Positions 1-64,000 of a DNA stretch of 64,000 nt are shown here, in pieces. The position numbers and the translations under genes were made by a program. Each line of letters starts with the position of its first letter. The first letter of the stretch is position 1. Origin of the DNA: Cyanobacteria bacterium FACHB-63 (GTDB lineage: Bacteria; Cyanobacteriota; Cyanobacteriia; Leptolyngbyales; Leptolyngbyaceae); NCBI GenBank assembly GCA_014695255.1, contig JACJNX010000038.1:1-64000 (forward strand). The letters are read 5' to 3'. A model generated the notes under the pieces. The model was not told where the DNA came from. It was given only the letters and a program-made list of their open reading frames with translations, and did not search any database.

Positions 1-513
1 TGACAAGCAGGCTTTGTACAATGGCTTCCATAGCTATCCATTCGGTGCGTTTGTGATTATTTGCACCCTAAGCGATGGGTAGCTTTCTTGTCAAAATTCT
101 GTCCGAACTATTGACTCAAGAATTTCCTGATTTTCAACTTGTATTAAGAATCATTTGTAGTCTTGCTTTAACCTGAGCGTAATCCTCTCTATCGTTTTGA
201 ATTGCTGCGATCGCTAATCCCGCTAATCCGATGTGCAACATATAGCAGCGCAGTCACTTCTCAAAATTCACAAGGGACAAATCCATCTCTTGATCCCGAA
301 TCCAGGCTTGCCAGTGTTGTTGATAGCAAATGCCCTCAGACCCAGGAGATACACGCTCAGCGTCCTTCGGTGGCTCGAGCAATGCACCGTGAATCACTTA
401 AATTCATCTTTCCATAATGCAACACCTAACACCTTGTAAGGATTTGCTTCACTCCTAAGGTAGAGGTACTTCATCGCTTTTAATTTCACTATCTGCATAG
501 AATACATTTCTTA
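1..513. other. Left-edge region without a convincing gene
   Basis: I see no supportable gene here. The short open frames have no recognisable domain and no good ribosome binding site. A TTGCACCCTAA string at 61-71 resembles one arm of the inverted repeats found at 6.5-7.1 kb, so it may be a stray copy of that element. The segment just before 514 probably carries the promoter of the following three-gene unit, but no clear -35/-10 pair is visible. Confidence 0.4.
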
Positions 514-1725
514 ATGATTGTGAATCAGCCCGTTGTAGAGCCTCTTCTCAAACCCCAATTTAATCTATCTATCCAAGCCGTACTGGCTCATGCAGCGAAC
601 ATCTCAGAATTTGCCTCGAAGAATGCTACAAATATTGATCAGCCCGGAGCTTTTCCAATCGCTGAATTTCAACACATTGCCGCAGCGGGATTATTAGCAG
701 CACCCCTTGATCGCTCTCTAGGCGGACTGGGATTGGGCATTGAGGCAAGTACGACCCTTGATTTGCTGAAATTATTAAAAACGATCGGGCGAGGCAACCT
801 GGCAGTCGGACGAATTTATGAAGGGCATGTGAACGCGCTACAGCTGATCCAATCCTTTGGCGCGCCAGCCCAGATTGAGGCGTATGCAGCAGATGCTCGC
901 GATCTCCATAAAATCTTCGGTGTGTGGAATGCAGAGGCAAGCGACGGCGTTAAGATCATTCCCCTTGCAAATGGACAGTATCGCTTAGAGGGCTGCAAAA
1001 CGTTTGCATCGGGTTCAGGCTATGTAGAGCGTCCCTTTGTGAATGGAACTTTACCAGATGGTCGCTGGCAGATGTGCATTGTGCCAATGGATGAAGTCGC
1101 AACGGTGAGCGATCCGGCTTGGTGGCAACCGTCGGGAATGCGGGCAACGGCGAGCTATAAAGTGGATTTTGGTGGCGTGGAATTAGCGGCTAGCGCCTTG
1201 ATCGGGCAACCCGATGATTATTATCGTCAACCGTGGCTAACAGCGGGTGTCGTGCGATTTGCGGCAGTCCAACTCGGTGGAGCTGAAGCCTTATTGGATG
1301 AAACGCGACAGTTTTTGCACAGCTTAGGGCGCACTCAAGATCCCTATCAAGAAGAACGGCTGGGAAAAATGGCGATCGCGATCGAAAGTGGCAATCTCTG
1401 GCTCCAAGGTGCAGCAGAGGTGATTGCTGATTATGCGCCAATCTTTGCAGGATCGCCGATGGTTAGCAATGCTGAATCAGAAAAGCTTGTAGCTTACACG
1501 AACATGGTGCGATCGGCGATCGAGCAAATCTGCATCGATGTTATGCAACTGTGTGAGCGATCAGTCGGCACACGGGGCTTGTTGCCTCCGACTCAGATCG
1601 AACGAATCATTCGAGATCTAACCCTATACCTGCGTCAACCTGCCTTTGATGCTGCCCTTGCCAATGTCGGGCAGTATACGCTGACTCAAACCGATCCTGT
1701 ACAGCGTTTGTGGCGAGATGACTAA
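514..1725 (+). CDS. Acyl-CoA dehydrogenase-like flavoprotein
   Basis: A 403-aa protein with the overall layout of the acyl-CoA dehydrogenase superfamily: a helical N-terminal part with the GLLAAPLDRSLGGLGLG region (about residues 55-75), a beta domain around residues 130-230, and a helical C-terminal part. These enzymes use FAD to oxidise acyl thioesters or, in relatives such as DszC/SfnB, act as flavin-dependent monooxygenases. I cannot identify the catalytic base, so the reaction is open. The stop overlaps the start of the PIG-L gene by 8 nt, and a NodS-like methyltransferase follows, so it is probably co-transcribed with them. This neighbourhood points to modification of a small sugar-derived metabolite rather than fatty acid degradation, but that is inference. 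Confidence 0.75.
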   Translation: MIVNQPVVEPLLKPQFNLSIQAVLAHAANISEFASKNATNIDQPGAFPIAEFQHIAAAGLLAAPLDRSLGGLGLGIEASTTLDLLKLLKTIGRGNLAVGRIYEGHVNALQLIQSFGAPAQIEAYAADARDLHKIFGVWNAEASDGVKIIPLANGQYRLEGCKTFASGSGYVERPFVNGTLPDGRWQMCIVPMDEVATVSDPAWWQPSGMRATASYKVDFGGVELAASALIGQPDDYYRQPWLTAGVVRFAAVQLGGAEALLDETRQFLHSLGRTQDPYQEERLGKMAIAIESGNLWLQGAAEVIADYAPIFAGSPMVSNAESEKLVAYTNMVRSAIEQICIDVMQLCERSVGTRGLLPPTQIERIIRDLTLYLRQPAFDAALANVGQYTLTQTDPVQRLWRDD

Positions 1726-2467
1726 TTGCATGATGTCTACGCCAATTACAAATGCAACACGGTTGCCATTAAAATCCATTTCTACCATTGATCTCGGTTG
1801 TGTTTTAGTGGTTGCTCCTCATCCCGACGATGAAACGCTAGGCTGTGGAGGTGCAATTGCAGCGTTGAGATTGTTGGATTATCCAGTACAAGTTTTAGTG
1901 ATCAGTGATGGCACCTTGTCTCATCCACGATCGCAAAAGTATCCTGCTGCTGCCCTGCGAAGTTTGCGTGAACAGGAAACGATCGCGGCTCTGAATTGCC
2001 TTGGCGTTTCAGCAGAAGCAGTGACGTTTTTGCGACTTCCAGACGGGTCAATCTCGGATCACCTCACGTCAGACCTAACCGGCACCGCCTGTTGTGCCTA
2101 TTTGCAAGCTGTATTACCGAAAACTGTGTTTTTGCCTTGGCGTTGTGATCCGCATCCCGATCATCGGGCGGCTTGGCAGTTAATTCATCAAGCAATCTCA
2201 ACCCTCGTACTCTCGCCTCGAATCATTGAGTATCCAATTTGGGATTGGGACCCGGATCAGCGGGAAACGGTCAACAATTCTGCAAAAATTACAGGCTGGC
2301 GATTGAATATTTCAACCATTGTCCATCTGAAACAGCAAGCGATCGCGCAGTATCGCTCTCAGACCACCAATTTAATCGACGATGATCCTGAAGGGTTCCG
2401 GTTGACCCCTGAAATGCTGGCAAATTTTTCGCACCCCTGGGAACTGTATTTTGAGGAACTACTATGA
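1718..2467 (+). CDS. PIG-L family N-deacetylase
   Basis: About 249 aa. The zinc-binding signature PHPDDETLGCGG lies at about residues 34-45, and the second conserved HPDHR motif at about 145-149. Both are hallmarks of the PIG-L/LmbE fold, which removes N-acetyl groups from GlcNAc-type substrates such as GlcNAc-PI, GlcNAc-inositol or bacillithiol precursors. The first ATG overlaps the upstream gene by 8 nt; ATG codons at 1730 and 1733 are alternative starts. The end overlaps the next gene by an ATGA, a translational-coupling arrangement. No signal peptide, so cytoplasmic. Placement next to a NodS-like methyltransferase and a glycosyltransferase suggests deacetylation of an amino sugar, then methylation. 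The substrate is unknown. Confidence 0.85.
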   Translation: MTNCMMSTPITNATRLPLKSISTIDLGCVLVVAPHPDDETLGCGGAIAALRLLDYPVQVLVISDGTLSHPRSQKYPAAALRSLREQETIAALNCLGVSAEAVTFLRLPDGSISDHLTSDLTGTACCAYLQAVLPKTVFLPWRCDPHPDHRAAWQLIHQAISTLVLSPRIIEYPIWDWDPDQRETVNNSAKITGWRLNISTIVHLKQQAIAQYRSQTTNLIDDDPEGFRLTPEMLANFSHPWELYFEELL

Positions 2468-3054
2468 ATCCACTGCAACCTAACTCACTACCGCCAAGCT
2501 ACTTTGATACGCTTTATCAGGCTGATCCCGATCCGTGGAGGTTTGAAACGAGTGAGTATGAAGCAAATAAATATGCAGCGACGATCGCGGCACTACCAAA
2601 ATCTCGCTATCGATCAGCGTTTGAGATTGGGGGATCAATTGGAGTCCTGACAGAAAAGCTTGCCGATCGCTGTGAATCGCTGTTATCGATTGATGTCTCT
2701 AAGCTTGCTCAAGATCGAGCGATTCAACGCTGCAAGCATCTATCCCAAATTCAATTTGAAATCATGCGGATTCCAGAGCAGTTTCCCGATCGCAAGTTTG
2801 ATCTGATCCTAGTTTCTGAGGTGGGATACTACTGGAGTTGGGAGGATTTGAGAAAATCGCAGCAGCACATTTTAGAGTCTCTGGAACCGGGTGGACATTT
2901 GCTACTTGTACATTGGACGCTGTATGCAAAAGATTACCCACTAAGCGGAGATGAGGTACATGATGCCTTTTTCGAGCTATCTCCCGTTAATCTCAAGCAT
3001 AGACTCGGACAACGAGAGGAGCAATACCGCCTTGATTTATTCGAGCGTTGCTAA
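2464..3054 (+). CDS. NodS-like class I SAM methyltransferase
   Basis: A 196-aa protein starting PPSYFDTLYQADPDPWRFET, a pattern typical of NodS/nodulation-type N-methyltransferases. The SAM-binding motif I follows as FEIGGSIGVLTEKLA (about residues 53-67) with acidic motif II SIDVS. The post-motif EVGYYWSW segment also fits NodS. NodS proteins N-methylate the amino group exposed on a chito-oligosaccharide by a deacetylase; here the gene directly follows a PIG-L deacetylase with ATGA overlap. Whether the substrate is a sugar is inferred from that order. Convergent with the glycosyltransferase, only 3 nt separating the two ends. Confidence 0.8.
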   Translation: MNPLQPNSLPPSYFDTLYQADPDPWRFETSEYEANKYAATIAALPKSRYRSAFEIGGSIGVLTEKLADRCESLLSIDVSKLAQDRAIQRCKHLSQIQFEIMRIPEQFPDRKFDLILVSEVGYYWSWEDLRKSQQHILESLEPGGHLLLVHWTLYAKDYPLSGDEVHDAFFELSPVNLKHRLGQREEQYRLDLFERC

Positions 3055-3057
3055 TTG

Positions 3058-4383
3058 CTAGACCAATAGGTTTGATCTCTTGCGTGAATGTCTTGATAAA
3101 TCCCATTGTGTGGGCACTCCAGATTTATGCTTTCTGGTTCCTGAACTAGTTTTTGACCCCCTACCGCAATGTTTAATCTCATGCAAGCAACCTCGTAATT
3201 CCTGAATTGCCTGTTCGATCGAAACTAATGATCTGCGTTCTGACCCGTTGCCTTCTTGCTGTTGGCGCTGTTCTACTTGCTCCAGTAACAAGCCAAGCGT
3301 TTGGGGTTGCATCAGTGTTTGCTGTAACCAGTCTATTGCAACTCCCAATTGATCACTTACTCGCTGAAGATCGACGCGGTTCGGTTGATAACCGCTGAGA
3401 ATTCGCCACCATAGCGCTCGAAGTTGGTGGCGGGATTGAAACCGAGCCACGATCGTAGCTCCAGATTCTACCAAAAACGGTTGCTGTTGCTGTCCCATTG
3501 CCGTCCACACACTCAACTGATTGGCTAGTCCTAGCTCTGTCCGTCCGATTTGCCGCGCCGAAGTTACTACCCGAACCTTCAGACTATGACGGAATTGTGC
3601 ATTCACGCGCAGCAATGCTCGATAGAGCGCCACATCTTCGGGAGTCCGCACAATAGGCAATCCACCTGCACGGTCATAAATTTCAGCAGTGACAGCAAAG
3701 CTAGCACCATAATGTTGAAAGTGTCGAGGAGCACGATCGTAGGGATCGGGATCAAGATAGCTCTCTAACTCTGCAATCAGCGATCGATACCCCACTTCTC
3801 GCAAATGGCAGAGTCTCGCATAGGGCGCTAGGTGAGCTAGTCCCACCGGATCAAGCAAGATTCTACCGCAGACCGCATCAGCACCATAGTCAATCTCTTG
3901 AAGCGTTGCAGCAATCCAGGTGGAACTCACCTGCGAATCGCCATCTGTTGAAGCAATAATGCCGCGCTTGCGTCCCAACTTATTAAGACGGCGATAAGCT
4001 TCATCCATAAGCAGTTGCCGGACTCGACCAATATGTGCTTCGTGCAGTGGTAATGTTTTTTCAACTACGTGCAGATTCAGATCGGGATGTAGTCGCGCAA
4101 ATTGAGTCGCGATCGTAACTGATGTATCGCTACAGTTGTTTGCCAGAAGAATGATTTCGTAGCGATCGCGCTGGAGCGGACGACCCTCTAAATCGATTTG
4201 GTTTGCCAATGCGCTTAGGGTTGCTGTTAGCGTTGCAGCTTCGTTGCGGACTGGAACAATGACACAGACTTCGCACTGTGGCTTAGGCGGCGTTTGAACC
4301 AAGGATTGAGAAAAATCATTGAGTGCTGGGGGCAAGGACGCAGCAACCACTTGCAAAGATTTAGATTGCATCGTGATTTGCAC
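3058..4383 (-). CDS. Family 2 glycosyltransferase
   Basis: 441 aa, soluble. The GT-A N-terminal motif CVIVPVRNEAATLTATLSAL (about residues 40-59) and the nucleotide-sugar/metal motif STDGDSQVSSTW (about 145-156) identify a GT2 enzyme. A later RAGGLPIVRTPEDVALY segment matches the acceptor/ED region. The C-terminal 130 residues are basic and without a recognised domain. It lies tail to tail with the PIG-L/NodS-like unit and probably supplies or extends the sugar those enzymes modify. No membrane segment is visible, so it is unlikely to be a processive polymer synthase. The start at 4383 is the first ATG of the conserved frame; the second M (MQSKS) is also possible. Confidence 0.82.
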   Translation of the reverse strand: MQITMQSKSLQVVAASLPPALNDFSQSLVQTPPKPQCEVCVIVPVRNEAATLTATLSALANQIDLEGRPLQRDRYEIILLANNCSDTSVTIATQFARLHPDLNLHVVEKTLPLHEAHIGRVRQLLMDEAYRRLNKLGRKRGIIASTDGDSQVSSTWIAATLQEIDYGADAVCGRILLDPVGLAHLAPYARLCHLREVGYRSLIAELESYLDPDPYDRAPRHFQHYGASFAVTAEIYDRAGGLPIVRTPEDVALYRALLRVNAQFRHSLKVRVVTSARQIGRTELGLANQLSVWTAMGQQQQPFLVESGATIVARFQSRHQLRALWWRILSGYQPNRVDLQRVSDQLGVAIDWLQQTLMQPQTLGLLLEQVEQRQQQEGNGSERRSLVSIEQAIQELRGCLHEIKHCGRGSKTSSGTRKHKSGVPTQWDLSRHSRKRSNLLV

Positions 4384-4729
4384 TCCGGATAGGTTTGCAA
4401 AAGTTGCTGCTCAATCTCCAAGAGCAGTAATAGAGCAGAATCATCAAATTCTTATTAAGACTTAACTTCACTCCATCATTGTGTCGGTTTTATTGCTCCA
4501 CCAGAATCTATCTATTGGATGAGTGTCGCATCCTGCACTTTTTGGGTTTCTTGTCCAGCTTGGTATCGATGCTTCTACGGTATTACTCGGTGTCGAGGTA
4601 GTTACACGGGGCGATCCTGCCAATCTGCCTAAATTAGCCCTGCAATAATATTGATGCTCATTGCTAAAGTCGTAGTGTTGAAAAAGAATGACAGAACGCC
4701 ATGACCCAGTGCGAGTCTCCAGATCGATC
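4384..4729. other. Intergenic region with possible gene debris
   Basis: No intact gene. A plus-strand stretch at roughly 4550-4650 reads as protein-like (QLGIDASTVLLGVEVVTRG) and ends at a stop, but I cannot assign it and it may be chance. The upstream part should contain the glycosyltransferase promoter. Confidence 0.3.
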
Positions 4730-4769
4730 GAGACGTGATATTGGTATCGGAGACGTGATATTGGTATCA
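4730..4769. repeat. Two-copy 20-nt tandem duplication
   Basis: GAGACGTGATATTGGTATCG at 4730-4749 is followed directly by the same 20 nt with one terminal change at 4750-4769. It sits at the decayed end of the IS5-family remnant and is probably a replication-slippage duplication. Confidence 0.85.
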
Positions 4770-5203
4770 GACACCTGAATCGTCATACCGATGACAAACA
4801 CGTGCACAATCTGTCCCAACGTATCGACGGTGATGAATCGCCGGCTGCACTTTTCGCCGACTGACTATCCAGCACTGCTTCTGATGGACTCGGAAGCCGT
4901 TCCTGCTCAATCCGGCTGCACCGATACAAGCGTTGCCTGCGGCTAGGCGAAGCCACCATGAATGTTCAACCAGGTTCCATCTTTGCGCCAATTGCGAAAG
5001 TAGGTATAGACCGTTTGCCAATCGGGAAAGTCGCCGGGTAATGCCCGCCACCGCACGCCTTCAACCAGGATGTAAAAGATGGCATTGAGAATGTCTCACA
5101 ACTCCACTTCTCGCGGTCGTCCGCCCGGCTTCGCTGCTGGCAATAAGTCATTCAATAATTCATATTGAGCAAGGGTGAGGTTGCTAGGATATGCTTTACT
5201 CAT
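4767..5203 (-). pseudogene. IS5-family transposase remnant
   Basis: Reading leftward from the ATG at 5203, the frame gives MSKAYPSNLTLAQYELL and KPGGRPREVEL, then a TGA where a tryptophan is expected. It continues with [20 protein letters not shown] and [10 protein letters not shown], the N-terminal half of an IS5-type transposase. After a further stop in the HGGFA stretch, a shorter piece (RIEQERLPSPSEAVLDSQSA) matches the DDE region and then degenerates. Much of the C-terminal half is missing. This copy is inactive and is distinct from the more intact IS5-family element at 17.8-18.7 kb. Confidence 0.85.
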
Positions 5204-5647
5204 GGCTCTCTCGGTACTGTAGTTGTTGTATTTACAGCGTATTATCGGAGGGCTTTTTTACATCTTCGATTGTCTTTTAAAACGTCCTCTTAGACTCATC
5301 GGTTGAATCAAACCTCCCTACTTAATCCGATCAGACGAGGAAAGCTTGCTCGCCCAGGTCATCCACAGAAATCGAAACCTGTTCCAGCAAAACCACGGTT
5401 CTTAAGTTATGAATCTCGTTAAGGCTATTCTTTCCTGTAAGCCTGTAAGAGATGTTACCCCTGATTTTCTGTAGGTTTTCTGAGTTCCTCCAGAAAATCC
5501 GCGATGATCCACCTAAGCAGATCGATCAATAAAAAACTGGAATTTTCCGGTGGATCACTCTTTAATAATTGAAACAGCGTGAGAAAATTAGCCCATTTGA
5601 TTAGAATTTGAGTTATTCTAATTTCACGTTTCACCGATCTATTGGCT
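5204..5647. other. Intergenic region, no gene seen
   Basis: About 440 nt between the IS remnant and the HTH gene. No coding frame with recognisable content on either strand; likely holds the HTH gene promoter. Nothing else is supported. Confidence 0.3.
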
Positions 5648-5893
5648 ATGACCTTGCCAGGAACTACACTAACCTTTGGCGAATGGCTGCGCGTCAAACG
5701 ACAGAGAAAGGGTGATCGCCAAAAAGACTTGGCGCGAGCGTTGAAGCTGAGTACACAAACGGTTAGTTCCTGGGAAAATGATGACAGCATTCCGAAGCTG
5801 ACTCCGCTTCAGATGCGAATTCTTTGCAACCAACTAGATTGTTCGCTTGATGAACTGGCTCAGTATCAAGAGATCGCGGAAAAAGCATCTTAG
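5648..5893 (+). CDS. XRE-type helix-turn-helix regulator, small
   Basis: About 81 aa from the ATG at 5648 (a TTG two codons earlier is the alternative). The HTH_3 domain covers residues ~15-70: LRVKRQRKGDRQKDLARAL is helices 1-2, LSTQTVSSWENDDSIPKL is the recognition helix region, and LDCSLDELAQY closes the fold. Such proteins bind DNA as dimers and regulate a neighbouring gene or plasmid functions. No partner toxin is visible next to it; the flanks are transposase debris, so its original target may be lost. Confidence 0.8.
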   Translation: MTLPGTTLTFGEWLRVKRQRKGDRQKDLARALKLSTQTVSSWENDDSIPKLTPLQMRILCNQLDCSLDELAQYQEIAEKAS

Positions 5894-5973
5894 ACAGCAT
5901 AGAACGGTATTGTCAGGTTAACCGGAATGTAGAATAATTGTACTGCTTCAACTGGGTTCGTATCCACTTGCCC

Positions 5974-6072
5974 GTGTACTCCCGTCATCGATTCCCCGGT
6001 GAAATTATCAGCTACTGTGTCTGGCTCTACCACACCTTCCTGCTGAGCTAGCGGGACATAGAGCACGTTACT
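5974..6072 (+). pseudogene. IS6-family transposase N-terminal fragment
   Basis: The frame from 5974 reads RHRFPGEIISYCVWLYHTF, then an in-frame TAG, then RDIEHVTQIVE. This matches the conserved N-terminus of IS6/IS240-type transposases (usual pattern HRFPPEIISxAVWLYxRF...RDVE). Nothing of the DDE core follows. A fragment of the following part of the same family occurs at 11922-12021 in the other orientation. Confidence 0.75.
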
Positions 6073-6098
6073 CAGATCGTCGAAAGATCACCAGAAGG

Positions 6099-6425
6099 TT
6101 AGCGTTTCTTGTCACTGCCTTCGCTCTTGATCTCTTGTGCAGCAGTCTCCAACTCTATTTCTAATTGCTCGATCGTAGGTAGACTTCCCTGAAGTTTCTC
6201 CGGCAAAGCCTCCCTCAATCGATAAGCAGACACTCCAATCGGTTTATGTACATCTCGCAGCGAATACTCCACGATCGTCTTGTTATGAGTTTTACAGAGA
6301 ATCATTTCGATGTCGGCTGATCGTTCTTACCTCGTAGAAGATCATCGACAGCAGACACATAAAAATTCATCTTACCGCCAAATCCCGGCTCAAATTCCAC
6401 AGTCTTCAGATCAATCAAACTCACC
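6099..6425 (-). pseudogene. DUF1016 (YhcG-type PDDEXK nuclease) C-terminal fragment, frameshifted
   Basis: Minus-strand frame from 6425 reads IDLKTVEFEPGFGGKMNFYV and SAVDDLLRGKNDQP, then ends in a stop. The neighbouring frame resumes with IEMILCKTHNK, VVEYSLRD-like and KPIGVSAYRLREALPEKL, ending at 6099. This is the C-terminal PDDEXK region of DUF1016 proteins; IDLKT contains the catalytic D...K part. One frameshift near 6305 separates the pieces and the N-terminal domain is absent. The N-terminal domain of a DUF1016 protein, also broken, lies at 21460-22238 on the other strand, so the two could be halves of one rearranged gene. Confidence 0.8.
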
Positions 6426-6490
6426 ATGCTGGATAAACAAACTCGTTGCAACTGCTTTATATCATTTCAGAGCGCCGTAGATTAGTCGTT

Positions 6491-7140
6491 TTTAGGGTGC
6501 ATATAACACAAAAATATAAGATTTATATGCTTTTATGCACCCTAAATCTAGGGTGACTTCCCACTGAGTCTTTGCCTGCTTTGTAGCGCTGTGTGATCAG
6601 CAATTTTTAGGGTGCATAAAAGCAATCAAATACAGAATTTTTATGCCTCTATGCACCCTAAATCTAAAATAACTTCTCACTGAGTCTTTGCCTTACCTAA
6701 GTAGAATGAGTGATGGACATCGCCCGATCGAAATCGAAGATAAGCATACGGACCACAACCATTAATCATCTTTAATTCAATATTTCCCCGTGAACCACGT
6801 GCCCCTGTTTTAGGCATCTTCTCTTCACGCTTCGTCTCCCACTCATCAAGCTCAGCCTCTAATCTCTCTTGTTCTTCAATCAACACATCTAATACGTCGC
6901 GCAAATACACCATGTCCTCAAGCCTGAGTGTGTAACAGTCTTGGAGAATGCTTTCTACAGTAGGAACATTTTGTTTACGACTTTTTCGAGGCATTATTAG
7001 AACCTAAATTTAGGGTGCATTGCTTCGTACAATTGATGGATTGCGGGTTTATGTGCACCCTGAAAAACTATGAACGCTCAAAGATTTAGGGTGCATAGCC
7101 GCAGTAATACCGAATGATTTCGGACTGTATGCACCCTAAA
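6491..7140. repeat. Four long inverted repeats with TTTAGGGTGCATA arms
   Basis: Four copies of a stem formed by TTTAGGGTGCATA and TATGCACCCTAAA: 6491-6503/6534-6546, 6606-6618/6650-6662, 7009-7020/about 7051-7065 (degenerate right arm) and 7085-7097/7128-7140. Arms are 12-13 nt with 30-32 nt between them, and the centres differ in sequence. Two copies lie after and two before the 105-aa gene at 6677-6994, close to the downstream end of the replication-type gene. They could be binding sites of a replicon protein, transcription terminators or small mobile palindromes. Confidence 0.85.
6677..6994 (-). CDS. Hypothetical protein, 105 aa
   Basis: Not recognised. Residues ~15-60 are strongly helical and acidic, with heptad-like spacing (LEDMVYLRDVLDVLIEEQER), probably a coiled coil. 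The C-terminal half is basic and reads GNIELKMINGCGPYAYLRFR then GDVHHSFYLGK, a beta-rich motif common in small plasmid-borne cyanobacterial proteins. The start at 6994 is the ATG just inside inverted repeat 3. Bracketed by the TTTAGGGTGCATA repeats, so it may bind or be regulated by them. Confidence 0.6.
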   Translation of the reverse strand: MPRKSRKQNVPTVESILQDCYTLRLEDMVYLRDVLDVLIEEQERLEAELDEWETKREEKMPKTGARGSRGNIELKMINGCGPYAYLRFRSGDVHHSFYLGKAKTQ

Positions 7141-7167
7141 ATTATTTGCATAGCACATCTCCGAAAT

Positions 7168-9267
7168 TTACAACTCCAACAGGGATCGGATTTGAGTTTG
7201 ATGTTTGGGTTGAATCACTCGCTCGCCCTTGATCCAGCGAGTAATGAGCGATCGATCTACACTCAACTCTTTTGCTAATTTCGCCTTAGACCATCCCTTC
7301 GCATCAAGTGCGATCGTAAGTTCTGCACCTGTAAGCTCTGGGATTCGCTCTAGGAGATCGTCCGAAGCAGTCGGCAAGTCCACAGTCCGTTGAGAGTTGG
7401 GCGCTCGGACTGAGCCTAACTTCTCCTGAATCAGAACGGTCGGCTTAATAATCACGATCGCTTTGAGCCAAAGCGTTAACCAATTCCGAGGACGAGTTCG
7501 CATCGGCTCAGGCTCGTCCGTCAAACTCCATTCTGGGCGAATGCACTCGGGGTACGTCTCGTTGTCAAATTCAATCTGCCAGCCTAATTCGTGTAGCGTT
7601 AGAAGTGCGTTGTCCCATTGTGCAATCAATGCACTCCGGCGCTGTTTACTCTGCTGAACGACTGTCATCAGTTCTTTTGGTTCTAAGCGCTCCAGCAATG
7701 TTCCAACTTCGTACCGCCCATCTTGCCGAATCCGGCTCATGATGGTTAGAAAGATTGCCAGCTTAGAGGCTAGCCGTTGACGATAGGGATTGATTTGTAG
7801 TGTACTCTTCGCCAAATACCCATATTGGCAAAGCGCATTCTTTCCGCTCAAATCCCTGGCGTTCAGAAACTTCTTTGTCCAACTGCCGGGACGGACTTTA
7901 ATGTACAACTCATCTGGGTCACCCGCTTCGTAGCTCAAAGCGCTAGGATTCTTGGCATCAACGGTGAGTGCTAATTGCCCTGAATATTCCAGTTCTTCAA
8001 GCAGCCACATCGCGCCCCTGGCTACGTTGTAGCGATTCGCTCCAACATTGATGTTATTAATTAACACCGATAAGCTACAAACTAACTCTACTAAGTTGCC
8101 AATCTTTTTTAGTTTTTGTCCTAATGTGATGTCTGTTCGCTTACTCCATCCAAACAAGCGGATTAAATCCGTTCCTTTTAATCGGATCTGCTGCTCCCAA
8201 GGTTTCTCTGAGTCAGTTGCATAGGAAGAAAAGATGAGAAGGACATAGGCTGCTTCTGGTCCAAACTGCTGAATGATTTCCCAGGCTGCTTTACCTGGCA
8301 CTAATTCTATTTGCTGATTCGATGGACTTTGACGCACAATATTGTGCTGAATGAATCCCTCACCGACCAGTTTCTTCCAATATGGATATTCTCCGTCTTC
8401 CCATTGATTATTAATCAGGGCTTGTGCGCCAGTCAAAATAGGATAGCCAGTGGCAACTCGTTCAATTTCATGATCCTTGAAGAGTGCGGGATCAGTCGCT
8501 GAAGTGTCAGGAGATCGAATTCCTAAGAGTTTCTCAATGTCTTCGATCGAGAACGACGACCAATCTAAATGTCTAAGCCATTCGCTGGCAGTGTAAAACG
8601 CACAGGCACTAATGACGACTGACTCACGCCAAGCCTCTTCTTCCGGTAGTGCTGAGTCAGCTTCCATAGATAAAACGCCTGGAATCGAACAGTCCACTGG
8701 CATTCTTGACTCTACTGCCCATTGATCAAGTCGAACTGTAATCCAACGTGCTGTCTGCTCCCAAAACGAGGCTTGCTTCAAAACAGATTTGAAGAGCTTT
8801 TCTAATCGAGCAATTGCTTGTTTCTGCAATGCACCAATTTTTTCGGTTTCATTGTAGAGATTAATCAGCTCTGAGTCGCCTTTTACTTGCGATCGAAGTT
8901 GCCGCAATCGATACTGATTGATCCCCGTCGCAACGTGAACCAGAATCAGGTTTAAGAAGGACTTGCCAGTACGCAATTTTTCTGCGTACTGATGCACTCG
9001 CTCAGATGGAATAATGCCGCAGGTATCACTTGTTCCATTCTCTGTTTCTCTTGAGATGGATTCCTGTGGAATATCTTTACGAGGCTCTTGCTCTAACACA
9101 GATTGCAAAGCAGAACCGCCTCTGTCCGGTCTCGCTGACTTAGATTGAGACGATTTGGTTTTTCTTTGCTTCACTGCGCTCACCAGCATGATTCGATTTG
9201 CCAATAGCATTTGAGAACTCGAATCAGTATACCCGTTGAAACCACAGCACAAAATTATGGCATTCAC
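7168..9267 (-). CDS. Large HTH protein, candidate plasmid replication initiator
   Basis: 699 aa from a GTG at 9267; ATGs at 9210 and 9189 are plausible shorter starts because the first ~26 residues look unlike coding sequence. The C-terminal ~55 residues form a lambda-repressor/XRE-type HTH (GWSKAKLAKELSVDRSLITR then WIKGERVIQPKHQTQIR). The rest is helical with no family I can name. It is divergent from the PrimPol-like gene, and the 790-nt gap between them carries the iteron-like array. By position it is the best candidate for the origin-binding protein. The role is inferred from architecture and context only. Confidence 0.6.
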   Translation of the reverse strand: MNAIILCCGFNGYTDSSSQMLLANRIMLVSAVKQRKTKSSQSKSARPDRGGSALQSVLEQEPRKDIPQESISRETENGTSDTCGIIPSERVHQYAEKLRTGKSFLNLILVHVATGINQYRLRQLRSQVKGDSELINLYNETEKIGALQKQAIARLEKLFKSVLKQASFWEQTARWITVRLDQWAVESRMPVDCSIPGVLSMEADSALPEEEAWRESVVISACAFYTASEWLRHLDWSSFSIEDIEKLLGIRSPDTSATDPALFKDHEIERVATGYPILTGAQALINNQWEDGEYPYWKKLVGEGFIQHNIVRQSPSNQQIELVPGKAAWEIIQQFGPEAAYVLLIFSSYATDSEKPWEQQIRLKGTDLIRLFGWSKRTDITLGQKLKKIGNLVELVCSLSVLINNINVGANRYNVARGAMWLLEELEYSGQLALTVDAKNPSALSYEAGDPDELYIKVRPGSWTKKFLNARDLSGKNALCQYGYLAKSTLQINPYRQRLASKLAIFLTIMSRIRQDGRYEVGTLLERLEPKELMTVVQQSKQRRSALIAQWDNALLTLHELGWQIEFDNETYPECIRPEWSLTDEPEPMRTRPRNWLTLWLKAIVIIKPTVLIQEKLGSVRAPNSQRTVDLPTASDDLLERIPELTGAELTIALDAKGWSKAKLAKELSVDRSLITRWIKGERVIQPKHQTQIRSLLEL

Positions 9268-10057
9268 GCTGTCAACAAAACCGTTTTGTCAACAACTAAC
9301 CTATCGGTCTACCAACTCTAAGCTAAAGGTAGGACAAGGCTTTACTCTACTGAGACGTTAGAGTTGCCGCTGACAAAATTTCTAGAATCACATGACCAAT
9401 TTTCTAGAATGCGATGACCTGAGGATAAAGATTATTTAGGCTTAAATCTTGATTTACCTTGAGTGGAGCCAATTACCGCTAACATGCTCGCACTATAGCC
9501 GCCAACTTGTTCAACAAATTCTTTATAAAACTTTACAATTCTCGTTCTGTTGACAATGTTGACTCAAGTTCTAGAATCACCTGACCAAAATACAGAACGG
9601 TTACGATATCAAGCCAAATGACGACTTATTGAAAACAGCAATGACGTGCTTGATTATGGACATTTGTCAGAGTGTTGACAGTGTTGACTCAGATTCTAGA
9701 ATCGTTTGACCAACCCACTGAAACTGCATCTCATTCAAGCTGTTGCCAATGTTGACAAAAGTTCTAGAATGCAAGGACGAAACTGTAACAAGCGGTATTT
9801 TGTTGCTCTAGGATCAGAAGACGTGATCTTTCGCGATCGTAAATGTAGATTCTAGGATCAATTGACCTATCGTTTCCCAAACTGAATAGTAGGTACGATT
9901 GCAGCCAATATTGACAAACTAAGAAGAGTTGCACGATCGAGCCTGTTGACAAGCCGAAAGCCTAATTCTGCTCGTGTTATACAGATCGGGTTCTAGTATC
10001 TTCGACCGAGTGTGTTTGGTACATCGCTTTTGGTGACTTCACACTCACTACTGGGCT
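9268..10057. other. Candidate plasmid replication origin with iteron-like repeats
   Basis: At least eight direct repeats of TTCTAGAATC followed by 3-4 nt and TGACC occur at about 9380, 9402, 9571, 9691, 9760, 9804 (degenerate), 9846-9851 and 9989. A second motif, TGTTGACAATGTTGACTCAA or parts of it, precedes several copies at 9549-9568, 9671-9690, 9744-9757, 9908-9917 and 9948-9954. The AT-rich spacer and the flanking divergent HTH and primase-like genes fit an iteron-controlled origin. A GTCAACAAAACCGTTTTGTC near-palindrome lies at about 9273-9295, next to the HTH gene start. No protein-coding potential is seen here. Confidence 0.7.
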
Positions 10058-11725
10058 ATGGCAACAAAACATTTCGCGCTTGAAGGTGTGCGTGAGTGGA
10101 CCGATGAGTTTTTCGCGCTTTTTCCACACCGTTACGATTATATTTGGGCAGAACTTCCTCGTGTTGGCGCAGAAGTCAACTGGCAAACTGAATCTCGCCA
10201 TCCTTTGGGAGATCGCCTGATTCGCCAGGGCGGATATCTCTTTGGTGTTCGCTTTGGTGCAGAAACACAATACTGTCTGCTTGACATCGATGCTGGCAGT
10301 CCATATCACCCGAATCGAGACCCGTTTGCAATTGGTCGGATCGCTGCTGCATTAGAACCGCTTGGGTTAGTTAAGTACGTCGTTTGCACATCAAGCTACA
10401 GCGGTGGTTTGCATCTTTATTTTCCATTTCCGCAAGCTCATAGTAGTTGGCAGTTAGCGATTGCCGTTGCGACCCTGCTCGAAAACTCTGGCTTCAAGAT
10501 CGTGCCTGGACAGCTTGAAACGTTTCCAAATCCCAAACCATACATTGCAGAAGGAACGCCCAGTCTATTCAACGCCCATCGTCTACCGCTGCAAATTGGC
10601 TCTTATTTGCTCAATGACGACTTTCAACCAATCTGGAGCACACAGCAAACCTTTGTTCAACAATGGCAATTTGCTCAAACTCGCAACGACCTAGACACCA
10701 AAACGCTAAAGCAGATTCTCAAGCAAACGAAACGGCGATTGTTTCAAGTGTCTGGAAAAGCAGAAAAGTTTATTAGTGATTTGAATGCAGAAATCGAATT
10801 AGGTTGGACAGGCTACGGGCAGACCAATCGCTTGTTGGGGCGCATTACGATGCGATCGTACATTTTTCACCACGTCCTCTCCAGGGGACAACCGCTGGAA
10901 GGAAAAGCGCTCGTTGAAGAGATCGTCGAAACGGCAAAGTCACTTCCGGGCTATCAAGAATTTTGTCAGCATCAGCATGAAATCGAACATCGTGCAGCAG
11001 AGTGGGCACGATGCATTGAATCAAGCCATTATTTTCACTACGGGGATCAGAAAGGAAAGTTCAAGGCAAAGTCTGAAGAACTAAAAAGCGCAATCGATCA
11101 AGCTCCGTCTTGGAATCAACAACAATCAGCATCAGCAAGAGATCGGATTAGAAGCGCGATCGCTGACCTGCTGGAAAAAGGAATTCTTCCTAGTCAAGCG
11201 ACTCAAAGATTCAAAGTCTTGCTTCAATACAAGATTGGAGGTGGATCTCTTTATCGTCATCGGGATCTTTGGCATCCTCAATTTCTCATGAATGATTCTC
11301 TAGGTGATTTAGAGGAATTGAAGGCAGAAAACAACCCTCAAAATTCTACAAGCTTATTACCTAATGATGGCGGTAATCATGCTACTAGCAATGATTCTAG
11401 CGATTCTACAGTTGAAAATTCTAGCGCGATAGGCGGTAATTCATTGATTCATCAGAATTTCTGCCCTGTTACCGCAGATACTCAGGCTGAATCGATTTCA
11501 CAAGTTTTAATTCATGCTGAAGCACAGCGAGAAGCTTGTGAGACAGCGACTCAACTCGCTGCTGAAGGTCAGACGCAGAACAATGCACCAAGCCAAAGAC
11601 AGATCGAGCGAATGCAGCAATTTCTAGATTCTGACGACCCGATTCTGATTGCAGAAGCATCCGCTTGGGCACAACATCGCCCAGGCGTTTTAGAGCTGAA
11701 TCGTGTTCGATCGTCGTTGCTCTGA
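10058..11725 (+). CDS. PrimPol-like (archaeo-eukaryotic primase superfamily) replication protein
   Basis: 555 aa. The AEP motifs are visible in order: YCLLDIDAGSPYHP (motif I, D-x-D, about residues 71-84), SSYSGGLHLYFPFP (motif II, S-G-x-H, about 112-125), and RLPLQIGSYLL (motif III region, about 174-184). Such proteins make primers and often initiate replication of plasmids. The middle third is helical. Residues ~415-490 are low-complexity Ser/Asn-rich (TSNDSSDSTVENSS), a likely linker, before a short helical tail. No helicase motifs are present, unlike many plasmid primase-helicases. Start ATG at 10058 lies directly after the iteron array. Probably works with the divergent HTH protein. Confidence 0.75.
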   Translation: MATKHFALEGVREWTDEFFALFPHRYDYIWAELPRVGAEVNWQTESRHPLGDRLIRQGGYLFGVRFGAETQYCLLDIDAGSPYHPNRDPFAIGRIAAALEPLGLVKYVVCTSSYSGGLHLYFPFPQAHSSWQLAIAVATLLENSGFKIVPGQLETFPNPKPYIAEGTPSLFNAHRLPLQIGSYLLNDDFQPIWSTQQTFVQQWQFAQTRNDLDTKTLKQILKQTKRRLFQVSGKAEKFISDLNAEIELGWTGYGQTNRLLGRITMRSYIFHHVLSRGQPLEGKALVEEIVETAKSLPGYQEFCQHQHEIEHRAAEWARCIESSHYFHYGDQKGKFKAKSEELKSAIDQAPSWNQQQSASARDRIRSAIADLLEKGILPSQATQRFKVLLQYKIGGGSLYRHRDLWHPQFLMNDSLGDLEELKAENNPQNSTSLLPNDGGNHATSNDSSDSTVENSSAIGGNSLIHQNFCPVTADTQAESISQVLIHAEAQREACETATQLAAEGQTQNNAPSQRQIERMQQFLDSDDPILIAEASAWAQHRPGVLELNRVRSSLL

Positions 11726-12156
11726 GAGTCCTCCTAGTTCAATTCGTCCGACTGGAGCCGTTAATCGCCCTTCTTCAAGTTGGACATTGCCACCCACAAG
11801 CGCAAGACTTTGACCAGGTACAGCGGTCAGCCCGGTTGTATTGGCAGTCGATCGATTGATAATCGGTTGTGGATTGAGTCGATTGAATCAAAGCGTATTC
11901 AGATTGACTGTGAGCAGAGAACTAGGCTGAATCCACCGCTCGGTACAAGTACTTCCATTCTTCCCGGATTTGGATGTAGGTTTCATTGACTCTCCACGAA
12001 TCATCCGTGGGACTTAAGAACCTTTTTGCAACACAACCGATACCAGCGCAGACATCAGCAGGACGATCGAGAGTACGTTCAGTCGTTGAAAGAGACAGTG
12101 ACGAATTCTGTTAAATTGCACCCAGTCAGTTCAAGTTGCGCGATTAAGCCAGCCAA
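11726..12156. other. Intergenic region containing transposase debris
   Basis: Apart from the IS6-family fragment at 11922-12021, I find no coding content in these 430 nt. The end of the segment lies downstream of the beta-lactamase gene. Confidence 0.4.
11922..12021 (-). pseudogene. IS6-family transposase internal fragment
   Basis: The minus-strand frame from 12021 to the TAG at 11922-11924 reads DDSWRVNETYIQIREEWKYL then YRAVDSA. This corresponds to the IS6/IS240 transposase block containing the first catalytic Asp (pattern WRVDETYIKVKGxWxYLYRAVDS), here with Asn in place of that Asp. Both neighbouring parts of the gene are lost. Compare with the N-terminal IS6 fragment at 5974-6072. Confidence 0.8.
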
Positions 12157-13026
12157 TTACAGTACAGCGAGATCTTGAAAGCAGAGACGGGTCAACTCGA
12201 TGCGAGCAGTAGCATCTTGATCGGTGCGAATCTCGATGTTCGTGGCAAAAAAGTACACATCCTCACCTTTTTCCAAGTAGCCAACATACCAGCCAATTTT
12301 CGGGGTGACATCATCGGCAACTCCGGCCCAACCCGTCTTCCCGGTGATCGTGTAGTCTGGTGTTCTCTCCATCACCAGGATGTCTTTGACAATCGAGATC
12401 GATCGCTCCGAAAAAGGCAGATCGTTCTGATAGAGACGACGGAGAAACTGAATTTGCTGTTGCGGTGTGATTCGCAGCTCGCCCTGAAGCCAGAATTGGT
12501 CAATGTCATTGGGACTGCCAATGGTTTGATTGCCGTAGCCAACTTGACTAACCCAGTGCTGCATGCGATCGTGCCCGACGCGACGAGCAAGGACTTGATA
12601 AAACCAAATCGCAGACAGCTTGATCGCCTCGCGCATATTCAAGTCGCGGTTCCAAGCCGGGAACTTTCTGGGCACACCGTCCCAGGTGAGAACGGCAATT
12701 TCATCTGAGATCACTCCGGTTTCGAGCGCAATCAGGGAGTTGAGAATTTTGAAGGTCGATGCGGGTAGAAAAGCGGTGGTGTTACGCTCTGGATTGTGTT
12801 GAAAGCCTCGGTCGCGCTTCGAGTCGTAGATCAAAATCGAACCTTCAACGCCCAAATCTTGAAAATGTCGGCCAAAAGCGGGAGTTTGAGCAACGTTGGC
12901 GGTGGGTGCAAGCCCGATTTGTAATTGGGGCGTCGTGAGTGCAGGTTGCAGGGTTTGCAAGAAGACGAAAACCAGGCAAACCAACGACAAAAGAGCAATC
13001 GTGGCAAAACGAATGATGCGCCTCAT
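12157..13026 (-). CDS. Class D beta-lactamase (OXA-type)
   Basis: About 289 aa from the ATG at 13026, chosen because GGAGGAG sits 5 nt upstream. An N-terminal hydrophobic signal segment covers residues ~8-27. Class D motifs appear in order: PASTFKI (S-x-x-K; the lysine is carbamylated in the family), SAIWFYQ (S-x-V motif, here S-A-I), QVGYGN (Y-G-N), WLQG, and ITGKTGW (K-T-G). The enzyme should be exported to the periplasm and hydrolyse beta-lactams through an acyl-serine intermediate. The Val-to-Ile change in the second motif may alter activity. No regulator or other resistance gene is adjacent; the gene stands alone among decaying genes. Confidence 0.93.
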   Translation of the reverse strand: MRRIIRFATIALLSLVCLVFVFLQTLQPALTTPQLQIGLAPTANVAQTPAFGRHFQDLGVEGSILIYDSKRDRGFQHNPERNTTAFLPASTFKILNSLIALETGVISDEIAVLTWDGVPRKFPAWNRDLNMREAIKLSAIWFYQVLARRVGHDRMQHWVSQVGYGNQTIGSPNDIDQFWLQGELRITPQQQIQFLRRLYQNDLPFSERSISIVKDILVMERTPDYTITGKTGWAGVADDVTPKIGWYVGYLEKGEDVYFFATNIEIRTDQDATARIELTRLCFQDLAVL

Positions 13027-13144
13027 TAGCACTCCTCCAGCCAGTCAGGTTATGAACAGAACTGGCACTACACGAGCGATCGCTGTGATTCCAGAACTTG
13101 AAATGTAACCAATCTTGAAGCCTTTCGCCCGCTGCAAGGATGAT

Positions 13145-13435
13145 TCAATTGAGCTGATTTGGATGTACGGAGAAGTTGCTGTTCTCATAGTCAACGTGCA
13201 GGATCGCTCCAGGTTTGTTTAGCTGCCAGCCCTGTATTAATCCATACTCGATCGCTTGTCTGACGAACTTCGGCCCGATCATTGCGGGTTCGCTAATTGA
13301 GGCAGTCGAGAAAATAACCCAGGATTCTTGTCCACCGCGCAGCGTGACTACTAACGGTTGGCGACCTGAGATCGATCCATAAACGGCTAAAGTGCTGTCC
13401 TGCTCCTTCGGCAAAAACCGCCAGCGAAACTGCAT
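13145..13435 (-). CDS. Hypothetical protein, 96 aa
   Basis: Not assigned to a family. Composition and periodicity look coding: RWRFLPKEQDSTLAVYGS, then GGQESWVIFSTASISEPAMI, then a helix FVRQAIEYGLIQGWQL and a C-terminal strand ILHVDYEN. The helix-GW-strand ending resembles small cyanobacterial or immunity-like proteins that end in a 'xxAIxYGLxxGWxP' pattern. No signal peptide, single gene, start ATG at 13435. Confidence 0.5.
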   Translation of the reverse strand: MQFRWRFLPKEQDSTLAVYGSISGRQPLVVTLRGGQESWVIFSTASISEPAMIGPKFVRQAIEYGLIQGWQLNKPGAILHVDYENSNFSVHPNQLN

Positions 13436-13619
13436 TAAGAGTGCGAAGTTTGCGTGTGCGCTTTGCGTAACTCATGTTCTTGGTTGATCATGTTCAAAAG
13501 CTTAACCGATCAATCTAATGCACTGCGCCACAATCACTCAAGTAGCCGTTAGGCTACTAAATCAGTCGTAAGCTGCACGACTGCTGTAACATCGATCGAG
13601 TTGAGTATTGGTTGTGTAG

Positions 13620-14402
13620 ATGGATCGCGACTCTGAACAAGTGCGTGAAACTTGGAATCGACTTGCTCAAGATTGGAAGCAGCAAGTTGGAGAGGACGGG
13701 GACAGTAACCGACGATTAAATTCTGATCCAATCTTGTGGAAGTTTGTCGGCAACGTTCAAGGACTTCGGGTGTTAGATGCTGGATGTGGCACAGGCTATC
13801 TGGCTCGAAAACTCGCCGCTCAAGGTGCAATCGTTACAGCCGTTGATATTGCTGAGCAGATGATTGAGATTGCCGCTCAAAGTGCAAATGAGGCAAATCA
13901 AACAATCGATTTTCGCGTTGAAGATTGCGCCCAGTTGAGTAGTCTTGAAGCTGCATCTTTCGATCGAATCGTTTCCAATTATGTGCTGATGGACGTGCCC
14001 GATTTAGAGGCAACCGTCCGTGCCTTCAGTCGAGTTCTCAAGCCAGATGGAATTGCGGTTCTCGTGTTTTCGCATCCCTGCTTTCCGCAAGGCGAAGCCG
14101 CCACGATCGATGAGGCAACACTTTACACCTGGAAGTTTCCATACTTCGAGCGACACAAATGTGTTGAGCCGCCCTGGGGACACTTCACATCTGAGTTCAT
14201 TTGGTTTCATCGCCCCTTGTCCGATTACTGGAAAACATTTAAGGATGCAGGGTTTACGATCGTCGATTTAGAAGAGCCAAGAATTGTTGAAGAACGATTT
14301 CACCTAGCTGAAACCGAAGGACAGCTACAAAATAGTAAGACTCGTCCTTATTCGATTGCGTTCAAACTTCAAAAAGTCGCCTCTCAATCAACAAGTCATT
14401 GA
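13620..14402 (+). CDS. Class I SAM-dependent methyltransferase
   Basis: 260 aa. Motif I VLDAGCGTGYLARKLAAQG (about residues 51-69), motif II acidic VTAVDIAEQMIEIA, a VEDCAQLSSL segment, and post-motif IVSNYVLMDVPDLEATVRAF with a later SRVLKPDGIAVLVFSHPC. This is a Methyltransf_11/UbiE-like enzyme acting on a small molecule; the segment HKCVEPPWGHFTSEFIWFH is the likely substrate pocket. The substrate is unknown and the neighbours give no hint. Encoded as a single gene with the start 13620 next to a purine-poor leader. Confidence 0.85.
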   Translation: MDRDSEQVRETWNRLAQDWKQQVGEDGDSNRRLNSDPILWKFVGNVQGLRVLDAGCGTGYLARKLAAQGAIVTAVDIAEQMIEIAAQSANEANQTIDFRVEDCAQLSSLEAASFDRIVSNYVLMDVPDLEATVRAFSRVLKPDGIAVLVFSHPCFPQGEAATIDEATLYTWKFPYFERHKCVEPPWGHFTSEFIWFHRPLSDYWKTFKDAGFTIVDLEEPRIVEERFHLAETEGQLQNSKTRPYSIAFKLQKVASQSTSH

Positions 14403-14429
14403 CTGAATCGTTGTGTTACTTCTGCCTGA

Positions 14430-15010
14430 TTAGCGTTGGGTGTAGAGCGCGATCGTGTCTTTTGCAGCCTGCAAGACGCGATTGCGCAATTCCAGCGGTT
14501 CCAGTACTTCCATTTGTGCCCCAAAGCCCAGCACATAAGCACGAGCCGCTGCTTCCACGTCAAAATGTAGGAAAACAGTCCGCCAACCGTCTGCATCGGG
14601 TGAGCCAATTTCTTCGACGCGGGCAAAGTATCCGCCACAGCGCAACCAGGCGATCGCCCTCGGAGCCGCTCGCACCACGATTCGATAATGAGGCAAATTA
14701 GACTGAAATTCACTTAGCGATCGCTGCCAATAGTCCGCCAAATCAAACTCAACTGGGCGCGTGCTGGGAAGTTCGGTCAGAGTCGCATTTCGTACCCTGG
14801 AGATGCGGTAGGAGCGCACCTCATCATCTGCTGAAGCAATAAAGTACCACACGCTTCCTTTGGCAACAGCCTAAATCTGCTAGCAGATGCGTCGGTCTCG
14901 GCAAAAATAATGCTTGAATCTCTGCCAGGTTTAGTCCCGTCAACGTGGTTTGATAGTTCTCCAGAAGGAACCTTCGTTTGCCGTCTCTGAAACCCCTCAC
15001 TTTGTGGGAC
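14430..15010 (-). pseudogene. WYL-domain (YafY-type) transcriptional regulator, broken
   Basis: A minus-strand fragment reads RRFLLENYQTTLTGLNLAEI and QALFLPRPTHLLADLG, the linker after the HTH in YafY/PafC-like regulators. A deletion and frameshift then join it to VWYFIASADDEVRSYRISRV (WYL domain). The frame continues to a normal C-terminus (LELRNRVLQAAKDTIALY) at 14430. The core of the WYL domain between these parts and the N-terminal winged HTH are not recovered. Non-functional as written. Confidence 0.8.
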
Positions 15011-15233
15011 GGGCAGTGGCTCACCTGGCGGCCGATCCAGAAGTGGCGCGATGGCATGGGATACAGGTAGTATGAACCGGATGAAGGCATTATCGAAGGC
15101 TACAATATTAAACAACCGAGAGAAGGTTGGATTACTTGTGACGGCATTTTTTAAGCTGCGAGTGGATGCTGAACACTGTCAAAGGCTGCCAGAGATCGCG
15201 ATACACTTTACCTATCTTTTTTTGCTCTCCCCC

Positions 15234-15265
15234 TTGACTCTGACGCTGCGTGAGGCTTTTACCAT
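15234..15265 (+). promoter_or_regulatory. MerR-type promoter with extended spacer
   Basis: TTGACT at 15234-15239 and TACCAT at 15260-15265 are separated by 20 nt, the over-long spacing characteristic of MerR-activated promoters. The spacer holds an imperfect dyad (CTGACGCTGCGTGAG). It lies 43 nt upstream of the MerR/TipAS gene, so autoregulation is likely. Confidence 0.75.
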
Positions 15266-15308
15266 AGGTGCAGTTGCAGATGAGAAGTGTCTCTAACAGG
15301 GGGATGAG

Positions 15309-16040
15309 ATGGACGCGATCGCATTGAAAGTCGGTGATCTTGCCAAACAAACAGGCGTTTCGGTGCGGACATTGCACTACTACGACGAGATTGGTTTACT
15401 CTCGCCCTCTGATCGCACTGAAGCAGGCTATCGGCTATATGGCAAGGATGACATCCTCCGCCTACAGCAAATTGTCTCGCTGCGGCAAATTGGTTTCTCG
15501 CTCGAAGAAATCCGGGAGTGTCTGGAGCAACGCAATTTCTCTTTTGATCGCGTTCTGCAACTGCACACCACCCGTCTGCGTGAGCAAATTGAACTCTCTC
15601 AAAAATTGCGCGATCGCTTCCAGGCGATCGCGCAAACGGTCAGTTCGATGGAAACCGTATCTGTGGAAACGTTAATTCAAACGATTGAGGTCATGAGTAT
15701 GTTGGAGAACTATTACACCCCCGAACAGCTAGAAACCCTCAAGCAACGTCGGGAATTTTTGGGCGAGGAGCGGATGCAGCAGGCGCAAGCCGATTGGCAA
15801 ACGCTGATTGAACAGGCACGGGCAGAAATGGCGAAGGGCACTGACCCAACCAGTGAATCCGTCAAAGCACTGGCTCGAAAATCACTTGAATTGATTCAAG
15901 CGTTTACAGGCGGCGATCCTGGAATTGAGCAATCTCTCAACCGGATATATCAACAGGAATCACCTGAAGTTGTCAGTCGGGGAGCGATCGACAAAGCTGT
16001 GATGGAATACATGGGCAGAGCCAGGGCTGCTCTGGAGTAA
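15309..16040 (+). CDS. MerR-family regulator with TipAS-like ligand domain
   Basis: 243 aa. An N-terminal MerR winged HTH (KVGDLAKQTGVSVRTLHYYD, residues 7-26, then GYRLYGKDDILRLQQI) is followed by a coiled-coil dimer helix (about 75-120). A C-terminal TipAS antibiotic-recognition-type domain contains YYTPEQLETLKQRREFLGEE, a feature of TipAL/Mta/SkgA proteins. These activate genes on binding thiopeptides or other hydrophobic drugs. GGGGATGAG precedes the ATG. It probably controls its own promoter at 15234; no efflux pump is adjacent. Full length, with no visible defect. Confidence 0.9.
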   Translation: MDAIALKVGDLAKQTGVSVRTLHYYDEIGLLSPSDRTEAGYRLYGKDDILRLQQIVSLRQIGFSLEEIRECLEQRNFSFDRVLQLHTTRLREQIELSQKLRDRFQAIAQTVSSMETVSVETLIQTIEVMSMLENYYTPEQLETLKQRREFLGEERMQQAQADWQTLIEQARAEMAKGTDPTSESVKALARKSLELIQAFTGGDPGIEQSLNRIYQQESPEVVSRGAIDKAVMEYMGRARAALE

Positions 16041-16162
16041 AATGGCTGAACTCAGGGCGGTCTGAAGTGCGATCGCCCTCATCTTTCAAATCCGGCGAAA
16101 GCTATTAAGCAATTCTCCGGTATCTTTGTCGTATCCCAGTCGAATATGCGATCGCCTTTCGA

Positions 16163-16615
16163 TTATCGTTGTTCTGCAAACTCAGAGAGCAACGCTGGAT
16201 AACTCTCTGGTGATGGAAATTTGTTAAAGCGATGGACAGCAGGTGTCGTTGCCCAGGGCAGCTTTTCGTCCGTGTAGGTTTCGATAAATGGACTGAAAGA
16301 TTGAGCATCATCCATCATCGTTGCTCGGACATTGACGAATTCATCCATCCCTTCTGGGCGGGTAAATAACCAACTCATGCAGTATGCACAAAAATAATGA
16401 CGGGTTGCACCCTGAAGTCCGCCGATGACCGGTTCACCCAACGTGACCTTGAACCCATTGCTGGGATAAAGTGCGCTCAAACTAAAGGCACTTGCCGTCA
16501 TCCGCTGACACCCCGTGCAGTGACACGCCATGGTCATCAGGGGTTCTGAAGTGACTTCAAATTGCACCCGCCCGCACCTACATTGACCCGTTCGATGAGG
16601 ATTACTGTTTGTCAT
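16163..16615 (-). CDS. GFA/CENP-V domain protein
   Basis: About 150 aa from the ATG at 16615, which has GGGAG 6 nt upstream; ATGs at 16618 and 16642 are alternatives. Zinc ligands of the glutathione-dependent formaldehyde-activating fold are visible: [11 protein letters not shown] (C-x-C), [16 protein letters not shown] (C-x-C-x-x-C), and [12 protein letters not shown] (C-x-x-C). The family includes glutathione-dependent S-hydroxymethyl synthases, but most members have no proven reaction. Single gene, cytoplasmic. Function beyond a zinc/thiol-binding fold is not certain. Confidence 0.85.
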
Positions 16616-16747
16616 CATTGACTCCCACCACATGCTTGACATCTAACAGCTTAACGATCGAGATGACTGAATGCACGTAACCTCTACCACTCAAAGGACA
16701 ATTCTATGCTCCATTCCAGTTCAGCAATTGGGTGGACGGTGGTTTGT

Positions 16748-17389
16748 TTACGGCTTCTTTGCAAACAGATAAGCGCGACAACTCTGAACTTCAATATCCG
16801 AATAGGGGTCTCTTTCGACTGCTTCCTCTAACTCAAAGCCTGCCGTCCGCAGATCCTCTTTCATCTGGGCGGTCTGGAAGAAATGAAAGTCCAAACAGAC
16901 GCTCTGATCAAACTATTCTTTCAGGTGATGGGTTTGCTCTCCGATGTGAAAGGTTAGCAAGAGGACACCGTTTGAGCGTAATACCCGCTTCATCTCTCGT
17001 AAAGCGTCAGCGACCAAGGGACGAGAAATATGAATGATCGAGTAAAAGGCGGCAATCCCGCCAAAAGCGTGGTCAGCAACATCATTCAAGGAAAGCATGT
17101 CGCCTTGTTGAAAGGGAATATGCGAATTTAATTTTTGCGCCTGTCTAATCATCCCTGACGACAAATCGATTCCACAAACTTCTAAACCACGATCGTGTAA
17201 ATAATGGGCAATATGTCCGGCACCGCACCCTAAATCACAGATTTCTCCGATGCCATCCACCTTCTCGATGAACTAATCTAACATCTTGCGGTCAAACGGC
17301 TTTCTGTCCAACTTCTCATAAAACCGCTTGGCGTATGCTTCTGCCACACGATCGTAACTATTTTGCAATTCTGTCTGCGATCGTTCCAT
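16748..17389 (-). pseudogene. Class I methyltransferase reading frame with two in-frame TAG codons
   Basis: One continuous minus-strand frame from the ATG at 17389 to the TAA at 16748 reads as a complete ~213-aa methyltransferase (RSQTELQNSYDRVAEAYAKR; motif I ICDLGCGAGHIAHYL; motif II GIDLSSGMI; C-terminus EVQSCRAYLFAKKP). TAG codons interrupt it at 17273-17275 and 16913-16915. The residues around the stops (MLD*FIEK and LKE*FDQS) suggest TGG-to-TAG changes, at least for the second, where relatives carry tryptophan. No frameshift occurs. Simplest reading: a recently inactivated gene. Confidence 0.8.
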
Positions 17390-17815
17390 TGGTTCACCAT
17401 ACACAAGCTCAAGCGAAGCTGTTCAACACTGGATTCAGCCGCAATGCGAAGGGCGATCGCACGGCAATCCAATGTTATGTGTCTTGCGGCTAGATTCGAT
17501 TGCGAATGCCTGCATCCAGATCATATAGGAGCATGTCCAGCCGATTGTTCCCCGCTTGACGCGCGGGTATTTGCTGGAAGACTTCGCACACTACCAAACT
17601 CAGTCCTCGATCGCCTCAACAACCAGTTGCCTCAGTCGCTCAAGATTGTCCTGCATGGCTTTGAGCTGTTCGGGGGAGTGCCCTTGCCAATCCATGACCT
17701 CACCCGTGACCCGAAGCGGATCTTGAGAGCGGTATGACTGCGTCGGATTGCCTGGGTACTTCTTGTCCATCAGATTTGCATCGTCTTCAATCAGTCCGGT
17801 CGGCTCCACAATATA

Positions 17816-18715
17816 GAGCCTATTTGAGATCTTTTTGAGAAGGGCTAAAATCAAAAATAAATGCCGTACTCCAGCAGTTTGAGCGACAAAGAGTGGGAAA
17901 TCATTGCGCCGCTTCTGCCGAAAAAGAAACAAACCTGACTGCCCAAGTGGACAAAGCGGCAAATTCTAGATGGCGTGTTCTATCAATTGAAGAACGGCTG
18001 TAACTGGGGCGATTTGCCCAAAGACTTGCCGCCGTACTCGACGGTGTTCTGGCACGACAAACACTGGCGCAAAGACGGGATTTTAGACGAAATCATGAAT
18101 CCGCTGCATGCTCAGGTGCGAGAACACGCCCAAAAAAACCGAACTGGACGCGACTGTTAATCATCGACTCGCAAGCCGTGAAAAATACCTGCAATGCCAG
18201 CATTGAGACGAAGGGATTTTGTCACTACAAATGCACGAATGGCATCAAGCGCCATCTGGCGGTCGATACGCTGGGACTGCCGTTCTTCACGTATTGCACC
18301 AAAGCCAACGTCACCGACGACCAAGGCTTAATTGAAATGCTGATTGACCATCTCGACTACTTCCGTACCAACCCCGTAACCCTGCCGAAGATTACGATCT
18401 TGCTCGACCACGGCTATCATCCTGACACCCTTACCGCTGCATTACAGTTGTTTTACCCGCAGATCCTGACCAAGATTCGCTTTCAACTCGTTCCCAAGCC
18501 GACCAAAGCAGAAAAAGCAGCGACTGGACAAACGGGATTCGTTCCCGTCGCAACCCGGTGGATTATTGAGCGATCCAATGCGTGGATGGAACGGTGCAAG
18601 AGCCTCGTCAAGAACTTTGAGCGCACCTTGGAGCATGCTAATGCAAAGATCCACCTCTGCTTCATCTGCTTGATGCTAAAGCGCTTGGCGTATGAATAAG
18701 ATCTCAAATAGGTTC
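17816..18715 (+). mobile_element. 900-bp IS5-family insertion sequence
   Basis: The left end is GAGCCTATTTGAGATCTTTT and the right end, read inward, is GAACCTATTTGAGATCTTAT, giving near-perfect ~17-nt terminal inverted repeats. A 4-bp duplication TATA flanks the element (17812-17815 and 18716-18719). Excision in silico restores the reading frame of the host gene. The transposase is encoded in two overlapping frames. A 900-bp size and two-frame organisation fit the frameshifting groups of the IS5 family (for example IS427-type). Confidence 0.9.
17861..18699 (+). pseudogene. IS5-family transposase in two frames (orfA/orfB) with a -1 slippery site
   Basis: orfA starts at the ATG at 17861 (MPYSSSLSDKEWEIIAPLLP), has an in-frame TGA at about 17937, continues ILDGVFYQLKNGCNWGDLP and PYSTVFWHDKHWRKDG, and ends at 18160. 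At 18131-18140 the run CAAAAAAACC contains A_AAA_AAC in the correct phase for -1 frameshifting. The -1 frame reads PNWTRLLIIDSQAVKNT (first catalytic Asp), then KRHLAVDTLGLPFFTYCTKA (second Asp region) and WIIERSNAWMERCKSLVKNF (Glu region), to 18699. The TGA in orfA (expected Arg) probably inactivates this copy unless read through. Confidence 0.85.
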
Positions 18716-19285
18716 TATATTGATTGACGATCGCTTTTGCGGTCGGAAGTGAAATAATCTTCCCCGCTTGCGATCGAGCGATAAATTCTGTTCGAGCCGC
18801 TTCTGGAATCGAAGGTCTCGCGATAAAATAAAGAGCGGTCACAACGACTTCAAAGTTTCCGAGGTCTTGGAAATTTGGAAACGCCTTTGCCACGTTGATA
18901 AAGTTGTATACCAACGTCTTTTGAATGCCAGATTGCTCTTGTGCTCAATTCAAGAACGCTTCGTTCTATCCCCATTCGAATAGCTCTTTGGCTTCTAGTA
19001 GGTTGTGACCAATCCAATAAATATCAGATGCCATTCGCTTCAACCGCGATCGAATATCTTCTGCTAAGGCTTGAAGTCGATCGCTTGTCGCTGTCGGAAT
19101 GGAGGATGAATTTTCTTCCACGATGTTGAGCATACGAGCTATATTTCTTCCTCGTGAATTTTATTCGATTGGTTGAACGATTCTGTATCATTATTGCACT
19201 TGATTTTGAGCTAAATTTTGCCGCTCTAAGCTGTGGCTTTGTGCTACTTTGAATTTGATGCAAGTAGCTGACTTGAAGTTTGACT

Positions 19286-19668
19286 ATGTTCATTCTTGAT
19301 GTGCCCACCGATGCCGGGCGAAAAACGCTAGGCAAAGTTCTAAAGGCAGCGCGACTATCCCGCGATTGGTCGATCAATGACTTGGTAACGATTCTTTGTA
19401 CCCCAGTGGTCTATCGCTCCGAGACGGGAGAATTGGTAAACTAGCACGTTTCCAAGGGCACAATTTCTGGGCTGGAAAATGGGCAGCGTTCACCTCGCCC
19501 TTTACTACTTGAAGCGATCGTTGCCGTTGGCTACGTGCAGCACTCATCACTCAGCATCCTTACACGATCGAGGAACTGAAGGCAATTAGCTACGAGCAAT
19601 TTGATCCCAATACGGGGGATTGGCTCATTCCGACTTCCAACCCTGCGCGCAAACTTGCATCGGCATAG
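19286..19668 (+). pseudogene. XRE-type regulator, broken by TAG and frameshift
   Basis: Frame from ATG 19286 reads TLGKVLKAARLSRDWSINDL then YRSETGELVN, a TAG at 19442-19444, then HVSKGTISGLENGQRSPRPL and LLEAIVAVGYV. The reading then shifts by one base to ALITQHPYTIEELKAISYEQ-FDPNTGDW, ending at 19668. The SKGTISGLENGQRSPR block is a classic recognition-helix region of XRE proteins. Two independent lesions make it a pseudogene. It lies 130 nt upstream of parA. Confidence 0.75.
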
Positions 19669-19796
19669 CCGTAGAAACTATTTTTCGTATTAATTTGCTG
19701 ATTTAAGAATCACAGATGCGATTATGATGTTGGGATTGATCGAGCATGAAGTCTGCGATTGCATCATCAACATTTTAAGGCTAACGGATAAGAGCG

Positions 19797-20435
19797 ATGC
19801 TCATTGGAATTTTAAACAGAAAAGGCGGCTGTGGAAAATCAACGACCGCTGTACATCTTGCTTACTGGCTATCGCGTCAAAAACAGCGTGTTATTTTGGT
19901 CGATTCGGATGGGCAGATGAGTTCTAGTCAATGGCTCGATAAATTAAAGATGCCCTCTGTTGTAATCAACGATCCTGATGATTTATTTGATCAGATCGGC
20001 AAACTTGCAGAGGAATATGATTCCGTCGTTGTAGACTCTCCATCGGTCTTGGGGGAGCCAGCTAAATCAGTGCTGCTGAGCGTTGATCTTGCGATCGTTC
20101 CGGTGCAGCCATCTAACCTAGACTTGCTTTCTGCGAAAGACATTGTTCGATTGGTGAATCAGGCACAGAAGATTCGAGGCGGTACACCTAAAGCAGCAAT
20201 GTTCTTGAGTCGCGCTTCACGAGGAACAGTGCTGCTCAGGGAAGCACGCGAGGCACTAAGTCAAACTCAAGGTTTTACCCTATTGGAATCGATGGTTTAT
20301 CAGCGTCAAGCGATCGCTGATGCTCCAGGTCAGGCAGCAACCGTGTTTTCGATGTCTGGAGAGGCAGCAAGTTCAGCAGCAAAAGATTACGATGCTCTTT
20401 TCAAGGAGGCGATGCGATATGGCAAGACGAAATAG
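19797..20435 (+). CDS. parA: ParA-family partition ATPase
   Basis: 212 aa, the short (type Ib-like) ParA form without an N-terminal HTH. The deviant Walker [21 protein letters not shown] (residues 8-27) carries the signature lysine. The [16 protein letters not shown] segment is Walker A', and [17 protein letters not shown] holds the Walker B region. ParA dimerises on ATP and moves plasmid cargo together with ParB. parB overlaps the 3' end by 17 nt. The pair marks this DNA as an autonomously partitioned replicon or one derived from it. Confidence 0.93.
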
Positions 20436-21333
20436 CTTGAAGGACGAATGGCAATTCGAGACCGAGATAGAATCCGGCAATCAGAACATTTCGATTCACG
20501 CGATTCAACTTCCTGCAAACCAGCCCCGTCGCTACTTCGATCCGCATAAGCTTCAACAGTTAACAGAATCGATTCGCCAACATGGAATTCTTGAGCCTTT
20601 ATTAGTGCGTCCTGTAGCTAAAGCTGGGATGTATGAACTGGTTGCTGGAGAACGTCGCTTTAGAGCCGCAAAAGCCGCAGAACTTGATACTGTACCTGTA
20701 ACTATTCGAGAACTGAGCGATGAGGAGTCTTTGCAGCTTGCGTTAGTTGAAAATTTGCAGCGTGAAGATCTTAACCCGGTCGAAGAGACAGAGGGTATCT
20801 TGCAGTTGCTAGGACTGAGGCTGAAGATAAACGCGATCGATGTTCCAGCTTTGCTTTACCGGATGCGAAACGAAGTGATCGGCAATTCTAATCAAAACGT
20901 TTTGATTAGTCTGGAGGCTGAAGCGGTTCAGACTGTTTTTAGCGAGTTGGCTACGATTTCGTGGGAATCATTTGCGACCACTCGGCTCCCGCTGCTCAAT
21001 CTGCCGCCTGACGTACTTGAGGCACTGCGAAGCGGAAAGATTGCTTATACCAAAGCTCAGGCTGTTTCTCGAATTAAAGACGAAGCGCAACGAAGTCAAG
21101 TTTTAGAAGAAGCGATCGTGCAAGAACTATCTCTAGCGCAAATTAAAGAAAAAATTTCCAATCTCAAAATGCTGGATGTGGATCTAGAGAAAAAACCTCC
21201 ATCACTAAAGGGACAGATTAAGGATGTTTTGCGTCTAGCTCATCGTTCAAAGGTTTGGGATGACCCCAAAAAGCAGAAGCGTCTAGAAAAACTGTTGGCA
21301 GATTTAAGAACGTTGGTTTCTGATGCGAACTAG
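20419..21333 (+). CDS. parB: ParB-family partition protein
   Basis: 304 aa from the ATG at 20419, chosen because AAGGAGG lies 9 nt upstream; longer frames extend into parA. The ParB/Sulfiredoxin domain shows [20 protein letters not shown], the CTPase motif [19 protein letters not shown], and [16 protein letters not shown], followed by a helix-turn-helix region ([20 protein letters not shown]) and a lysine-rich tail. The family binds parS and CTP and loads onto DNA as a clamp. No obvious parS palindrome was recognised nearby. A ~35-aa insertion ([20 protein letters not shown]) separates the CTPase and HTH parts. Confidence 0.93.
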
Positions 21334-21459
21334 CAGTCTTTGGCGACTTAGAAATTGAAACTGTCTAGTGACAAACAATTTAACTTTAGACTAGGAAGCG
21401 TTTGAATACTTCAGCCGCCTCGATTTCATAAACCAGTGTCAGCATAATTTAGGAGCAAT

Positions 21460-22238
21460 GTGAATTACGATCGCCTCTTAAACAACATCGGTTCCATTAA
21501 TGGTTCAACTCAGGCAGCACTCGTCTGAGCCGTGAACCAAGCTCTTACGCTTCGTAACTGGTTAATTGGAGCTTATCTAATTGAGTATGAACAGAATGGC
21601 GAAGACCGAGCCACTTATGGGGAGTCGCTTCTGAAAAAGATTGCAAAGGATCTGGCGGAACGGAAATGCGAAGGACTTTCATTGAGTAATCTGAAATATG
21701 CTCGTCGATTCGCGCTAGCTTACCCGATCGCTGCAAAAAGCCAAACACTGTCCGACCTTTTCCGCCCACTCTTACAAGCGGCTGCAAAAAGCCAAACCCC
21801 GTCTGACTTATTGACGGAAGCTGAGGAACACTCCTCTTTGCTAAATCAACTCGCTGATCTCTCTGAAACTTCTGCATTTGAATTTTCTTCGCTTGAAGCC
21901 CGCATTCCTGAAATGAATGCTCTTCCCTGGCAGAATGAAGCCTACTATGCTCGATTGTTTCGGACTGTTGCCTGGTCACACCTAATGGAGCTTTGCCGCA
22001 TTGATGATCCGCTAAAGCGAGCATTTTATGAATTGGAATGTTTGAAGAGTGGCTGGTCGCTTCGTGAATTGAAGCGTCAGATCAGCAGTATGCTGTACGA
22101 GCGCATTGGACTCTCTAAAGATAAAGCTTCGGTCTTGGCATTGACCGCAGAAGGACGCTTAGTTGATAGCCCCTTAACAATTTTGCGAGATCCCTATGTC
22201 TTAGAATTTTTAGGACTCAAAGAACGCGCAGCTTATAA
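21460..22238 (+). pseudogene. DUF1016 (YhcG) N-terminal part, with in-frame TGA and truncated
   Basis: AGGAG at 21451-21455 precedes a GTG at 21460 that opens NYDRLLNNIGSINGSTQAAL. A TGA at 21526-21528 (expected Arg) is followed by AVNQALTLRNWLIGAYLIEY and GLSLSNLKYARRFALAYPIA, then YYARLFRTVAWSHLMELC-type sequence to RDPYVLEFLGLKERAAYNE. The DUF1016 N-domain ends there. The downstream PDDEXK nuclease domain is missing, replaced at about 22238 by an unrelated 2OG-oxygenase fragment. A 17-residue internal duplication (AAKSQTLSDLF.. / AAKSQTPSDLL..) is visible. Confidence 0.8.
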
Positions 22239-22241
22239 TGA

Positions 22242-22583
22242 ATGGTTAAGTCACAATCTCACTGGATTGATGCACCACCAATTCCAGGCTCGTTTGTGTG
22301 CAACATTGGCGATATGCTCGATCGTATGACTGGCGGACAATATCGATCAACTCCACATCGCGTCCGCAATGCAGCACAAAAAGATCGGCTTTCGTTTCCG
22401 TTTTTCTTTGACCCTAACTTCGATGTTGAAGTGAAACCGATTGAACTCAATAGCATGATCCAGGACGATCGAGTAGAACTCTGGGATCGCTCTAGTGTTC
22501 ATACCTTTGAAGGAACCTACGGTGATTATGTACTGGGCAAAGTCTCTAAAGTGTTTCCGCAACTGAAGCGATCGGTGTTATGA
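22242..22583 (+). pseudogene. 2-oxoglutarate/Fe(II) oxygenase (isopenicillin N synthase-like) C-terminal fragment
   Basis: Reads IDAPPIPGSFVCNIGDMLDR, then MTGGQYRSTPHRVRNAAQKD with the distal iron-ligand His and the following Arg region. It then runs RLSFPFFFDPNFDVEVKPI and ends GDYVLGKVSKVFPQL. This is the last ~110 residues of an IPNS-like oxygenase; the HxD half of the iron site is absent. It abuts the truncated DUF1016 gene in a different frame, marking a recombination junction. Confidence 0.8.
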
Positions 22584-22617
22584 ATCATCGCGTGTCGAGT
22601 CCATTCCAAAGTTAGGC

Positions 22618-22821
22618 TTACTTCAATCGATCCGAGGTTTTATTGCGCCAATTCAGAAATGCTTCTACTGTCGAGAAGTACTGAATAATGTCATCCAATC
22701 CTTCAGGTCTATCTTTGAGGTAGCCTTCGAGATATGCAGAATCTTGTCGTTTCGGCAGACATCCAGCTTGCTGATCGCGTCGCCCTTCTTGGTAACGGAT
22801 TTCTCTAAGATGATTTAACAT
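22618..22821 (-). CDS. Hypothetical protein, 67 aa
   Basis: Not recognised. A compact charged protein: HLREIRYQEGRRDQQAGCLP, KRQDSAYLEGYLKDRPEG, then a helix IIQYFSTVEAFLNWRN. The 'GRRDxxAGxxPxRxDxxYLEGY' pattern occurs in small uncharacterised cyanobacterial proteins. Start ATG at 22821. No partner gene evident. Confidence 0.45.
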   Translation of the reverse strand: MLNHLREIRYQEGRRDQQAGCLPKRQDSAYLEGYLKDRPEGLDDIIQYFSTVEAFLNWRNKTSDRLK

Positions 22822-22904
22822 AATTAATGCTTACAGAATTAGAACTTGCTTTTACTGTAAGCACTTCTGTTCATAACAGCAAATATTCTTTTTTCTGAAA
22901 AGCA

Positions 22905-23338
22905 TCAATAAAAGTGATTGTTATCAAAGCTGATCAAAGGTTCTGCTGTGACATCTGAGATAAAAAGAATTTCGGAGGGAACCGTTCCGATCGCTTCAGC
23001 AATATGACGATAACTCTCCGGGCTTATCTTTGCGCCAATCCTGGTATCGAAATAGCCACTCAGAAAGCGCGATAAATCTCCAGCTTCAGTGTATTGAAAC
23101 AATAACTGCTGTGCTTGAACACTATCCGAAGAAAAGATAAAGATTCGTTTTCATATTCCTGCCGTAAATCCTGCAAGTCAGCTTTTACTGGAGGATTGTG
23201 ATCATGCATTTGCAAAAAATTCTGAAATTCAGTCTGAGCAAATGGAAATAGAACTCCAAACACATATTCGATTTGAGCCGTTGTTCCCTCGATGTCTAGC
23301 AGAACAGCACGAATCTGATTCAAGTCGAGTTGAATCAT
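22905..23338 (-). pseudogene. mtnC: Acireductone synthase (enolase-phosphatase E1) with internal deletion
   Basis: The start reads IRAVLLDIEGTTAQIEYVFG (the HAD motif I D-x-E of MtnC) and continues to LQDLRQEYENE. The frame then jumps to IFIFSSDSVQAQQLLFQYTE and AGDLSRFLSGYFDTRIGAKI, ending FISDVTAEPLISFDNNHFY. About 80 residues between the two blocks are missing and the frames differ. MtnC belongs to the methionine salvage pathway, recovering sulfur from methylthioadenosine. The gene is dead here, and its C-terminus is also divergent. Confidence 0.85.
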
Positions 23339-23354
23339 GCACAGTAGAACAATT

Positions 23355-24563
23355 TTAGTAGATTGATGCTAACACTTTATCGGCTGCGGCTCGAAAAGCA
23401 GTAGCGGCTCCTGCACTCATATCACGCGGTGCACAGATGCGATTTCTCAAATAGGCAAAGGTGATGGCACCAATTGCCGAAAAAGCTGGATCGAGGTTAT
23501 CCTTTCCACCAACTCGACCCCAAGGCAACTGAGTTTTATCGCCATACAGCAAGTATGTTGCAAGGAGCTTAAGATGAGCTTCGATTGCATCTTTTACAGT
23601 TGAAATATCCCCCAACGCCTGCACTCCTGAATTTTTGAGAATATCAACGATCGCCGCTTCTCGATTGTCACTGAGTCGTTCTGCTGCTTCTGCTCGATAC
23701 TGCGATGCTTCACTGAGAACGGGATCTAATGGTAAAGGATTGCTGATAGGTTCGACTCCCCATCTTCGACGTAGCAATAAATTGTTCGTTGCTTCATCGG
23801 ACTTGACTCGATGATAAGCAGGACGATCATTCAATGCTGCAAACCAAGCATTCAGATTTGGATAGCGTGAATTCTCTTTAATGTGATAGCCCCGGTAAAC
23901 AGGTAGATTTGCTGCTAATCGATCCAGATGCGGACTATACATAATATCCACTAAGCTAAACGTACTGAGGAAGTAGGAGCCTGGATATTTCGATAAGGCT
24001 TGCTCAAGTTCGTCTAGCTTTGCTTCAAAAGATTGTTTCAAAGTGTCTAAATCATTAGGATCAGCCGCTTCTCTTAAAAATTTGTAAGCAGCTTCCTTAA
24101 ATCCGTTTGTTTCTGCATCTTCAATGAGTTGCCTTGCGATCGCATTCTCTTCGGCATCAGCAGGAAGTAACGATGTCTCAGGAAATCGCTCTTCTAAAGC
24201 CAGCAAAATGTCTTTCGATTCATATACTAGCTCACCTTCAATCTTGGCAGCAGGAACAAGTGTTGTCGGAACTAAATCGGTGTACCATTTCGGCTTGTTG
24301 CTCAGGTCAATAAACTCTGTCTCAAACGGAATTTCTTTCTCTTCTAGCGCAAACCAAACTCGCTCACAGAATGGGCACCAAGAGTGCGTATCTCGGTAGA
24401 GCAAAACTGGCGGTGCTATATCGGGTGGAAGCTTATGTAGACTGCTTGGAATAGGTGCAGTCGAAGGCGATTGCCCAGGTCTACGCACCCGACGGGCGGT
24501 TGTATTAGCTTGAGCAAGTTCTAACAGTTGATCCCAATTTAAAGTAATATTCTGAACTGTCAT
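23355..24563 (-). CDS. Glutathione S-transferase-like protein with N-terminal Cys-x-x-Cys
   Basis: 402 aa from the ATG at 24563, which has GGAGA 7 nt upstream. A thioredoxin-fold GST_N domain starts at about residue 55 (VLLYRDTHSWCPFCERVWFA, active motif C-P-F-C). Then come LVPTTLVPAAKIEGELVYES and a helical GST_C domain (SYFLSTFSLVDIMYSPHLDR). A C-terminal ~130-aa helical extension has no assigned function. Possibly a glutathionyl or thiol-transfer enzyme in organosulfur breakdown. Only two internal methionines and three cysteines in ~400 residues, two of them the catalytic pair. It is downstream of, and co-oriented with, no close partner; the SBP gene at 24668 lies just upstream in the same direction. 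Confidence 0.85.
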   Translation of the reverse strand: MTVQNITLNWDQLLELAQANTTARRVRRPGQSPSTAPIPSSLHKLPPDIAPPVLLYRDTHSWCPFCERVWFALEEKEIPFETEFIDLSNKPKWYTDLVPTTLVPAAKIEGELVYESKDILLALEERFPETSLLPADAEENAIARQLIEDAETNGFKEAAYKFLREAADPNDLDTLKQSFEAKLDELEQALSKYPGSYFLSTFSLVDIMYSPHLDRLAANLPVYRGYHIKENSRYPNLNAWFAALNDRPAYHRVKSDEATNNLLLRRRWGVEPISNPLPLDPVLSEASQYRAEAAERLSDNREAAIVDILKNSGVQALGDISTVKDAIEAHLKLLATYLLYGDKTQLPWGRVGGKDNLDPAFSAIGAITFAYLRNRICAPRDMSAGAATAFRAAADKVLASIY

Positions 24564-24667
24564 TTGATGATCTCCACTTACAACCATTCACAATCCATTC
24601 ACAATCAGTGCAAGCTGTGAAGATGGCTTTAGTCTTTTCCCACAGCTTGCTGAATCCCAAGTTAAGA

Positions 24668-25753
24668 CTAATTCAGCGAAAAAGCAGCGACTTTATCGGG
24701 AGGTAGAATTGCATCTCGAATGTTGAGTTGTTTTGGAATTAGCTTGAGTTGGTAATAGGTATCTGCAACTTTCTGCTGCTCGGCAATGATGTCATCTGTT
24801 ACCGGATTGAGTCCAAACACTCTGCGCTGTGTCGCTTTTTTCACTGCTTCAGCATCAAGCTTTAGGGCATCGGTCAGTACTTTTGCAACCTCATCACGAT
24901 TCTTGTCAGACCAAGCTTCCAGATTTCGGACTTCTTCTAGAATTGCTTTCAAAACCTTAGGCTGCTCAGCGGCAAACTTCCGAGAAGCAATATAGTAGCC
25001 ACCTAGCTTGTTCAACCCTTCACCATCTGCTAACACACGGGCATTTGTGCCGACCTCAGCCGCAGCAAAGAACGGATCCCAAATGACCCAAGCATCTGCA
25101 TCACCCTTGACAAATGCAGCACGAGCATCCGCTGGAGTGAGATAGATGGGCTGAATATCATTAAAGGCTAATCCTGCTTTCTGAAGCAACTGTACAATCA
25201 GGTAGTTTGCGCTTGATCCCTTTGCAAATACGACTTTTTTACCCTTGAGATCTGCCACGCTTTGAATCGGTGAATCTTTGCGGACGAGAATTCCATTGCC
25301 TTTGGGATTGGGCGCGATCGCAGCCGCATAAGTTAATGCGGCTCCAGCAGCTTGCGCGAAAATAGGCGGCGATTCTCCTACAGGTCCAATGTCGATCGCG
25401 CCTGCATTCAACGCTTCAAGCAGGGGCGGTCCTGCTTGAAACTCTTTCCATTCTACTTTTACGCCTTCTGAAGCTAACCGCTTATCGATGTCTCCTTTAG
25501 ATTTGAGGAGAATGGTAGATTTTTGGAAACCAAACCGTACAACGTTCGCTGCTGACCCACTCTGGCTTGCTGGAGAGGCGTTTGGACTGTTAGAGGCAGT
25601 CGGGGTTGAAGATGTGCAAGCTGCGATCGCGAAACTCAAACAAAGCCCAAGAGCAGCAAAGCGTAGCCCAGTCGGAATAGTTAAACGTTTCTCTTCAATT
25701 GAAGAGGAACGATCAACTATCGATCGTATGAAACTGAGAATTCGATTGAACAT
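24668..25753 (-). CDS. Aliphatic sulfonate/taurine-type ABC transporter binding lipoprotein
   Basis: About 361 aa from the ATG at 25753 (a longer frame to 25840 exists). A signal peptide with lipobox SFAIAACTSS makes it a lipoprotein. The SsuA/TauA-type fold is shown by VRFGFQKSTILLKSKGDIDK, AIDIGPVGESPPIFAQAAGA, LKGKKVVFAKGSSANYLIVQ and DADAWVIWDPFFAAAEVG. It should present alkanesulfonates to a permease. No ATPase or permease is adjacent, so it may use the SsuBC set at 42-45 kb. After the lipobox cysteine there is no methionine or further cysteine, matching the sulfur-sparing pattern of nearby genes. Divergent from the TauD gene at 26250. Confidence 0.9.
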   Translation of the reverse strand: MFNRILSFIRSIVDRSSSIEEKRLTIPTGLRFAALGLCLSFAIAACTSSTPTASNSPNASPASQSGSAANVVRFGFQKSTILLKSKGDIDKRLASEGVKVEWKEFQAGPPLLEALNAGAIDIGPVGESPPIFAQAAGAALTYAAAIAPNPKGNGILVRKDSPIQSVADLKGKKVVFAKGSSANYLIVQLLQKAGLAFNDIQPIYLTPADARAAFVKGDADAWVIWDPFFAAAEVGTNARVLADGEGLNKLGGYYIASRKFAAEQPKVLKAILEEVRNLEAWSDKNRDEVAKVLTDALKLDAEAVKKATQRRVFGLNPVTDDIIAEQQKVADTYYQLKLIPKQLNIRDAILPPDKVAAFSLN

Positions 25754-26249
25754 GACAATGTTTGAGATGCAGAAATTGATGGTTGGGCTGTACAGATTTG
25801 CAATCAGGCAGCAAATCCCTATGAACTGAATTGTTTGCACATCGGTAAACGCTTTTAGCGAACACCCCTCAATCTACAAATAATCGGTAGGGTTTTTGTA
25901 GATTAGTTGACTGACCAGAATCATGTCATACTCTGAATGCAAAAATCAAGGTATGTATGCTCTGAGTTTCGGATTGCTGTTGCTGCAAGAAACTTTGTGG
26001 TTTTCGAGGTCAAGATTGTATTCAGCTTTACTTGACAGTATTACAAACGGGAACATTGGTGTGATCTGTCAAAAGATTTCATATAATCTTGACTAAATCG
26101 ATAGATTTATCGAAGAATAGCAACATCAGTTCGGTAGTCTAACAATTTTCTAGATCGCAAAGTTTTTCTAGAAAAACTATCAGTCACCGAACCGAGAATT
26201 GACGAGTAGCTACATTTTCGTTCTCATAAAACTCTAAAGACGCCTAATT
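25754..26249. promoter_or_regulatory. Divergent control region between SBP and TauD genes
   Basis: It contains the inverted repeat ATCTACAAA (25872-25880) / TTTGTAGAT (25895-25903) with a 14-nt centre. A TATAAT at 26082-26087, with TTGGTG about 19 nt upstream, is a plausible promoter for the TauD gene. The GTAGATTAG at 25898-25906 resembles GTAGATTGG upstream of the cpc and ssu operons. No coding content is seen. Confidence 0.5.
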
Positions 26250-27164
26250 ATGACCCTTACAAGCTTAGAAATTCGACCTGTTGCTGGACGAATTGGTGCT
26301 GAGATTCACGGAATTAACTTGAGTGAAACACTTTCTGATGCAACGATTCGTGGAATTCGCGAAGCGCTTGTGCAGTATAAAGTGATCTTCTTTCGCAATC
26401 AGCAATTAGATGCAGCGGGACAAGTTGCGTTTGCACGTCGGTTTGGTGAAATCACGACAGCGCACCCGACTGTACCCTCACTCGACGGACATCCAGAAGT
26501 GTTGGATTTGGATTACGATCGCACCGTTGCTCGCGCCAATCATTGGCATACGGATGTTACGTTTGTCGATCAACCGCCTTTGGGATCAATTCTGCGGGCG
26601 ATCGTCATTCCTCCAGTCGGAGGTGATACGGTTTGGGCAAACTCAGTCTCAGCCTATCAAGACTTACCCGAACCCTTGCGAAATCTAGCAGATCAACTTT
26701 GGGCAGTTCACAGCAATGCGTATGACTATGCGGCTCCAGCTTTAGATTTGTCTGAGGAGTTTAGAGCCTATCGGAGGGTTTTCACTTCAACAGTCTATGA
26801 AACACTGCATCCAGTCGTGCGAGTGCATCCAGAGTCAGGAGAGCGCGGACTGTTTATTGGCGGCTTTGTACGTCGATTTCAAGGCTTATCACAGACCGAA
26901 TCTGATGACCTGCTTCGGTTGTTACAGTCTTATGTGACTCGGCTAGAAAATACAGTGCGGTGGCAGTGGCAAGTCGGAGATGTTGCATTTTGGGACAATC
27001 GATCGACTCAGCATTATGCGATCGCGGATTACGGTGATCAATCTCGTCGAATGCAGCGCGTCACGATTTCGGGCGATTTGCCAACCAGTATCGATGGCAA
27101 ATACAGCCAAGCGCTGAAAGGAGATTCATCTTCTTATACGCCGAGTGAAGTTGTGCCAGTTTAA
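26250..27164 (+). CDS. TauD/AtsK-type alpha-ketoglutarate-dependent sulfonate or sulfate-ester dioxygenase
   Basis: 304 aa, full family length. The iron-binding HxD is in NHWHTDVTFVDQPPLGSIL (about residues 97-115), and the distal His in WDNRSTQHYAIADYGDQSRR (about 248-267), where the terminal Arg pair includes the 2-oxoglutarate ligand. TauD-family enzymes hydroxylate the carbon next to the sulfonate or sulfate group, releasing sulfite or sulfate. Which substrate cannot be read from sequence. It is divergent from a sulfonate-binding lipoprotein and upstream of cpcBA, so it is likely induced by sulfur limitation. One internal methionine and no cysteine. Confidence 0.92.
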   Translation: MTLTSLEIRPVAGRIGAEIHGINLSETLSDATIRGIREALVQYKVIFFRNQQLDAAGQVAFARRFGEITTAHPTVPSLDGHPEVLDLDYDRTVARANHWHTDVTFVDQPPLGSILRAIVIPPVGGDTVWANSVSAYQDLPEPLRNLADQLWAVHSNAYDYAAPALDLSEEFRAYRRVFTSTVYETLHPVVRVHPESGERGLFIGGFVRRFQGLSQTESDDLLRLLQSYVTRLENTVRWQWQVGDVAFWDNRSTQHYAIADYGDQSRRMQRVTISGDLPTSIDGKYSQALKGDSSSYTPSEVVPV

Positions 27165-27958
27165 TGTTAATTTGCTCCAAATTGAAGGAACGATCGTGAC
27201 TACAAGTAAGAAACAACTGGCTCAAACGGCAGAAGCTATTTGAATTAATATCGGGCAACGATCGTTGATCGTTGTTCCTGCATAATACTGCCTTAGCACT
27301 GCCATCAGAAATCAAGAGCTTAGAACGATGTCCAACGTTTTCTAGGTATCAAGTTTTTGGTTTCTGATGGCTTTCCTATAAATTGAATATTTTTATAATA
27401 GGAGTAGATTGGAAGACCTACTTCTATTTTTGCTGTCTATATGAATAAAGCCTTAATAATTTTTCTCATCTATTTTTGAATCTGTTTTCTTAACCGTTTC
27501 ATCTCAGCAAACTTTAAGAATTGAAAAGAATTTTTCAAGTCGTAGTTTCTGAAAAACATCGGATATAGCTGGTTATTTCTAAAAAATGTAGCAGCGAAAA
27601 CAGAGTTATTTATATTTACTCATTGCCAAAAACGAAATCAATTAATAATAGAAATACACCCCTATAATAGTAAGAATTAAATACGCTAATTACCTAAACA
27701 TTATTTAAAAGAAAACAGTGTATTGTTGTTGTAAAAATAAGCTTGTAGGGAGTTAAATACAGAACAAATCGAATCAAAAACGTTCTGCTGATTTCTCATT
27801 CTGCTACTTCTAATCACTCATTAACTTTCGATTTCTGAGCTTATCAGTTATCTCGAATAGTTTTTGTGCGGAAAGATTTAGAACACGCTGAATCTTGTTC
27901 TTGCTTTCGGAAGCTAGCACCTCCTTATTCATTAACTCAGCAATTAGGAGAAGAAAAC
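27165..27958. promoter_or_regulatory. AT-rich leader and promoter region of cpcBA
   Basis: About 790 nt without a credible gene. A GTAGATTGG at 27404-27412 lies in a small hairpin (AGTAG...CTACT). It matches the sequence upstream of ssuB exactly and the one upstream of the TauD gene in 8 of 9 positions. A TATAAT occurs at 27663-27668 without a good -35, implying an activator and a ~290-nt leader. AGGAG at 27946-27950 is the cpcB ribosome binding site. A small GGCAACGATCG/CGTTGTTCC stem near 27256-27281 could terminate tauD transcription. Confidence 0.45.
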
Positions 27959-28480
27959 ATGGTACAAGATGCTTTTACGAAGGTCGTAGCTCAAGCAGAT
28001 GTTCGAGGAGAGTATCCTAGCGCAGGGCAATTAGACGGGCTGATTGCATTAGTTCGCGAAAGCAATAAGCGGATTGATGTGGTTAATCGGATCACTAGCA
28101 ATTCTTCGACGATCGTCGCGAGTGCTGCTCGTGCGCTGTTTGAAGCCCAACCTCAGCTAATCGCTCCGGGCGGAAATGCTTACACAAACCGTCGTGCGGC
28201 TGCCTGCTTGCGAGACCTCGAAATCATTCTGCGCTATGTCACGTATGCCACCTTCACGGGCGATGTCAGCATCCTCGAAGATCGTGCGCTGAATGGACTG
28301 CGAGAAACCTATCAGGCTCTCGGCGTTCCGGGTGCATCCGTTGCGGCTGGAATTCAAAAGCTCAAAGAAGCTTCACTGGCGATCGCAAATGATCCCAACG
28401 GCATTACGAAAGGCGATTGCAGCAACATTCTGTCTGAAGTTGCTAGTTACTTCGATCGAGCTTCTGCTGCGGTCGGCTAA
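27959..28480 (+). CDS. cpcB: Phycocyanin beta subunit, methionine/cysteine-depleted form
   Basis: 173 aa, normal CpcB length. The start at 27959 has AGGAG 8 nt upstream. Conserved features: the phycobiliprotein globin fold, [20 protein letters not shown] with bilin Cys83, and [20 protein letters not shown] with Cys154. These are the only cysteines, and the only methionine is the initiator. At positions where ordinary CpcB carries Met or Cys, substitutions are seen: GEYP for GEML, RRAAAC for [11 protein letters not shown] for LRDME, DRALNG for DRCLNG, QKLKEA for GKMKEA and DRASAA for DRACAA. This matches the sulfur-starvation phycocyanin of Calothrix PCC 7601 (Mazel and Marliere). It should assemble with CpcA into phycobilisome rods. 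Confidence 0.97.
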
Positions 28481-28519
28481 TTTTTGCTCAACCATGATGA
28501 TTTAGGAGGAATTTAATCA

Positions 28520-29011
28520 ATGTCGAAGACTCCATTAACTGAAGCGGTCAATACTGCGGATTCTCAAGGACGCTTTTTGAGCAGCACCGAATTTCAAATT
28601 GCGTTTGGTCGATATAGACAAGCAGCAAACTCGCTGGAGGCTGCAAAAGAACTGTCGAATAAAGCAGCAAGCCTGGCAGAATCGGCGGCAAATGCAGTCT
28701 ATCAAAAGTTTCCTTATACCACGCAGCTGCAAGGTCCGAACTATGCGTCGGATGCTCGTGGTAAATCAAAATGTGTGCGTGATATTGGCTACTACCTGCG
28801 GATCATTGCTTACGCACTGGTTGTGGGTGGAACAGGTCCGATCGATGAATACCTAGTGGCAGGTTTGGCTGAAATCAATAGCGCGTTTGAATTGTCTCCA
28901 AGCTGGTACATTGAAGCGCTCAAGCACATCAAAGCCAATCATGGTTTGTCGGGCGACCCTGCGGTCGAACTGAACTCGTACATTGACTATGTGATCAATG
29001 CACTGAGCTAG
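28520..29011 (+). CDS. cpcA: Phycocyanin alpha subunit, methionine/cysteine-depleted form
   Basis: 163 aa, 39 nt after cpcB with AGGAGG upstream. The bilin Cys85 lies in [20 protein letters not shown]. Conserved [20 protein letters not shown] and [20 protein letters not shown] identify CpcA rather than an allophycocyanin. No methionine occurs after the initiator and no other cysteine; the usual Met after LR, the Cys in the YCLV region and the Met of TGPMDEY are replaced (LRII, YALV, TGPIDEY). No rod linkers, lyases or cpcE/F follow; a terminator-like hairpin lies 112 nt downstream. The operon therefore supplies only the subunits and depends on chromosomal assembly factors. Confidence 0.97.
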
Positions 29012-29122
29012 TCGGTTTTCTTTGGGTATTCCTTTAGGTATTTAAGTTTGCGAATGCATCTAGCCCTTTGTGTAGGCAGTTGGAGCAATTTGGAAGGTTG
29101 TTTTAACTGATTACACGAATGG

Positions 29123-29148
29123 TTTTTCTGTGCAGCAGCACAGAAAAA
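29123..29148 (+). terminator. Hairpin terminator after cpcA
   Basis: TTTTTCTGTGC (29123-29133), loop AGCA, GCACAGAAAAA (29138-29148): an 11-bp perfect stem with A/T-rich base. It lacks a long T tail but resembles bidirectional intrinsic terminators. Confidence 0.65.
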
Positions 29149-29354
29149 TACGATCGCTTCCTGAAGAATCACGATCGTATCGTATTAGAGAGAACCAGCT
29201 TAGAACTTAGCAGTTGTAGCATTGCAGTCTGCTAAACTTTCAGCCTTTAAGCACAGTTTAGAGGCTCGATCTTGCTGCAAAAAAATACCAAATCTTGATC
29301 GTGTGGCACAATTTAAATGGCGATTAGTCCACATATTGATCAGGAGACGATCCT

Positions 29355-29693
29355 ATGAACCGCAGAATTCTCGGCAGCATTAGTGTGCTGGCGATTTGGT
29401 TTTCAGTGGCTCCGATTGTACATGCACAATCTGTTAACCGTGCCGGTACAACACAGACAACAGCATTTGAACTGTCAGGATTAGCTCGAAATGGCTATCT
29501 TGCGAATCAGGGCATCCCCAGTGCAGGACTGCTTTCCTTCGATCTGCGATCGGGTCGAGTTGCAGCAGAAGATATTGTGAAAGCAGGCATTCGGGCAAAC
29601 CTTGTCTCACCAGATACATTAAACGATCAGGGCTATATTCGAGCGATCGAATACAACCTGACTGACACCCCAACGGGCGACAACGGCAATTAG
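29355..29693 (+). CDS. Secreted hypothetical protein, 112 aa, methionine- and cysteine-free
   Basis: AGGAG at 29342-29346 precedes ATG 29355. A clear Sec signal peptide (RRILGSISVLAIWFSVAPIV then HAQ, cleavage after about residue 24). The mature part (TTAFELSGLARNGYLANQGI, GLLSFDLRSGRVAAEDIVKA, then RANLVSPDTLNDQGYIRAIE) has no known family. Mature chain ~88 aa; no cysteine, and methionine only at the start. Between cpcBA and the porin gene, so possibly part of the same response. Terminator follows. Confidence 0.65.
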   Translation: MNRRILGSISVLAIWFSVAPIVHAQSVNRAGTTQTTAFELSGLARNGYLANQGIPSAGLLSFDLRSGRVAAEDIVKAGIRANLVSPDTLNDQGYIRAIEYNLTDTPTGDNGN

Positions 29694-29758
29694 ACTTTGC
29701 TGCCAACCGCAACATTGACAGCAAAAGCCAGTTCACAACGAAGCAAAGCAAACTTCCT

Positions 29759-29807
29759 CCTTCTTCGACTAACATCCCCCAAGATGCTTTAGAAGAAGGG
29801 TTTTTTT
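29759..29807 (+). terminator. Rho-independent terminator
   Basis: CCTTCTTC (29759-29766) pairs with GAAGAAGG (29792-29799), followed by a T7 run at 29801-29807. The 25-nt loop is long, but the arms and T tract are clear. Confidence 0.7.
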
Positions 29808-29809
29808 GC

Positions 29810-30367
29810 AGTTATGGTTGCGATCTCCAGTTCAAGCGCAGAATGACTTGGATCTATTTGGCGATTAGTCCAGGCAAACCGATCGAATCAGGAGCGATCG
29901 CAACTCTTCCATTCACCATAAATACGGTTAATCGGTCGAGTTATTGTATTATTGCAAGAAACAATAGAGAAGACAAGTCGTTTTTCAAGAATGGTCAATA
30001 TCTGACCACAACATTGCAGTAGGAACCGAGAATACGGTTCAAATCAGTGTAGGTAATAGACTAATTGTGATCTATGTGTCTTGATCTTTACTCATAACCA
30101 TGAAAAGATAGCCCCACAATACTACAGCCAACATAGACTAATAGTATTTTAGATAGATGAATTGGCTTTCCCCAAGCGACAATTGATTTATCGAACGTCA
30201 TAAATCTTCATAGAAGTAGTTGACGCAAAGTTTTCTCTAGCTTGAATCAGAGCGTTATAGCATCGCGAAACTCGCTGCAATGCGAACCTACTGCTTTATA
30301 CGTTTAGTTCTTTGCGAGCTTGATATCGAGCAAAGTTTTTTAATTGGGATGTGAGGTAAGTCATCAA
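29810..30367. other. Intergenic region upstream of the porin gene
   Basis: No gene is supported in these ~560 nt. The region is AT-rich and should carry the porin promoter. GAGG at 30352-30355 precedes the chosen ATG at 30368. Confidence 0.35.
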
Positions 30368-32056
30368 ATGTTAGGAATTTTCCGGAGTTCTAGAGTTCCT
30401 CTCTCTGTTCTATTTGGAACTGGTTTGCTGCTATCTTCTGGTAGCGCAAGAGCGATCGAGCCATCATCAACTTTAATTGCACAAAGTCACGATCGTCCTA
30501 ATCTGATTGCACAAGATCCTTCTGTTTCTCAGTTCGATCAAAAGACAGAGGCTCAAGTGAACGCCCTAACAGGTCAAGTATCTTCAGTTTCGCAGCTTTC
30601 CGATGTACGCCCTACTGATTGGGCATTTCAAGCGCTGCAATCGCTTGTCGAGCGTTATGGCTGTATTGCAGGCTATCCCGATCGAACCTATCGTGGAAAT
30701 CGAGCACTGACTCGCTATGAGTTTGCGGCAGGATTAAATGCTTGTCTTAATCGAGTCAATGAGTTAATTGCAGCATCAACTTCTGATCTGGTTAAGAAAG
30801 AAGATTTAGCAACGATACAGCGCTTACAGGAACAATTTGCCGGAGAATTAGCAGGATTGCGTGGACGAGTTGACTCGCTCGAAGCTAGAACTACGACGCT
30901 TCAAAAGCAGCAGTTTTCTGCAACAACGAAGCTGCGGGGGGATCTGATTGCGATCGCGCTCGATACATTTGGCGATCGGGCTACGAACACAACAGCGCGG
31001 GTCGGAGATCAAACCCAAACGATTCTCGGCTATCGGTACAGGTTGACGTTGCAGTCGAGCTTTACCGGACGAGATCAGCTTACTACCAGCATCGGAGCTG
31101 CTAACTTCCCTATTTTGCAAAACGCCACGGGCACTGCTGAAACTCGAATTAACCTTGAAACTTATGCGCCACGTTTTACGGACGGCAGTGTGTTTCTAGA
31201 CCAGCTATTCTACCGCTTTCTAGTCGGTCAAGCAACCTTCTGGGTTGGTGCGCGGCAGCTTCAGCCTGCGGTGATTGCACCAAATCTCAATCCTTTGATT
31301 GGTGGATTCAATGGGGCTGTCTCTCGATTTGCAACCCATAATCCTGTGATTTATCGACCTGGTTTTGATGGTGCAGGTGCTGGTCTAACCTATGAGTTCA
31401 ATAAACGGTTGCGTCTGAGCTTGGGCTACATTACAGATGACACTAAAGCGAACAATCCTGTTGCAGGTCAAGGACTTTTTAGTGGAAATAATGAGGCATT
31501 GGGTCAGATCACTTTCTCTCCCAGCAGCGCATTCGATATTAGCTTTGCTTACGCTCGTAAGTACTTTGATAGTAACTCAGGGTTTAACTTGACAGGTGGT
31601 ACAGGCAGCGCAACTGCCAGAAATCCGTTTCTGCAAAATGCGACTGTCTCGGATAACTTTGGGTTGCATTTTCTCTGGAAAACAACTCCAACCTTTCAGA
31701 TTGGTGGATGGTTCGGCTATACTCGCGCTCATCAAGTCAGGGGTGCTGATAACGATGCAACGATTTTGAATGGTGCGCTAACGTTTGCGTTTCCAGACTT
31801 TTTTAGAAAAGGTGACTTAGCAGGAATCATTGTCGGTATTCCTCCAAAAACAACCAGCAACACTTTCCGCGCAACGCCGTCCTCTGCGCGTCGTCAAGAT
31901 CCAGATACCTCATTTCACCTAGAAGCGTTCTACAGCTATCGAATCAATGATAACCTGACTGTTTCTCCGAATGTGTACGTGATTCTCAATCCAGAGCACA
32001 ATAGTGTTAACAATACAATTTGGGTGGGTGCAGTTCGGACTTACTTTAGTTTCTAG
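30368..32056 (+). CDS. SLH-domain outer-membrane porin (SomA/OprB type), methionine-free mature chain
   Basis: 562 aa from the ATG at 30368 (a TTG at 30344 opens a longer frame). Signal peptide (PLSVLFGTGLLLSSGSARA), an SLH domain (about residues 75-135: VRPTDWAFQALQSLVERYGC, NRALTRYEFAAGLNACLNRV), a coiled coil (FAGELAGLRGRVDSLEARTT), then a carbohydrate-selective OprB-type beta barrel ending in aromatic VRTYFSF. It would let small solutes through the outer membrane and anchor it to the cell wall. No methionine after the start and only two cysteines, both in the SLH domain, which is exceptional for a ~560-residue protein. Likely a sulfur-starvation porin replacing the ordinary one; that is inference. 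Confidence 0.92.
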   Translation: MLGIFRSSRVPLSVLFGTGLLLSSGSARAIEPSSTLIAQSHDRPNLIAQDPSVSQFDQKTEAQVNALTGQVSSVSQLSDVRPTDWAFQALQSLVERYGCIAGYPDRTYRGNRALTRYEFAAGLNACLNRVNELIAASTSDLVKKEDLATIQRLQEQFAGELAGLRGRVDSLEARTTTLQKQQFSATTKLRGDLIAIALDTFGDRATNTTARVGDQTQTILGYRYRLTLQSSFTGRDQLTTSIGAANFPILQNATGTAETRINLETYAPRFTDGSVFLDQLFYRFLVGQATFWVGARQLQPAVIAPNLNPLIGGFNGAVSRFATHNPVIYRPGFDGAGAGLTYEFNKRLRLSLGYITDDTKANNPVAGQGLFSGNNEALGQITFSPSSAFDISFAYARKYFDSNSGFNLTGGTGSATARNPFLQNATVSDNFGLHFLWKTTPTFQIGGWFGYTRAHQVRGADNDATILNGALTFAFPDFFRKGDLAGIIVGIPPKTTSNTFRATPSSARRQDPDTSFHLEAFYSYRINDNLTVSPNVYVILNPEHNSVNNTIWVGAVRTYFSF

Positions 32057-32112
32057 CTGAAAACAGCCAGCCTACAATCTGGTGGAGTGGAAGCTGCTAT
32101 TTAGGAACCAGA

Positions 32113-32886
32113 ATGACACTGTACGATACGATCGGCAGGCACTATACTCAGACAAGAAAGTGCGATCCACGAATTGCCACAGCACTTCTAGGCATTCTTA
32201 AATCTGCATCTACGATCGCTGACATCGTTGCTGGAACAGGTTCTTATGCTTTGTTTCTCGCTGAACAGGGCTATCGTGTTTTAGCTGTTGAGCCTTCTGC
32301 GACAATGCGAAGTCAAGCGGTTCCGCATTCTAGAATTGAGTGGTTTGATGGGTTTGCTGAGAATTTACCACTACCGGATCGATCGGTAGAAGCAGCGATC
32401 GTCATGCTGACACTTCATCATTTTCGGGATCATCAGCAAGCATTAAGAGAAATCGGTCGTGTCACAGGCAACGGTCAGATTGTCTTATTTACGGCTGATC
32501 CGGTTGTTGCTGCTCGATTTTGGCTAGTAGACTATTTTCCTGCATGGATTGAGGATCTCAATGCTACATTTTTGCCGATCGCAGAGTTAAGCGCTGCGAT
32601 CGCAACAACAATGAAAGCGACTGTAAATGTAGCTCCGTTTTTGCTTCCCCAGGATTTAACCGATTCGTTTGCAGCCGTCGGTTGGGCACGTCCAGAACTT
32701 TACCTTGATAACACGATTCGGAGTGGAATTTCTTCATTCGCGAAATTTTACCCCGATGAGCTTGATACAGGCTTATCACAGTTGCGAAGAGATTTAGACA
32801 GCGGTGCATGGGATCAAAAATATGGCACTCTCCGGCAGCAACAACAGTATGATGCAGGCTACCGATTTGTATTTACCTCTGGTTAG
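32113..32886 (+). CDS. Class I SAM-dependent methyltransferase
   Basis: 257 aa; AGGA precedes ATG 32113. Motif I is IADIVAGTGSYALFLAEQGY, motif II VLAVEPSATM, then DGFAENLPLPDRSVEAAIVM and LHHFRDHQQALREIGRV, the Methyltransf_11 pattern. The unusual Val in the first motif (DIVAGTG instead of DxGxGTG) is a minor departure. Follows the porin gene by 56 nt in the same direction, so possibly co-transcribed. It ends 4 nt into the convergent transporter gene. Substrate unknown. Confidence 0.82.
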   Translation: MTLYDTIGRHYTQTRKCDPRIATALLGILKSASTIADIVAGTGSYALFLAEQGYRVLAVEPSATMRSQAVPHSRIEWFDGFAENLPLPDRSVEAAIVMLTLHHFRDHQQALREIGRVTGNGQIVLFTADPVVAARFWLVDYFPAWIEDLNATFLPIAELSAAIATTMKATVNVAPFLLPQDLTDSFAAVGWARPELYLDNTIRSGISSFAKFYPDELDTGLSQLRRDLDSGAWDQKYGTLRQQQQYDAGYRFVFTSG

Positions 32887-33779
32887 GACACCTCGATCTG
32901 TTTTGCTCCAGCAAAAGCCTGTTTAGCAATCACACGAATCATCACAAACAGAGAGAAACTGGTGACAACGACAACACTTGTCACAGTGGGATCATCAAAG
33001 TTTGTTTCAGCAACTAATAGCGCAGCAGCAATATTACGCTGCGCTGTTCCAACTGCTAAAGTTCTGCGGGTAGCGGGATCAGAACCGCCCAAGAGATAGC
33101 CGAATCCGAAAGCTACAAGAATGAATACTGCGATCGCGAATATTTCTCCCGTTTTTACCAGTGTCACGAGACTGCCAAATTGAAGGATCAATGAGGTTGA
33201 TAGTCCTAGAATCAAGGCTGCACTGGAAAGCTGCCGCATCAATGGCTGTATCGTCGCTGCAATCTCTTCAAACTTGGCGCGAATTAGCAATCCGACTATC
33301 AGGGGAATCAACATCAGCGATAGTAATGGTTTTGCAATTTGCCAGGGATCAACTTCGACATCCTGTAACGCGATGCCTTTGGCACATGGCAACATGACCG
33401 ACAATGCAAACGGCATATAAACGGCAGTCAGACCCATCATCAATAACATTAGTCCAGCCGCATATGCCAAATTACCGTTGACTAATTGAGCGAGTTTCGG
33501 AAGCACTGGAGGACCTGCTGCAACTGCCAAGATTGTAAATCCAATTCTCACAGGTTCGCTTAAAGGAACAACTTGCAGCAGGAAATACACAAACAATGGA
33601 ACTAAGATAAAGTTCGCAATCAGTGATGAAAGAATTAATCGAATGTTGCGAAGTGGCTCCCAGATTGCTTGAATGGTTAAACTCAAACCTGTGTCTAGCA
33701 ACATCGATAGAATCAGTGTTAGAAACGCCAACTTATTGAGCAATGGAAAATCGATCGCACTCAGAATGCCATACTGCAT
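32883..33779 (-). CDS. Bile acid:sodium symporter (BASS)-family transporter
   Basis: 298 aa, mostly hydrophobic, with about nine membrane segments. Family signatures: FTILAVAAGPPVLPKLAQLV (discontinuous-helix region 1) and GTAQRNIAAALLVAE (region 2). BASS proteins move organic anions, including bile acid sulfates/taurates and other carboxylates, with Na+. It is the last gene of an operon with FGE and arylsulfatase (4 nt after the sulfatase), so a sulfated or sulfonated organic anion, or the desulfated product, is a reasonable cargo. That cargo is inferred from context. Confidence 0.85.
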   Translation of the reverse strand: MQYGILSAIDFPLLNKLAFLTLILSMLLDTGLSLTIQAIWEPLRNIRLILSSLIANFILVPLFVYFLLQVVPLSEPVRIGFTILAVAAGPPVLPKLAQLVNGNLAYAAGLMLLMMGLTAVYMPFALSVMLPCAKGIALQDVEVDPWQIAKPLLSLMLIPLIVGLLIRAKFEEIAATIQPLMRQLSSAALILGLSTSLILQFGSLVTLVKTGEIFAIAVFILVAFGFGYLLGGSDPATRRTLAVGTAQRNIAAALLVAETNFDDPTVTSVVVVTSFSLFVMIRVIAKQAFAGAKQIEVS

Positions 33780-33783
33780 GAAT

Positions 33784-36195
33784 TCAAGCCTTCAAATCTA
33801 AGGTGACTTTCCGCAAATTGCCCGTGAAAGCGTTAGGAACTTCATAGTTGTCAACAACAGGTGTTCCTAAATCTTGACCGACATCAAACGTCTCATCTAG
33901 ACCCCAGCGATAAGGAACCGTTTTTGCAATTCGTCCCTCACCCACAGCTTTGTCATTGATGAACAATCGACCTGTTGCCCCTGCACCGGGAGCTTTACCA
34001 TCAAAATCAAAGTCAAATCTGATGCTTGATGTGCCCGTCGGAACTTTTTCGGTAGATTGAATCAAAGTACGATCGCTGCCCAAGAAATTGTAAGCAAACG
34101 TTGGTTTACCCTTATCTAGAAAGAAACTCCATCCAGCAAAGCGTCCACCTTGAGCCGCTAGAATACCCGCTCCATTGTCTTTTGGAAGTTCAACTTCTGC
34201 TGTGATACTAAACGATTTGTTTTTCAGATCAGGGGCGCTCCCTTCAGGAATCCCAACTGCACCCGGATAGTACACAAAGTGGGTTCGACCTGCAACCAAA
34301 CTCGGACGACTGCTGACATCAAAGCGATTCAAAATGCGATCGTCTAAAGGCAATACGTTGTATTTACGAGCCTCTGAGAGAAACAATTTCTGGAGTTGCT
34401 GCAACTTTGTTGGGTTCTTCTCGGCTAAATTGTTCGCCTCACTAAAGTCCGATGCAACGTTGTACAGTTCCCAGGCATCTTGATCAAAGGTTGTCCTGGA
34501 AACAGCCTCCCACGGTAAGCGACCGTGACGAGCAGCAGCGATCCAACCCTTGTCATATATCGCTCGATTGCCAAACATCTCAAAATACTGTCTGTCATGA
34601 TGAGACGGTTCTTTCGGATTGTCAAAGGTGTAGACCAAACTTGTTCCTTCGATCGGTTGTTGTTCCACGCCATTTACCCGCTCAGGTGGCGTAATTCCTG
34701 CGGCTTCAAAAATGGTCGGTGCAATGTCGATTACATGATGAAACTGAGTGCGAAGTCCGCCGCGATCGTTGATGCGATCGCCCCAAGCAATAACTAAGGG
34801 ATCGCGTGTTCCGCCAAAGTGTGAAGCAATCTGCTTTGTCCATTGAAAGGGTGTGTTCATTGCCCAAGCCCAAGCAGCATGGAAATGATTGAAGGTTTTA
34901 GGGCTACCCAACTCATCGAGTGAGGCTAACAAAAGCTTTGGATCTTCGGGTACACCGTTGAACACTTTGAGTTCATTTACGCTGCCTGTTAAGCCTCCTT
35001 CCGCACTCGCACCATTATCACCAGCAATGTAGATTACAAGTGTATTGTCGAGTTCTCCCAGTTGGTCGATCGCATTAATCAACCGTCCGACTTCCGCATC
35101 AGTATGGGCAGTAAATCCAGCAAACACTTCGGCTTGATGAGCATAGAGTTTCTGTTCTTCTTTAGATAAAGAATTCCAAGCAGGGAACTCTTCCGGACGT
35201 GGAGTCAGTTTCGCATCCTCCGGAATCACCCCTAATTGTTTCTGATGTGCAAAAATTTCCTCACGTAACTGATCCCAACCTTGATCAAATTTGCCTTTGT
35301 ATTGATCAATCCAAGCTTTGGGGGCGTGATGCGGTGCGTGAGTGGCTCCAGTTGCAAAGTAAGCGAAGAATGGTTTATCTGGCGCGATCGATTGTTGCGC
35401 TTGAATCCAAGAAATTGCGTGATCTACTAAATCTGGAGTCAAATGATAGTTCGGATTGTCGATCGATTTTTGAATGCGCTTAGTATTCTCGACTAAAGCA
35501 GGACTCCACTGATTTGTATCTCCACCCAGAAAGCCATAGAAATACTCAAATCCTAGCTGAGTGGGCCAGCGATCGAACGGTCCTGCTGCACTCGTTTCGC
35601 TGTCCGGTGTGTTGTGCCATTTTCCAAAGGCGGCTGTGTTGTAACCATTCTGCCGCAGCACTTCTGCCACGGTTGCTGCACTCTTTGGCAAGATTGTTGT
35701 ATAGCCTGGAAATCCTGTTGCCAGCTCTTCTACCACACCTGTATTTACGGAATGATGGTTCCGCCCAGTGAGCAATGCTGCTCTGGTCGGAGAACAAAGC
35801 GCCGTCACATGAAACTGGTTGTAGCGTAATCCTCGTTCTGCTAATCGCGTGAAATTCGGAGTCTCGATCGGGCTTCCAAATGTGCTGGTCTGCCCAAATC
35901 CCATGTCGTCGAGCAGAATGAGCAATACATTCGGAGCTTTCTCTGGAGCAGAAACCGACTTTGGAAAATCGGGTTTAGAGTCTTCGTAGGTAATGCTAAC
36001 TTTACCTTGAAATTCTGGCTCTGGAGCGGGCAACACTTTAGAGGTTGCTGCATATCCAGGGTGAGCAAACAAGGTGAGAATGCTCAAAATTACAAATGCG
36101 ATCGCGATCGTTTGAATCACTCGCTTTACAGCTTGCCAAAAAATCCTCTGTATCCTCGTTTCTTGTCGTACTCTCATTGTCTGAATGATTGCCAT
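33784..36195 (-). CDS. Exported type I arylsulfatase with a single cysteine
   Basis: 803 aa. N-terminal hydrophobic signal/anchor (IQTIAIAFVILSILTLFAHP) ending near GYA-A. Sulfatase motifs: NVLLILLDDMGFG (metal-binding Asp pair), ALCSPTRAALLTGR with Cys134 in C-x-P-x-R (converted to formylglycine), FGKWHNTPD, ATHAPHHAPKAWID, and YIAGDNGASAEGG. A C-terminal ~180-aa beta-rich domain resembles a concanavalin-type fold. It should hydrolyse sulfate esters in the periplasm or outside. Cys134 is its only cysteine and only three methionines occur in the mature part. RBS GAGG upstream; 9 nt after the FGE gene that activates it. Confidence 0.95.
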   Translation of the reverse strand: MAIIQTMRVRQETRIQRIFWQAVKRVIQTIAIAFVILSILTLFAHPGYAATSKVLPAPEPEFQGKVSITYEDSKPDFPKSVSAPEKAPNVLLILLDDMGFGQTSTFGSPIETPNFTRLAERGLRYNQFHVTALCSPTRAALLTGRNHHSVNTGVVEELATGFPGYTTILPKSAATVAEVLRQNGYNTAAFGKWHNTPDSETSAAGPFDRWPTQLGFEYFYGFLGGDTNQWSPALVENTKRIQKSIDNPNYHLTPDLVDHAISWIQAQQSIAPDKPFFAYFATGATHAPHHAPKAWIDQYKGKFDQGWDQLREEIFAHQKQLGVIPEDAKLTPRPEEFPAWNSLSKEEQKLYAHQAEVFAGFTAHTDAEVGRLINAIDQLGELDNTLVIYIAGDNGASAEGGLTGSVNELKVFNGVPEDPKLLLASLDELGSPKTFNHFHAAWAWAMNTPFQWTKQIASHFGGTRDPLVIAWGDRINDRGGLRTQFHHVIDIAPTIFEAAGITPPERVNGVEQQPIEGTSLVYTFDNPKEPSHHDRQYFEMFGNRAIYDKGWIAAARHGRLPWEAVSRTTFDQDAWELYNVASDFSEANNLAEKNPTKLQQLQKLFLSEARKYNVLPLDDRILNRFDVSSRPSLVAGRTHFVYYPGAVGIPEGSAPDLKNKSFSITAEVELPKDNGAGILAAQGGRFAGWSFFLDKGKPTFAYNFLGSDRTLIQSTEKVPTGTSSIRFDFDFDGKAPGAGATGRLFINDKAVGEGRIAKTVPYRWGLDETFDVGQDLGTPVVDNYEVPNAFTGNLRKVTLDLKA

Positions 36196-36204
36196 CTTTG
36201 ATCC

Positions 36205-37179
36205 TCATTTCAAGTTTTTGACCAAACGAAATCCAATGTGGGTCGTTCCAGTATCAGGAGCCTGCGATTCTCGTGCTGCTGGACGGAAGCGACTGCAATA
36301 GTTCGGCGCACAAAGATATGAGCCACCTTTAATCACGTGCAAGACTGGTTCTTCTAGCTTGTTGGCATCAGAGCTTTCGTGTTGAGCCGTTGGATTAATT
36401 TGATGCGCTTTACCACTGTGCCCAACGCGGTACCAATCCGTTGTCCATTCCCAAACGTTCCCTGCCATATCGTAGAGACCATAGCTATTTGGAGGAAAAG
36501 AACCCACTGGAGCAGTTCCAACATAGCGATCGACCTGTGTATTAAAAAACGGAAACATACCCTGCCATGTGTTTGCCTTTGTCGCAGAATACTGGTTGCC
36601 CCAAGTGTAGGTTGCCCGATCGAGTCCCCCTCGCGCAGCATATTCCCACTGTGTTTCTGTTGGAAGTTCTTTCCCTGCCCACTTCGCATACGCTACAGCA
36701 TCTTCATAAGCAATGTGAACAACCGGATAGTTGTCTTTACCCGCGATCGTACTTTCCGCACCAAATGGATGTTTCCAACTCGCGCCCGTTGTCCAGTGCC
36801 ACCAACTTAAAAATTGTTCTCCAGGTTTCGTCATTTGAAAGACCAATGATCCCGGCGATCGCTCTTCTTCAGAAAGATTGGGAAACTGTTCTTTAGAAAG
36901 GGGACGTTCAGCAACAGTGACATATTGGGTTGCTTGGACAAACTTAGCAAATTGAGCATTCGTCACTTCAGTCCGATCAATACAGAAGCGATCGACCGTA
37001 ACATCACTTGCCGATCGCTCTTCTGGATAGTTCGAGAGCTCTGATCCGATCGTAAAGTTGCCGCTTGGAATCAACACCATCTCCTCTGGACAAGGTGAAG
37101 CCGCCCATGCGAAGTTCGAGCAACAAAAGACAAAAGTAATGAGGCAAAGTGCTATCGCACTCTGAAAATAACGCAGCAC
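36205..37179 (-). CDS. Formylglycine-generating enzyme, secreted
   Basis: 324 aa from a GTG at 37179. Signal peptide ALCLITFVFCCSNFAWA then AS. FGE-sulfatase domain: FTIGSELSNYPEERSASDVT, DRTEVTNAQFAKFVQATQYV, LPTETQWEYAARGG, YGLYDMAGNVWEWTTDWY, and GGSYLCAPNYCSRFRPAAR. The cysteine pair at about residues 290 and 295 matches the copper-binding active pair of aerobic FGEs. It converts the sulfatase Cys to formylglycine, here apparently after export, as both proteins carry export signals. First gene of the FGE-sulfatase-BASS operon. Confidence 0.95.
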   Translation of the reverse strand: MLRYFQSAIALCLITFVFCCSNFAWAASPCPEEMVLIPSGNFTIGSELSNYPEERSASDVTVDRFCIDRTEVTNAQFAKFVQATQYVTVAERPLSKEQFPNLSEEERSPGSLVFQMTKPGEQFLSWWHWTTGASWKHPFGAESTIAGKDNYPVVHIAYEDAVAYAKWAGKELPTETQWEYAARGGLDRATYTWGNQYSATKANTWQGMFPFFNTQVDRYVGTAPVGSFPPNSYGLYDMAGNVWEWTTDWYRVGHSGKAHQINPTAQHESSDANKLEEPVLHVIKGGSYLCAPNYCSRFRPAARESQAPDTGTTHIGFRLVKNLK

Positions 37180-37214
37180 AAAATTTGAAGCTTTCCTTAA
37201 ATGTCAATTTAGAC

Positions 37215-37240
37215 TACGGTAAGCTTATAGAATTACCGTA
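37215..37240. promoter_or_regulatory. Palindrome upstream of the FGE-sulfatase operon
   Basis: TACGGTAA (37215-37222) / TTACCGTA (37233-37240) with a 10-nt centre, 36 nt upstream of the FGE start. The core CTACGGTA recurs in the ssu promoter region (42100-42107). Candidate operator; binding protein unknown. Confidence 0.4.
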
Positions 37241-37314
37241 TTAAAGACTAAGCCAAGTCTGCCACATCTCCCTGCATAAGACAAGATCTGTAAGCATTTT
37301 GAAAGGAATCGTTC

Positions 37315-37898
37315 ACGAGCCAAGTATTACGAGAAGTTCTGTTTGCAAATGAAGCCTACACTAACAGCTTCGGCGATAAAGGTAGCTTGCCTTTACCGCC
37401 GGGTCGTCGCTTTGCAATTCTTACCTGTATGGATGCTCGTCTTGATCCTGCTAAATATGCAGGACTTTCGGAAGGAGGTGTTCATGTCATTCGCATGCCG
37501 GAGGACAGGCCAGCGATGATGCAATCCGCTCACTCGTCATTTCCTACAAGCTATTGGGGACTCGTGAATGGTTTGTGATTCATCGTTCAGATTGCGGAAT
37601 GCAATTGTTTATAGATGAAATTATTCGTGGTTTGTTAGCAAAGAGTTCGGAGACTGCCACGATCGATGATTCCGATTGGCATGATGTTGGCACAAGTGAT
37701 GGCTCGGATGAAGATGGATTTATTGATTGGTTAACCTTCAAAGATTTGGCGGAGAGTGTTTCAGTGGATGTAAAGCGAATTCGCAATCATCCCTCAGTTC
37801 CCTCTAGTATTCCAATTTATGGATACATCTACGATGTCAAAACCGGAAAGCTGATCGAAGTTCCTGAAGCAGCAAAAATTGGCAAAGCCGAAGCATGA
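37315..37898 (+). pseudogene. Beta-carbonic anhydrase/COS hydrolase-like protein, broken
   Basis: The frame reads [20 protein letters not shown], then [20 protein letters not shown] (zinc Cys and Asp), then a one-base loss near 37495, then [20 protein letters not shown] and [12 protein letters not shown]. It ends [20 protein letters not shown] at 37898. Three lesions: ACG at 37315 where ATG is expected (AAGGA upstream), the frameshift, and Arg instead of the zinc-ligand His in the H-x-x-C motif (IHR-SDC). The subtype resembles class D beta-CAs, which include carbonyl sulfide hydrolase, relevant in a sulfur island. Confidence 0.8.
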
Positions 37899-37997
37899 CT
37901 CTGGAAGTGAAAAAGCGCGATCGCTAAACGGGCAAAATTTTGTGATCTACGGCTTTCTAAGCGGAAGCAACACATTACATTAATTCAATCAAAGTAG

Positions 37998-38030
37998 CGC
38001 TTCTACACCCTCTAGAAAGATGTAGAAGCG
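37998..38030. terminator. Hairpin between convergent units
   Basis: CGCTTCTACA (37998-38007) and TGTAGAAGCG (38021-38030) form a perfect 10-bp stem with a 13-nt loop. It lies downstream of the 38059 gene (minus) and the broken CA gene (plus), so a bidirectional terminator is likely, though no T run follows. Confidence 0.5.
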
Positions 38031-38058
38031 CGTGGAGGAACACAATGATTGGGCTTAC

Positions 38059-38388
38059 CTATGCTAAAGATTGACCAGCATTACTCAACAGTTGACCAAG
38101 TTCCTGTAGTTTACCTGTGAGTTCTGAGTCTGCGCCTGATGCCGCAGCACTGGTCTGTGAGCCAAGTTGAGAAAGCGTTTGACCGATCTCTTGCTGGCTA
38201 CCACCTCCGCTTGTTAGTAAACTTTTGAGTTTCACCAGATTGTTTGCGATCTCTGTTGCACCTAAACCTCTTACTTGTTGCTCGAAGCCATCGATAACTT
38301 GAACAGCAGTGTCTGCTGGAACAGAGGTTAATCCGCCTTTTAGGGCAGAAATGACCTGATCGATATCAGTTGCGGAAGATGTTGCCAT
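38059..38388 (-). CDS. Small hypothetical protein, 109 aa, methionine- and cysteine-free
   Basis: Start ATG 38388 with GAGG upstream (a longer frame to 38427 is less likely). Sequence is helical and low in complexity: DIDQVISALKGGLTSVPADT, GFEQQVRGLGATEIANNLVK, LLTSGGGSQQEIGQTLSQLG, then SELTGKLQELGQLLSNAGQS. Similar small Ala/Ser/Gln-rich proteins occur in cyanobacteria without assigned function. No methionine after the start and no cysteine, in keeping with its neighbours. Preceded by an AT-rich promoter region and followed by the hairpin at 37998. Confidence 0.65.
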   Translation of the reverse strand: MATSSATDIDQVISALKGGLTSVPADTAVQVIDGFEQQVRGLGATEIANNLVKLKSLLTSGGGSQQEIGQTLSQLGSQTSAAASGADSELTGKLQELGQLLSNAGQSLA

Positions 38389-38608
38389 ATAAACCTCAGT
38401 GCTTATAAACCTAGAGCCTGTAGACAAAAAGCTGTTCAGCTTGGTTGGGCCGCTGTGCCTTTTGAATATACGATAAGCCTACCGGTTAGCTGGAGTTATA
38501 ATCAAGTGATGCAGGTAACAAATGTCAAATACTTTGAAACAAAATATTCAACCGAATTCGGCTGTGCTGACTAACTGAACTTGCGTAAGCAGCTGGATGC
38601 AGTTAAGC

Positions 38609-38711
38609 TAAGACCCTCATCCCCTAACCCCTTCTCTCCCAGGGAGAAGGGGAAACGAACGCTTTATTTCTTGCTCACTCTTCTCAGGGAGAGAGTTGGG
38701 GTAAGGGTCTT
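38609..38711. repeat. Dispersed cyanobacterial inverted-repeat element
   Basis: Starts TAAGACCCTCATCCCCTAAC and ends GTTGGGGTAAGGGTCTTA, so the ends are imperfectly complementary. The centre contains CTTCTCTCCCAGGGAGAAGG. This 'CCCTCATCCCCTAACCCC' sequence is a familiar dispersed repeat in filamentous cyanobacteria, probably a small MITE-like element. The rest of the 38389-38907 interval shows no gene. Confidence 0.75.
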
Positions 38712-38907
38712 ACGAGCATTTTGTGTTTAATTGAGCCTACCTACTTAGAAGCCGGCGAAAATTCTAGATATCAAATTGTGTTACGAACTGCTTGGTTTTC
38801 TTATTTACCTATATGATGGTGAAAAGTCTTTTTACTACGGTTGCTCGATCAAGCTTTGTATTCGTTAGGCTTTCGACTGTATAGTATTCGCAAGTCATCT
38901 TCTATCA

Positions 38908-39098
38908 TGTTCACTCGACTGTTACTACTGCTCAATGGCGGGCAGAAACAACCTCTGTCAACGCTGCTGAAATCCGACTTAATAACCATCGCAACTCTTT
39001 TTCTTATGGCATTTGGAGTTAGTGCTACTATTACTGTCTTTACCCCAGAACCACAAACAGATTTAGACACTAGCAAGCTTCAGTTTGTTGATTTTTAA
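38908..39098 (+). CDS. Small membrane-associated hypothetical protein, 63 aa
   Basis: From ATG 38908: a basic start, then KSDLITIATLFLMAFGVSAT, a likely membrane segment, and a polar tail TPEPQTDLDTSKLQFVDF. A longer frame from 38841 exists. No family recognised and no clear RBS; it could be a real small membrane protein or a chance frame. Confidence 0.35.
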
Positions 39099-39824
39099 GA
39101 TGACCGGGCTAACGTTTTTGATAAATTTGATAAAACGATGGATTCACAAAGCTAAATCCTGGAACCTTGTCACTCGTTTCAGGATTTAGTTTTGAATCGT
39201 TGCCAGGATACCTGTTGCTTTGTTCTCAACCGGAGAAGTAGTTGCCACTGGACTACTCGCAGGAGAGGTGGCTGGACTATTTGCTGTCGTACTTGGCTGA
39301 TTGAAACAGTTGCCTAACATAGTTTCTCTGAACTAACACCATGGTTTTAAGCGATTACGAGCGGAGCCTCTATTGGAATTTAATCAAGACGAAATGCAGA
39401 TTAAGCATAAGGAACTGACTTCTGAATCCAAAAAACCTCAATATGGCCTAATCAAATTATAAAAATACAATAAGCCAGTAGAAATATTGTAGTTAACCTC
39501 TCAGGGTCTAATGTCTCACACATCACATCAGGATTGCAAGCACTTCAGAGATGCAATTTCAAAGCTGAAGATAATGTAATTTGAACAACAAAGATAATGT
39601 AAATTGGAATACGAAAAGCTTAAGAGGGTGTTTTAAGAGTTATCGTTCCTTGCACTCACCCGCCCCGGATTTTTAATCCGGGTTTAATGGAACAAAGTCC
39701 AGTAAAGGGACTGAAGAGAAAGCACGAACTGGCTTTCAGTCCCTTTACTGGACTTCGCACGGCTAGCCCCAACGTTCAGTCGAGGGGCCAGATAGCAACG
39801 AAGCGAAGAGCCTTTCAAACATCT
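39099..39824. other. Non-coding region with repeats
   Basis: About 725 nt without a supportable gene. It holds CCCGGATT-TTT-AATCCGGG (39664-39682), a hairpin likely to be a terminator, and the long inverted repeat at 39695-39755. The short frames here have no protein-like content. Confidence 0.5.
39695..39755. repeat. Perfect 21-bp inverted repeat
   Basis: AAGTCCAGTAAAGGGACTGA-A at 39695-39715 is exactly complementary to 39735-39755, with a 19-nt centre. It is too strong to be random and has no T tail, so it may be a mobile palindromic element or structured RNA. Confidence 0.85.
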
Positions 39825-40283
39825 TTAAGACCTCCAGTAATATTCGATATTAGGTTGACCGTTAAATGAATTGACGGATTTCTTGCCGGGTTTGAACCCA
39901 TGTCGCTCGTAAAACGATCGCGCTCTCAAATTCTCCTGTAATGTGCAAAGTGTTAATTCTTGTGGACAAATTGCCTTTGCTTGATCCAGTAAAGCTGCTC
40001 CAATTCCCTGACTTTGATATTGAGCATCGACAAAAAGTTGGTCAATCCATTGTCGATCGACCAAAATCACAATAAATCCCGCAATTTGATTCTCGATTTC
40101 TGCGACCCAGATTGATCCCTGCACAACAAGTTCTTCTCGAAATCGCGCTTCCCAAGCTGAGTAAGGATAGGGGTGTTGTAGGTGTGGGAATGTCTGATGC
40201 CAAGTCCGATACCAAAGGGCGACGATCGGATCAAAATCGCTCGATCGATAAGTGCGGATAGTAGTCCTAATTTGCTGGTTCAT
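39825..40283 (-). CDS. GNAT-family N-acetyltransferase
   Basis: 152 aa, ATG 40283. GNAT fold: IRTYRSSDFDPIVALWYRTW at the N-terminus, SIWVAEIENQIAGFIVILVD (beta4), QLFVDAQYQSQGIGAALLDQ (acetyl-CoA loop Q-x-x-G-x-G-A) and RARSFYERHGFKPGKKSVN (C-terminal). Acetylates a small molecule or peptide amine; substrate unknown. Same strand as a second GNAT 70 nt upstream and an aldo/keto reductase further upstream. Confidence 0.88.
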   Translation of the reverse strand: MNQQIRTTIRTYRSSDFDPIVALWYRTWHQTFPHLQHPYPYSAWEARFREELVVQGSIWVAEIENQIAGFIVILVDRQWIDQLFVDAQYQSQGIGAALLDQAKAICPQELTLCTLQENLRARSFYERHGFKPGKKSVNSFNGQPNIEYYWRS

Positions 40284-40353
40284 GTAGTAACATTCGCTTT
40301 TTGCAACACTCCTAACCGTCTTAGCTCCGGTAACAGATTCTACCTAGTGTTGC

Positions 40354-40809
40354 TTACAAAGCTCTACTAAAAGTCGCTTGTGTTTTCAGAAGGCTGTAGC
40401 CCAGATGCTCATAAAAACGATGAGCTTCTTCGCGAATCACATTCGAGCGGACGAGGACTGCATGACAATTCTGCGATCGTGCCCATTGTTCACCGGATTG
40501 CAAGAGCGATCGACCAATTCCAAGCTTGCGATACTGCTCGTCAACGACTAAACCCTCTACAACTGCTTGCCGTCCTATCAGGAGCGTATCTGCAATTCCT
40601 ACTTGAATCCAGCCAGCAACAAGCGTGTCAGGAAGGTGTGCAGTATAGATAATATGATCTGATTGGGTGATCAGGCGCTCAAGACGGAACTGTATTTCCT
40701 CGATCGAGGTCGGATAGTCCAATGTATCAGCAAGCTTGGCAATGCCTTTAACATCTGACAATTTAGCTGATCGAATTAGAATAGGCTCAAACATTTGAGA
40801 AGCCATCAT
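40354..40809 (-). CDS. GNAT-family N-acetyltransferase
   Basis: About 151 aa. ILIRSAKLSDVKGIAKLADT start, EGLVVDEQYRKLGIGRSLLQ acetyl-CoA loop (R-x-x-G-I-G), and RSNVIREEAHRFYEHLGYSL end. The start lies inside a 16-nt tandem duplication (40794-40825), so ATG 40809, 40806 or 40794 (MFEPIL) are all possible. Only 15 nt after the aldo/keto reductase stop. Substrate unknown. Confidence 0.88.
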   Translation of the reverse strand: MMASQMFEPILIRSAKLSDVKGIAKLADTLDYPTSIEEIQFRLERLITQSDHIIYTAHLPDTLVAGWIQVGIADTLLIGRQAVVEGLVVDEQYRKLGIGRSLLQSGEQWARSQNCHAVLVRSNVIREEAHRFYEHLGYSLLKTQATFSRAL

Positions 40810-40825
40810 TTTGAGAAGCCATCAT
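40794..40825. repeat. 16-nt tandem duplication over a start codon
   Basis: TTTGAGAAGCCATCAT at 40794-40809 is repeated exactly at 40810-40825. On the minus strand this duplicates ATGATGGCTTCTCAAA around the GNAT start and the aldo/keto reductase stop. A slippage duplication. Confidence 0.9.
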
Positions 40826-41862
40826 TAGGGGGTAGGATTTGGATATTGAGTGTAAACCGCTTCAATATCACTCAAAATTTCTTGAGTTAGTTCCACATTC
40901 ACACTATCAATGTTTTCTCGAAGTTGCTCCAATGTTGTCGCACCAATGATTGTGCTGCTAACAAACCAGCGACTTCGCACGAAGGCTAATGCTAACGTCG
41001 TTGGGCTTAGTTCGTGGCGTTGCGCCACTTCGACATAAGCCGCCACCGCTTCGTTCACTTTCGGCTTAAGGTAGCGCTGACCGAACCTGTCAAACAATGT
41101 AATCCGAGTTTTACCAGGATCGCCTGTCAAATATTTCCCAGTCAGAAATCCAAACGCTAAAGGACTGTAGGCTAATAAACCAATATTCTCTCGGTAGGTT
41201 GCCTCTGCTAGGGCTGAATCAAACACGCGATTTAAGAGACTGTAGGCATTCTGAATTGATATCACTTTTGGCAATCCAAGTTGTTTTGCTAGGTAACTGA
41301 AAGTTATTACACCCCACGGCGTTTCGTTGCTGAGTCCCAAGTAGCGAATCTTGCCTGTTTTGATTACATCCGCGAACACTTCTAACTGTTCAGCGATCGA
41401 AACCGTTTCTCGCTCTTGCTTGGGATCAAAAATGGTTTGCCCGAACTGAGGCACATATCGATCGGGCCAATGAATCTGGTACAAATCAATGTAATCGGTT
41501 TGTAGGCGCTTCAGGCTATCATCGACAGCTTGTTTGATATTGTCGCGATCGACCTGATTTACGCCATTCCGCACCCACTTAAAGCGCCGTCCCGCTCCAA
41601 TAATTTTAGTCGCAACAATAATCTGATCTCGCGGCTGATGTTTGAGCCATTCACCGATGTAAGTTTCAGTTACACCATACGTTTCAGCATGGGGTGGAAC
41701 TGGGTACATTTCTGCGGCATCAATGAAATTTATGCCTTGATCAATCGCGTAATTGAGCTGTTGATGGGCTTCTTCGATCGTATTTTGCTGCCCAAAGGTC
41801 ATTGTGCCAAGGCAGATTTCAGAAACCTTGAGATTGCTTTCGCCAAGAGAGTTGTACTGCAT
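40825..41862 (-). CDS. Aldo/keto reductase (Tas-like)
   Basis: 345 aa. (Beta/alpha)8 AKR: GESNLKVSEICLGTMTFGQ, INFIDAAEMYPVPPHAETYG with the catalytic Asp and Tyr, IIVATKIIGAG with the Lys, and DLYQIHWPDRYVPQFGQT with the His. The NADPH site is SSTIIGATTLEQLRENID. It reduces aldehydes or ketones; in sulfonate-degrading neighbourhoods AKRs may reduce the aldehyde released by desulfonation (inference). Divergent from the ssu operon, sharing a 360-nt control region. ATG 41862. Confidence 0.92.
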   Translation of the reverse strand: MQYNSLGESNLKVSEICLGTMTFGQQNTIEEAHQQLNYAIDQGINFIDAAEMYPVPPHAETYGVTETYIGEWLKHQPRDQIIVATKIIGAGRRFKWVRNGVNQVDRDNIKQAVDDSLKRLQTDYIDLYQIHWPDRYVPQFGQTIFDPKQERETVSIAEQLEVFADVIKTGKIRYLGLSNETPWGVITFSYLAKQLGLPKVISIQNAYSLLNRVFDSALAEATYRENIGLLAYSPLAFGFLTGKYLTGDPGKTRITLFDRFGQRYLKPKVNEAVAAYVEVAQRHELSPTTLALAFVRSRWFVSSTIIGATTLEQLRENIDSVNVELTQEILSDIEAVYTQYPNPTP

Positions 41863-41974
41863 GAATGAGATTCAAAACTGAAGGGACAGTCTACCAAACT
41901 TTACCGACAGTACTGTACCAGAGCAATTTGAACTCTTCAACCTCTGATCTTTGGCATCCTCCGAGAAGAACTAG

Positions 41975-42110
41975 ATCTACTACCGTAGATGGTGCTAGAT
42001 GCGTCAGAGCAAGCCGCACAAAAACTTGGAAAACTCCAAAAATTTTGTATTACCCAATACTCATTTTTTCAGGGCTGATGTGGAAAAGTAATAAAACATC
42101 TACGGTAGAT
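41975..42110. promoter_or_regulatory. Candidate operators in the AKR-ssuB control region
   Basis: Two inverted repeats with the same arms: ATCTAC-TACC-GTAGAT (41975-41990) and ATCTAC-G-GTAGAT (42098-42110), the second followed by TGGTAGGAATACC. The same arms, as ATCTACAAA/TTTGTAGAT, lie upstream of the other sulfonate-binding gene (25872-25903). They probably bind a regulator of sulfur-limitation genes. Confidence 0.5.
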
Positions 42111-42224
42111 TGGTAGGAATACCGTATTTTAGTTGCTTGAGCAACTTTTTCGATCCCTTATCTCTCTACCCAGCCCAATCACTTCTCAAGCTTGCACCTG
42201 TTGAACTATACCGGAGGCTACTCA

Positions 42225-43067
42225 ATGACCGCTTCACGACACGGAATTCATCTCAAGCTGGAAGGATTGAAGAAATCCTTCCAAACTCAGGAGGTGTTAC
42301 GAGGAATTGACCTCGAAGTTCTCCCAGGACAATTTGTAGCGATCGTCGGTCGAAGCGGTTGTGGCAAAAGTACGATCCTTCGCATGATTTCTGCCCTCGA
42401 TTCCCCAACGGGCGGCGAGATTTTACTTGATGGTCAACGCTCACGAAAGCTCAATGCTGATATTCGCATGATGTTCCAAGATTCGCGCCTGTTACCCTGG
42501 CAGCGAGTCATCGACAATGTGGAGCTAGGATTGATTGCACTCACAGATCAAGCCTCAGGACTGCGTAAACAGAAGGCGCGAGAAGGACTCGCGGCAGTTG
42601 GACTTGCCGATCGTGGAAAAGAATGGCCTGCTGTACTATCAGGTGGGCAACGTCAACGGGTTGCTTTAGCTAGAGCCTTAGTGAGTGAGCCGCGTCTATT
42701 ACTGCTCGATGAGCCGTTGGGCGCATTGGATGCTTTAACTCGCGTCGAGATGCAGCAGCTACTAGAACGCCTTTGGCAAGAACAAGGCTTCACAGCATTC
42801 TTGATTACTCATGATGTTGAAGAAGCAGTTGCACTCGCCGATCGAGTCATCTTGATCGAAGAAGGTCAGGTTGGACTCGATATTGAGATCAATTTACCGC
42901 GTCCTCGTCAGCGAGGTCATGCAGTGTTTGCGAAAACAGTGACAGACCTAGTGCAACGATTGTTAGGTAAAACTAAGGAAGAGTACGATCGAGAAAAAGA
43001 ATTGGCGGCAATGGTTTCCGATCAGGTTTTAGAAGGTGACTTGGCGAAAACTCGAACACTGGCGTGA
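42225..43067 (+). CDS. ssuB: Sulfonate-type ABC transporter ATPase
   Basis: 280 aa from ATG 42225 with GGAGG 7 nt upstream. Walker [14 protein letters not shown] (about residues 43-55), Q-loop [14 protein letters not shown] (the D-S-R-L-L-P-W string is typical of SsuB/TauB/NrtD), signature [15 protein letters not shown], Walker [13 protein letters not shown], and H-loop [17 protein letters not shown]. Powers uptake of alkanesulfonates. First gene of ssuB-SBP-ssuC. Substrate class is inferred from the SBP partners. Confidence 0.92.
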
Positions 43068-43196
43068 AGCGAAGCTACCGCAACTCGATGATTCGCTGAA
43101 GCACGAATAACGCTGATAGTATCCGAAGTTTGTTCGCTTCTCTGAGTCAAGCTGTGGAGTGAAGCTTCTTTCTCACCTTACTTTCTTTCCGTAATC

Positions 43197-44372
43197 GTGG
43201 AGAACGGTAACACATTTAAGTATGAAACTATTCCCTTAGTACAAGGAGAACCTGTCCCGGTGAAAGGTTTAATCAAAAAAATTGAAGTCTGGAAACACCT
43301 GCGATTCACTCGTCGTGCAGCTTTGTTTCTAGTAGGGTACTTCCTAATTCTTTCAACCACATTGGGAAGTTGCAATTCAAATCCTATCACTCAGCAACCT
43401 GCGGTTTCCCCCAGTGCTGTAGTGAGTAGCGCATCTGGAGGTACACCCAGTGATAATGCAAAAGAGGTACGGATTGTTCGATCTAAGCAACTTACTGCCC
43501 TTGCAGTATTAGAGAAGCAAGGCACATTAGATAAAGCATTAGAGCCATTGGGATTTAAGGTTAAGTGGTCGGAGTTTGCAGCCGGACCTCAACAGCTTGA
43601 AGCCCTGAAAGTTGGAGCGCTAGACATTGCTCACACTGCTGAATCGCCTCCTGTTTTTGCTCAAGCCTCTGGAACACCATTGGTTTATTTAGCAACAATG
43701 CCCCGCAACGGGAAGCCTGTTGCATTGCTAATCCCAAAAGATTCGCCTGCACAGTCGATCGCTGATCTCAAAGGTAAAAAAATTGCGGTTCAAAAAGCCT
43801 CGATCGGTCACTATTTACTTGTGAAAGCTCTAGAGAAAGCAGGATTAAAGCTTAATGATGTAGAGTCTGTGTTCCTACCGCCACCCGATGCGAATGTTGC
43901 CTTTACTCAGGGCAGAGTAGACGGTTGGTTTATTTGGGATCCATTCATCACCCGAACAGAGAAAGCAGGGACTGGACGAGTGTTGCTAGATGGTGAAAAC
44001 TTGCGAGATACCACAAACTTCTACTCAACCAGTCGAGACTTCTACAAAGCGCATCCTGACGTGATCAAGGTATTCCTTGAAGAACTGCAAAAAGCAGAGA
44101 TCTGGACACGAGATCACCGTAAAGAGGTTGCACAATTGTTGGCTCCAGTGACTCAACTTTCTCCAGATATCTTGGAGACAATGCACGGAAAGTATGAGTA
44201 TGGTTTGCGCCCAATTACTGAGCAGATTATTAGTAAGCAGCAAGAAGTTGCAGACTTGTGGTACAGCCTGAAGCTTGTGCCGAAGAAAGTAAACGTTCGC
44301 GAAGGGTTTCTGACGGCTGAGGAGTACGCAAACATTACTCCAAAAGAAGTATTGACCGCCAAAGTATTTTAG
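43197..44372 (+). CDS. ssuA: Sulfonate-type ABC transporter binding lipoprotein
   Basis: 391 aa from a GTG at 43197. A long basic N-terminus precedes a signal segment (ALFLVGYFLILSTTLGSC); the lipobox is LGSC. The SBP fold shows VRIVRSKQLTALAVLEKQGT, ALDIAHTAESPPVFAQASGT, LKGKKIAVQKASIGHYLLVK and GRVDGWFIWDPFITRTEKAG. Lies between the ATPase and permease genes, so it is the cognate binding protein. Paralogous to the lipoprotein at 24668. Two methionines in the mature chain, and only the lipobox cysteine. Confidence 0.92.
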   Translation: MENGNTFKYETIPLVQGEPVPVKGLIKKIEVWKHLRFTRRAALFLVGYFLILSTTLGSCNSNPITQQPAVSPSAVVSSASGGTPSDNAKEVRIVRSKQLTALAVLEKQGTLDKALEPLGFKVKWSEFAAGPQQLEALKVGALDIAHTAESPPVFAQASGTPLVYLATMPRNGKPVALLIPKDSPAQSIADLKGKKIAVQKASIGHYLLVKALEKAGLKLNDVESVFLPPPDANVAFTQGRVDGWFIWDPFITRTEKAGTGRVLLDGENLRDTTNFYSTSRDFYKAHPDVIKVFLEELQKAEIWTRDHRKEVAQLLAPVTQLSPDILETMHGKYEYGLRPITEQIISKQQEVADLWYSLKLVPKKVNVREGFLTAEEYANITPKEVLTAKVF

Positions 44373-44459
44373 TGTTCTCGACGTTAGGGCGTGGCTGTAA
44401 ATTGCCCTAATTCTCCGCAAGTATCCCATTCTGACCTGAATTCAATATCGGAGTATTTT

Positions 44460-45272
44460 ATGGCTCAACAATCAATAAGGCTAGAGGCTTTTAGACCTAT
44501 ATTGAACAATTCTCGCGTTCGTGCATTACTTCCGTGGGCGTTTCCAGTATTGCTCTTGGTGCTTTGGCAAATCTTTTCATCAGCCGGAATCATTCCAGCT
44601 AGAGTGTTGCCTTCGCCCCTTAGCGTTTTTACAGCAGTTTGGGGATTGATCCAATCTGGGGAGTTGTTCAAACACATCAGCATTAGTGCCAGACGCGCGG
44701 TAACTGGATTTATCATCGGGGGTAGTATCGGATTTGCGCTAGGGGTTCTCAATGGGCTTTTGCCTGTTGCAGAAACCTTGTTTGATACTTCGCTACAAAT
44801 GCTTAGAACGATTCCGAACTTAGCATTATTACCTCTGGTCATTCTATGGTTTGGGATTGGGGATGAAGCGCGATTATTCTTGGTGTCGATCGGGGTTTTG
44901 TTTCCGATCTATCTCAACACGTTTCATGGGATTCGCAACGTTGATTCAGGTCTGATCGAAATGGGTCGCGTGTATGGTTTGAGTCCAATTCAGCAGTTTT
45001 TGAAGATTATTCTTCCAGGTGCAATGTCATCGATTCTAGTCGGGGTGCGGTTCTCGCTGGGAATTATGTGGCTGACGTTGATTGTGGCAGAAACGATCGC
45101 AGCAGATTCTGGCATTGGCTATATGGCAATGAATGCACGAGAATTTATGCAAACTGATGTGGTGGTTTTGAGTATTCTGCTGTATGCCTTGTTTGGAAAG
45201 TTAGCAGATATGATTGCTCGTGCATTAGAGCGATCGTGGTTGCGCTGGAATCCCAATTACAGCAAGGTTTAA
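44460..45272 (+). CDS. ssuC: Sulfonate-type ABC transporter permease
   Basis: 270 aa from ATG 44460 with CGGAG at 44449-44453. BPD_transp_1 permease with about six membrane helices (VRALLPWAFPVLLLVLWQIF, ARRAVTGFIIGGSIGFALGV). The EAA loop is visible as EMGRVYGLSPIQQFLKIILP, followed by GAMSSILVGVRFSLGIMWLT. It forms the membrane channel for the SsuB ATPase. An intrinsic terminator follows. Confidence 0.93.
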   Translation: MAQQSIRLEAFRPILNNSRVRALLPWAFPVLLLVLWQIFSSAGIIPARVLPSPLSVFTAVWGLIQSGELFKHISISARRAVTGFIIGGSIGFALGVLNGLLPVAETLFDTSLQMLRTIPNLALLPLVILWFGIGDEARLFLVSIGVLFPIYLNTFHGIRNVDSGLIEMGRVYGLSPIQQFLKIILPGAMSSILVGVRFSLGIMWLTLIVAETIAADSGIGYMAMNAREFMQTDVVVLSILLYALFGKLADMIARALERSWLRWNPNYSKV

Positions 45273-45295
45273 GTCGTCGTTCAACCTGAGATCAT

Positions 45296-45326
45296 CCGTT
45301 CAGAAACAACTGAACGGGTGTTTTTT
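45296..45326 (+). terminator. Rho-independent terminator after ssuC
   Basis: CCGTTCAG (45296-45303), loop AAACAA, CTGAACGG (45310-45317), then GTG and T6 (45321-45326). An 8-bp perfect stem; it probably also serves the convergent carboxymuconolactone-type gene. Confidence 0.85.
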
Positions 45327-45717
45327 ATGTTTTGAATTGTTCATCAACCGGAACGCGATATCCGTTAGCGAGTCGATTTGTCGTGTTTGCGGTTGCAACG
45401 ATCGCTAACACTTCTCCCAGTACAGTCTCGCTCATTCCTTTCGATCGTGCTGCCGCAGTGTGAGAAGCAATGCAATATTCACAGCCATTCGTTACGCTGA
45501 CTGCAATGTAAATCAGTTCGCGGGTCAATGGATCGAGTTCGCCTGGAGCTATCATGACTTCTTTAATTGTTTCCCAAGTGCGACGAAGCGTAGGGGGATG
45601 ATTTGCAAGAGCTTTCCAAAAATTATTGATATAGTCTGTTTGACGAGTGGCACGAATATCATCGTAGACCGCTCGAACTTCGTCACTTGCATCGTCGTAT
45701 TCAACTAAATGGCTCAT
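45325..45717 (-). CDS. AhpD/carboxymuconolactone decarboxylase-family protein
   Basis: About 130 aa from ATG 45717; a GTG at 45744 opens a longer frame. Core CMD motif: DPLTRELIYIAVSVTNGCEY-CIASHTAAARSKGMS, with C-E-Y-C and the following His. These helical proteins act as alkylhydroperoxide reductase partners or thiol peroxidases through the C-x-x-C. Operon-like with the SDR 40 nt upstream on the same strand. Precise substrate unknown. Confidence 0.88.
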   Translation of the reverse strand: MSHLVEYDDASDEVRAVYDDIRATRQTDYINNFWKALANHPPTLRRTWETIKEVMIAPGELDPLTRELIYIAVSVTNGCEYCIASHTAAARSKGMSETVLGEVLAIVATANTTNRLANGYRVPVDEQFKT

Positions 45718-45756
45718 GGGGAAAATTGTAGGAATTGAGGTCACGATCGCAATACT

Positions 45757-46506
45757 TTACCAAGTTTGTGTGGTTGGGCGAATCAGGATTTCGTTGACGT
45801 TCACACGGGACGGTTGAGTCACTGCATATGCGATCGCAGCCGCAACATCTTCGCTTTCTAGCGGTGTGATCGATTTGCGAAGGTCTTCACTACGTTGTCT
45901 AGCACCTAGCTCCGTAATGTGACTATCAATCTCCGTGTTTACCATTCCTGGTTCGATTACTGTGACTCGAACATTCTGGCGAGACACCTCTTGTCGCAAC
46001 GCCTCAGAGAAAGCATTTACACCCCATTTAGACGCATTGTAGCCTCCGATCCCAGCTCGAACAGTGCGCCCTGCAACCGAGGAAACATTCACAATATGTC
46101 CAGATCCCTGTGCTTGAAGGATGGGCAACACTGCATGAGTGACATTCATCAGTGCGACCAAGTTGAGATCGATCATCCGCCGCCAATCCGCAGGGTCAGA
46201 TTTCGCAATTTCTCCAACTAAGGCGATTCCAGCATTATTCACAACAATATCAATTTGTCCCCAAGTGTTTTTAGTTTTGTTAATGAATGTTTGAATCTGG
46301 GCATCGTCGGTGATATCTGCAACGATCGCTAAGGCTTCACCACCAGATTCAGTAATTCGTTGTGCTAAAGCGTCTAGACGATCGCTTCGACGAGCCACGA
46401 TCGCGACCTTAGCTCCTTCTGCTGCGAGAGCAATTGCCGTTGCCTCACCGATTCCTGCGGAGGCTCCAGTCACGATCGCAACTTTTTCCTGTAACTTTCG
46501 GCTCAT
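45757..46506 (-). CDS. Short-chain dehydrogenase/reductase
   Basis: 249 aa. Rossmann T-G-x-x-x-G-I-G (AIVTGASAGIGEATAIALAA, about residues 10-29), NNAGIALVG, the catalytic Ser and YNASK motif (VSSVAGRTVRAGIGGYNASK), and PGMVNTEIDSH. Classical NADP(H) SDR, closest in pattern to YdfG/clavulanate-dehydrogenase-like enzymes acting on hydroxy acids or aldehydes. Probably co-transcribed with the CMD protein. Possible role in oxidising or reducing carbon skeletons released by desulfonation (inference). Confidence 0.92.
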   Translation of the reverse strand: MSRKLQEKVAIVTGASAGIGEATAIALAAEGAKVAIVARRSDRLDALAQRITESGGEALAIVADITDDAQIQTFINKTKNTWGQIDIVVNNAGIALVGEIAKSDPADWRRMIDLNLVALMNVTHAVLPILQAQGSGHIVNVSSVAGRTVRAGIGGYNASKWGVNAFSEALRQEVSRQNVRVTVIEPGMVNTEIDSHITELGARQRSEDLRKSITPLESEDVAAAIAYAVTQPSRVNVNEILIRPTTQTW

Positions 46507-46630
46507 GATTACTCCCTAAATAACTTTTATTTGTCGTTTTGACAAACAATACTATTTGCTCTTATGGAATGAGAACAGTACTGTGAAATTGTGACGTTTA
46601 CTAGAGTAGATATCAATTTAGGAGAAAGAG

Positions 46631-47227
46631 ATGAAACTAATCTTCAAGCGATTAACTCAATGGGTTGTAGCAGTTTTTCTAGTTTTTGTAGTCGGGGTGT
46701 CTCTGCTTGATCAGTCTAGCGCCCTAGCAGTACCGATGCAATCTCCGGGAGCCTCTGATCAAACAGGGATGCCTCTAGCGCAGGCAAGCACCCAAACAGG
46801 ACTACCGATGCCTACTGTTGCAGATAATGTGAGACGTTTGCTTGAGACCAATGAGTGCATCGGCTGTAATCTAGCTGGAGCAATGCTCAAAGATGCAAAC
46901 CTGCAAACGGCAAACTTGGAAGGCGCAAACTTGCAAGGGGCAGGCTTAGAGCGAGCAAACTTACAAGGAACGAATCTAATCGGGGCAAACTTGCAGGGAG
47001 CAGATTTGGGTAAAACCAACATTGCAGGTGCAAATCTTGAACGAGCAAATCTATTTGATGCAGATTTAGAGAAAGCAAACTTACAAGGCGCGAATCTGCA
47101 AGGCACAAATCTGCAAGGAGCCGATTTAGAGAAGACAAACCTAACGAATGCAAGAATCGAGGGCGCGAATCTTCGGGGAGCCGATGTAGAAGGCGCGATC
47201 GGTTTCACTGCAACTATGATTCAGTAA
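46631..47227 (+). CDS. Secreted pentapeptide-repeat protein
   Basis: 198 aa; AGGAG at 46620-46624. Signal peptide VVAVFLVFVVGVSLLDQSSA. A linker contains NECIGCNLAGAML, then about 20 tandem A(N/D)LxxA/T pentapeptides from residue ~82 to 190 (ANLQGANLQGAGLERANLQG and so on), expected to form a right-handed beta helix. The ECIGCNL entry motif is common in cyanobacterial lumenal/periplasmic pentapeptide proteins. Function unknown. Ends in a hairpin. Confidence 0.9.
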   Translation: MKLIFKRLTQWVVAVFLVFVVGVSLLDQSSALAVPMQSPGASDQTGMPLAQASTQTGLPMPTVADNVRRLLETNECIGCNLAGAMLKDANLQTANLEGANLQGAGLERANLQGTNLIGANLQGADLGKTNIAGANLERANLFDADLEKANLQGANLQGTNLQGADLEKTNLTNARIEGANLRGADVEGAIGFTATMIQ

Positions 47228-47256
47228 TCTACAACTAGCTCAGTCTAAGTTTAAGT

Positions 47257-47281
47257 AACGGATCACAAATCGTGATCCGTT
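47257..47281 (+). terminator. Hairpin after the pentapeptide gene
   Basis: AACGGATCAC (47257-47266) / GTGATCCGTT (47272-47281) with loop AAATC; perfect 10-bp stem followed by ATTTGTT. Lies between convergent genes. Confidence 0.7.
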
Positions 47282-47304
47282 ATTTGTTGCCGTATCAATC
47301 CTGA

Positions 47305-48135
47305 CTAAACTCCATGTTGCTTAAACCAAGATTGCAATCGTTTCCAACCATCTTTCGCATCCGCCTCACGGTAAGAAGGACGGTAATCAGCAAAGAAGGC
47401 ATGAGGTGCATCTGGATAAACAACAATCTCAGATTTGCTAGAACTAGATTTTAATTGACCTCGCATTGTTTCCACGGTGTTTAGCGGAATTCCTGTATCT
47501 TGTCCCCCGTACAATCCAAGCACCGGAACTGTCAGCGATGATGCAATATCAACTGGATGCTTTGGAGTGAGTGCAGTCGAGTCACCCACAAGCCGACCAT
47601 ACCAAGCAACTCCAGCCTTGACCTTCGGATTGTATGCGCTATAGAGCCAAGTAATTCGACCTCCCCAACAGAAACCTGTGATCGCAATTCTATTCGCATT
47701 CCCTTTCGCAGAATTGGTTGCCCAGTTTACGGTTGCATCTAGATCAGACAGCACTTGAGCATCTGGAACTTTAGCGACGATCGGTCGAATCTGATCAATG
47801 CTGCCCAACTTAGACACATTGCCCTGACGCACGAACAGTTCAGGTGCAATGGCTAAATACCCTAGCTTCGCAAACCGCCGTGTGATGTCTTGAATGTGTT
47901 CGTGTACGCCGAAGATTTCTTGGATTACAAGCACGATCGGGAAATCGCTTCCGGTTGCGGGAGCCGATCGATAAGCGGGGATTGTTCCACCTTTCACCGG
48001 AATTTGGACTGCTCCGGCAACGATGCCAGTTGTGTCAGTTTTGATAGTTGCATGAGAAACAGGTTGCACAGCGAGAGCAAATCCTGTTGCAAGTGTGGCG
48101 GTCGTCATAAACTCACGGCGGGTGATCGATCTCAT
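47305..48135 (-). CDS. Exported dienelactone hydrolase-family protein
   Basis: 276 aa. Twin-arginine signal ([20 protein letters not shown]). Alpha/beta hydrolase of the DLH type: [20 protein letters not shown], nucleophile Cys in [14 protein letters not shown], Asp in [10 protein letters not shown], and His in [14 protein letters not shown], forming the C-D-H triad. It hydrolyses lactones or esters; Tat export implies action in the periplasm. Single gene on the minus strand. A helper in aromatic or ester breakdown is possible but not shown. Confidence 0.92.
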
Positions 48136-48396
48136 GGTGAGGATTAGGTTCTAGATTACTCCAAGCGAAGTCTAACTGAAAATAGGACATCGAACCTCAA
48201 CCTGAAGCATTAATTCGAGTATCTAACAGTTTGTTGCAATGATTATGTATGCTCGGAGACTTGAATTTTAGAAAAGGCTATGCAATACTTCCGAGTTATT
48301 CTACGAAAAATCGAGCGAGTAACCGTTGATTAACTGGATTTGAATACTGCATTTGAATACAGTGGCAACTGTCAACATCAGACTTCTAGGACAATC

Positions 48397-49080
48397 ATGA
48401 CAACTCTACAGCTTTACTTCACTAGACGTTCTACATTCTCTCAGCGAACTCGTGTAGTTTTGTTAGAGAAAAACATCGACTTTACACCGATCGAGATTGA
48501 TCTCTCGAACAAGCCTGCTGACTTTCTCAAAATCTCTCGCTATGGGAAGGTTCCAGCAGTTAAGCATGGCGATCTCGAACTTTATGAGTCCGCGATCGTC
48601 AATGAGTATTTCGATGAAGTCTTTCCAGATCCGCCACTTCTGCCTCGTGATCCCGGTGAGAAAGCGATCGCTCGGATTTGGATTGATTATGCCAATACTC
48701 GATTCGTGCCTGCCTTCAACAGGCTACTACGCGGAAAAGATAGACAAGAACAAGAACAAGGGCGACGAGAATTTATAGAAGCGCTCTTGTATATTGAGCA
48801 AGAAGGACTCGGTAAACTCTCTAGCGATAGTTCTTACTGGTTAGGAGACGCATTCAGCTTAGTTGATATTAGCTTTTATCCGTGGTTTGAGCGGTTGCCG
48901 CTACTGAGCCATTTTCGCAAATTTGAACTTCCCACAGAAACACCTCGGTTGCAGCAATGGTGGGAAGGATTACGCCAACGTCCTTCGATCCAGGCTGTTG
49001 CCAATTCGACCGAATACTACATCGAAAGTTTTACTAAGGTTTTGGGTGAGCCAACTGCGATCGGTACATCTCAACAATAG
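48397..49080 (+). CDS. Glutathione S-transferase-family protein lacking all internal Met and Cys
   Basis: 227 aa from ATG 48397 (a longer frame starts at 48340). GST_N thioredoxin fold: [20 protein letters not shown], then [64 protein letters not shown]. At the position where related omega-like GSTs have Cys-Pro-Phe-Cys, this reads S-T-F-S, so catalysis would have to use serine. No methionine beyond the start and no cysteine in 227 residues. Just upstream of the CmcJ-type and flavin monooxygenase genes, probably one unit. Confidence 0.9.
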
Positions 49081-49129
49081 GAACATACAAGAACTTAGAC
49101 CAGTCTAAACGTCCTCTATTAACCCCGTT

Positions 49130-49993
49130 ATGAGTTTCAACCTTCAACTTCTAGATAGACCTGGAATTCAAGATCTTCCATATGTTAACGCATCGCTTAA
49201 CTATCTGATTCCAATGTCAGAAAAGCCTGTTTATTACATTGAGGAAACACCGCCAGGACAACCGCAACATAGTGGCTCATTTGAACCGCGTCAGGTCTTG
49301 ATTCGGGATGCTCGATCGATTGTTCAGAAGTTGTCTCTCGATCAAGAAGGTTTCGCGCTAATTAATCATCAAAGCATCATTCAAAACTTTTATGATGATG
49401 AGGAAGTTCGTCGCGTCTACTATCCTGAAGCCGAGAAACTTTTAACAGAGTTGACAGGGGCAGTTAAGGTAATTGTGTTTGATCACAATGTTCGAGATGC
49501 AAAACGAGCGCAGCGAAAAGAAGACAATGCAAAAGAGCCTGTCAAGCGAGTTCACAACGATTTCACTGCAAGATCGGGTTACAGTCGAGCCAGACTCGAA
49601 CTAGCAGTACAGGGAATCGAGAACATTGATGAACTGCTAGAACACCGATTCAGCGTGGTGAATGTTTGGAGACCGATCGCGTCCCCGGTTCAAGAATCCC
49701 CGATCGCCGTTTGTGACGCGCAAAGTATTGCGTTCACTGATTTGGTTCCGTTGGATTTGGTGTATCGCGATCGTGTCGGTGAAACTTACGCGATTACCTA
49801 CAATTCAGCCCATCGTTGGTTCTATTTCCCGCAGCAGAAAAGTGATGAGGCATTACTGATTAAATGCTTTGATTCCGCAGCAGACGGACGGGCGAGATTT
49901 GCGGCTCATAGTGCGTTTGATGATCCCACTAGCTCACCCGATGCCCCTCCACGTGAAAGCATTGAACTCCGAACCCTTATCTTTTATTCCTAA
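49130..49993 (+). CDS. CmcJ/NvfI-family oxygenase
   Basis: 287 aa. Matches the CmcJ/NvfI (GA4-desaturase-like) 2OG/Fe(II) family: NYLIPMSEKPVYYIEETPPG at the N-terminus, EKLLTELTGAVKVIVFDHNV, RVHNDFTARSGYSRARLELA with the H-x-D iron site (H-N-D), FSVVNVWRPIASPVQESPIA, and AITYNSAHRWFYFPQQKSDE with the distal His. It would hydroxylate or desaturate a small molecule. Sits 24 nt upstream of a DszA-like flavin monooxygenase, so the two may act in sequence on an organosulfur compound. No such coupling is established knowledge that I can cite. Confidence 0.85.
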   Translation: MSFNLQLLDRPGIQDLPYVNASLNYLIPMSEKPVYYIEETPPGQPQHSGSFEPRQVLIRDARSIVQKLSLDQEGFALINHQSIIQNFYDDEEVRRVYYPEAEKLLTELTGAVKVIVFDHNVRDAKRAQRKEDNAKEPVKRVHNDFTARSGYSRARLELAVQGIENIDELLEHRFSVVNVWRPIASPVQESPIAVCDAQSIAFTDLVPLDLVYRDRVGETYAITYNSAHRWFYFPQQKSDEALLIKCFDSAADGRARFAAHSAFDDPTSSPDAPPRESIELRTLIFYS

Positions 49994-50016
49994 CCAAACA
50001 GGAGCTAACTCAAAGA

Positions 50017-51369
50017 ATGAGCGAAAAGAAACAACTCAGACTCGGTGCTTTTTTGATGAGTTCTGGACATCATTTAGCCGCATGGCGATATCCAGATGCA
50101 AGAGCCGATGGCGGTCTCAGTTTCGAGCACTTCAAGCAGGTCGCGGAGACCGCAGAGCGAGGAAAATTTGACATGATTTTCTTTGCTGATGGAGTTGCTG
50201 TCCGAAATCGAGGCAACCTGGAGGCGTTGAGTCGAGCAGGACACGTTGCCCACTTTGAACCGTTAACGCTACTTTCTGCGCTGTCAGTTGTAACCGAGCG
50301 AATTGGTTTAGCGGCAACGGTTTCAACGACATACAATGAGCCGTATCATCTTGCTCGTAAATTTGCTTCATTAGATTATCTGAGTGGTGGTCGAGCAGGC
50401 TGGAACCTTGTTACCTCTGCGACCAATGCAGAAGCACAGAATTTCAATCTTGATAAGCATCCAGACCATAGCCCCCGATATCAACGTGCTCGTGAGTTTG
50501 TCGAGGTCGTGACTAAGCTTTGGGATAGTTGGGAAGATGATGCTTTTATTCGTGACAAAGAATCTGGGGTCTATTTTGAGCCAGATAAGCTACATATTGC
50601 GAACTATAAGGGTGAACATTTCTCAGTGAGGGGTCCCTTGAATGTGGCACGTCCTCCTCAAGGCTATCCGGTGATTATTCAGGCTGGATCGTCTGAGGAT
50701 GGTAAAAATCTCGCGGCTGAAACTGCTGAAGTGATTTTTACGGCTCAACAAACTCTTGAGGATGCCCAAGCCTTCTATGCAGACGTAAAAGGACGACTAG
50801 CACAATGTGGTCGATCGCCAGATCATCTCAAAATTATGCCGGGAATCCTTCCCGTAATTGGTCGAACAGAACAAGAAGCACAAGAGAAATTCGAGCAATT
50901 GCAAGATCTAATTCATCCATCGGTAGGACTAGGGCTACTCTCTGGGTTAGTCGGGGGCATTGATTTGTCGAACTATCCGATCGATGCACCTCTACCAAAT
51001 CTACCTGATACAGAACTTGCACAAAGTCGATTGAAGTTAGTGAAAGACCTCGCTCAAAGAGAACAGTTAACGATTCGACAGTTGTATTTAGCGATCGCTG
51101 GCGCACGCGGACATCGCCAGATTGTCGGCACACCCGAATATATTGCAGATCAACTCGAAGAATGGTTTATCTACGAAGGTGCAGATGGCTTTAACATTAT
51201 GCCGCCGTACTTACCAGGTGGATTGGATGAATTTGTGGATCTAGTAATTCCAGAGTTGCAGCGTCGGGGATTGTTCCGAACTGAGTACGAAGGTCGAACC
51301 TTGCGCGAGAATCTTGGCTTGCCTCGTCCGGAGAATCAACACCGTACAAAAGTGTTGGCATCACTTTGA
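50017..51369 (+). CDS. FMN-dependent NtaA/SnaA/DszA-type monooxygenase
   Basis: 450 aa, typical for this luciferase-like subgroup. LGAFLMSSGHHLAAWRYPDA (start), GKFDMIFFADGVAVRNRG, STTYNEPYHLARKFASLDYL, SGGRAGWNLVTSATNAEAQN (flavin site), and QGYPVIIQAGSSEDGKNLAA. These FMNH2-dependent enzymes cleave C-S or C-N bonds (dibenzothiophene sulfone, EDTA/NTA, alkylsulfone types). The island context favours an organosulfur substrate. An AGGAG lies 12 nt upstream of ATG 50017. No dedicated flavin reductase adjoins, though a nitroreductase-type flavoprotein is at 53 kb. Confidence 0.92.
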   Translation: MSEKKQLRLGAFLMSSGHHLAAWRYPDARADGGLSFEHFKQVAETAERGKFDMIFFADGVAVRNRGNLEALSRAGHVAHFEPLTLLSALSVVTERIGLAATVSTTYNEPYHLARKFASLDYLSGGRAGWNLVTSATNAEAQNFNLDKHPDHSPRYQRAREFVEVVTKLWDSWEDDAFIRDKESGVYFEPDKLHIANYKGEHFSVRGPLNVARPPQGYPVIIQAGSSEDGKNLAAETAEVIFTAQQTLEDAQAFYADVKGRLAQCGRSPDHLKIMPGILPVIGRTEQEAQEKFEQLQDLIHPSVGLGLLSGLVGGIDLSNYPIDAPLPNLPDTELAQSRLKLVKDLAQREQLTIRQLYLAIAGARGHRQIVGTPEYIADQLEEWFIYEGADGFNIMPPYLPGGLDEFVDLVIPELQRRGLFRTEYEGRTLRENLGLPRPENQHRTKVLASL

Positions 51370-51489
51370 CTGTAGAGAGAAAACACTGCTGCGGTTGCCT
51401 CATAACAAGGTTGCCGCAGTATTTACTTGAGCCAGATTTCTAGAAGTGGAATCACTCGCCCCGGAATGCTAGACGCGATCGTTTATTCA

Positions 51490-51834
51490 TCAAGAAGCCA
51501 CTCTTCGCAGCACATCAATATTCAGCGGTAGTTTTTCACCCAACCACAGAGCATGAGCAGTGTGATCGACCACATCATCGCCTGTTGTTGGATGCACTAA
51601 GACATCTAATCCTTCGCGATTCAGCATCAGCCACGGAACAATCGCGCCAAATAGCTCAGGAGCAAATAGCACTTGATACATTGATTTCGGATGAGGTCCA
51701 ACTTTTGCTTCATGCCAGCGTCCAAGCTGCACATCAAAACGATCGCCTAATTCTTCCCGCACTTTTGCCGCTCGATCACGGCTCTCCGGATCAAAGTAAA
51801 CATGAGCGTGAAAGTTTTTAATTGTAACTGTCAT
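51490..51834 (-). CDS. DOPA 4,5-dioxygenase-family protein
   Basis: 114 aa. IKNFHAHVYFDPESRDRAAK (H-x-H near the start), RFDVQLGRWHEAKVGPHPKS, and GLDVLVHPTTGDDVVDHTAH. The repeated histidines fit the metal site of this small extradiol-dioxygenase-like family. ATG overlaps the VOC gene stop by 4 nt, so they are coupled. Ring cleavage of a catechol released from an aromatic sulfonate or sulfate is a reasonable but unproven role. Confidence 0.88.
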   Translation of the reverse strand: MTVTIKNFHAHVYFDPESRDRAAKVREELGDRFDVQLGRWHEAKVGPHPKSMYQVLFAPELFGAIVPWLMLNREGLDVLVHPTTGDDVVDHTAHALWLGEKLPLNIDVLRRVAS

Positions 51835-52208
51835 TGGTTTAACTCAGGAGCAATGATTTCGATTCGATTTCCACCCGGATCACGCAGATAAAAGCGATCG
51901 TATCCCTCGATCGGCTGTCCATCTGGAATAATGCTAATCTGGTGCGCTGCTAAATGTTGTTGAAACGCTGACAAATCGCGAACCTGAAAGCAAATATGCC
52001 GCTTAGAAGCGTAGTTTCTTGCGTCTTTTTCAGTGCTGATATGAAGCTGGATTTCACCGAGTTGATACCATGCACCACCGTTTGGTTGTAATACTTCAGG
52101 CTTAGGAAACTCAGGCAGACCTAGCACATCGTTGTAGAAAAAGCGCATCTCTTCTTCTACGTCGGGAGGTGATGTAATCTGAATGTGATTGATCGTATTG
52201 ATCCACAT
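51831..52208 (-). CDS. VOC-family (glyoxalase/dioxygenase fold) protein
   Basis: 125 aa. Two beta-alpha-beta-beta-beta modules: NHIQITSPPDVEEEMRFFYN, WYQLGEIQLHISTEKDARNY, then KRHICFQVRDLSAFQQHLAA, and FYLRDPGGNRIEIIAPE. Metal ligands His and Glu at the expected places. Could be a glyoxalase-like lyase or small-molecule resistance/dioxygenase protein. Coupled to the DOPA dioxygenase-like gene and downstream of a MarR regulator. Confidence 0.88.
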   Translation of the reverse strand: MWINTINHIQITSPPDVEEEMRFFYNDVLGLPEFPKPEVLQPNGGAWYQLGEIQLHISTEKDARNYASKRHICFQVRDLSAFQQHLAAHQISIIPDGQPIEGYDRFYLRDPGGNRIEIIAPELNQ

Positions 52209-52308
52209 TAGGTTTTCTCTCTCGTAATGTATTTCTAGTATTGTATTGACATCATCCTAATTACTATCGAATTTTTTACTATTTTAATGTTAGCGGATTG
52301 TATAAATT

Positions 52309-52788
52309 CTAGTCTTCGGGTAAGTTGATCGCAGGTTCTTCAAAAATTTCTTTCAACAAACTCAAAGCTTCATCGATGCAGCTCACTTGCTCTTCGGTCA
52401 AATTGTTGAATAAATCAGTGATGTATGCACGAGTTTGGGCGCGAGTTTGATAGAGGTGCTGTTTTCCGGCTTCGGTCAGATTCAGTACAACTCTACGCCG
52501 TTCTTCGGGATTATCACAGCGATGAACATAATTGCGCTGCACCAGTCGTTCTGTATTCGCGGAGGCGGTGGCACGAGTTACGCCCAAATGTTCCGCGAGT
52601 TCAGACAGAGACGCACCGGGATTACGATCGAGAAATGCCAGCGATCGGAATTGTGGAACCGAAAGTTCAGTGCTCTTGCGGGTTCGCATATCGGCTCTGA
52701 TACAGCGCATCACTAAAGGGACAACCTCTACAACCTTAACGGCACACTGCTCTGATATTTTTTTTCGAGTCGATCGTTTTGCTCCCAT
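52309..52788 (-). CDS. MarR-family regulator
   Basis: 159 aa. Winged HTH: RKSTELSVPQFRSLAFLDRN, ASLSELAEHLGVTRATASAN, TERLVQRNYVHRCDNPEERR and RVVLNLTEAGKQHLYQTRAQ (wing). Flanking helices give dimerisation. It likely represses the VOC/DOPA-dioxygenase unit 100 nt downstream until an aromatic ligand binds; this is inferred from position. ATG 52788. Confidence 0.92.
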   Translation of the reverse strand: MGAKRSTRKKISEQCAVKVVEVVPLVMRCIRADMRTRKSTELSVPQFRSLAFLDRNPGASLSELAEHLGVTRATASANTERLVQRNYVHRCDNPEERRRVVLNLTEAGKQHLYQTRAQTRAYITDLFNNLTEEQVSCIDEALSLLKEIFEEPAINLPED

Positions 52789-53165
52789 TCAGCCATCCCG
52801 CTCCAAATCGCTAACAAAGTACGCTTAGAGTGCCATTGTACTGTATCGTCAGATATCCCTGTGAAGACGGAATAGCAGCGCATTTAAGCAGAGAGCGTAG
52901 ATCTTTTATCATATGAGCCTTCTTGTTTTTCTCAAGGCTTCATGTGATATTTCAAAAGTGCGGTAAATTGATAGATTAAGTGGAGTTTAGCAGCTCAATT
53001 CGTTTGTGAAATAAGTGGACGGGCTGCAAGTTTCCTTCATTCTCATAAATAATGTTGGATTGCCGTATTTTCTCTTCTGAAGAACATCCTATAGAACAAC
53101 CTTTTGAAGTCTTCTATCATTGAACAAGGCACATTTTTATTGCTCAAATATTCCTCAAAAGTTCT
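52789..53165. other. Intergenic region, no gene seen
   Basis: Divergent control region between the MarR gene and the nitroreductase-like gene, AT-rich. No convincing operator palindrome identified. Confidence 0.3.
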
Positions 53166-54005
53166 ATGACACTTGCTCCTGATCTGTCTGCAACAAAGGT
53201 TACACTGTTACGTGAACGCTACGGAGCCATTTTCGATCTAGATGCTCCCTGGAATCGTACTTTGTCTGATCTGCTATCCCATCGATCGATCCGTTCTTAT
53301 CTCTCCAAACCACTCCCGGCAGGAACGCTAGAGTTATTAGTTGCAGCGGCTCAATCTGCTTCGACCTCATCAAACTTGCAAACTTGGAGTGTCGTTGCAG
53401 TTGAAGATCAAGCTCGTAAAGAGCGATTGTCGCAATTAGCAGGAGGACAAGCACACATCCGGCAGGCTCCATTGTTTCTTGTGTGGTTGGCAGATCTAGC
53501 TCGACTCACGCACATTGCTGAAAGTCGGGGATTACCTCATGAGGGACTGAACTATCTAGAGATGTTCCTGATGGCGGCGATCGATGCGAGTCTTGCGGCT
53601 CAAAATGCAGCGATCGCAGCAGAATCACTGGGCTTGGGAACAGTCTATATTGGTGGAATGCGAAATCAGCCAGAAGAAGTCGCAGCAGAGTTAGGTTTAC
53701 CACAACAGGTCTTCGCCGTATTCGGTTTATGTGTTGGTTATCCTGATCCTGAAAAACCAGCAGCAATCAAACCTCGATTACCTCAAGCAGCAGTACTGCA
53801 TCGAGAACAATACAGCTTGGAAGCTCAGAATGACGCGATCGCACAATACGATCAAACTATGTCGAACTTCTACACCGAGCAGCAAATGAACATTCCCGGA
53901 AATTGGTCACAGCATTCGAGCGAGCGGATTGCGAGTCCAGAAGCACTACGAAACCGTTCACGGTTGCGCGAGATCCTCAATAACCTGGGTTTTGAATTGC
54001 GTTAG
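53166..54005 (+). CDS. NfsA/Frp-type nitroreductase family flavoprotein
   Basis: 279 aa. FMN-binding LSHRSIRSYLSKPLPAGTLE (S-x-R-x-F/Y motif), AAQSASTSSNLQTWSVVAVE, MFLMAAIDASLAAQNAAIAA and ESLGLGTVYIGGMRNQPEEV, VFAVFGLCVGYPDPE. The C-terminal region matches NADPH-dependent oxidoreductases of the Frp type. Such enzymes can supply reduced flavin to monooxygenases, so it may serve the DszA-like enzyme at 50 kb. Five internal methionines, so not sulfur-depleted. Confidence 0.88.
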   Translation: MTLAPDLSATKVTLLRERYGAIFDLDAPWNRTLSDLLSHRSIRSYLSKPLPAGTLELLVAAAQSASTSSNLQTWSVVAVEDQARKERLSQLAGGQAHIRQAPLFLVWLADLARLTHIAESRGLPHEGLNYLEMFLMAAIDASLAAQNAAIAAESLGLGTVYIGGMRNQPEEVAAELGLPQQVFAVFGLCVGYPDPEKPAAIKPRLPQAAVLHREQYSLEAQNDAIAQYDQTMSNFYTEQQMNIPGNWSQHSSERIASPEALRNRSRLREILNNLGFELR

Positions 54006-54634
54006 TGGAGATTCGTTAGATAGTTACTACTTACGATCCCACACTGTTTCAAGGTGCTGCATATTACTACTGCCATACTCACCAGCATAAAAGTTCTCAT
54101 TCCCGCAGGTCTACCGCTCTGTTGTCGATTTAATCCAATCACACAGCCAATCATCAGCGCCAGAATCAACCGGAACTCGATCGTTTTTCCAATCCGTAGA
54201 ACTCAGCATCATTGCACTCATTGATCTGTACTCCCAAATCGAAGACCGCAGGCAGTTCGGAGTTAGATCCGAACTGCAATTGATTAAGAGTAAGTTAAAA
54301 AAGGTTAAAGAAAAGTAGATAGACCGCCAAACTGCTACAGGAACATAGCATTGGCACTTGTTGAATGAGCGATCGCGGCAATCTAATCATTTCTCTTTAT
54401 CGTTTTAAGAAAAAAGAGCATTTGCTTCTATGATTGCATCCCGATAAAGTGTAACCATGAGCAACGAACCAGTTACACCAACAACAAGTTAATCAATTGA
54501 ATAAGCAAGTTCAGTGAAGCAGTTTTCTTGTAATAGTTAGCACTTAAATGAACGCTTCAATTACACGCTAGAGATTGATTTCTACAGATTCGTTCTCACA
54601 AGTTTTTAATTCAATCCATCATCGAGGTTTTGTC
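54006..54634. other. Intergenic region with an MgtC remnant
   Basis: Apart from the fragment at 54062-54198, no gene content is visible in ~630 nt. The end holds the leader of the DUF1003 gene (GAGG at 54624-54627). Confidence 0.4.
54062..54198 (-). pseudogene. MgtC/SapB-family N-terminal fragment
   Basis: A minus-strand frame reads TIEFRLILALMIGCVIGLNR, then QQSGRPAGMRTFMLVSM, then loses similarity. This is the first membrane segment and GLxRxxxGxPAGxRTxxLV motif of MgtC proteins. No start codon or remainder; a small relic. Confidence 0.75.
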
Positions 54635-55345
54635 ATGAAATCGGTTCACGAAGCAACCCAGAATAATTTGCACACTCAGATGTCTGCTCAACCCCGTCCA
54701 CCGATGCTCAACTCTACTAAACCAGAGCGCACTTTCGGTCAGAAACTGGCAGATCGGATGGCTTCTAAAGTTGGCTCATGGGCATTCATCGGCGCACAAA
54801 GCGTAATTTTGACAGGTTGGATCGGAGCTAACACCATTCCCGGACTGCCACACTGGGATGAATCGCCGTTCATTCTGCTCAATTTAGTCTTCTCGTTCGC
54901 TTCGGCTTATACGGCTCCAGTAGTTTTGATGAGCCAAAATCGTCAGTCTGAAGAAGACCGAGAAAGCGCTGAGATCAATCACCAAGTCAATCTTCATACT
55001 GCTCAAGAGATTGAATTGTTGCATCAGAAGATCGATGATTTGCACACTTCAACCTTGCAAACTCAATCGCGCCAGCTTTCGGAGCTAGTTGAATTATTGC
55101 GTCAGCAAGCAGGTGCTCATTCAGATCAAGCAGTGCAACCGAGCTATCAATATTTAGCACGACCCAGCGCGAAACCGATCGCTGCTAAATCTCAAGAGTT
55201 CTCAAACTCGGTCATGTCCCCTTACAGCCCTCAATCTCACCTGCAAACCAAGCACAAGTTCGATGTGACTGAAGTAGAAGCCTTCACACCCGTCCGAGCA
55301 ATCCCAGTTCAAGCAAAATCGATTTCTGATGTTCCCGCTAAGTAA
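54635..55345 (+). CDS. DUF1003 membrane protein
   Basis: 236 aa from ATG 54635 (GAGG upstream). Residues ~30-120: FGQKLADRMASKVGSWAFIG, AQSVILTGWIGANTIPG and LLNLVFSFASAYTAPVVLMS, the two membrane helices of DUF1003, followed by QNRQSEEDRESAEINHQVNL, the conserved cytoplasmic segment. Then a coiled coil (IELLHQKIDDLHTSTLQTQS) and a polar tail that may be disordered. Function unknown. Same direction as the CadD-like gene 100 nt downstream. Confidence 0.88.
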   Translation: MKSVHEATQNNLHTQMSAQPRPPMLNSTKPERTFGQKLADRMASKVGSWAFIGAQSVILTGWIGANTIPGLPHWDESPFILLNLVFSFASAYTAPVVLMSQNRQSEEDRESAEINHQVNLHTAQEIELLHQKIDDLHTSTLQTQSRQLSELVELLRQQAGAHSDQAVQPSYQYLARPSAKPIAAKSQEFSNSVMSPYSPQSHLQTKHKFDVTEVEAFTPVRAIPVQAKSISDVPAK

Positions 55346-55445
55346 TTCGAGTAAGCGCGATGCCTTTGGCACACGCAGGCGCGACCGCACTTCTCGCTTC
55401 ATTGAGTCGATCGCGCTCACTCATCCATCTTGAGGTTTTTTCCAA

Positions 55446-56183
55446 ATGAATTATCTATTCACCGCAGTCCCGGCTGGGATCACAGCTTTCGTTGCGACAA
55501 ATTTAGACGACATCTTGATTCTGTTATTGTTCTTTTCCCAAGTAAATGCACTCTTCCGTCGTCGCCACATTATCGTAGGTCAGTATCTCGGATTCGGGTT
55601 GCTCGTTCTTGCAAGTCTTCCAGGTTTCTTTGGTGGCATGATGTTCCCGCAAGAATGGGTTGGATTGTTGGGGATGATGCCGATCGCAATTGGTTTAAGT
55701 CGCTTATTCGCACCCGAAACGGAGGACTCAGAAGCGCCAGAAGTCTCCACCGAAACTGCTTTGTCTAGTTTGATCTCGCCCCAATCCTACAGTGTAGCTG
55801 CGGTCACGTTTGCCAATGGTGGCGACAATGTCGGTATCTATGTTCCGTTGTTTGCTCACTGTACTTGGGACGGGTTGATTGCAATTCTGGGTGTGTTCTT
55901 CTCGCTAGTTGGGGTTTGGTGCTATGTAGCCTATCAATTGACGAAAATTCCCGCAATTGCAGAAACCCTCTCCCGCTACGGGAATCACCTTGTTCCCTTT
56001 GTCCTGATTGGTTTAGGTAGCTTGATCTTAATGGACAGCCACACGCTAGACAATCCCAGTTTAGCAGTCTTGACACTCATCATGATTGGCTTGTGGATGC
56101 TGAAACTGTTGAAAATACTACCCTCGCTTCCTTTGGGGTTACGCTCTGTGCTAAACGCAGTTCCCCAAATTCAGAAAAACTAA
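55446..56183 (+). CDS. CadD-family cadmium resistance/permease protein
   Basis: 245 aa; GAGG upstream of ATG 55446. Hydrophobic with about six helices: AVPAGITAFVATNLDDILIL at the start (the ATNxDD motif), GQYLGFGLLVLASLPGFFGG, AVTFANGGDNVGIYVPLFAH (second N-G-G-D-N motif), and VPFVLIGLGSLILMDSHTL. LysE-superfamily transporters of this type export cadmium or related cations; substrate not proven here. Confidence 0.9.
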   Translation: MNYLFTAVPAGITAFVATNLDDILILLLFFSQVNALFRRRHIIVGQYLGFGLLVLASLPGFFGGMMFPQEWVGLLGMMPIAIGLSRLFAPETEDSEAPEVSTETALSSLISPQSYSVAAVTFANGGDNVGIYVPLFAHCTWDGLIAILGVFFSLVGVWCYVAYQLTKIPAIAETLSRYGNHLVPFVLIGLGSLILMDSHTLDNPSLAVLTLIMIGLWMLKLLKILPSLPLGLRSVLNAVPQIQKN

Positions 56184-56186
56184 TCG

Positions 56187-56396
56187 CTATGCAGTTACTA
56201 AGCTCTTTTCGGTAGTGTCGGTCTCGCTGAGTTGCAATTCGATCGCAGTTCCCTTAAAGAAATCAGGATTTGCTTCGGTGTAGAACTTGTAGGGATTTGC
56301 GAACACATACGATCTGAAGTCAGCTTCAGAAATTACGCCTTCTTCGACCAGTGCCCAACTTTCAGCAAGTGGCAGTGTGAGATCCGGGACTGTGAA
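56187..56396 (-). pseudogene. Amidohydrolase C-terminal fragment
   Basis: Reads FTVPDLTLPLAESWALVEEG, then VISEADFRSYVFANPYKFYT and EANPDFFKGTAIE, ending at a stop at 56187-56189. This is the C-terminus of a large metal-dependent amidohydrolase (relatives end FANPxRFYTEANPDFFKGTxVE). A TAA directly precedes the fragment in frame and the catalytic barrel is missing. 39 nt downstream of the TauD gene in the same direction. Confidence 0.8.
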
Positions 56397-56434
56397 TTAG
56401 ACAGCCCAGATCAAGACATCAATGAAGTGAGCAA

Positions 56435-57382
56435 TCAGGAAAGCGCAGGTGCTTTATCTTGTTGGAAGACGCTCGGAACTTCAGCCGTAAATACTTCACC
56501 ATGCAGTACTTCTGACCGAGAACCATCCACTCCGACAGGAACGTCACCTGTGATCGTCGTGCGATAAAGCAATCGATCGACATCCACGTGATCTAAATCT
56601 TGCGGTGCTAAATGTGCAGTGGCTCGATTGTCCCAGAACGCGATATCGCCATTGTTCCAGCGAAAACGAGTCGTGTAGGCAGGATTTGTAATTTGATTGA
56701 AGAACAACTCAAGCAGCAGTTTACTTTCTTGGGGCGACACATCTACAATGCGCGAGACAAAGCCAGGATTAACAAACAAAGCACGTTCACCCGTTTCTGG
56801 ATGGACTCGAACTACGGGATGAATCGAAGCGAGCGGATTAACCGCAATGCGCTGATCGAATTTCGAGTTTTTGGGTTGATAGCCGCCACCGTTAAAGCGA
56901 TGTTCAGCTTTTAACGTATCTGCTAATGCTCGTAAAGGTGCAGATAGACCCTCATAAGCAGCAACGAGATTTGTCCATTGAGTATCACCTCCCACGCTCG
57001 GAACATTCACAGCACGCAGAATTGATGCAGCGGGGGGATTAATTGCAGCAGTGACATCAGTGTGCCAAGGTCCGCCTGTCCGGAAGCCATACTGTCTCTC
57101 ATAGAGTTTACGATCAACAGGTTTAAGCTGCGGAAATCCCGGTACAGGTTCTAGCTCTCCTAACGGATGCGCGAAGGTTACTTCACCAAATCGGGAGCTA
57201 AACTCAACTTGTGCCGCATGATCAATGTTCTGACCTCGAAAGAACACAACTTTCCATTTCAGCAGTGCTTGACGAATTTCTCTCACTTCCTCATCAGAAA
57301 GAGGCTGAGACAGATCGACACCGCTGATCTCGGCACCTGTATAAGTACTAACAGGCTTGACCTCAATATGCTTGTAACCCAT
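56435..57382 (-). CDS. TauD/TfdA-family dioxygenase without internal Met or Cys
   Basis: 315 aa. HxD in GGPWHTDVTAAINPPAASIL, distal His in WDNRATAHLAPQDLDHVDVD, and the 2OG-binding Arg in LLYRTTITGDVPVGVDG. Closer in style to alkyl-sulfatase AtsK/TauD homologs; would release sulfite or sulfate from an organic substrate. I find no methionine after the initiator and no cysteine in 315 residues. Upstream of an amidohydrolase relic. Paralogue of the 26250 gene. Confidence 0.92.
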   Translation of the reverse strand: MGYKHIEVKPVSTYTGAEISGVDLSQPLSDEEVREIRQALLKWKVVFFRGQNIDHAAQVEFSSRFGEVTFAHPLGELEPVPGFPQLKPVDRKLYERQYGFRTGGPWHTDVTAAINPPAASILRAVNVPSVGGDTQWTNLVAAYEGLSAPLRALADTLKAEHRFNGGGYQPKNSKFDQRIAVNPLASIHPVVRVHPETGERALFVNPGFVSRIVDVSPQESKLLLELFFNQITNPAYTTRFRWNNGDIAFWDNRATAHLAPQDLDHVDVDRLLYRTTITGDVPVGVDGSRSEVLHGEVFTAEVPSVFQQDKAPALS

Positions 57383-57746
57383 GTGTAAATTCTCCTTGAA
57401 TGGCTACAGTGATTGACTTCTATGCAGACGAATTCAGGCTGTGATGTTGAACCTTTAGAAACTGCCAAAATCCCTATGCTTTTCCAACTTCGTGCAGTAA
57501 GGATCGGGCAATCTAAATTTTCAACAATGTCATCTCCTCGCGAACACTTTTCGGAATGCTTCTATCGAGCGCAAACAGATTCCGAAAGTAATGTGCGTTC
57601 TGGAAGTACTTTACTGCTTTTTCTATTAATTGACAACATCAAGACAGTTAGAATTTCTAACGTTTTGTGATTCGTATTATTTGTATAACAGTAGACTTGC
57701 TTTTACAGGAGGGTTGTATGATAATATGCCCGCGATCGTGCCGTGA
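57383..57746. other. Intergenic region, no gene seen
   Basis: Upstream region of the TauD gene and downstream region of the monooxygenase-like gene. Short frames here have no family content. No ATCTAC/GTAGAT repeat found. Confidence 0.3.
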
Positions 57747-58049
57747 TTATTCCTGCATCAATTGAACTAGCTCGTAATGTTCCACGCTCGGAAATGGATC
57801 ATAGAAGTGATGTAAGAGCGATCGCCATTGCTGATACTCGGCTGATTGCCGGAAACCAATTGTATGATCTTCTAGCTTTTGCCAACGGACAAGCAAAATG
57901 TAGCGATGTTGAGTTTCTATACAACGTTGAAGTTCATGAGAAATATAGCCAGATATAGAAGCAATAATCGGCGAAGCAGTTTTGAAAGCTGCTTCAAATT
58001 CTTCAGTTGCTCCAGGCTTCACATCTAAAATTGCAACTTCTAAGCTCAT
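57747..58049 (-). CDS. Antibiotic biosynthesis monooxygenase (ABM)-domain protein
   Basis: 100 aa. VAILDVKPGATEEFEAAFKT, ISGYISHELQRCIETQHRYI, VRWQKLEDHTIGFRQSAEYQ and FYDPFPSVEHYE, the dimeric ferredoxin-like ABM fold. Members are cofactor-free monooxygenases or heme-degrading/quinone enzymes. Substrate unknown. Complete, ATG 58049. Confidence 0.9.
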   Translation of the reverse strand: MSLEVAILDVKPGATEEFEAAFKTASPIIASISGYISHELQRCIETQHRYILLVRWQKLEDHTIGFRQSAEYQQWRSLLHHFYDPFPSVEHYELVQLMQE

Positions 58050-58162
58050 AGTGAAATCATCGAATGCTTAGTAGGAAAATTGCAATTCAATCCGTCTGAG
58101 CGAGAAATAAACTGCTTTACTGAGGAAATTATGCCACGAGTTCGACGATTACAGGCAGTGTA

Positions 58163-58933
58163 TTAGTTTTGAACAAAGAAATATGCCGTCATGCTCACAG
58201 CAACAACGATGACAAATCTGCGAATCAATTCAGGGTCAAGTTTTCGAGCATAGTGAGCGCACAAATATCCACCCAATGAACCGCCGATCGCCATTACAAT
58301 CACTTGCTGCCATGCAATCACACCTGCAAATAGAAAGGGTACGATCGCGATTCCATTGATACAGCTACCCAGAAAGGTCTTAAAGGCGTTCATGCTGTGA
58401 ATACTTTTGATGCCCAGGAATGCGAGGGTTGCCAGCATGAGAATGCCTAAACCTGCACCGAAAAAGCCGCCGTAAATGGCAATTCCTAATTGTGCCAACA
58501 TCAATCTAAGCAGCGGCGGTGCGGATGAAGGCTTATGACGCTGAAACCAAGCTCTAAAAGAGTTTCCAAATGTGAAAATAACTGTTGCAAATAGGAGCAG
58601 ATAAGGAATGAGTTCTCTGAATACATCGGGCGAAGTGTACAACAGCGCGATAGAACCAATTATTCCTCCGATCAGACTCACACCACACAGCAGAAACAGT
58701 TGTCTTCTGGGAATGCCTAGATCTTTCCGGTAAGCTCCCGCACTAGACAAAGCTGCAACCCAAATGGCAGTGTTATTTGTCGCGTTTGCAGCGATCGGAC
58801 TCATTCCAGTAAAAATGAGCGTTGGGAAGGTAATAAAGCTGCCGCCACCTGCAACTGAGTTGAGTCCACCAGCAATAAAAGCGGTGCTAAACAGTAGGAA
58901 AGTATGAACAGGCGTTAAAGCAGGTGAAATCAC
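58163..58933 (-). CDS. TauE/SafE-family membrane permease
   Basis: 256 aa from a GTG at 58933 with AGGAG 11 nt upstream. About eight membrane helices: TAFIAGGLNSVAGGGSFITF and PTLIFTGMSPIAANATNNTA, the first repeat, and LGIAIYGGFFGAGLGILMLA, SLGGYLCAHYARKLDPELIR, the second. The family exports sulfite, sulfoacetate or related sulfur anions (TauE), or takes up sulfur compounds. Six nt after the broken SDR gene on the same strand. In this island a role in sulfite/sulfonate movement is likely. Confidence 0.92.
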   Translation of the reverse strand: MISPALTPVHTFLLFSTAFIAGGLNSVAGGGSFITFPTLIFTGMSPIAANATNNTAIWVAALSSAGAYRKDLGIPRRQLFLLCGVSLIGGIIGSIALLYTSPDVFRELIPYLLLFATVIFTFGNSFRAWFQRHKPSSAPPLLRLMLAQLGIAIYGGFFGAGLGILMLATLAFLGIKSIHSMNAFKTFLGSCINGIAIVPFLFAGVIAWQQVIVMAIGGSLGGYLCAHYARKLDPELIRRFVIVVAVSMTAYFFVQN

Positions 58934-58939
58934 GATATT

Positions 58940-59744
58940 CTAAACTCCTGGGGTTTGTCCGCCATCAACTAAGATTTCTGTGCCTGTGATTGAAGCAGCA
59001 CGATCGGACACCAAAAACAGTGCAAGTGCAGCGATTTCTTCAGGCTGCACAATTCTGCCGAGTGGAATGGCTTTGACGGTTTCGGCTTTTGCTGCTTCGA
59101 TACTAATTCCGCGATCGCGTGCCGTTTGTGCTGCTAATCGTTCCGCTCGTTCAGTTGCAGTAAAGCCTGGTGAGATAGCATTGATTCTGACATTGTATTG
59201 AGCCAGTTCATGCGAGATTCCTTTGGTGAAATTGAGTAGTGCTGCATTTGTTGTTCCACCCGGAAGAAAATTTGCGCGTGGCGTTCGACCCGCCGCACCA
59301 ATAATGTTAACAATGCGGCCCTCTCGACGATCGATCAAGTCAGGCAGCAGTGCTTTCACAAGACGAATGTAACTCAGTAGCTTTAAGTTCCAAGCATCCA
59401 GAAATGCGTCATCATCCAGATTCACAAGTGATCCCGCACGAGCAGCTCCGGCATTGTTGATTAAAATGTCAATCTGTCCGAATTCTGCGATCGACTGAGA
59501 CACAACTTTCCCAATACTCTCTGCTTGAGTCAAATCTGCACTGATCGCAATCACTTGATTTCCTTGATTCGGAAGTTCGCGGATTGTATTGACCGCTTTA
59601 TCTAACCGCTCAGGATCACGAGCAACGATTGCCAAAGCTCTTTACACCCTCAGTGTAAAGAGCTTTGGCAATCGCCAATCCAATACCTGCACTGCCACCT
59701 GTGACGATCGCAGATTTCCCAACTAAATCTAATTCAATTGCCAT
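58940..59744 (-). pseudogene. Short-chain dehydrogenase frameshifted at a perfect hairpin
   Basis: The N-terminus from ATG 59744 reads AIELDLVGKSAIVTGGSAGI and GLAIAKALYTEGVK, then runs out of frame. The rest resumes one base off: AIVARDPERLDKAVNTIREL, LINNAGAARAGSLVNLDDDA, and GTTNAALLNFTKGISHELAQ, ending GTEILVDGGQTPGV. The classical Y-x-x-x-K is replaced by T-N-A-A-L-L-N-F-T-K spacing, so the catalytic Tyr is absent even in the intact part. The shift occurs in the 22-bp inverted repeat at 59626-59674. Inactive as written unless translation restarts at 59635. Confidence 0.85.
59626..59674. repeat. Perfect 22-bp inverted repeat inside the SDR gene
   Basis: CGATTGCCAAAGCTCTTTAC-AC (59626-59647), loop CCTCA, and its exact complement at 59653-59674. 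One arm is the ancestral coding sequence IAKALY; the other replaces part of the following codons and shifts the frame. This is the product expected from template switching at a quasi-palindrome. Confidence 0.9.
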
Positions 59745-59916
59745 TATTCGTAGTCCACTTTAAGAGAGCATTGTGCGATCGCTTGCCAGATACATCGGAC
59801 TGTAAGTATCAACGATTTGACCTGTCACTGGGTCGATTTCTAATATACGTGAGTTGATAGGGAAACTGTATTATGCAAAAAATTAGTGTGGAGAGCAAGC
59901 CTTTAGCTAACGAGAT

Positions 59917-61197
59917 CTAAACTGACTTTGCTTGCTGATCTGCTACTCGAATCGAGCGCGTCAAAACAGGTAATTGTCGCACGAACCAGATTGATCCCAG
60001 AATGCAAGCGATCGCACAAACCAACAATGCACGAGGCGCACCGAAAGCATGAGCGAGACTACCCGCTAAGAGATTACTTAATGGCATCATTCCCACCAGT
60101 GATAAAGCATAAAAGCTCATCACTCGACCTCGTTTGCTATCTTCGACGATCGATTGAATCACGGTATTACTACAAGCGACCTGCATTGTTCCAGCAGCAC
60201 CGACAAAGATGAGGATCAGAACTGATAGAAAGAACGATCGAGAATATGAGAATGCAATCAAACCGATTCCGATCGCAGCCGGACAAAACCCAATGATGCG
60301 TTCTAATCCAGCAATTCCGCGTCTTTGGCTCAGATAGGCACAGGCTATCACTGATCCAACGGCTCCTGATGCACTGAGAAAGCCTAAAGCACCCGCTCCA
60401 CCTTGTAGAATGTCCGCTGCAAAAATTGGCAGTACTGCCATGTACGAGATGCCAAACAAGCCCTGCATCGATAACAGGATCAAAATGGTGCGAACAGGTA
60501 GAAAAGTGTAGACGTAGCTAAAGCCCTCTTGCAATGACTTCCAGGGGTTCGTGTTCTGTTTTGCGATCGACTGATCAACTACCCGCATCGATGCCAATGC
60601 CCAAATCGCGCCCAAATAGCTCAACGTATCGAACAGGAAACAGAATCCTGCTCCGACTGTTGCAAGTAGGATTCCACCGATTGCCGGACCCATCAGGCGA
60701 GAACTACTCAGCATGATCGAATTCAGCGCGATCGCATTCGTCAGATCGGCGCGATCGCTGACTATATCGCTCACAAACGCATGACGAATTGGCATATCAA
60801 TGCCTTTGACTATCCCCAATAGAACACTCAGAATCAGCAGCGACGGGAAACTTGCCATACCTGTAAACACCAAGGCTGTGAGCGAACCCGAAACAGTCAT
60901 TCCAAATAGTTGCACCAGTGTCAAAACATAATGACGGCTCCAGCGATCGGACAGCACACCGGAGAAAGGAGTGAGAACTAGCGCTGGCAAAAATCCCAAA
61001 AAGCCTGCTAAACCTAATAGCCAAGCAGAATGAGTTACATCGTAAATTAGCCAGGGAACGGCAACTTGAGTCATAAACGTTCCCGACAACGACAAACTCT
61101 GCCCTAAAAAGTAAAACCGAAAGTTCCGAGACCGAAACGCGGGAAAGTGAAGTGCTGTATTCACGCGCTGGGTCAATGTCTGATGCAAGTTTGCCAT
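59917..61197 (-). CDS. MFS transporter (EntS/MFS_3 type)
   Basis: 426 aa, twelve membrane segments. FRSRNFRFYFLGQSLSLSGT (start typical of EntS-like exporters), ALVLTPFSGVLSDRWSRHYV (motif A-like loop), ANTVIQ-type helix SNTVIQSIVEDSKRGRVMSF (second-half motif) and GMMPLSNLLAGSLAHAFGAP. Exports siderophores or small organics in the family. Substrate unknown. Divergent from the hydroxyacid dehydrogenase gene. Confidence 0.92.
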   Translation of the reverse strand: MANLHQTLTQRVNTALHFPAFRSRNFRFYFLGQSLSLSGTFMTQVAVPWLIYDVTHSAWLLGLAGFLGFLPALVLTPFSGVLSDRWSRHYVLTLVQLFGMTVSGSLTALVFTGMASFPSLLILSVLLGIVKGIDMPIRHAFVSDIVSDRADLTNAIALNSIMLSSSRLMGPAIGGILLATVGAGFCFLFDTLSYLGAIWALASMRVVDQSIAKQNTNPWKSLQEGFSYVYTFLPVRTILILLSMQGLFGISYMAVLPIFAADILQGGAGALGFLSASGAVGSVIACAYLSQRRGIAGLERIIGFCPAAIGIGLIAFSYSRSFFLSVLILIFVGAAGTMQVACSNTVIQSIVEDSKRGRVMSFYALSLVGMMPLSNLLAGSLAHAFGAPRALLVCAIACILGSIWFVRQLPVLTRSIRVADQQAKSV

Positions 61198-61623
61198 ATC
61201 TATCTGTCATGAATCATAGTTATTATCTTACTATATGTAAAACAAATTGTTAGATAGTCTAACCAAAAAAATCAAAATTCTTCTGAAAAAATGATTTGCA
61301 TCCACTGAGCGAATCCGCCAATTCACATCAAAAACAATGCTGCTCTCTAGTTGTGCTTCTCTTCGATAGAGTTTTAGCGATCGCAGCGTGGCATCACCTG
61401 TATCACAAAGTAGTGCCCCATCTCTAACAAACGTACTTAGATATTTGTATAAGATGTACTTTTGTTCTTTTATAATGCTGTGTAAGCATACGTACCGCGA
61501 GCGGTAACATGCCCCACGAGACCTTCACTAAATCTAAGCCGACCAAACAGGCGAAAGACAGGCGCAAGTCGTATCAATTCTGCTTGTGTTCTGTAATTTT
61601 CTCGCTAATTCTGAACTGGAATT
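61198..61623. other. Divergent intergenic region
   Basis: About 425 nt between the MFS and dehydrogenase genes. It contains GTACCGCGAGCGGTAAC (61491-61507), a short dyad (TACCGC-GA-GCGGTA) that could be an operator. No gene seen. Confidence 0.4.
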
Positions 61624-62583
61624 ATGAAACTCCTTCTGCCCAAAGAATTTGCATCAATCCTTGAACCTAAGTTATCCTCTGATCTCGAAATTGAGATTGC
61701 TTGGGTCGATACGCATGGAGACATTGAAGGCGATCCTAGCGATGCAGAAGTATACTTTAACTGGTTCTATCTCAAACCAGATACGCTACGAAAAGTTCTA
61801 TCCGCATCACCGAAACTCAAATGGCATCATGCACCCAGTGCAGGAGTCAATCATATTCCCATTCCTGAATATCTAGAGCGAGAAATTATTCTCACCAATG
61901 GTGCAGGAACCTTCGCAATCCCGATCGCTGAATTCGTCCTTACCTACATTCTCTATCATGCTAAGAGCTTACCTAAGCTGCTCGACTTACAAGCAGACCA
62001 CGCTTGGCAGAAAAGTATCGAACTTCCAATCCGAGAACTATCAGATGCTACATTGTTAATTATCGGTGCAGGAAGCATTGGTCAAGAGATTGCAAAACGT
62101 GCAGCAGCATTTGGTATGAAGGTCTGGGGAAGTCGTCGTAACCCTGAGCCGATGCCAAATTTTGAAAAAGTTGTTGGTGCAGATGAATGGAGAGTGCTCC
62201 TTCCCGAAACAGACTATGTTGTGCTAGCGACACCGTTGACACCTGAAACAAAGCATTTAATCGACAAAACTGTCTTACGGTTGATGCGCTCTACTGCTTA
62301 TTTGATTAACGTTGCACGAGGTGCAGTGGTTGATGAAGCGGCATTGATAACTGCGCTTAAAGAAGGTTGGATTGCAGGAGCAGGATTGGATACGTTTGAG
62401 ACTGAACCTTTACCCCCGGAGAGCGCACTCTGGTCATTACCGAACGTGTTGATCACGCCGCATTGTTCAGGCTATTCACCTCGTATTCCTGAGCGCATGA
62501 TTGCCTTGTTTCTCGACAACTTGAAGCGCTATCAAACCGGGCAACCGTTGCGAAACATAGTAGATAAATCAGCAGGATATTAG
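61624..62583 (+). CDS. D-isomer-specific 2-hydroxyacid dehydrogenase
   Basis: 319 aa. Rossmann LLIIGAGSIGQEIAKRAAAF (about residues 143-162), NVARGAVVDEAALITALKEG, AGAGLDTFETEPLPPESALW, and catalytic His in NVLITPHCSGYSPRIPERM, with Arg and Glu in the expected order. The N-terminal half carries the SAGVNHIPIPEYLEREIILT substrate-domain motif. NAD(P)-dependent oxidation or reduction of a 2-hydroxyacid; near TauE and the SDR, a sulfolactate-type substrate is possible but unproven. The next gene starts immediately after the stop. Confidence 0.92.
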   Translation: MKLLLPKEFASILEPKLSSDLEIEIAWVDTHGDIEGDPSDAEVYFNWFYLKPDTLRKVLSASPKLKWHHAPSAGVNHIPIPEYLEREIILTNGAGTFAIPIAEFVLTYILYHAKSLPKLLDLQADHAWQKSIELPIRELSDATLLIIGAGSIGQEIAKRAAAFGMKVWGSRRNPEPMPNFEKVVGADEWRVLLPETDYVVLATPLTPETKHLIDKTVLRLMRSTAYLINVARGAVVDEAALITALKEGWIAGAGLDTFETEPLPPESALWSLPNVLITPHCSGYSPRIPERMIALFLDNLKRYQTGQPLRNIVDKSAGY

Positions 62584-62584
62584 T

Positions 62585-63205
62585 ATGGCTAGTGATCGTG
62601 ACCCTTCTGTGGCGTTACGGTACAAAGATTATCGCTTTTATGCGATCTCACTCGATCTATTTGCGGTCTTATTTGGTGAAGCCGTTGCGCTCTTACCGAT
62701 TTTTGCGAAAGACATTCTTCAAGTTGGTTCGGCGGGCTTGGAATGGTTACGCGCTGCTCCTTCGATTGGATCTGTAACGATGGCGTTAACATTAGCTTAT
62801 CTGTCGCTACTCAAACAAGCGGGTAAAACCTTGCTGTGGACAGTCGTTGGTTTTGGAGTGACAACGATTATTTTCGGGCTCTCTCGATCGTACTAGCTAT
62901 CACTGTTGATGTTGGGTCTGAGTGGAGCATTTGACAACATTAGCGTTGTCGTTCGTCGCTCATTAGTACAAGTTTGGACACCGGATGCGTTGTGGGGTCG
63001 CGTCTGTGCGGTGAGTAGTTTGTTTATTAGTAGCTCCAATGAACTTGGAGATTTTGAATCTGGATTTGTTGCAGCGCTGTTTGGTCCTGTATTTACGGTC
63101 GTGAGTGGTGGAATTGGTACAATCCTCGTTGTGTTAGTGATTGCATGGAAGTCACCGCAGCTACGACGGTTAAGATCTTTGCAAAAAGCGAATGTGAAGC
63201 ATTAA
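62585..63205 (+). pseudogene. MFS transporter, C-terminal half with in-frame TAG
   Basis: The frame starts MASDRDPSVALRYKDYRFYA, fuses directly to SLDLFAVLFGEAVALLPIFA (a mid-protein MFS_3 segment; ~200 residues missing), and continues WLRAAPSIGSVTMALTLAYL to FGLSRSY. A TAG follows at 62894-62896 where Trp is expected, then LSLLMLGLSGAFDNISVVVR to the end at 63205. The deletion and the stop make it non-functional. It differs from the intact MFS gene upstream and is not a duplicate of it. Confidence 0.85.
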
Positions 63206-63226
63206 GCATTGTCTGAACCCAAAAAA

Positions 63227-63250
63227 GCGATCGTGAAATCCCACGATCGC
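63227..63250. terminator. Bidirectional hairpin terminator
   Basis: GCGATCGTG (63227-63235) / CACGATCGC (63242-63250), preceded by A6 and followed by GCTTT. Lies between the MFS pseudogene and the convergent ferredoxin gene. Confidence 0.75.
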
Positions 63251-63265
63251 GCTTTACCTACATCT

Positions 63266-63595
63266 TTAACGCTGCATCTTACTAAACTGAAACGAAGTGT
63301 CCTCCTTTGCTTGTGGAATCTGTCCTCTTGCCCAACCAATATCTCTGCGATAGCTTCCCAGCAATCCAGACGCAATCAGTCCAGCTTCATCAACCGAGGG
63401 CAAAGGCTCTACTTCAGGCGCGACATACAGCGCATCGACCGGACAATATAACTCGCACATAAAGCAAGTCTGACAATCACTTTGCCGCGCAATCTTGGGA
63501 GGTGCATTCGGAACTGCATCAAAGACATTTGTCGGACAGGCACTGACACACAAGTTACAGCCAATACAACGAGAACTACTGACCAACTCAATCAT
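63266..63595 (-). CDS. 2[4Fe-4S] ferredoxin-like protein
   Basis: 109 aa. Two cluster motifs: SSRCIGCNLCVSACPTNVFD and QSDCQTCFMCELYCPVDALY (C-x-x-C-x-x-C-x-x-x-C-P each). The C-terminal ~45 residues (SVDEAGLIASGLLGSYRRDI) are not part of the clusters and resemble the tail of small subunits paired with flavoprotein reductases (AprB-like). The start overlaps the flavoprotein stop by 4 nt, so the two form a complex. Passes electrons to or from the FAD subunit. Confidence 0.92.
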   Translation of the reverse strand: MIELVSSSRCIGCNLCVSACPTNVFDAVPNAPPKIARQSDCQTCFMCELYCPVDALYVAPEVEPLPSVDEAGLIASGLLGSYRRDIGWARGQIPQAKEDTSFQFSKMQR

Positions 63596-64000
63596 CGCAA
63601 CACTAGCTCCTTTTCAACTGCTCGATCGACTCCAGCAGGTTTCACCCATACCTGATCCAATCCACTACTGATTAGATAATGTTGTTGGTTCGGATCAGTT
63701 TCTAGATAGTCCGATCTCTTGTGCATTCCGCGAGATTCAGTCCGAGCTAAACCACTGTTGTACATCCATCGCGCCGTTGCAACCATCGAAGCGGCTTCAC
63801 GCGATCGCAAAAGATTCGATGCTTGTGGCACACTGTTGCGAATCTCCTTCCACAAACTATCCAGTCGATCGAGCGAATCAGATAAAACTGTTCCAGTGCG
63901 GAAGAAATTCCGATCGTAAGGAAACACTTCAGCCTGAGTCGCTGCAATTACATCATCAGGTGAAATCTGCTGACCTTCGCCACGTAATCCTGCTTCACCG
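63592..64000 (-). CDS. FAD-dependent fumarate reductase/APS reductase-like flavoprotein, C-terminal part
   Basis: Partial; the gene runs off the right edge. The visible ~136 residues read RGEGQQISPDDVIAATQAEV, FFRTGTVLSDSLDRLDSLWK, ASNLLRSREAASMVATARWM, and GLARTESRGMHKRSDYLETD, the C-terminal helical and R-x-E-S-R-G-x-H-x-R motif of fumarate reductase/AprA-type flavoproteins. With the coupled ferredoxin it resembles pairs found beside sulfonate ABC transporters, so an organosulfur or sulfite role is likely but unproven. Confidence 0.85.
   Translation of the reverse strand, partial: GEAGLRGEGQQISPDDVIAATQAEVFPYDRNFFRTGTVLSDSLDRLDSLWKEIRNSVPQASNLLRSREAASMVATARWMYNSGLARTESRGMHKRSDYLETDPNQQHYLISSGLDQVWVKPAGVDRAVEKELVLR

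Follow-up and report, generated by a model that had tools for sequence, protein, structure and literature searches.

Genes at the Locus and on Its Contig

The window, the 64,000-nucleotide stretch of DNA analyzed here, forms the beginning of contig C112 (155,712 bases), which belongs to a cyanobacterial genome of 7.23 Mb in 179 contigs. It contains two adjoining phycocyanin genes, cpcB and cpcA, whose products are almost free of methionine and cysteine. The features to which the following sections refer are listed below in window coordinates.

10058..11725, + strand: 555-aa cyanobacterial plasmid protein, 83% identical to a protein on Leptolyngbya sp. NIES-3755 plasmid1
19797..21333, + strand: ParA and ParB partition genes
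24668..25753, - strand: SsuA-type aliphatic sulfonate binding protein (NCBIfam NF008588 and TIGR01728 above cut-off)
26250..27164, + strand: TauD-family dioxygenase adjoining cpcBA (PF02668; one internal Met, no Cys)
27688..27741, + strand: promoter-like element, TAAACATT...TTGTAAAAAT, starting 271 bp before cpcB
27946..27950, + strand: Shine-Dalgarno-like AGGAG before cpcB, read from the sequence
27959..28480, + strand: cpcB, stripped phycocyanin beta, 173 aa, with Met1, Cys83, and Cys154 only
28520..29011, + strand: cpcA, stripped phycocyanin alpha, 163 aa, with Met1 and Cys85 only
29355..29693, + strand: small secreted-looking protein, 112 aa, no internal Met or Cys
30368..32056, + strand: OprB porin with SLH domain, no internal Met, two Cys
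33784..36195, - strand: sulfatase, 803 aa, four internal Met, one Cys
36205..37179, - strand: formylglycine-generating (sulfatase-modifying) enzyme, by sequence family match
38059-38388: small protein, 109 aa, no internal Met or Cys, no Pfam match
42225..45272, + strand: SsuB-SsuA-SsuC sulfonate ABC transporter (42225-43067, 43197-44372, 44460-45272)
50017..51369, + strand: NtaA/DmoA-family FMN-dependent monooxygenase
56435..57382, - strand: second TauD-family dioxygenase, no internal Met, no Cys

Both phycocyanin genes are intact. Pfam family PF00502 matches CpcB with an E value of 1.1e-51 and CpcA with 5.7e-47, and the solved structures nearest to the two proteins are phycocyanins. According to the preliminary description, CpcB retains only the initiator Met and the bilin cysteines 83 and 154, and CpcA only the initiator Met and Cys85; the composition of the proteins, one Met and two Cys in 173 residues and one Met and one Cys in 163 residues, bears this out. 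The bilin cysteines are alpha 84 and beta 82 and 153 in mature numbering, which by position correspond to Cys85, Cys83, and Cys154. These three are invariant in every listed row of the pair alignment.

The sulfur-related products of C112 include four SsuA-type binding proteins, of which one falls below the family cut-offs, as well as SsuC and its neighboring ATPase, SsuD, SsuE, two TauD-family dioxygenases, two NtaA/DmoA-type monooxygenases, a sulfatase with the formylglycine-generating enzyme, a sulfate-binding protein, an O-acetylhomoserine sulfhydrylase, and MetX. Within the transporter at 42225..45272, SsuC and SsuA lie above their family cut-offs, while SsuB was named from ABC_tran and its position. 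The best NCBIfam model for the TauD-family protein at 26250..27164 is taurine dioxygenase, with 278.9 bits, below the cut-off of 313. The names sulfate-binding protein, CysW, linker, CpcD-type, and porin were given by eye and then confirmed. The family of the small protein at 29355..29693 has five matches in the host genome. Glutathione-transferase-like genes are also present on C112, as is an SsuE-type FMN reductase at C112:68192-68749 (L063:4192-4749) with no Met or Cys past its start.

The plasmid-like character of C112 is supported by the ParA and ParB genes, by the lack of any tRNA gene on the contig, and by the 555-aa protein at 10058..11725, which has matches on 66 plasmid records; together, these point to a plasmid. 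The ends of the 155,712-base contig do not overlap, and the contig is not closed. For 24 kb of the window, no near-identical plasmid was found among records from which those very near the host genome may be absent. The earlier characterization of a parAB replicon carrying sulfonate and sulfatase genes agrees with the ParA/ParB, Ssu, TauD, and sulfatase genes present on C112.

The open reading frames starting between 22.5 and 58 kb, borders that were chosen by the analyst, have a median Met+Cys content of 1.47% (33 ORFs), compared with 2.64% in a background of 336 ORFs, for which 20 stretches on five other contigs were sampled (p 9e-6). The remaining ORFs of C112 lie near the background (median 2.13%, p 0.017). 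All of these figures come from a mechanical ORF caller that includes false ORFs and that chose antisense frames over both ordinary cpcBA genes. A specially stripped contig proteome was considered and rejected, as TauD homologues elsewhere are equally poor: those of Burkholderia, Caballeronia (two), and Streptomyces have no Met or Cys in the aligned part, and that of Planktothrix has one of each. Met/Cys poverty is thus usual for TauD, the one family tested.

Comparison with the Ordinary Phycocyanin of the Host

The other cpcBA of the host lies on contig C138 (566,517 bases), which is taken as chromosomal, and is followed by rod linkers. This copy is not equally poor in sulfur amino acids: its CpcB has six Met and three Cys and its CpcA six Met and two Cys. 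These 17 residues consist of two start Met, three bilin Cys, and 12 residues that are regarded as dispensable. All 12 dispensable residues are replaced in the window pair, as had been proposed for the Met/Cys positions of ordinary CpcB, compared with 76 differences at the remaining 317 positions (Fisher p 7.5e-8, in a test that ignores relatedness). Relative to the host copy, the pair has gained neither Met nor Cys. An alpha-beta pair contains five sulfur atoms in the window form and 17 in the host's other form, with the two start Met included in each.

The nearest relative of the window pair in sequence trees is locus L068, to which CpcB is 88% and CpcA 92% identical; the identity of CpcB to the host's other CpcB is 78%. 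Between the window and L068, dN/dS is 0.04 for cpcB and 0.02 for cpcA (with dS values of 1.7 and 2.2, near saturation), and the window genes are, as judged by this ratio, under strong purifying selection. At 7 of the 12 dispensable sites, one and the same residue is found in all 28 stripped pairs of the clade described below: Ala at CpcB 80 and 110, Leu at CpcB 87 and 135, Leu at CpcA 39, and Ile at CpcA 95 and 108.

Distribution of Stripped Pairs

Relatives were taken from the best 80 loci of a named genome collection (more than 80 exist), together with further loci and plasmid records. Of the 94 CpcBA pairs gathered by likeness to the stripped query, 32 have no dispensable Met/Cys residue at all, 7 have 1-3, and 55 have 4-12, with the borders of these groups set by the analyst. 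Because the set was drawn by similarity to a stripped query, the counts are no population frequencies.

Trees were built after the removal of 21 columns where Met or Cys occurs in more than one row. The 94-row tree left out L055, L057, L058, L059, L061, and L017, which were assumed to be duplicates, as well as L088, whose contig stops short of cpcA; L006 appears in it under the name hostChrom. A 70-row tree was obtained by dropping 24 further near-copies. Stripped pairs like that of the window group in a single clade of 29 of the 94 rows (SH-aLRT 96), composed of 28 stripped pairs and L081, which has one extra Cys yet falls inside the clade. In the reduced tree, the clade holds 23 of 70 rows with support of 100/98, the bootstrap being called rough by the program. 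The partner of the window pair is L068, from Leptolyngbyaceae cyanobacterium C42_A2020_001 (support 100/99). The members come from Leptolyngbyaceae, Calothrix, Nostoc, Fischerella, Brasilonema, Scytonema, a Chroococcidiopsidaceae genome, Microcystis, and Kovacikia. Exact absence of dispensable Met/Cys thus recurs in 28 pairs of this main lineage across many genera, some of the pairs being near-copies.

The stripped gene is patchy in the window's genus as sampled by eight genomes: a stripped CpcB was found in three of them (the host genome G000 and its congeners G392 and G393), while each of the remaining five has an ordinary protein as its best CpcB. CpcB was matched in 53 genomes, and its Met and Cys were read only where a locus was extracted. 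Each of the 11 genomes with a stripped CpcB read in this way has at least one further CpcB match at an E value of 1e-60 or better.

Several side observations were made at these loci. In Microcystis (L089-L092), the stripped cpcBA lies beside cysteine-synthase-like and rhodanese-domain genes. A 611-aa protein of about 0.2% Met+Cys, without a Pfam match, is encoded less than 10 kb from the stripped cpcBA in five loci (L071:976-2811, L069, L072, L074, and L075). The host genome also encodes two closely placed proteins, 157 and 164 aa long, that are distant members of the phycobilisome family, at G000:C137:38068-38484 and 39718-40122 (L010 and L013), with scores of 71 and 38 bits; similar weak matches occur in G389 and G391.

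Sulfur Genes in the Neighborhood

The order of genes around the window pair is SsuA, TauD, cpcB, cpcA, small secreted protein, and porin. In congener G393, SsuA, TauD (86% identical), cpcB, and cpcA are found on a 6.3-Mb contig with order and orientation kept; past a transporter gene, the porin (66%) and the small secreted protein, the latter about 4 kb from cpcBA, follow with order and direction inverted. On a 12-kb contig of congener G392, cpcBA lies between SsuB-SsuA-TauD-SsuC and SsuE-monooxygenase-SsuA.

Only loci flanked by 14 kb or more of sequence entered the count of this association, a limit that kept 24 of the 29 stripped loci and 38 of the 53 ordinary ones and left out L081. Of the 24 stripped-clade loci, 13 have a homologue of a C112 sulfur protein at a distance of up to 10 kb, and none of the 38 ordinary loci has one (Fisher 3.0e-7); without the sulfate-binding protein, the count is 10 of 24 against 0 of 38 (Fisher 1.8e-5), and both p values ignore the relatedness of the loci. 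These figures supersede an earlier count of 16/24 against 0/37, in which three reference proteins came from stripped loci and L054 was left out. The neighborhood occurs in 9 of 15 genera, by the analyst's own genus labels, and consequently the association is not one lineage repeated. At the other 11 of these 24 loci, no member of the sulfur-gene reference set was found up to 10 kb away. Within the literature searched, the finding is new that stripped cpcBA appears widespread and physically joined to sulfur scavenging.

Rod Linkers

Linker genes had been described as absent beside the window pair, and the whole of C112 proved to be without them: none of the host's nine PF00427 hits and none of its four PF01383 hits falls on this contig. 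The PF00427 hits comprise five on C138 and four inside a long ApcE-like frame on C101, and the PF01383 hits three on C138 and one on C68. It follows that the window pair would use the linkers of C138, other host linkers, or none.

Among 30 loci (29 and the window), 12 have rod linkers directly downstream with zero to one internal Met and no Cys, one or two per locus and 265-288 aa long, and 7 of these 12 also have a CpcD-type gene of 70-82 aa without internal Met or Cys. At L073, only an ordinary linker is found, beside a neighboring ordinary cpcBA. Loci with linkers of their own that share the clade and residue pattern of the window include those of Calothrix brevissima (L069), Nostoc carneum (L072), Calothrix membranacea (L075), Brasilonema (L110/L119), and Scytonema (L123). 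In the sub-clade of the window (17 rows), the window and 14 others are without linkers in the available flank, and L076 and L079 have them. The absence of linkers was therefore rejected as a special property of the window, as 18 of the 30 loci have no stripped linker, some of their contigs ending a few kb past cpcA. Both the sulfur-gene setting and the missing linkers, which the preliminary description presented as new, are thus real, but neither is unique to the window, since congeners and relatives share them.

The Region Upstream of cpcB

The promoter-like element at 27688..27741 scores 23.2 with a matrix trained without the window and L068, a value reached by none of 2000 shuffles of the window's upstream region, and nothing else on C112 exceeds 8 bits. 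The best of the 2000 shuffles scored 12.4, a value exceeded by 20 of 32 stripped, all 4 second-lineage, and 41 of 53 ordinary cpcB upstream regions; nine of these stripped loci served to train the matrix, and some are near-copies. The sequence TTAGGAGA is present in 13 of 21 upstream regions. A sulfur-specific promoter at -271 was rejected, because ordinary cpcB has the element too and nothing else on C112 scores. As a common cpcB type with no second match on the contig, the element gives no evidence for sulfur control. A LysR-type regulator at C112:75483 is a candidate only for a possible regulator.

A Second Stripping in Nostoc-Type Genomes

Four more pairs, L060 of genome G191 and L099, L137, and L138 of three Nostoc genomes, also have exactly zero dispensable Met/Cys but lie among ordinary Nostocales pairs and have a separate origin. 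A single origin of all stripped pairs was rejected: forcing them into one group costs 127 log-likelihood units (p-AU 0.000125). The four do not form one clade in the 70-row tree (two changes) and may consequently represent one gain with reversals or several gains. Their replacements differ from those of the main lineage, with Ile instead of Leu at CpcB 135, Val at CpcB 31, Leu instead of Ile at CpcA 108, and Ser at CpcA 99. In their ordinary relatives L127, L147, and L141, CpcA already has only one Met and one Cys and the linkers have few of either; the step to zero was therefore shorter in this group.

No other CpcB was found in the four genomes, save one at 67-69% identity in three of them; in L138, the one tested, this relative is nearest to phycoerythrocyanin beta (2c7j). 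The stripped pair hence seems to be the sole C-phycocyanin in these genomes, in which case it is no starvation substitute there. In addition, none of the four pairs has a C112-type sulfur gene within 10 kb, and stripping alone is therefore no proof of a starvation gene. At L138:10001-11089, in Nostoc sp. FACHB-110, the stripped cpcBA was observed beside phycoerythrocyanin-type genes.

Relation to Known Systems

The closest known counterpart is PC-3, the cpc3 product of Calothrix (Tolypothrix) sp. PCC 7601, which was reportedly described by Mazel and Marliere in 1989 and by Gutu et al. in 2011. The cpc3 operon of this strain has its own Met/Cys-poor linkers, cpcH3I3D3. The window pair resembles PC-3 as a phycocyanin freed of dispensable Met/Cys that occurs beside an ordinary phycocyanin in the same genome. 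However, cpc3 has its own stripped linkers, whereas the window pair has none and lies among sulfonate and taurine genes on a plasmid-like contig. It shares one clade with stripped pairs of Calothrix and Nostoc species, in a data set where no sequence bears the name of PCC 7601. The cpc3 pattern first proposed for the window therefore applies to the stripping and the second, ordinary phycocyanin but not to the linkers, and the likeness is drawn from the cpc3 literature and the architecture of relatives.

Systems for scavenging sulfur during sulfate starvation, such as SsuEADCB, TauABCD, and arylsulfatase, have Met/Cys-poor proteins. Enzymes of the same kinds adjoin cpcBA in the window; we know of no such cluster that includes a light-harvesting protein. 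A further comparison is offered by plasmid pA (1.2 Mb) of Kovacikia minuta, a record named as a plasmid, whose pair belongs to the stripped clade and has the same composition (one Met and two Cys in CpcB, one of each in CpcA). It differs in being 79%/83% identical and in its neighborhood, which over 10 kb has a cysteine-synthase-like gene but none of the C112-type sulfur genes. The 329-kb plasmid pPSE7367.01 of Pseudanabaena sp. PCC 7367 (L054), which is typed as conjugative, carries an ordinary cpcBA with rod-core linkers and lyases; its CpcB has five Met and three Cys over the aligned part. Phycocyanin on plasmids is consequently not tied to stripping.

According to PMC4424289, which cites both Mazel and Marliere 1989 and Gutu et al. 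2011, acclimation of PCC 7601 to low sulfate involves antenna proteins that are depleted of sulfur-containing amino acids; PMC12269360 likewise cites Mazel and Marliere 1989. The 'Cpc3' in PMC9420970 is a lyase and not the cpc3 phycocyanin. The open-licence literature searched, in which silence is weak evidence of absence, yielded nothing on the spread of the cpc3 type, its clustering with sulfonate genes, or a stripped sole phycocyanin.

Explanation and Rival Readings

It is highly probable that the window pair encodes an additional phycocyanin of the PC-3 kind, one that spares sulfur and is made instead of the ordinary protein in sulfur famine, and the PC-3 sulfur-sparing mechanism appears strongly supported by the sequence comparisons. 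The replacement of all 12 sites with the bilin cysteines kept, the common clade of stripped pairs, the low dN/dS, the nearby sulfur genes, the further CpcB in each carrier genome read, and the nearly stripped linkers of 12 loci speak for this reading; the common type of the upstream element, the 11 stripped-clade loci with no sulfur gene nearby, the missing linkers, and the second lineage weigh against it. The stripped alpha and beta subunits would fold, bind bilin, and build hexamers as ordinary phycocyanin does. In sulfur famine, they would be made in place of the ordinary protein, while the neighboring sulfonate, taurine, and sulfate-ester genes would raise the supply of sulfur. The pair, having no linkers of its own, would borrow the host rod linkers on C138. 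We infer that the expression of the window cpcBA is sulfur-responsive.

Three other readings have to be weighed against this one. If the pair were silent cargo of the plasmid or a sulfur-poor store of amino acids, forming no rods for want of linkers, the lack of a linker on C112 would be as expected. However, the three bilin cysteines are kept, purifying selection appears strong, a promoter-like element and a ribosome site are in place, and rod linkers exist elsewhere in the genome; this reading is thus quite improbable. There is even less to be said for the removal of Met and Cys against oxidation, in strong light, desiccation, or peroxide, instead of for sulfur saving. Met and Cys are the residues most easily oxidized, C112 has glutathione-transferase-like genes, and the second lineage was stripped without sulfur genes nearby, all of which would suit protection from oxidation; the near-complete stripping of the linkers would fit it as well as sulfur saving. 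Such protection nevertheless predicts no tie to genes for sulfonate, taurine, and sulfate uptake, and the tie was found in 13 of 24 loci against 0 of 38, leaving this reading very improbable. Least probable of all is an ordinary accessory phycocyanin for light color or low light, with Met/Cys loss by drift and a chance location among sulfur genes: phycocyanin genes of ordinary Met/Cys content do exist on plasmids (Pseudanabaena PCC 7367), but all 12 sites were lost with none gained, dN/dS is 0.02-0.04, and exact zero recurs in the 28 main-lineage pairs of many genera, with a single clade member (L081) having an extra Cys.

Beyond the sulfur-sparing reading of the window pair, a wider picture can be proposed, to which we incline only slightly: stripped phycocyanin may be an accessory pair of organosulfur clusters that moves with them between plasmid and chromosome, borrows linkers, and was re-invented at least one further time in Nostoc-type genomes as the sole C-phycocyanin. 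The PC-3 kind itself is already known. New within the literature searched are the linker-less form in a sulfur-scavenging block on a plasmid-like contig, the wide spread, and the second origin.

Significance

In a cyanobacterium, no protein may be more abundant than phycocyanin, as spectral counts for Phormidium yuhuli in PMC9420970 indicate, and the removal of sulfur from it is therefore a textbook adaptation to element scarcity. To our knowledge, this example is based mainly on a single strain. A comparative system is now available, with a stripped clade that is linked to sulfur acquisition, loci that either have linkers of their own or lack them, and a second stripping that used other residues. 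In bloom-forming Microcystis, the stripped cpcBA could matter in low-sulfate lakes. The questions opened include which Met and Cys of the antenna are dispensable, how rods are assembled without dedicated linkers, and whether the trait spreads with scavenging clusters.
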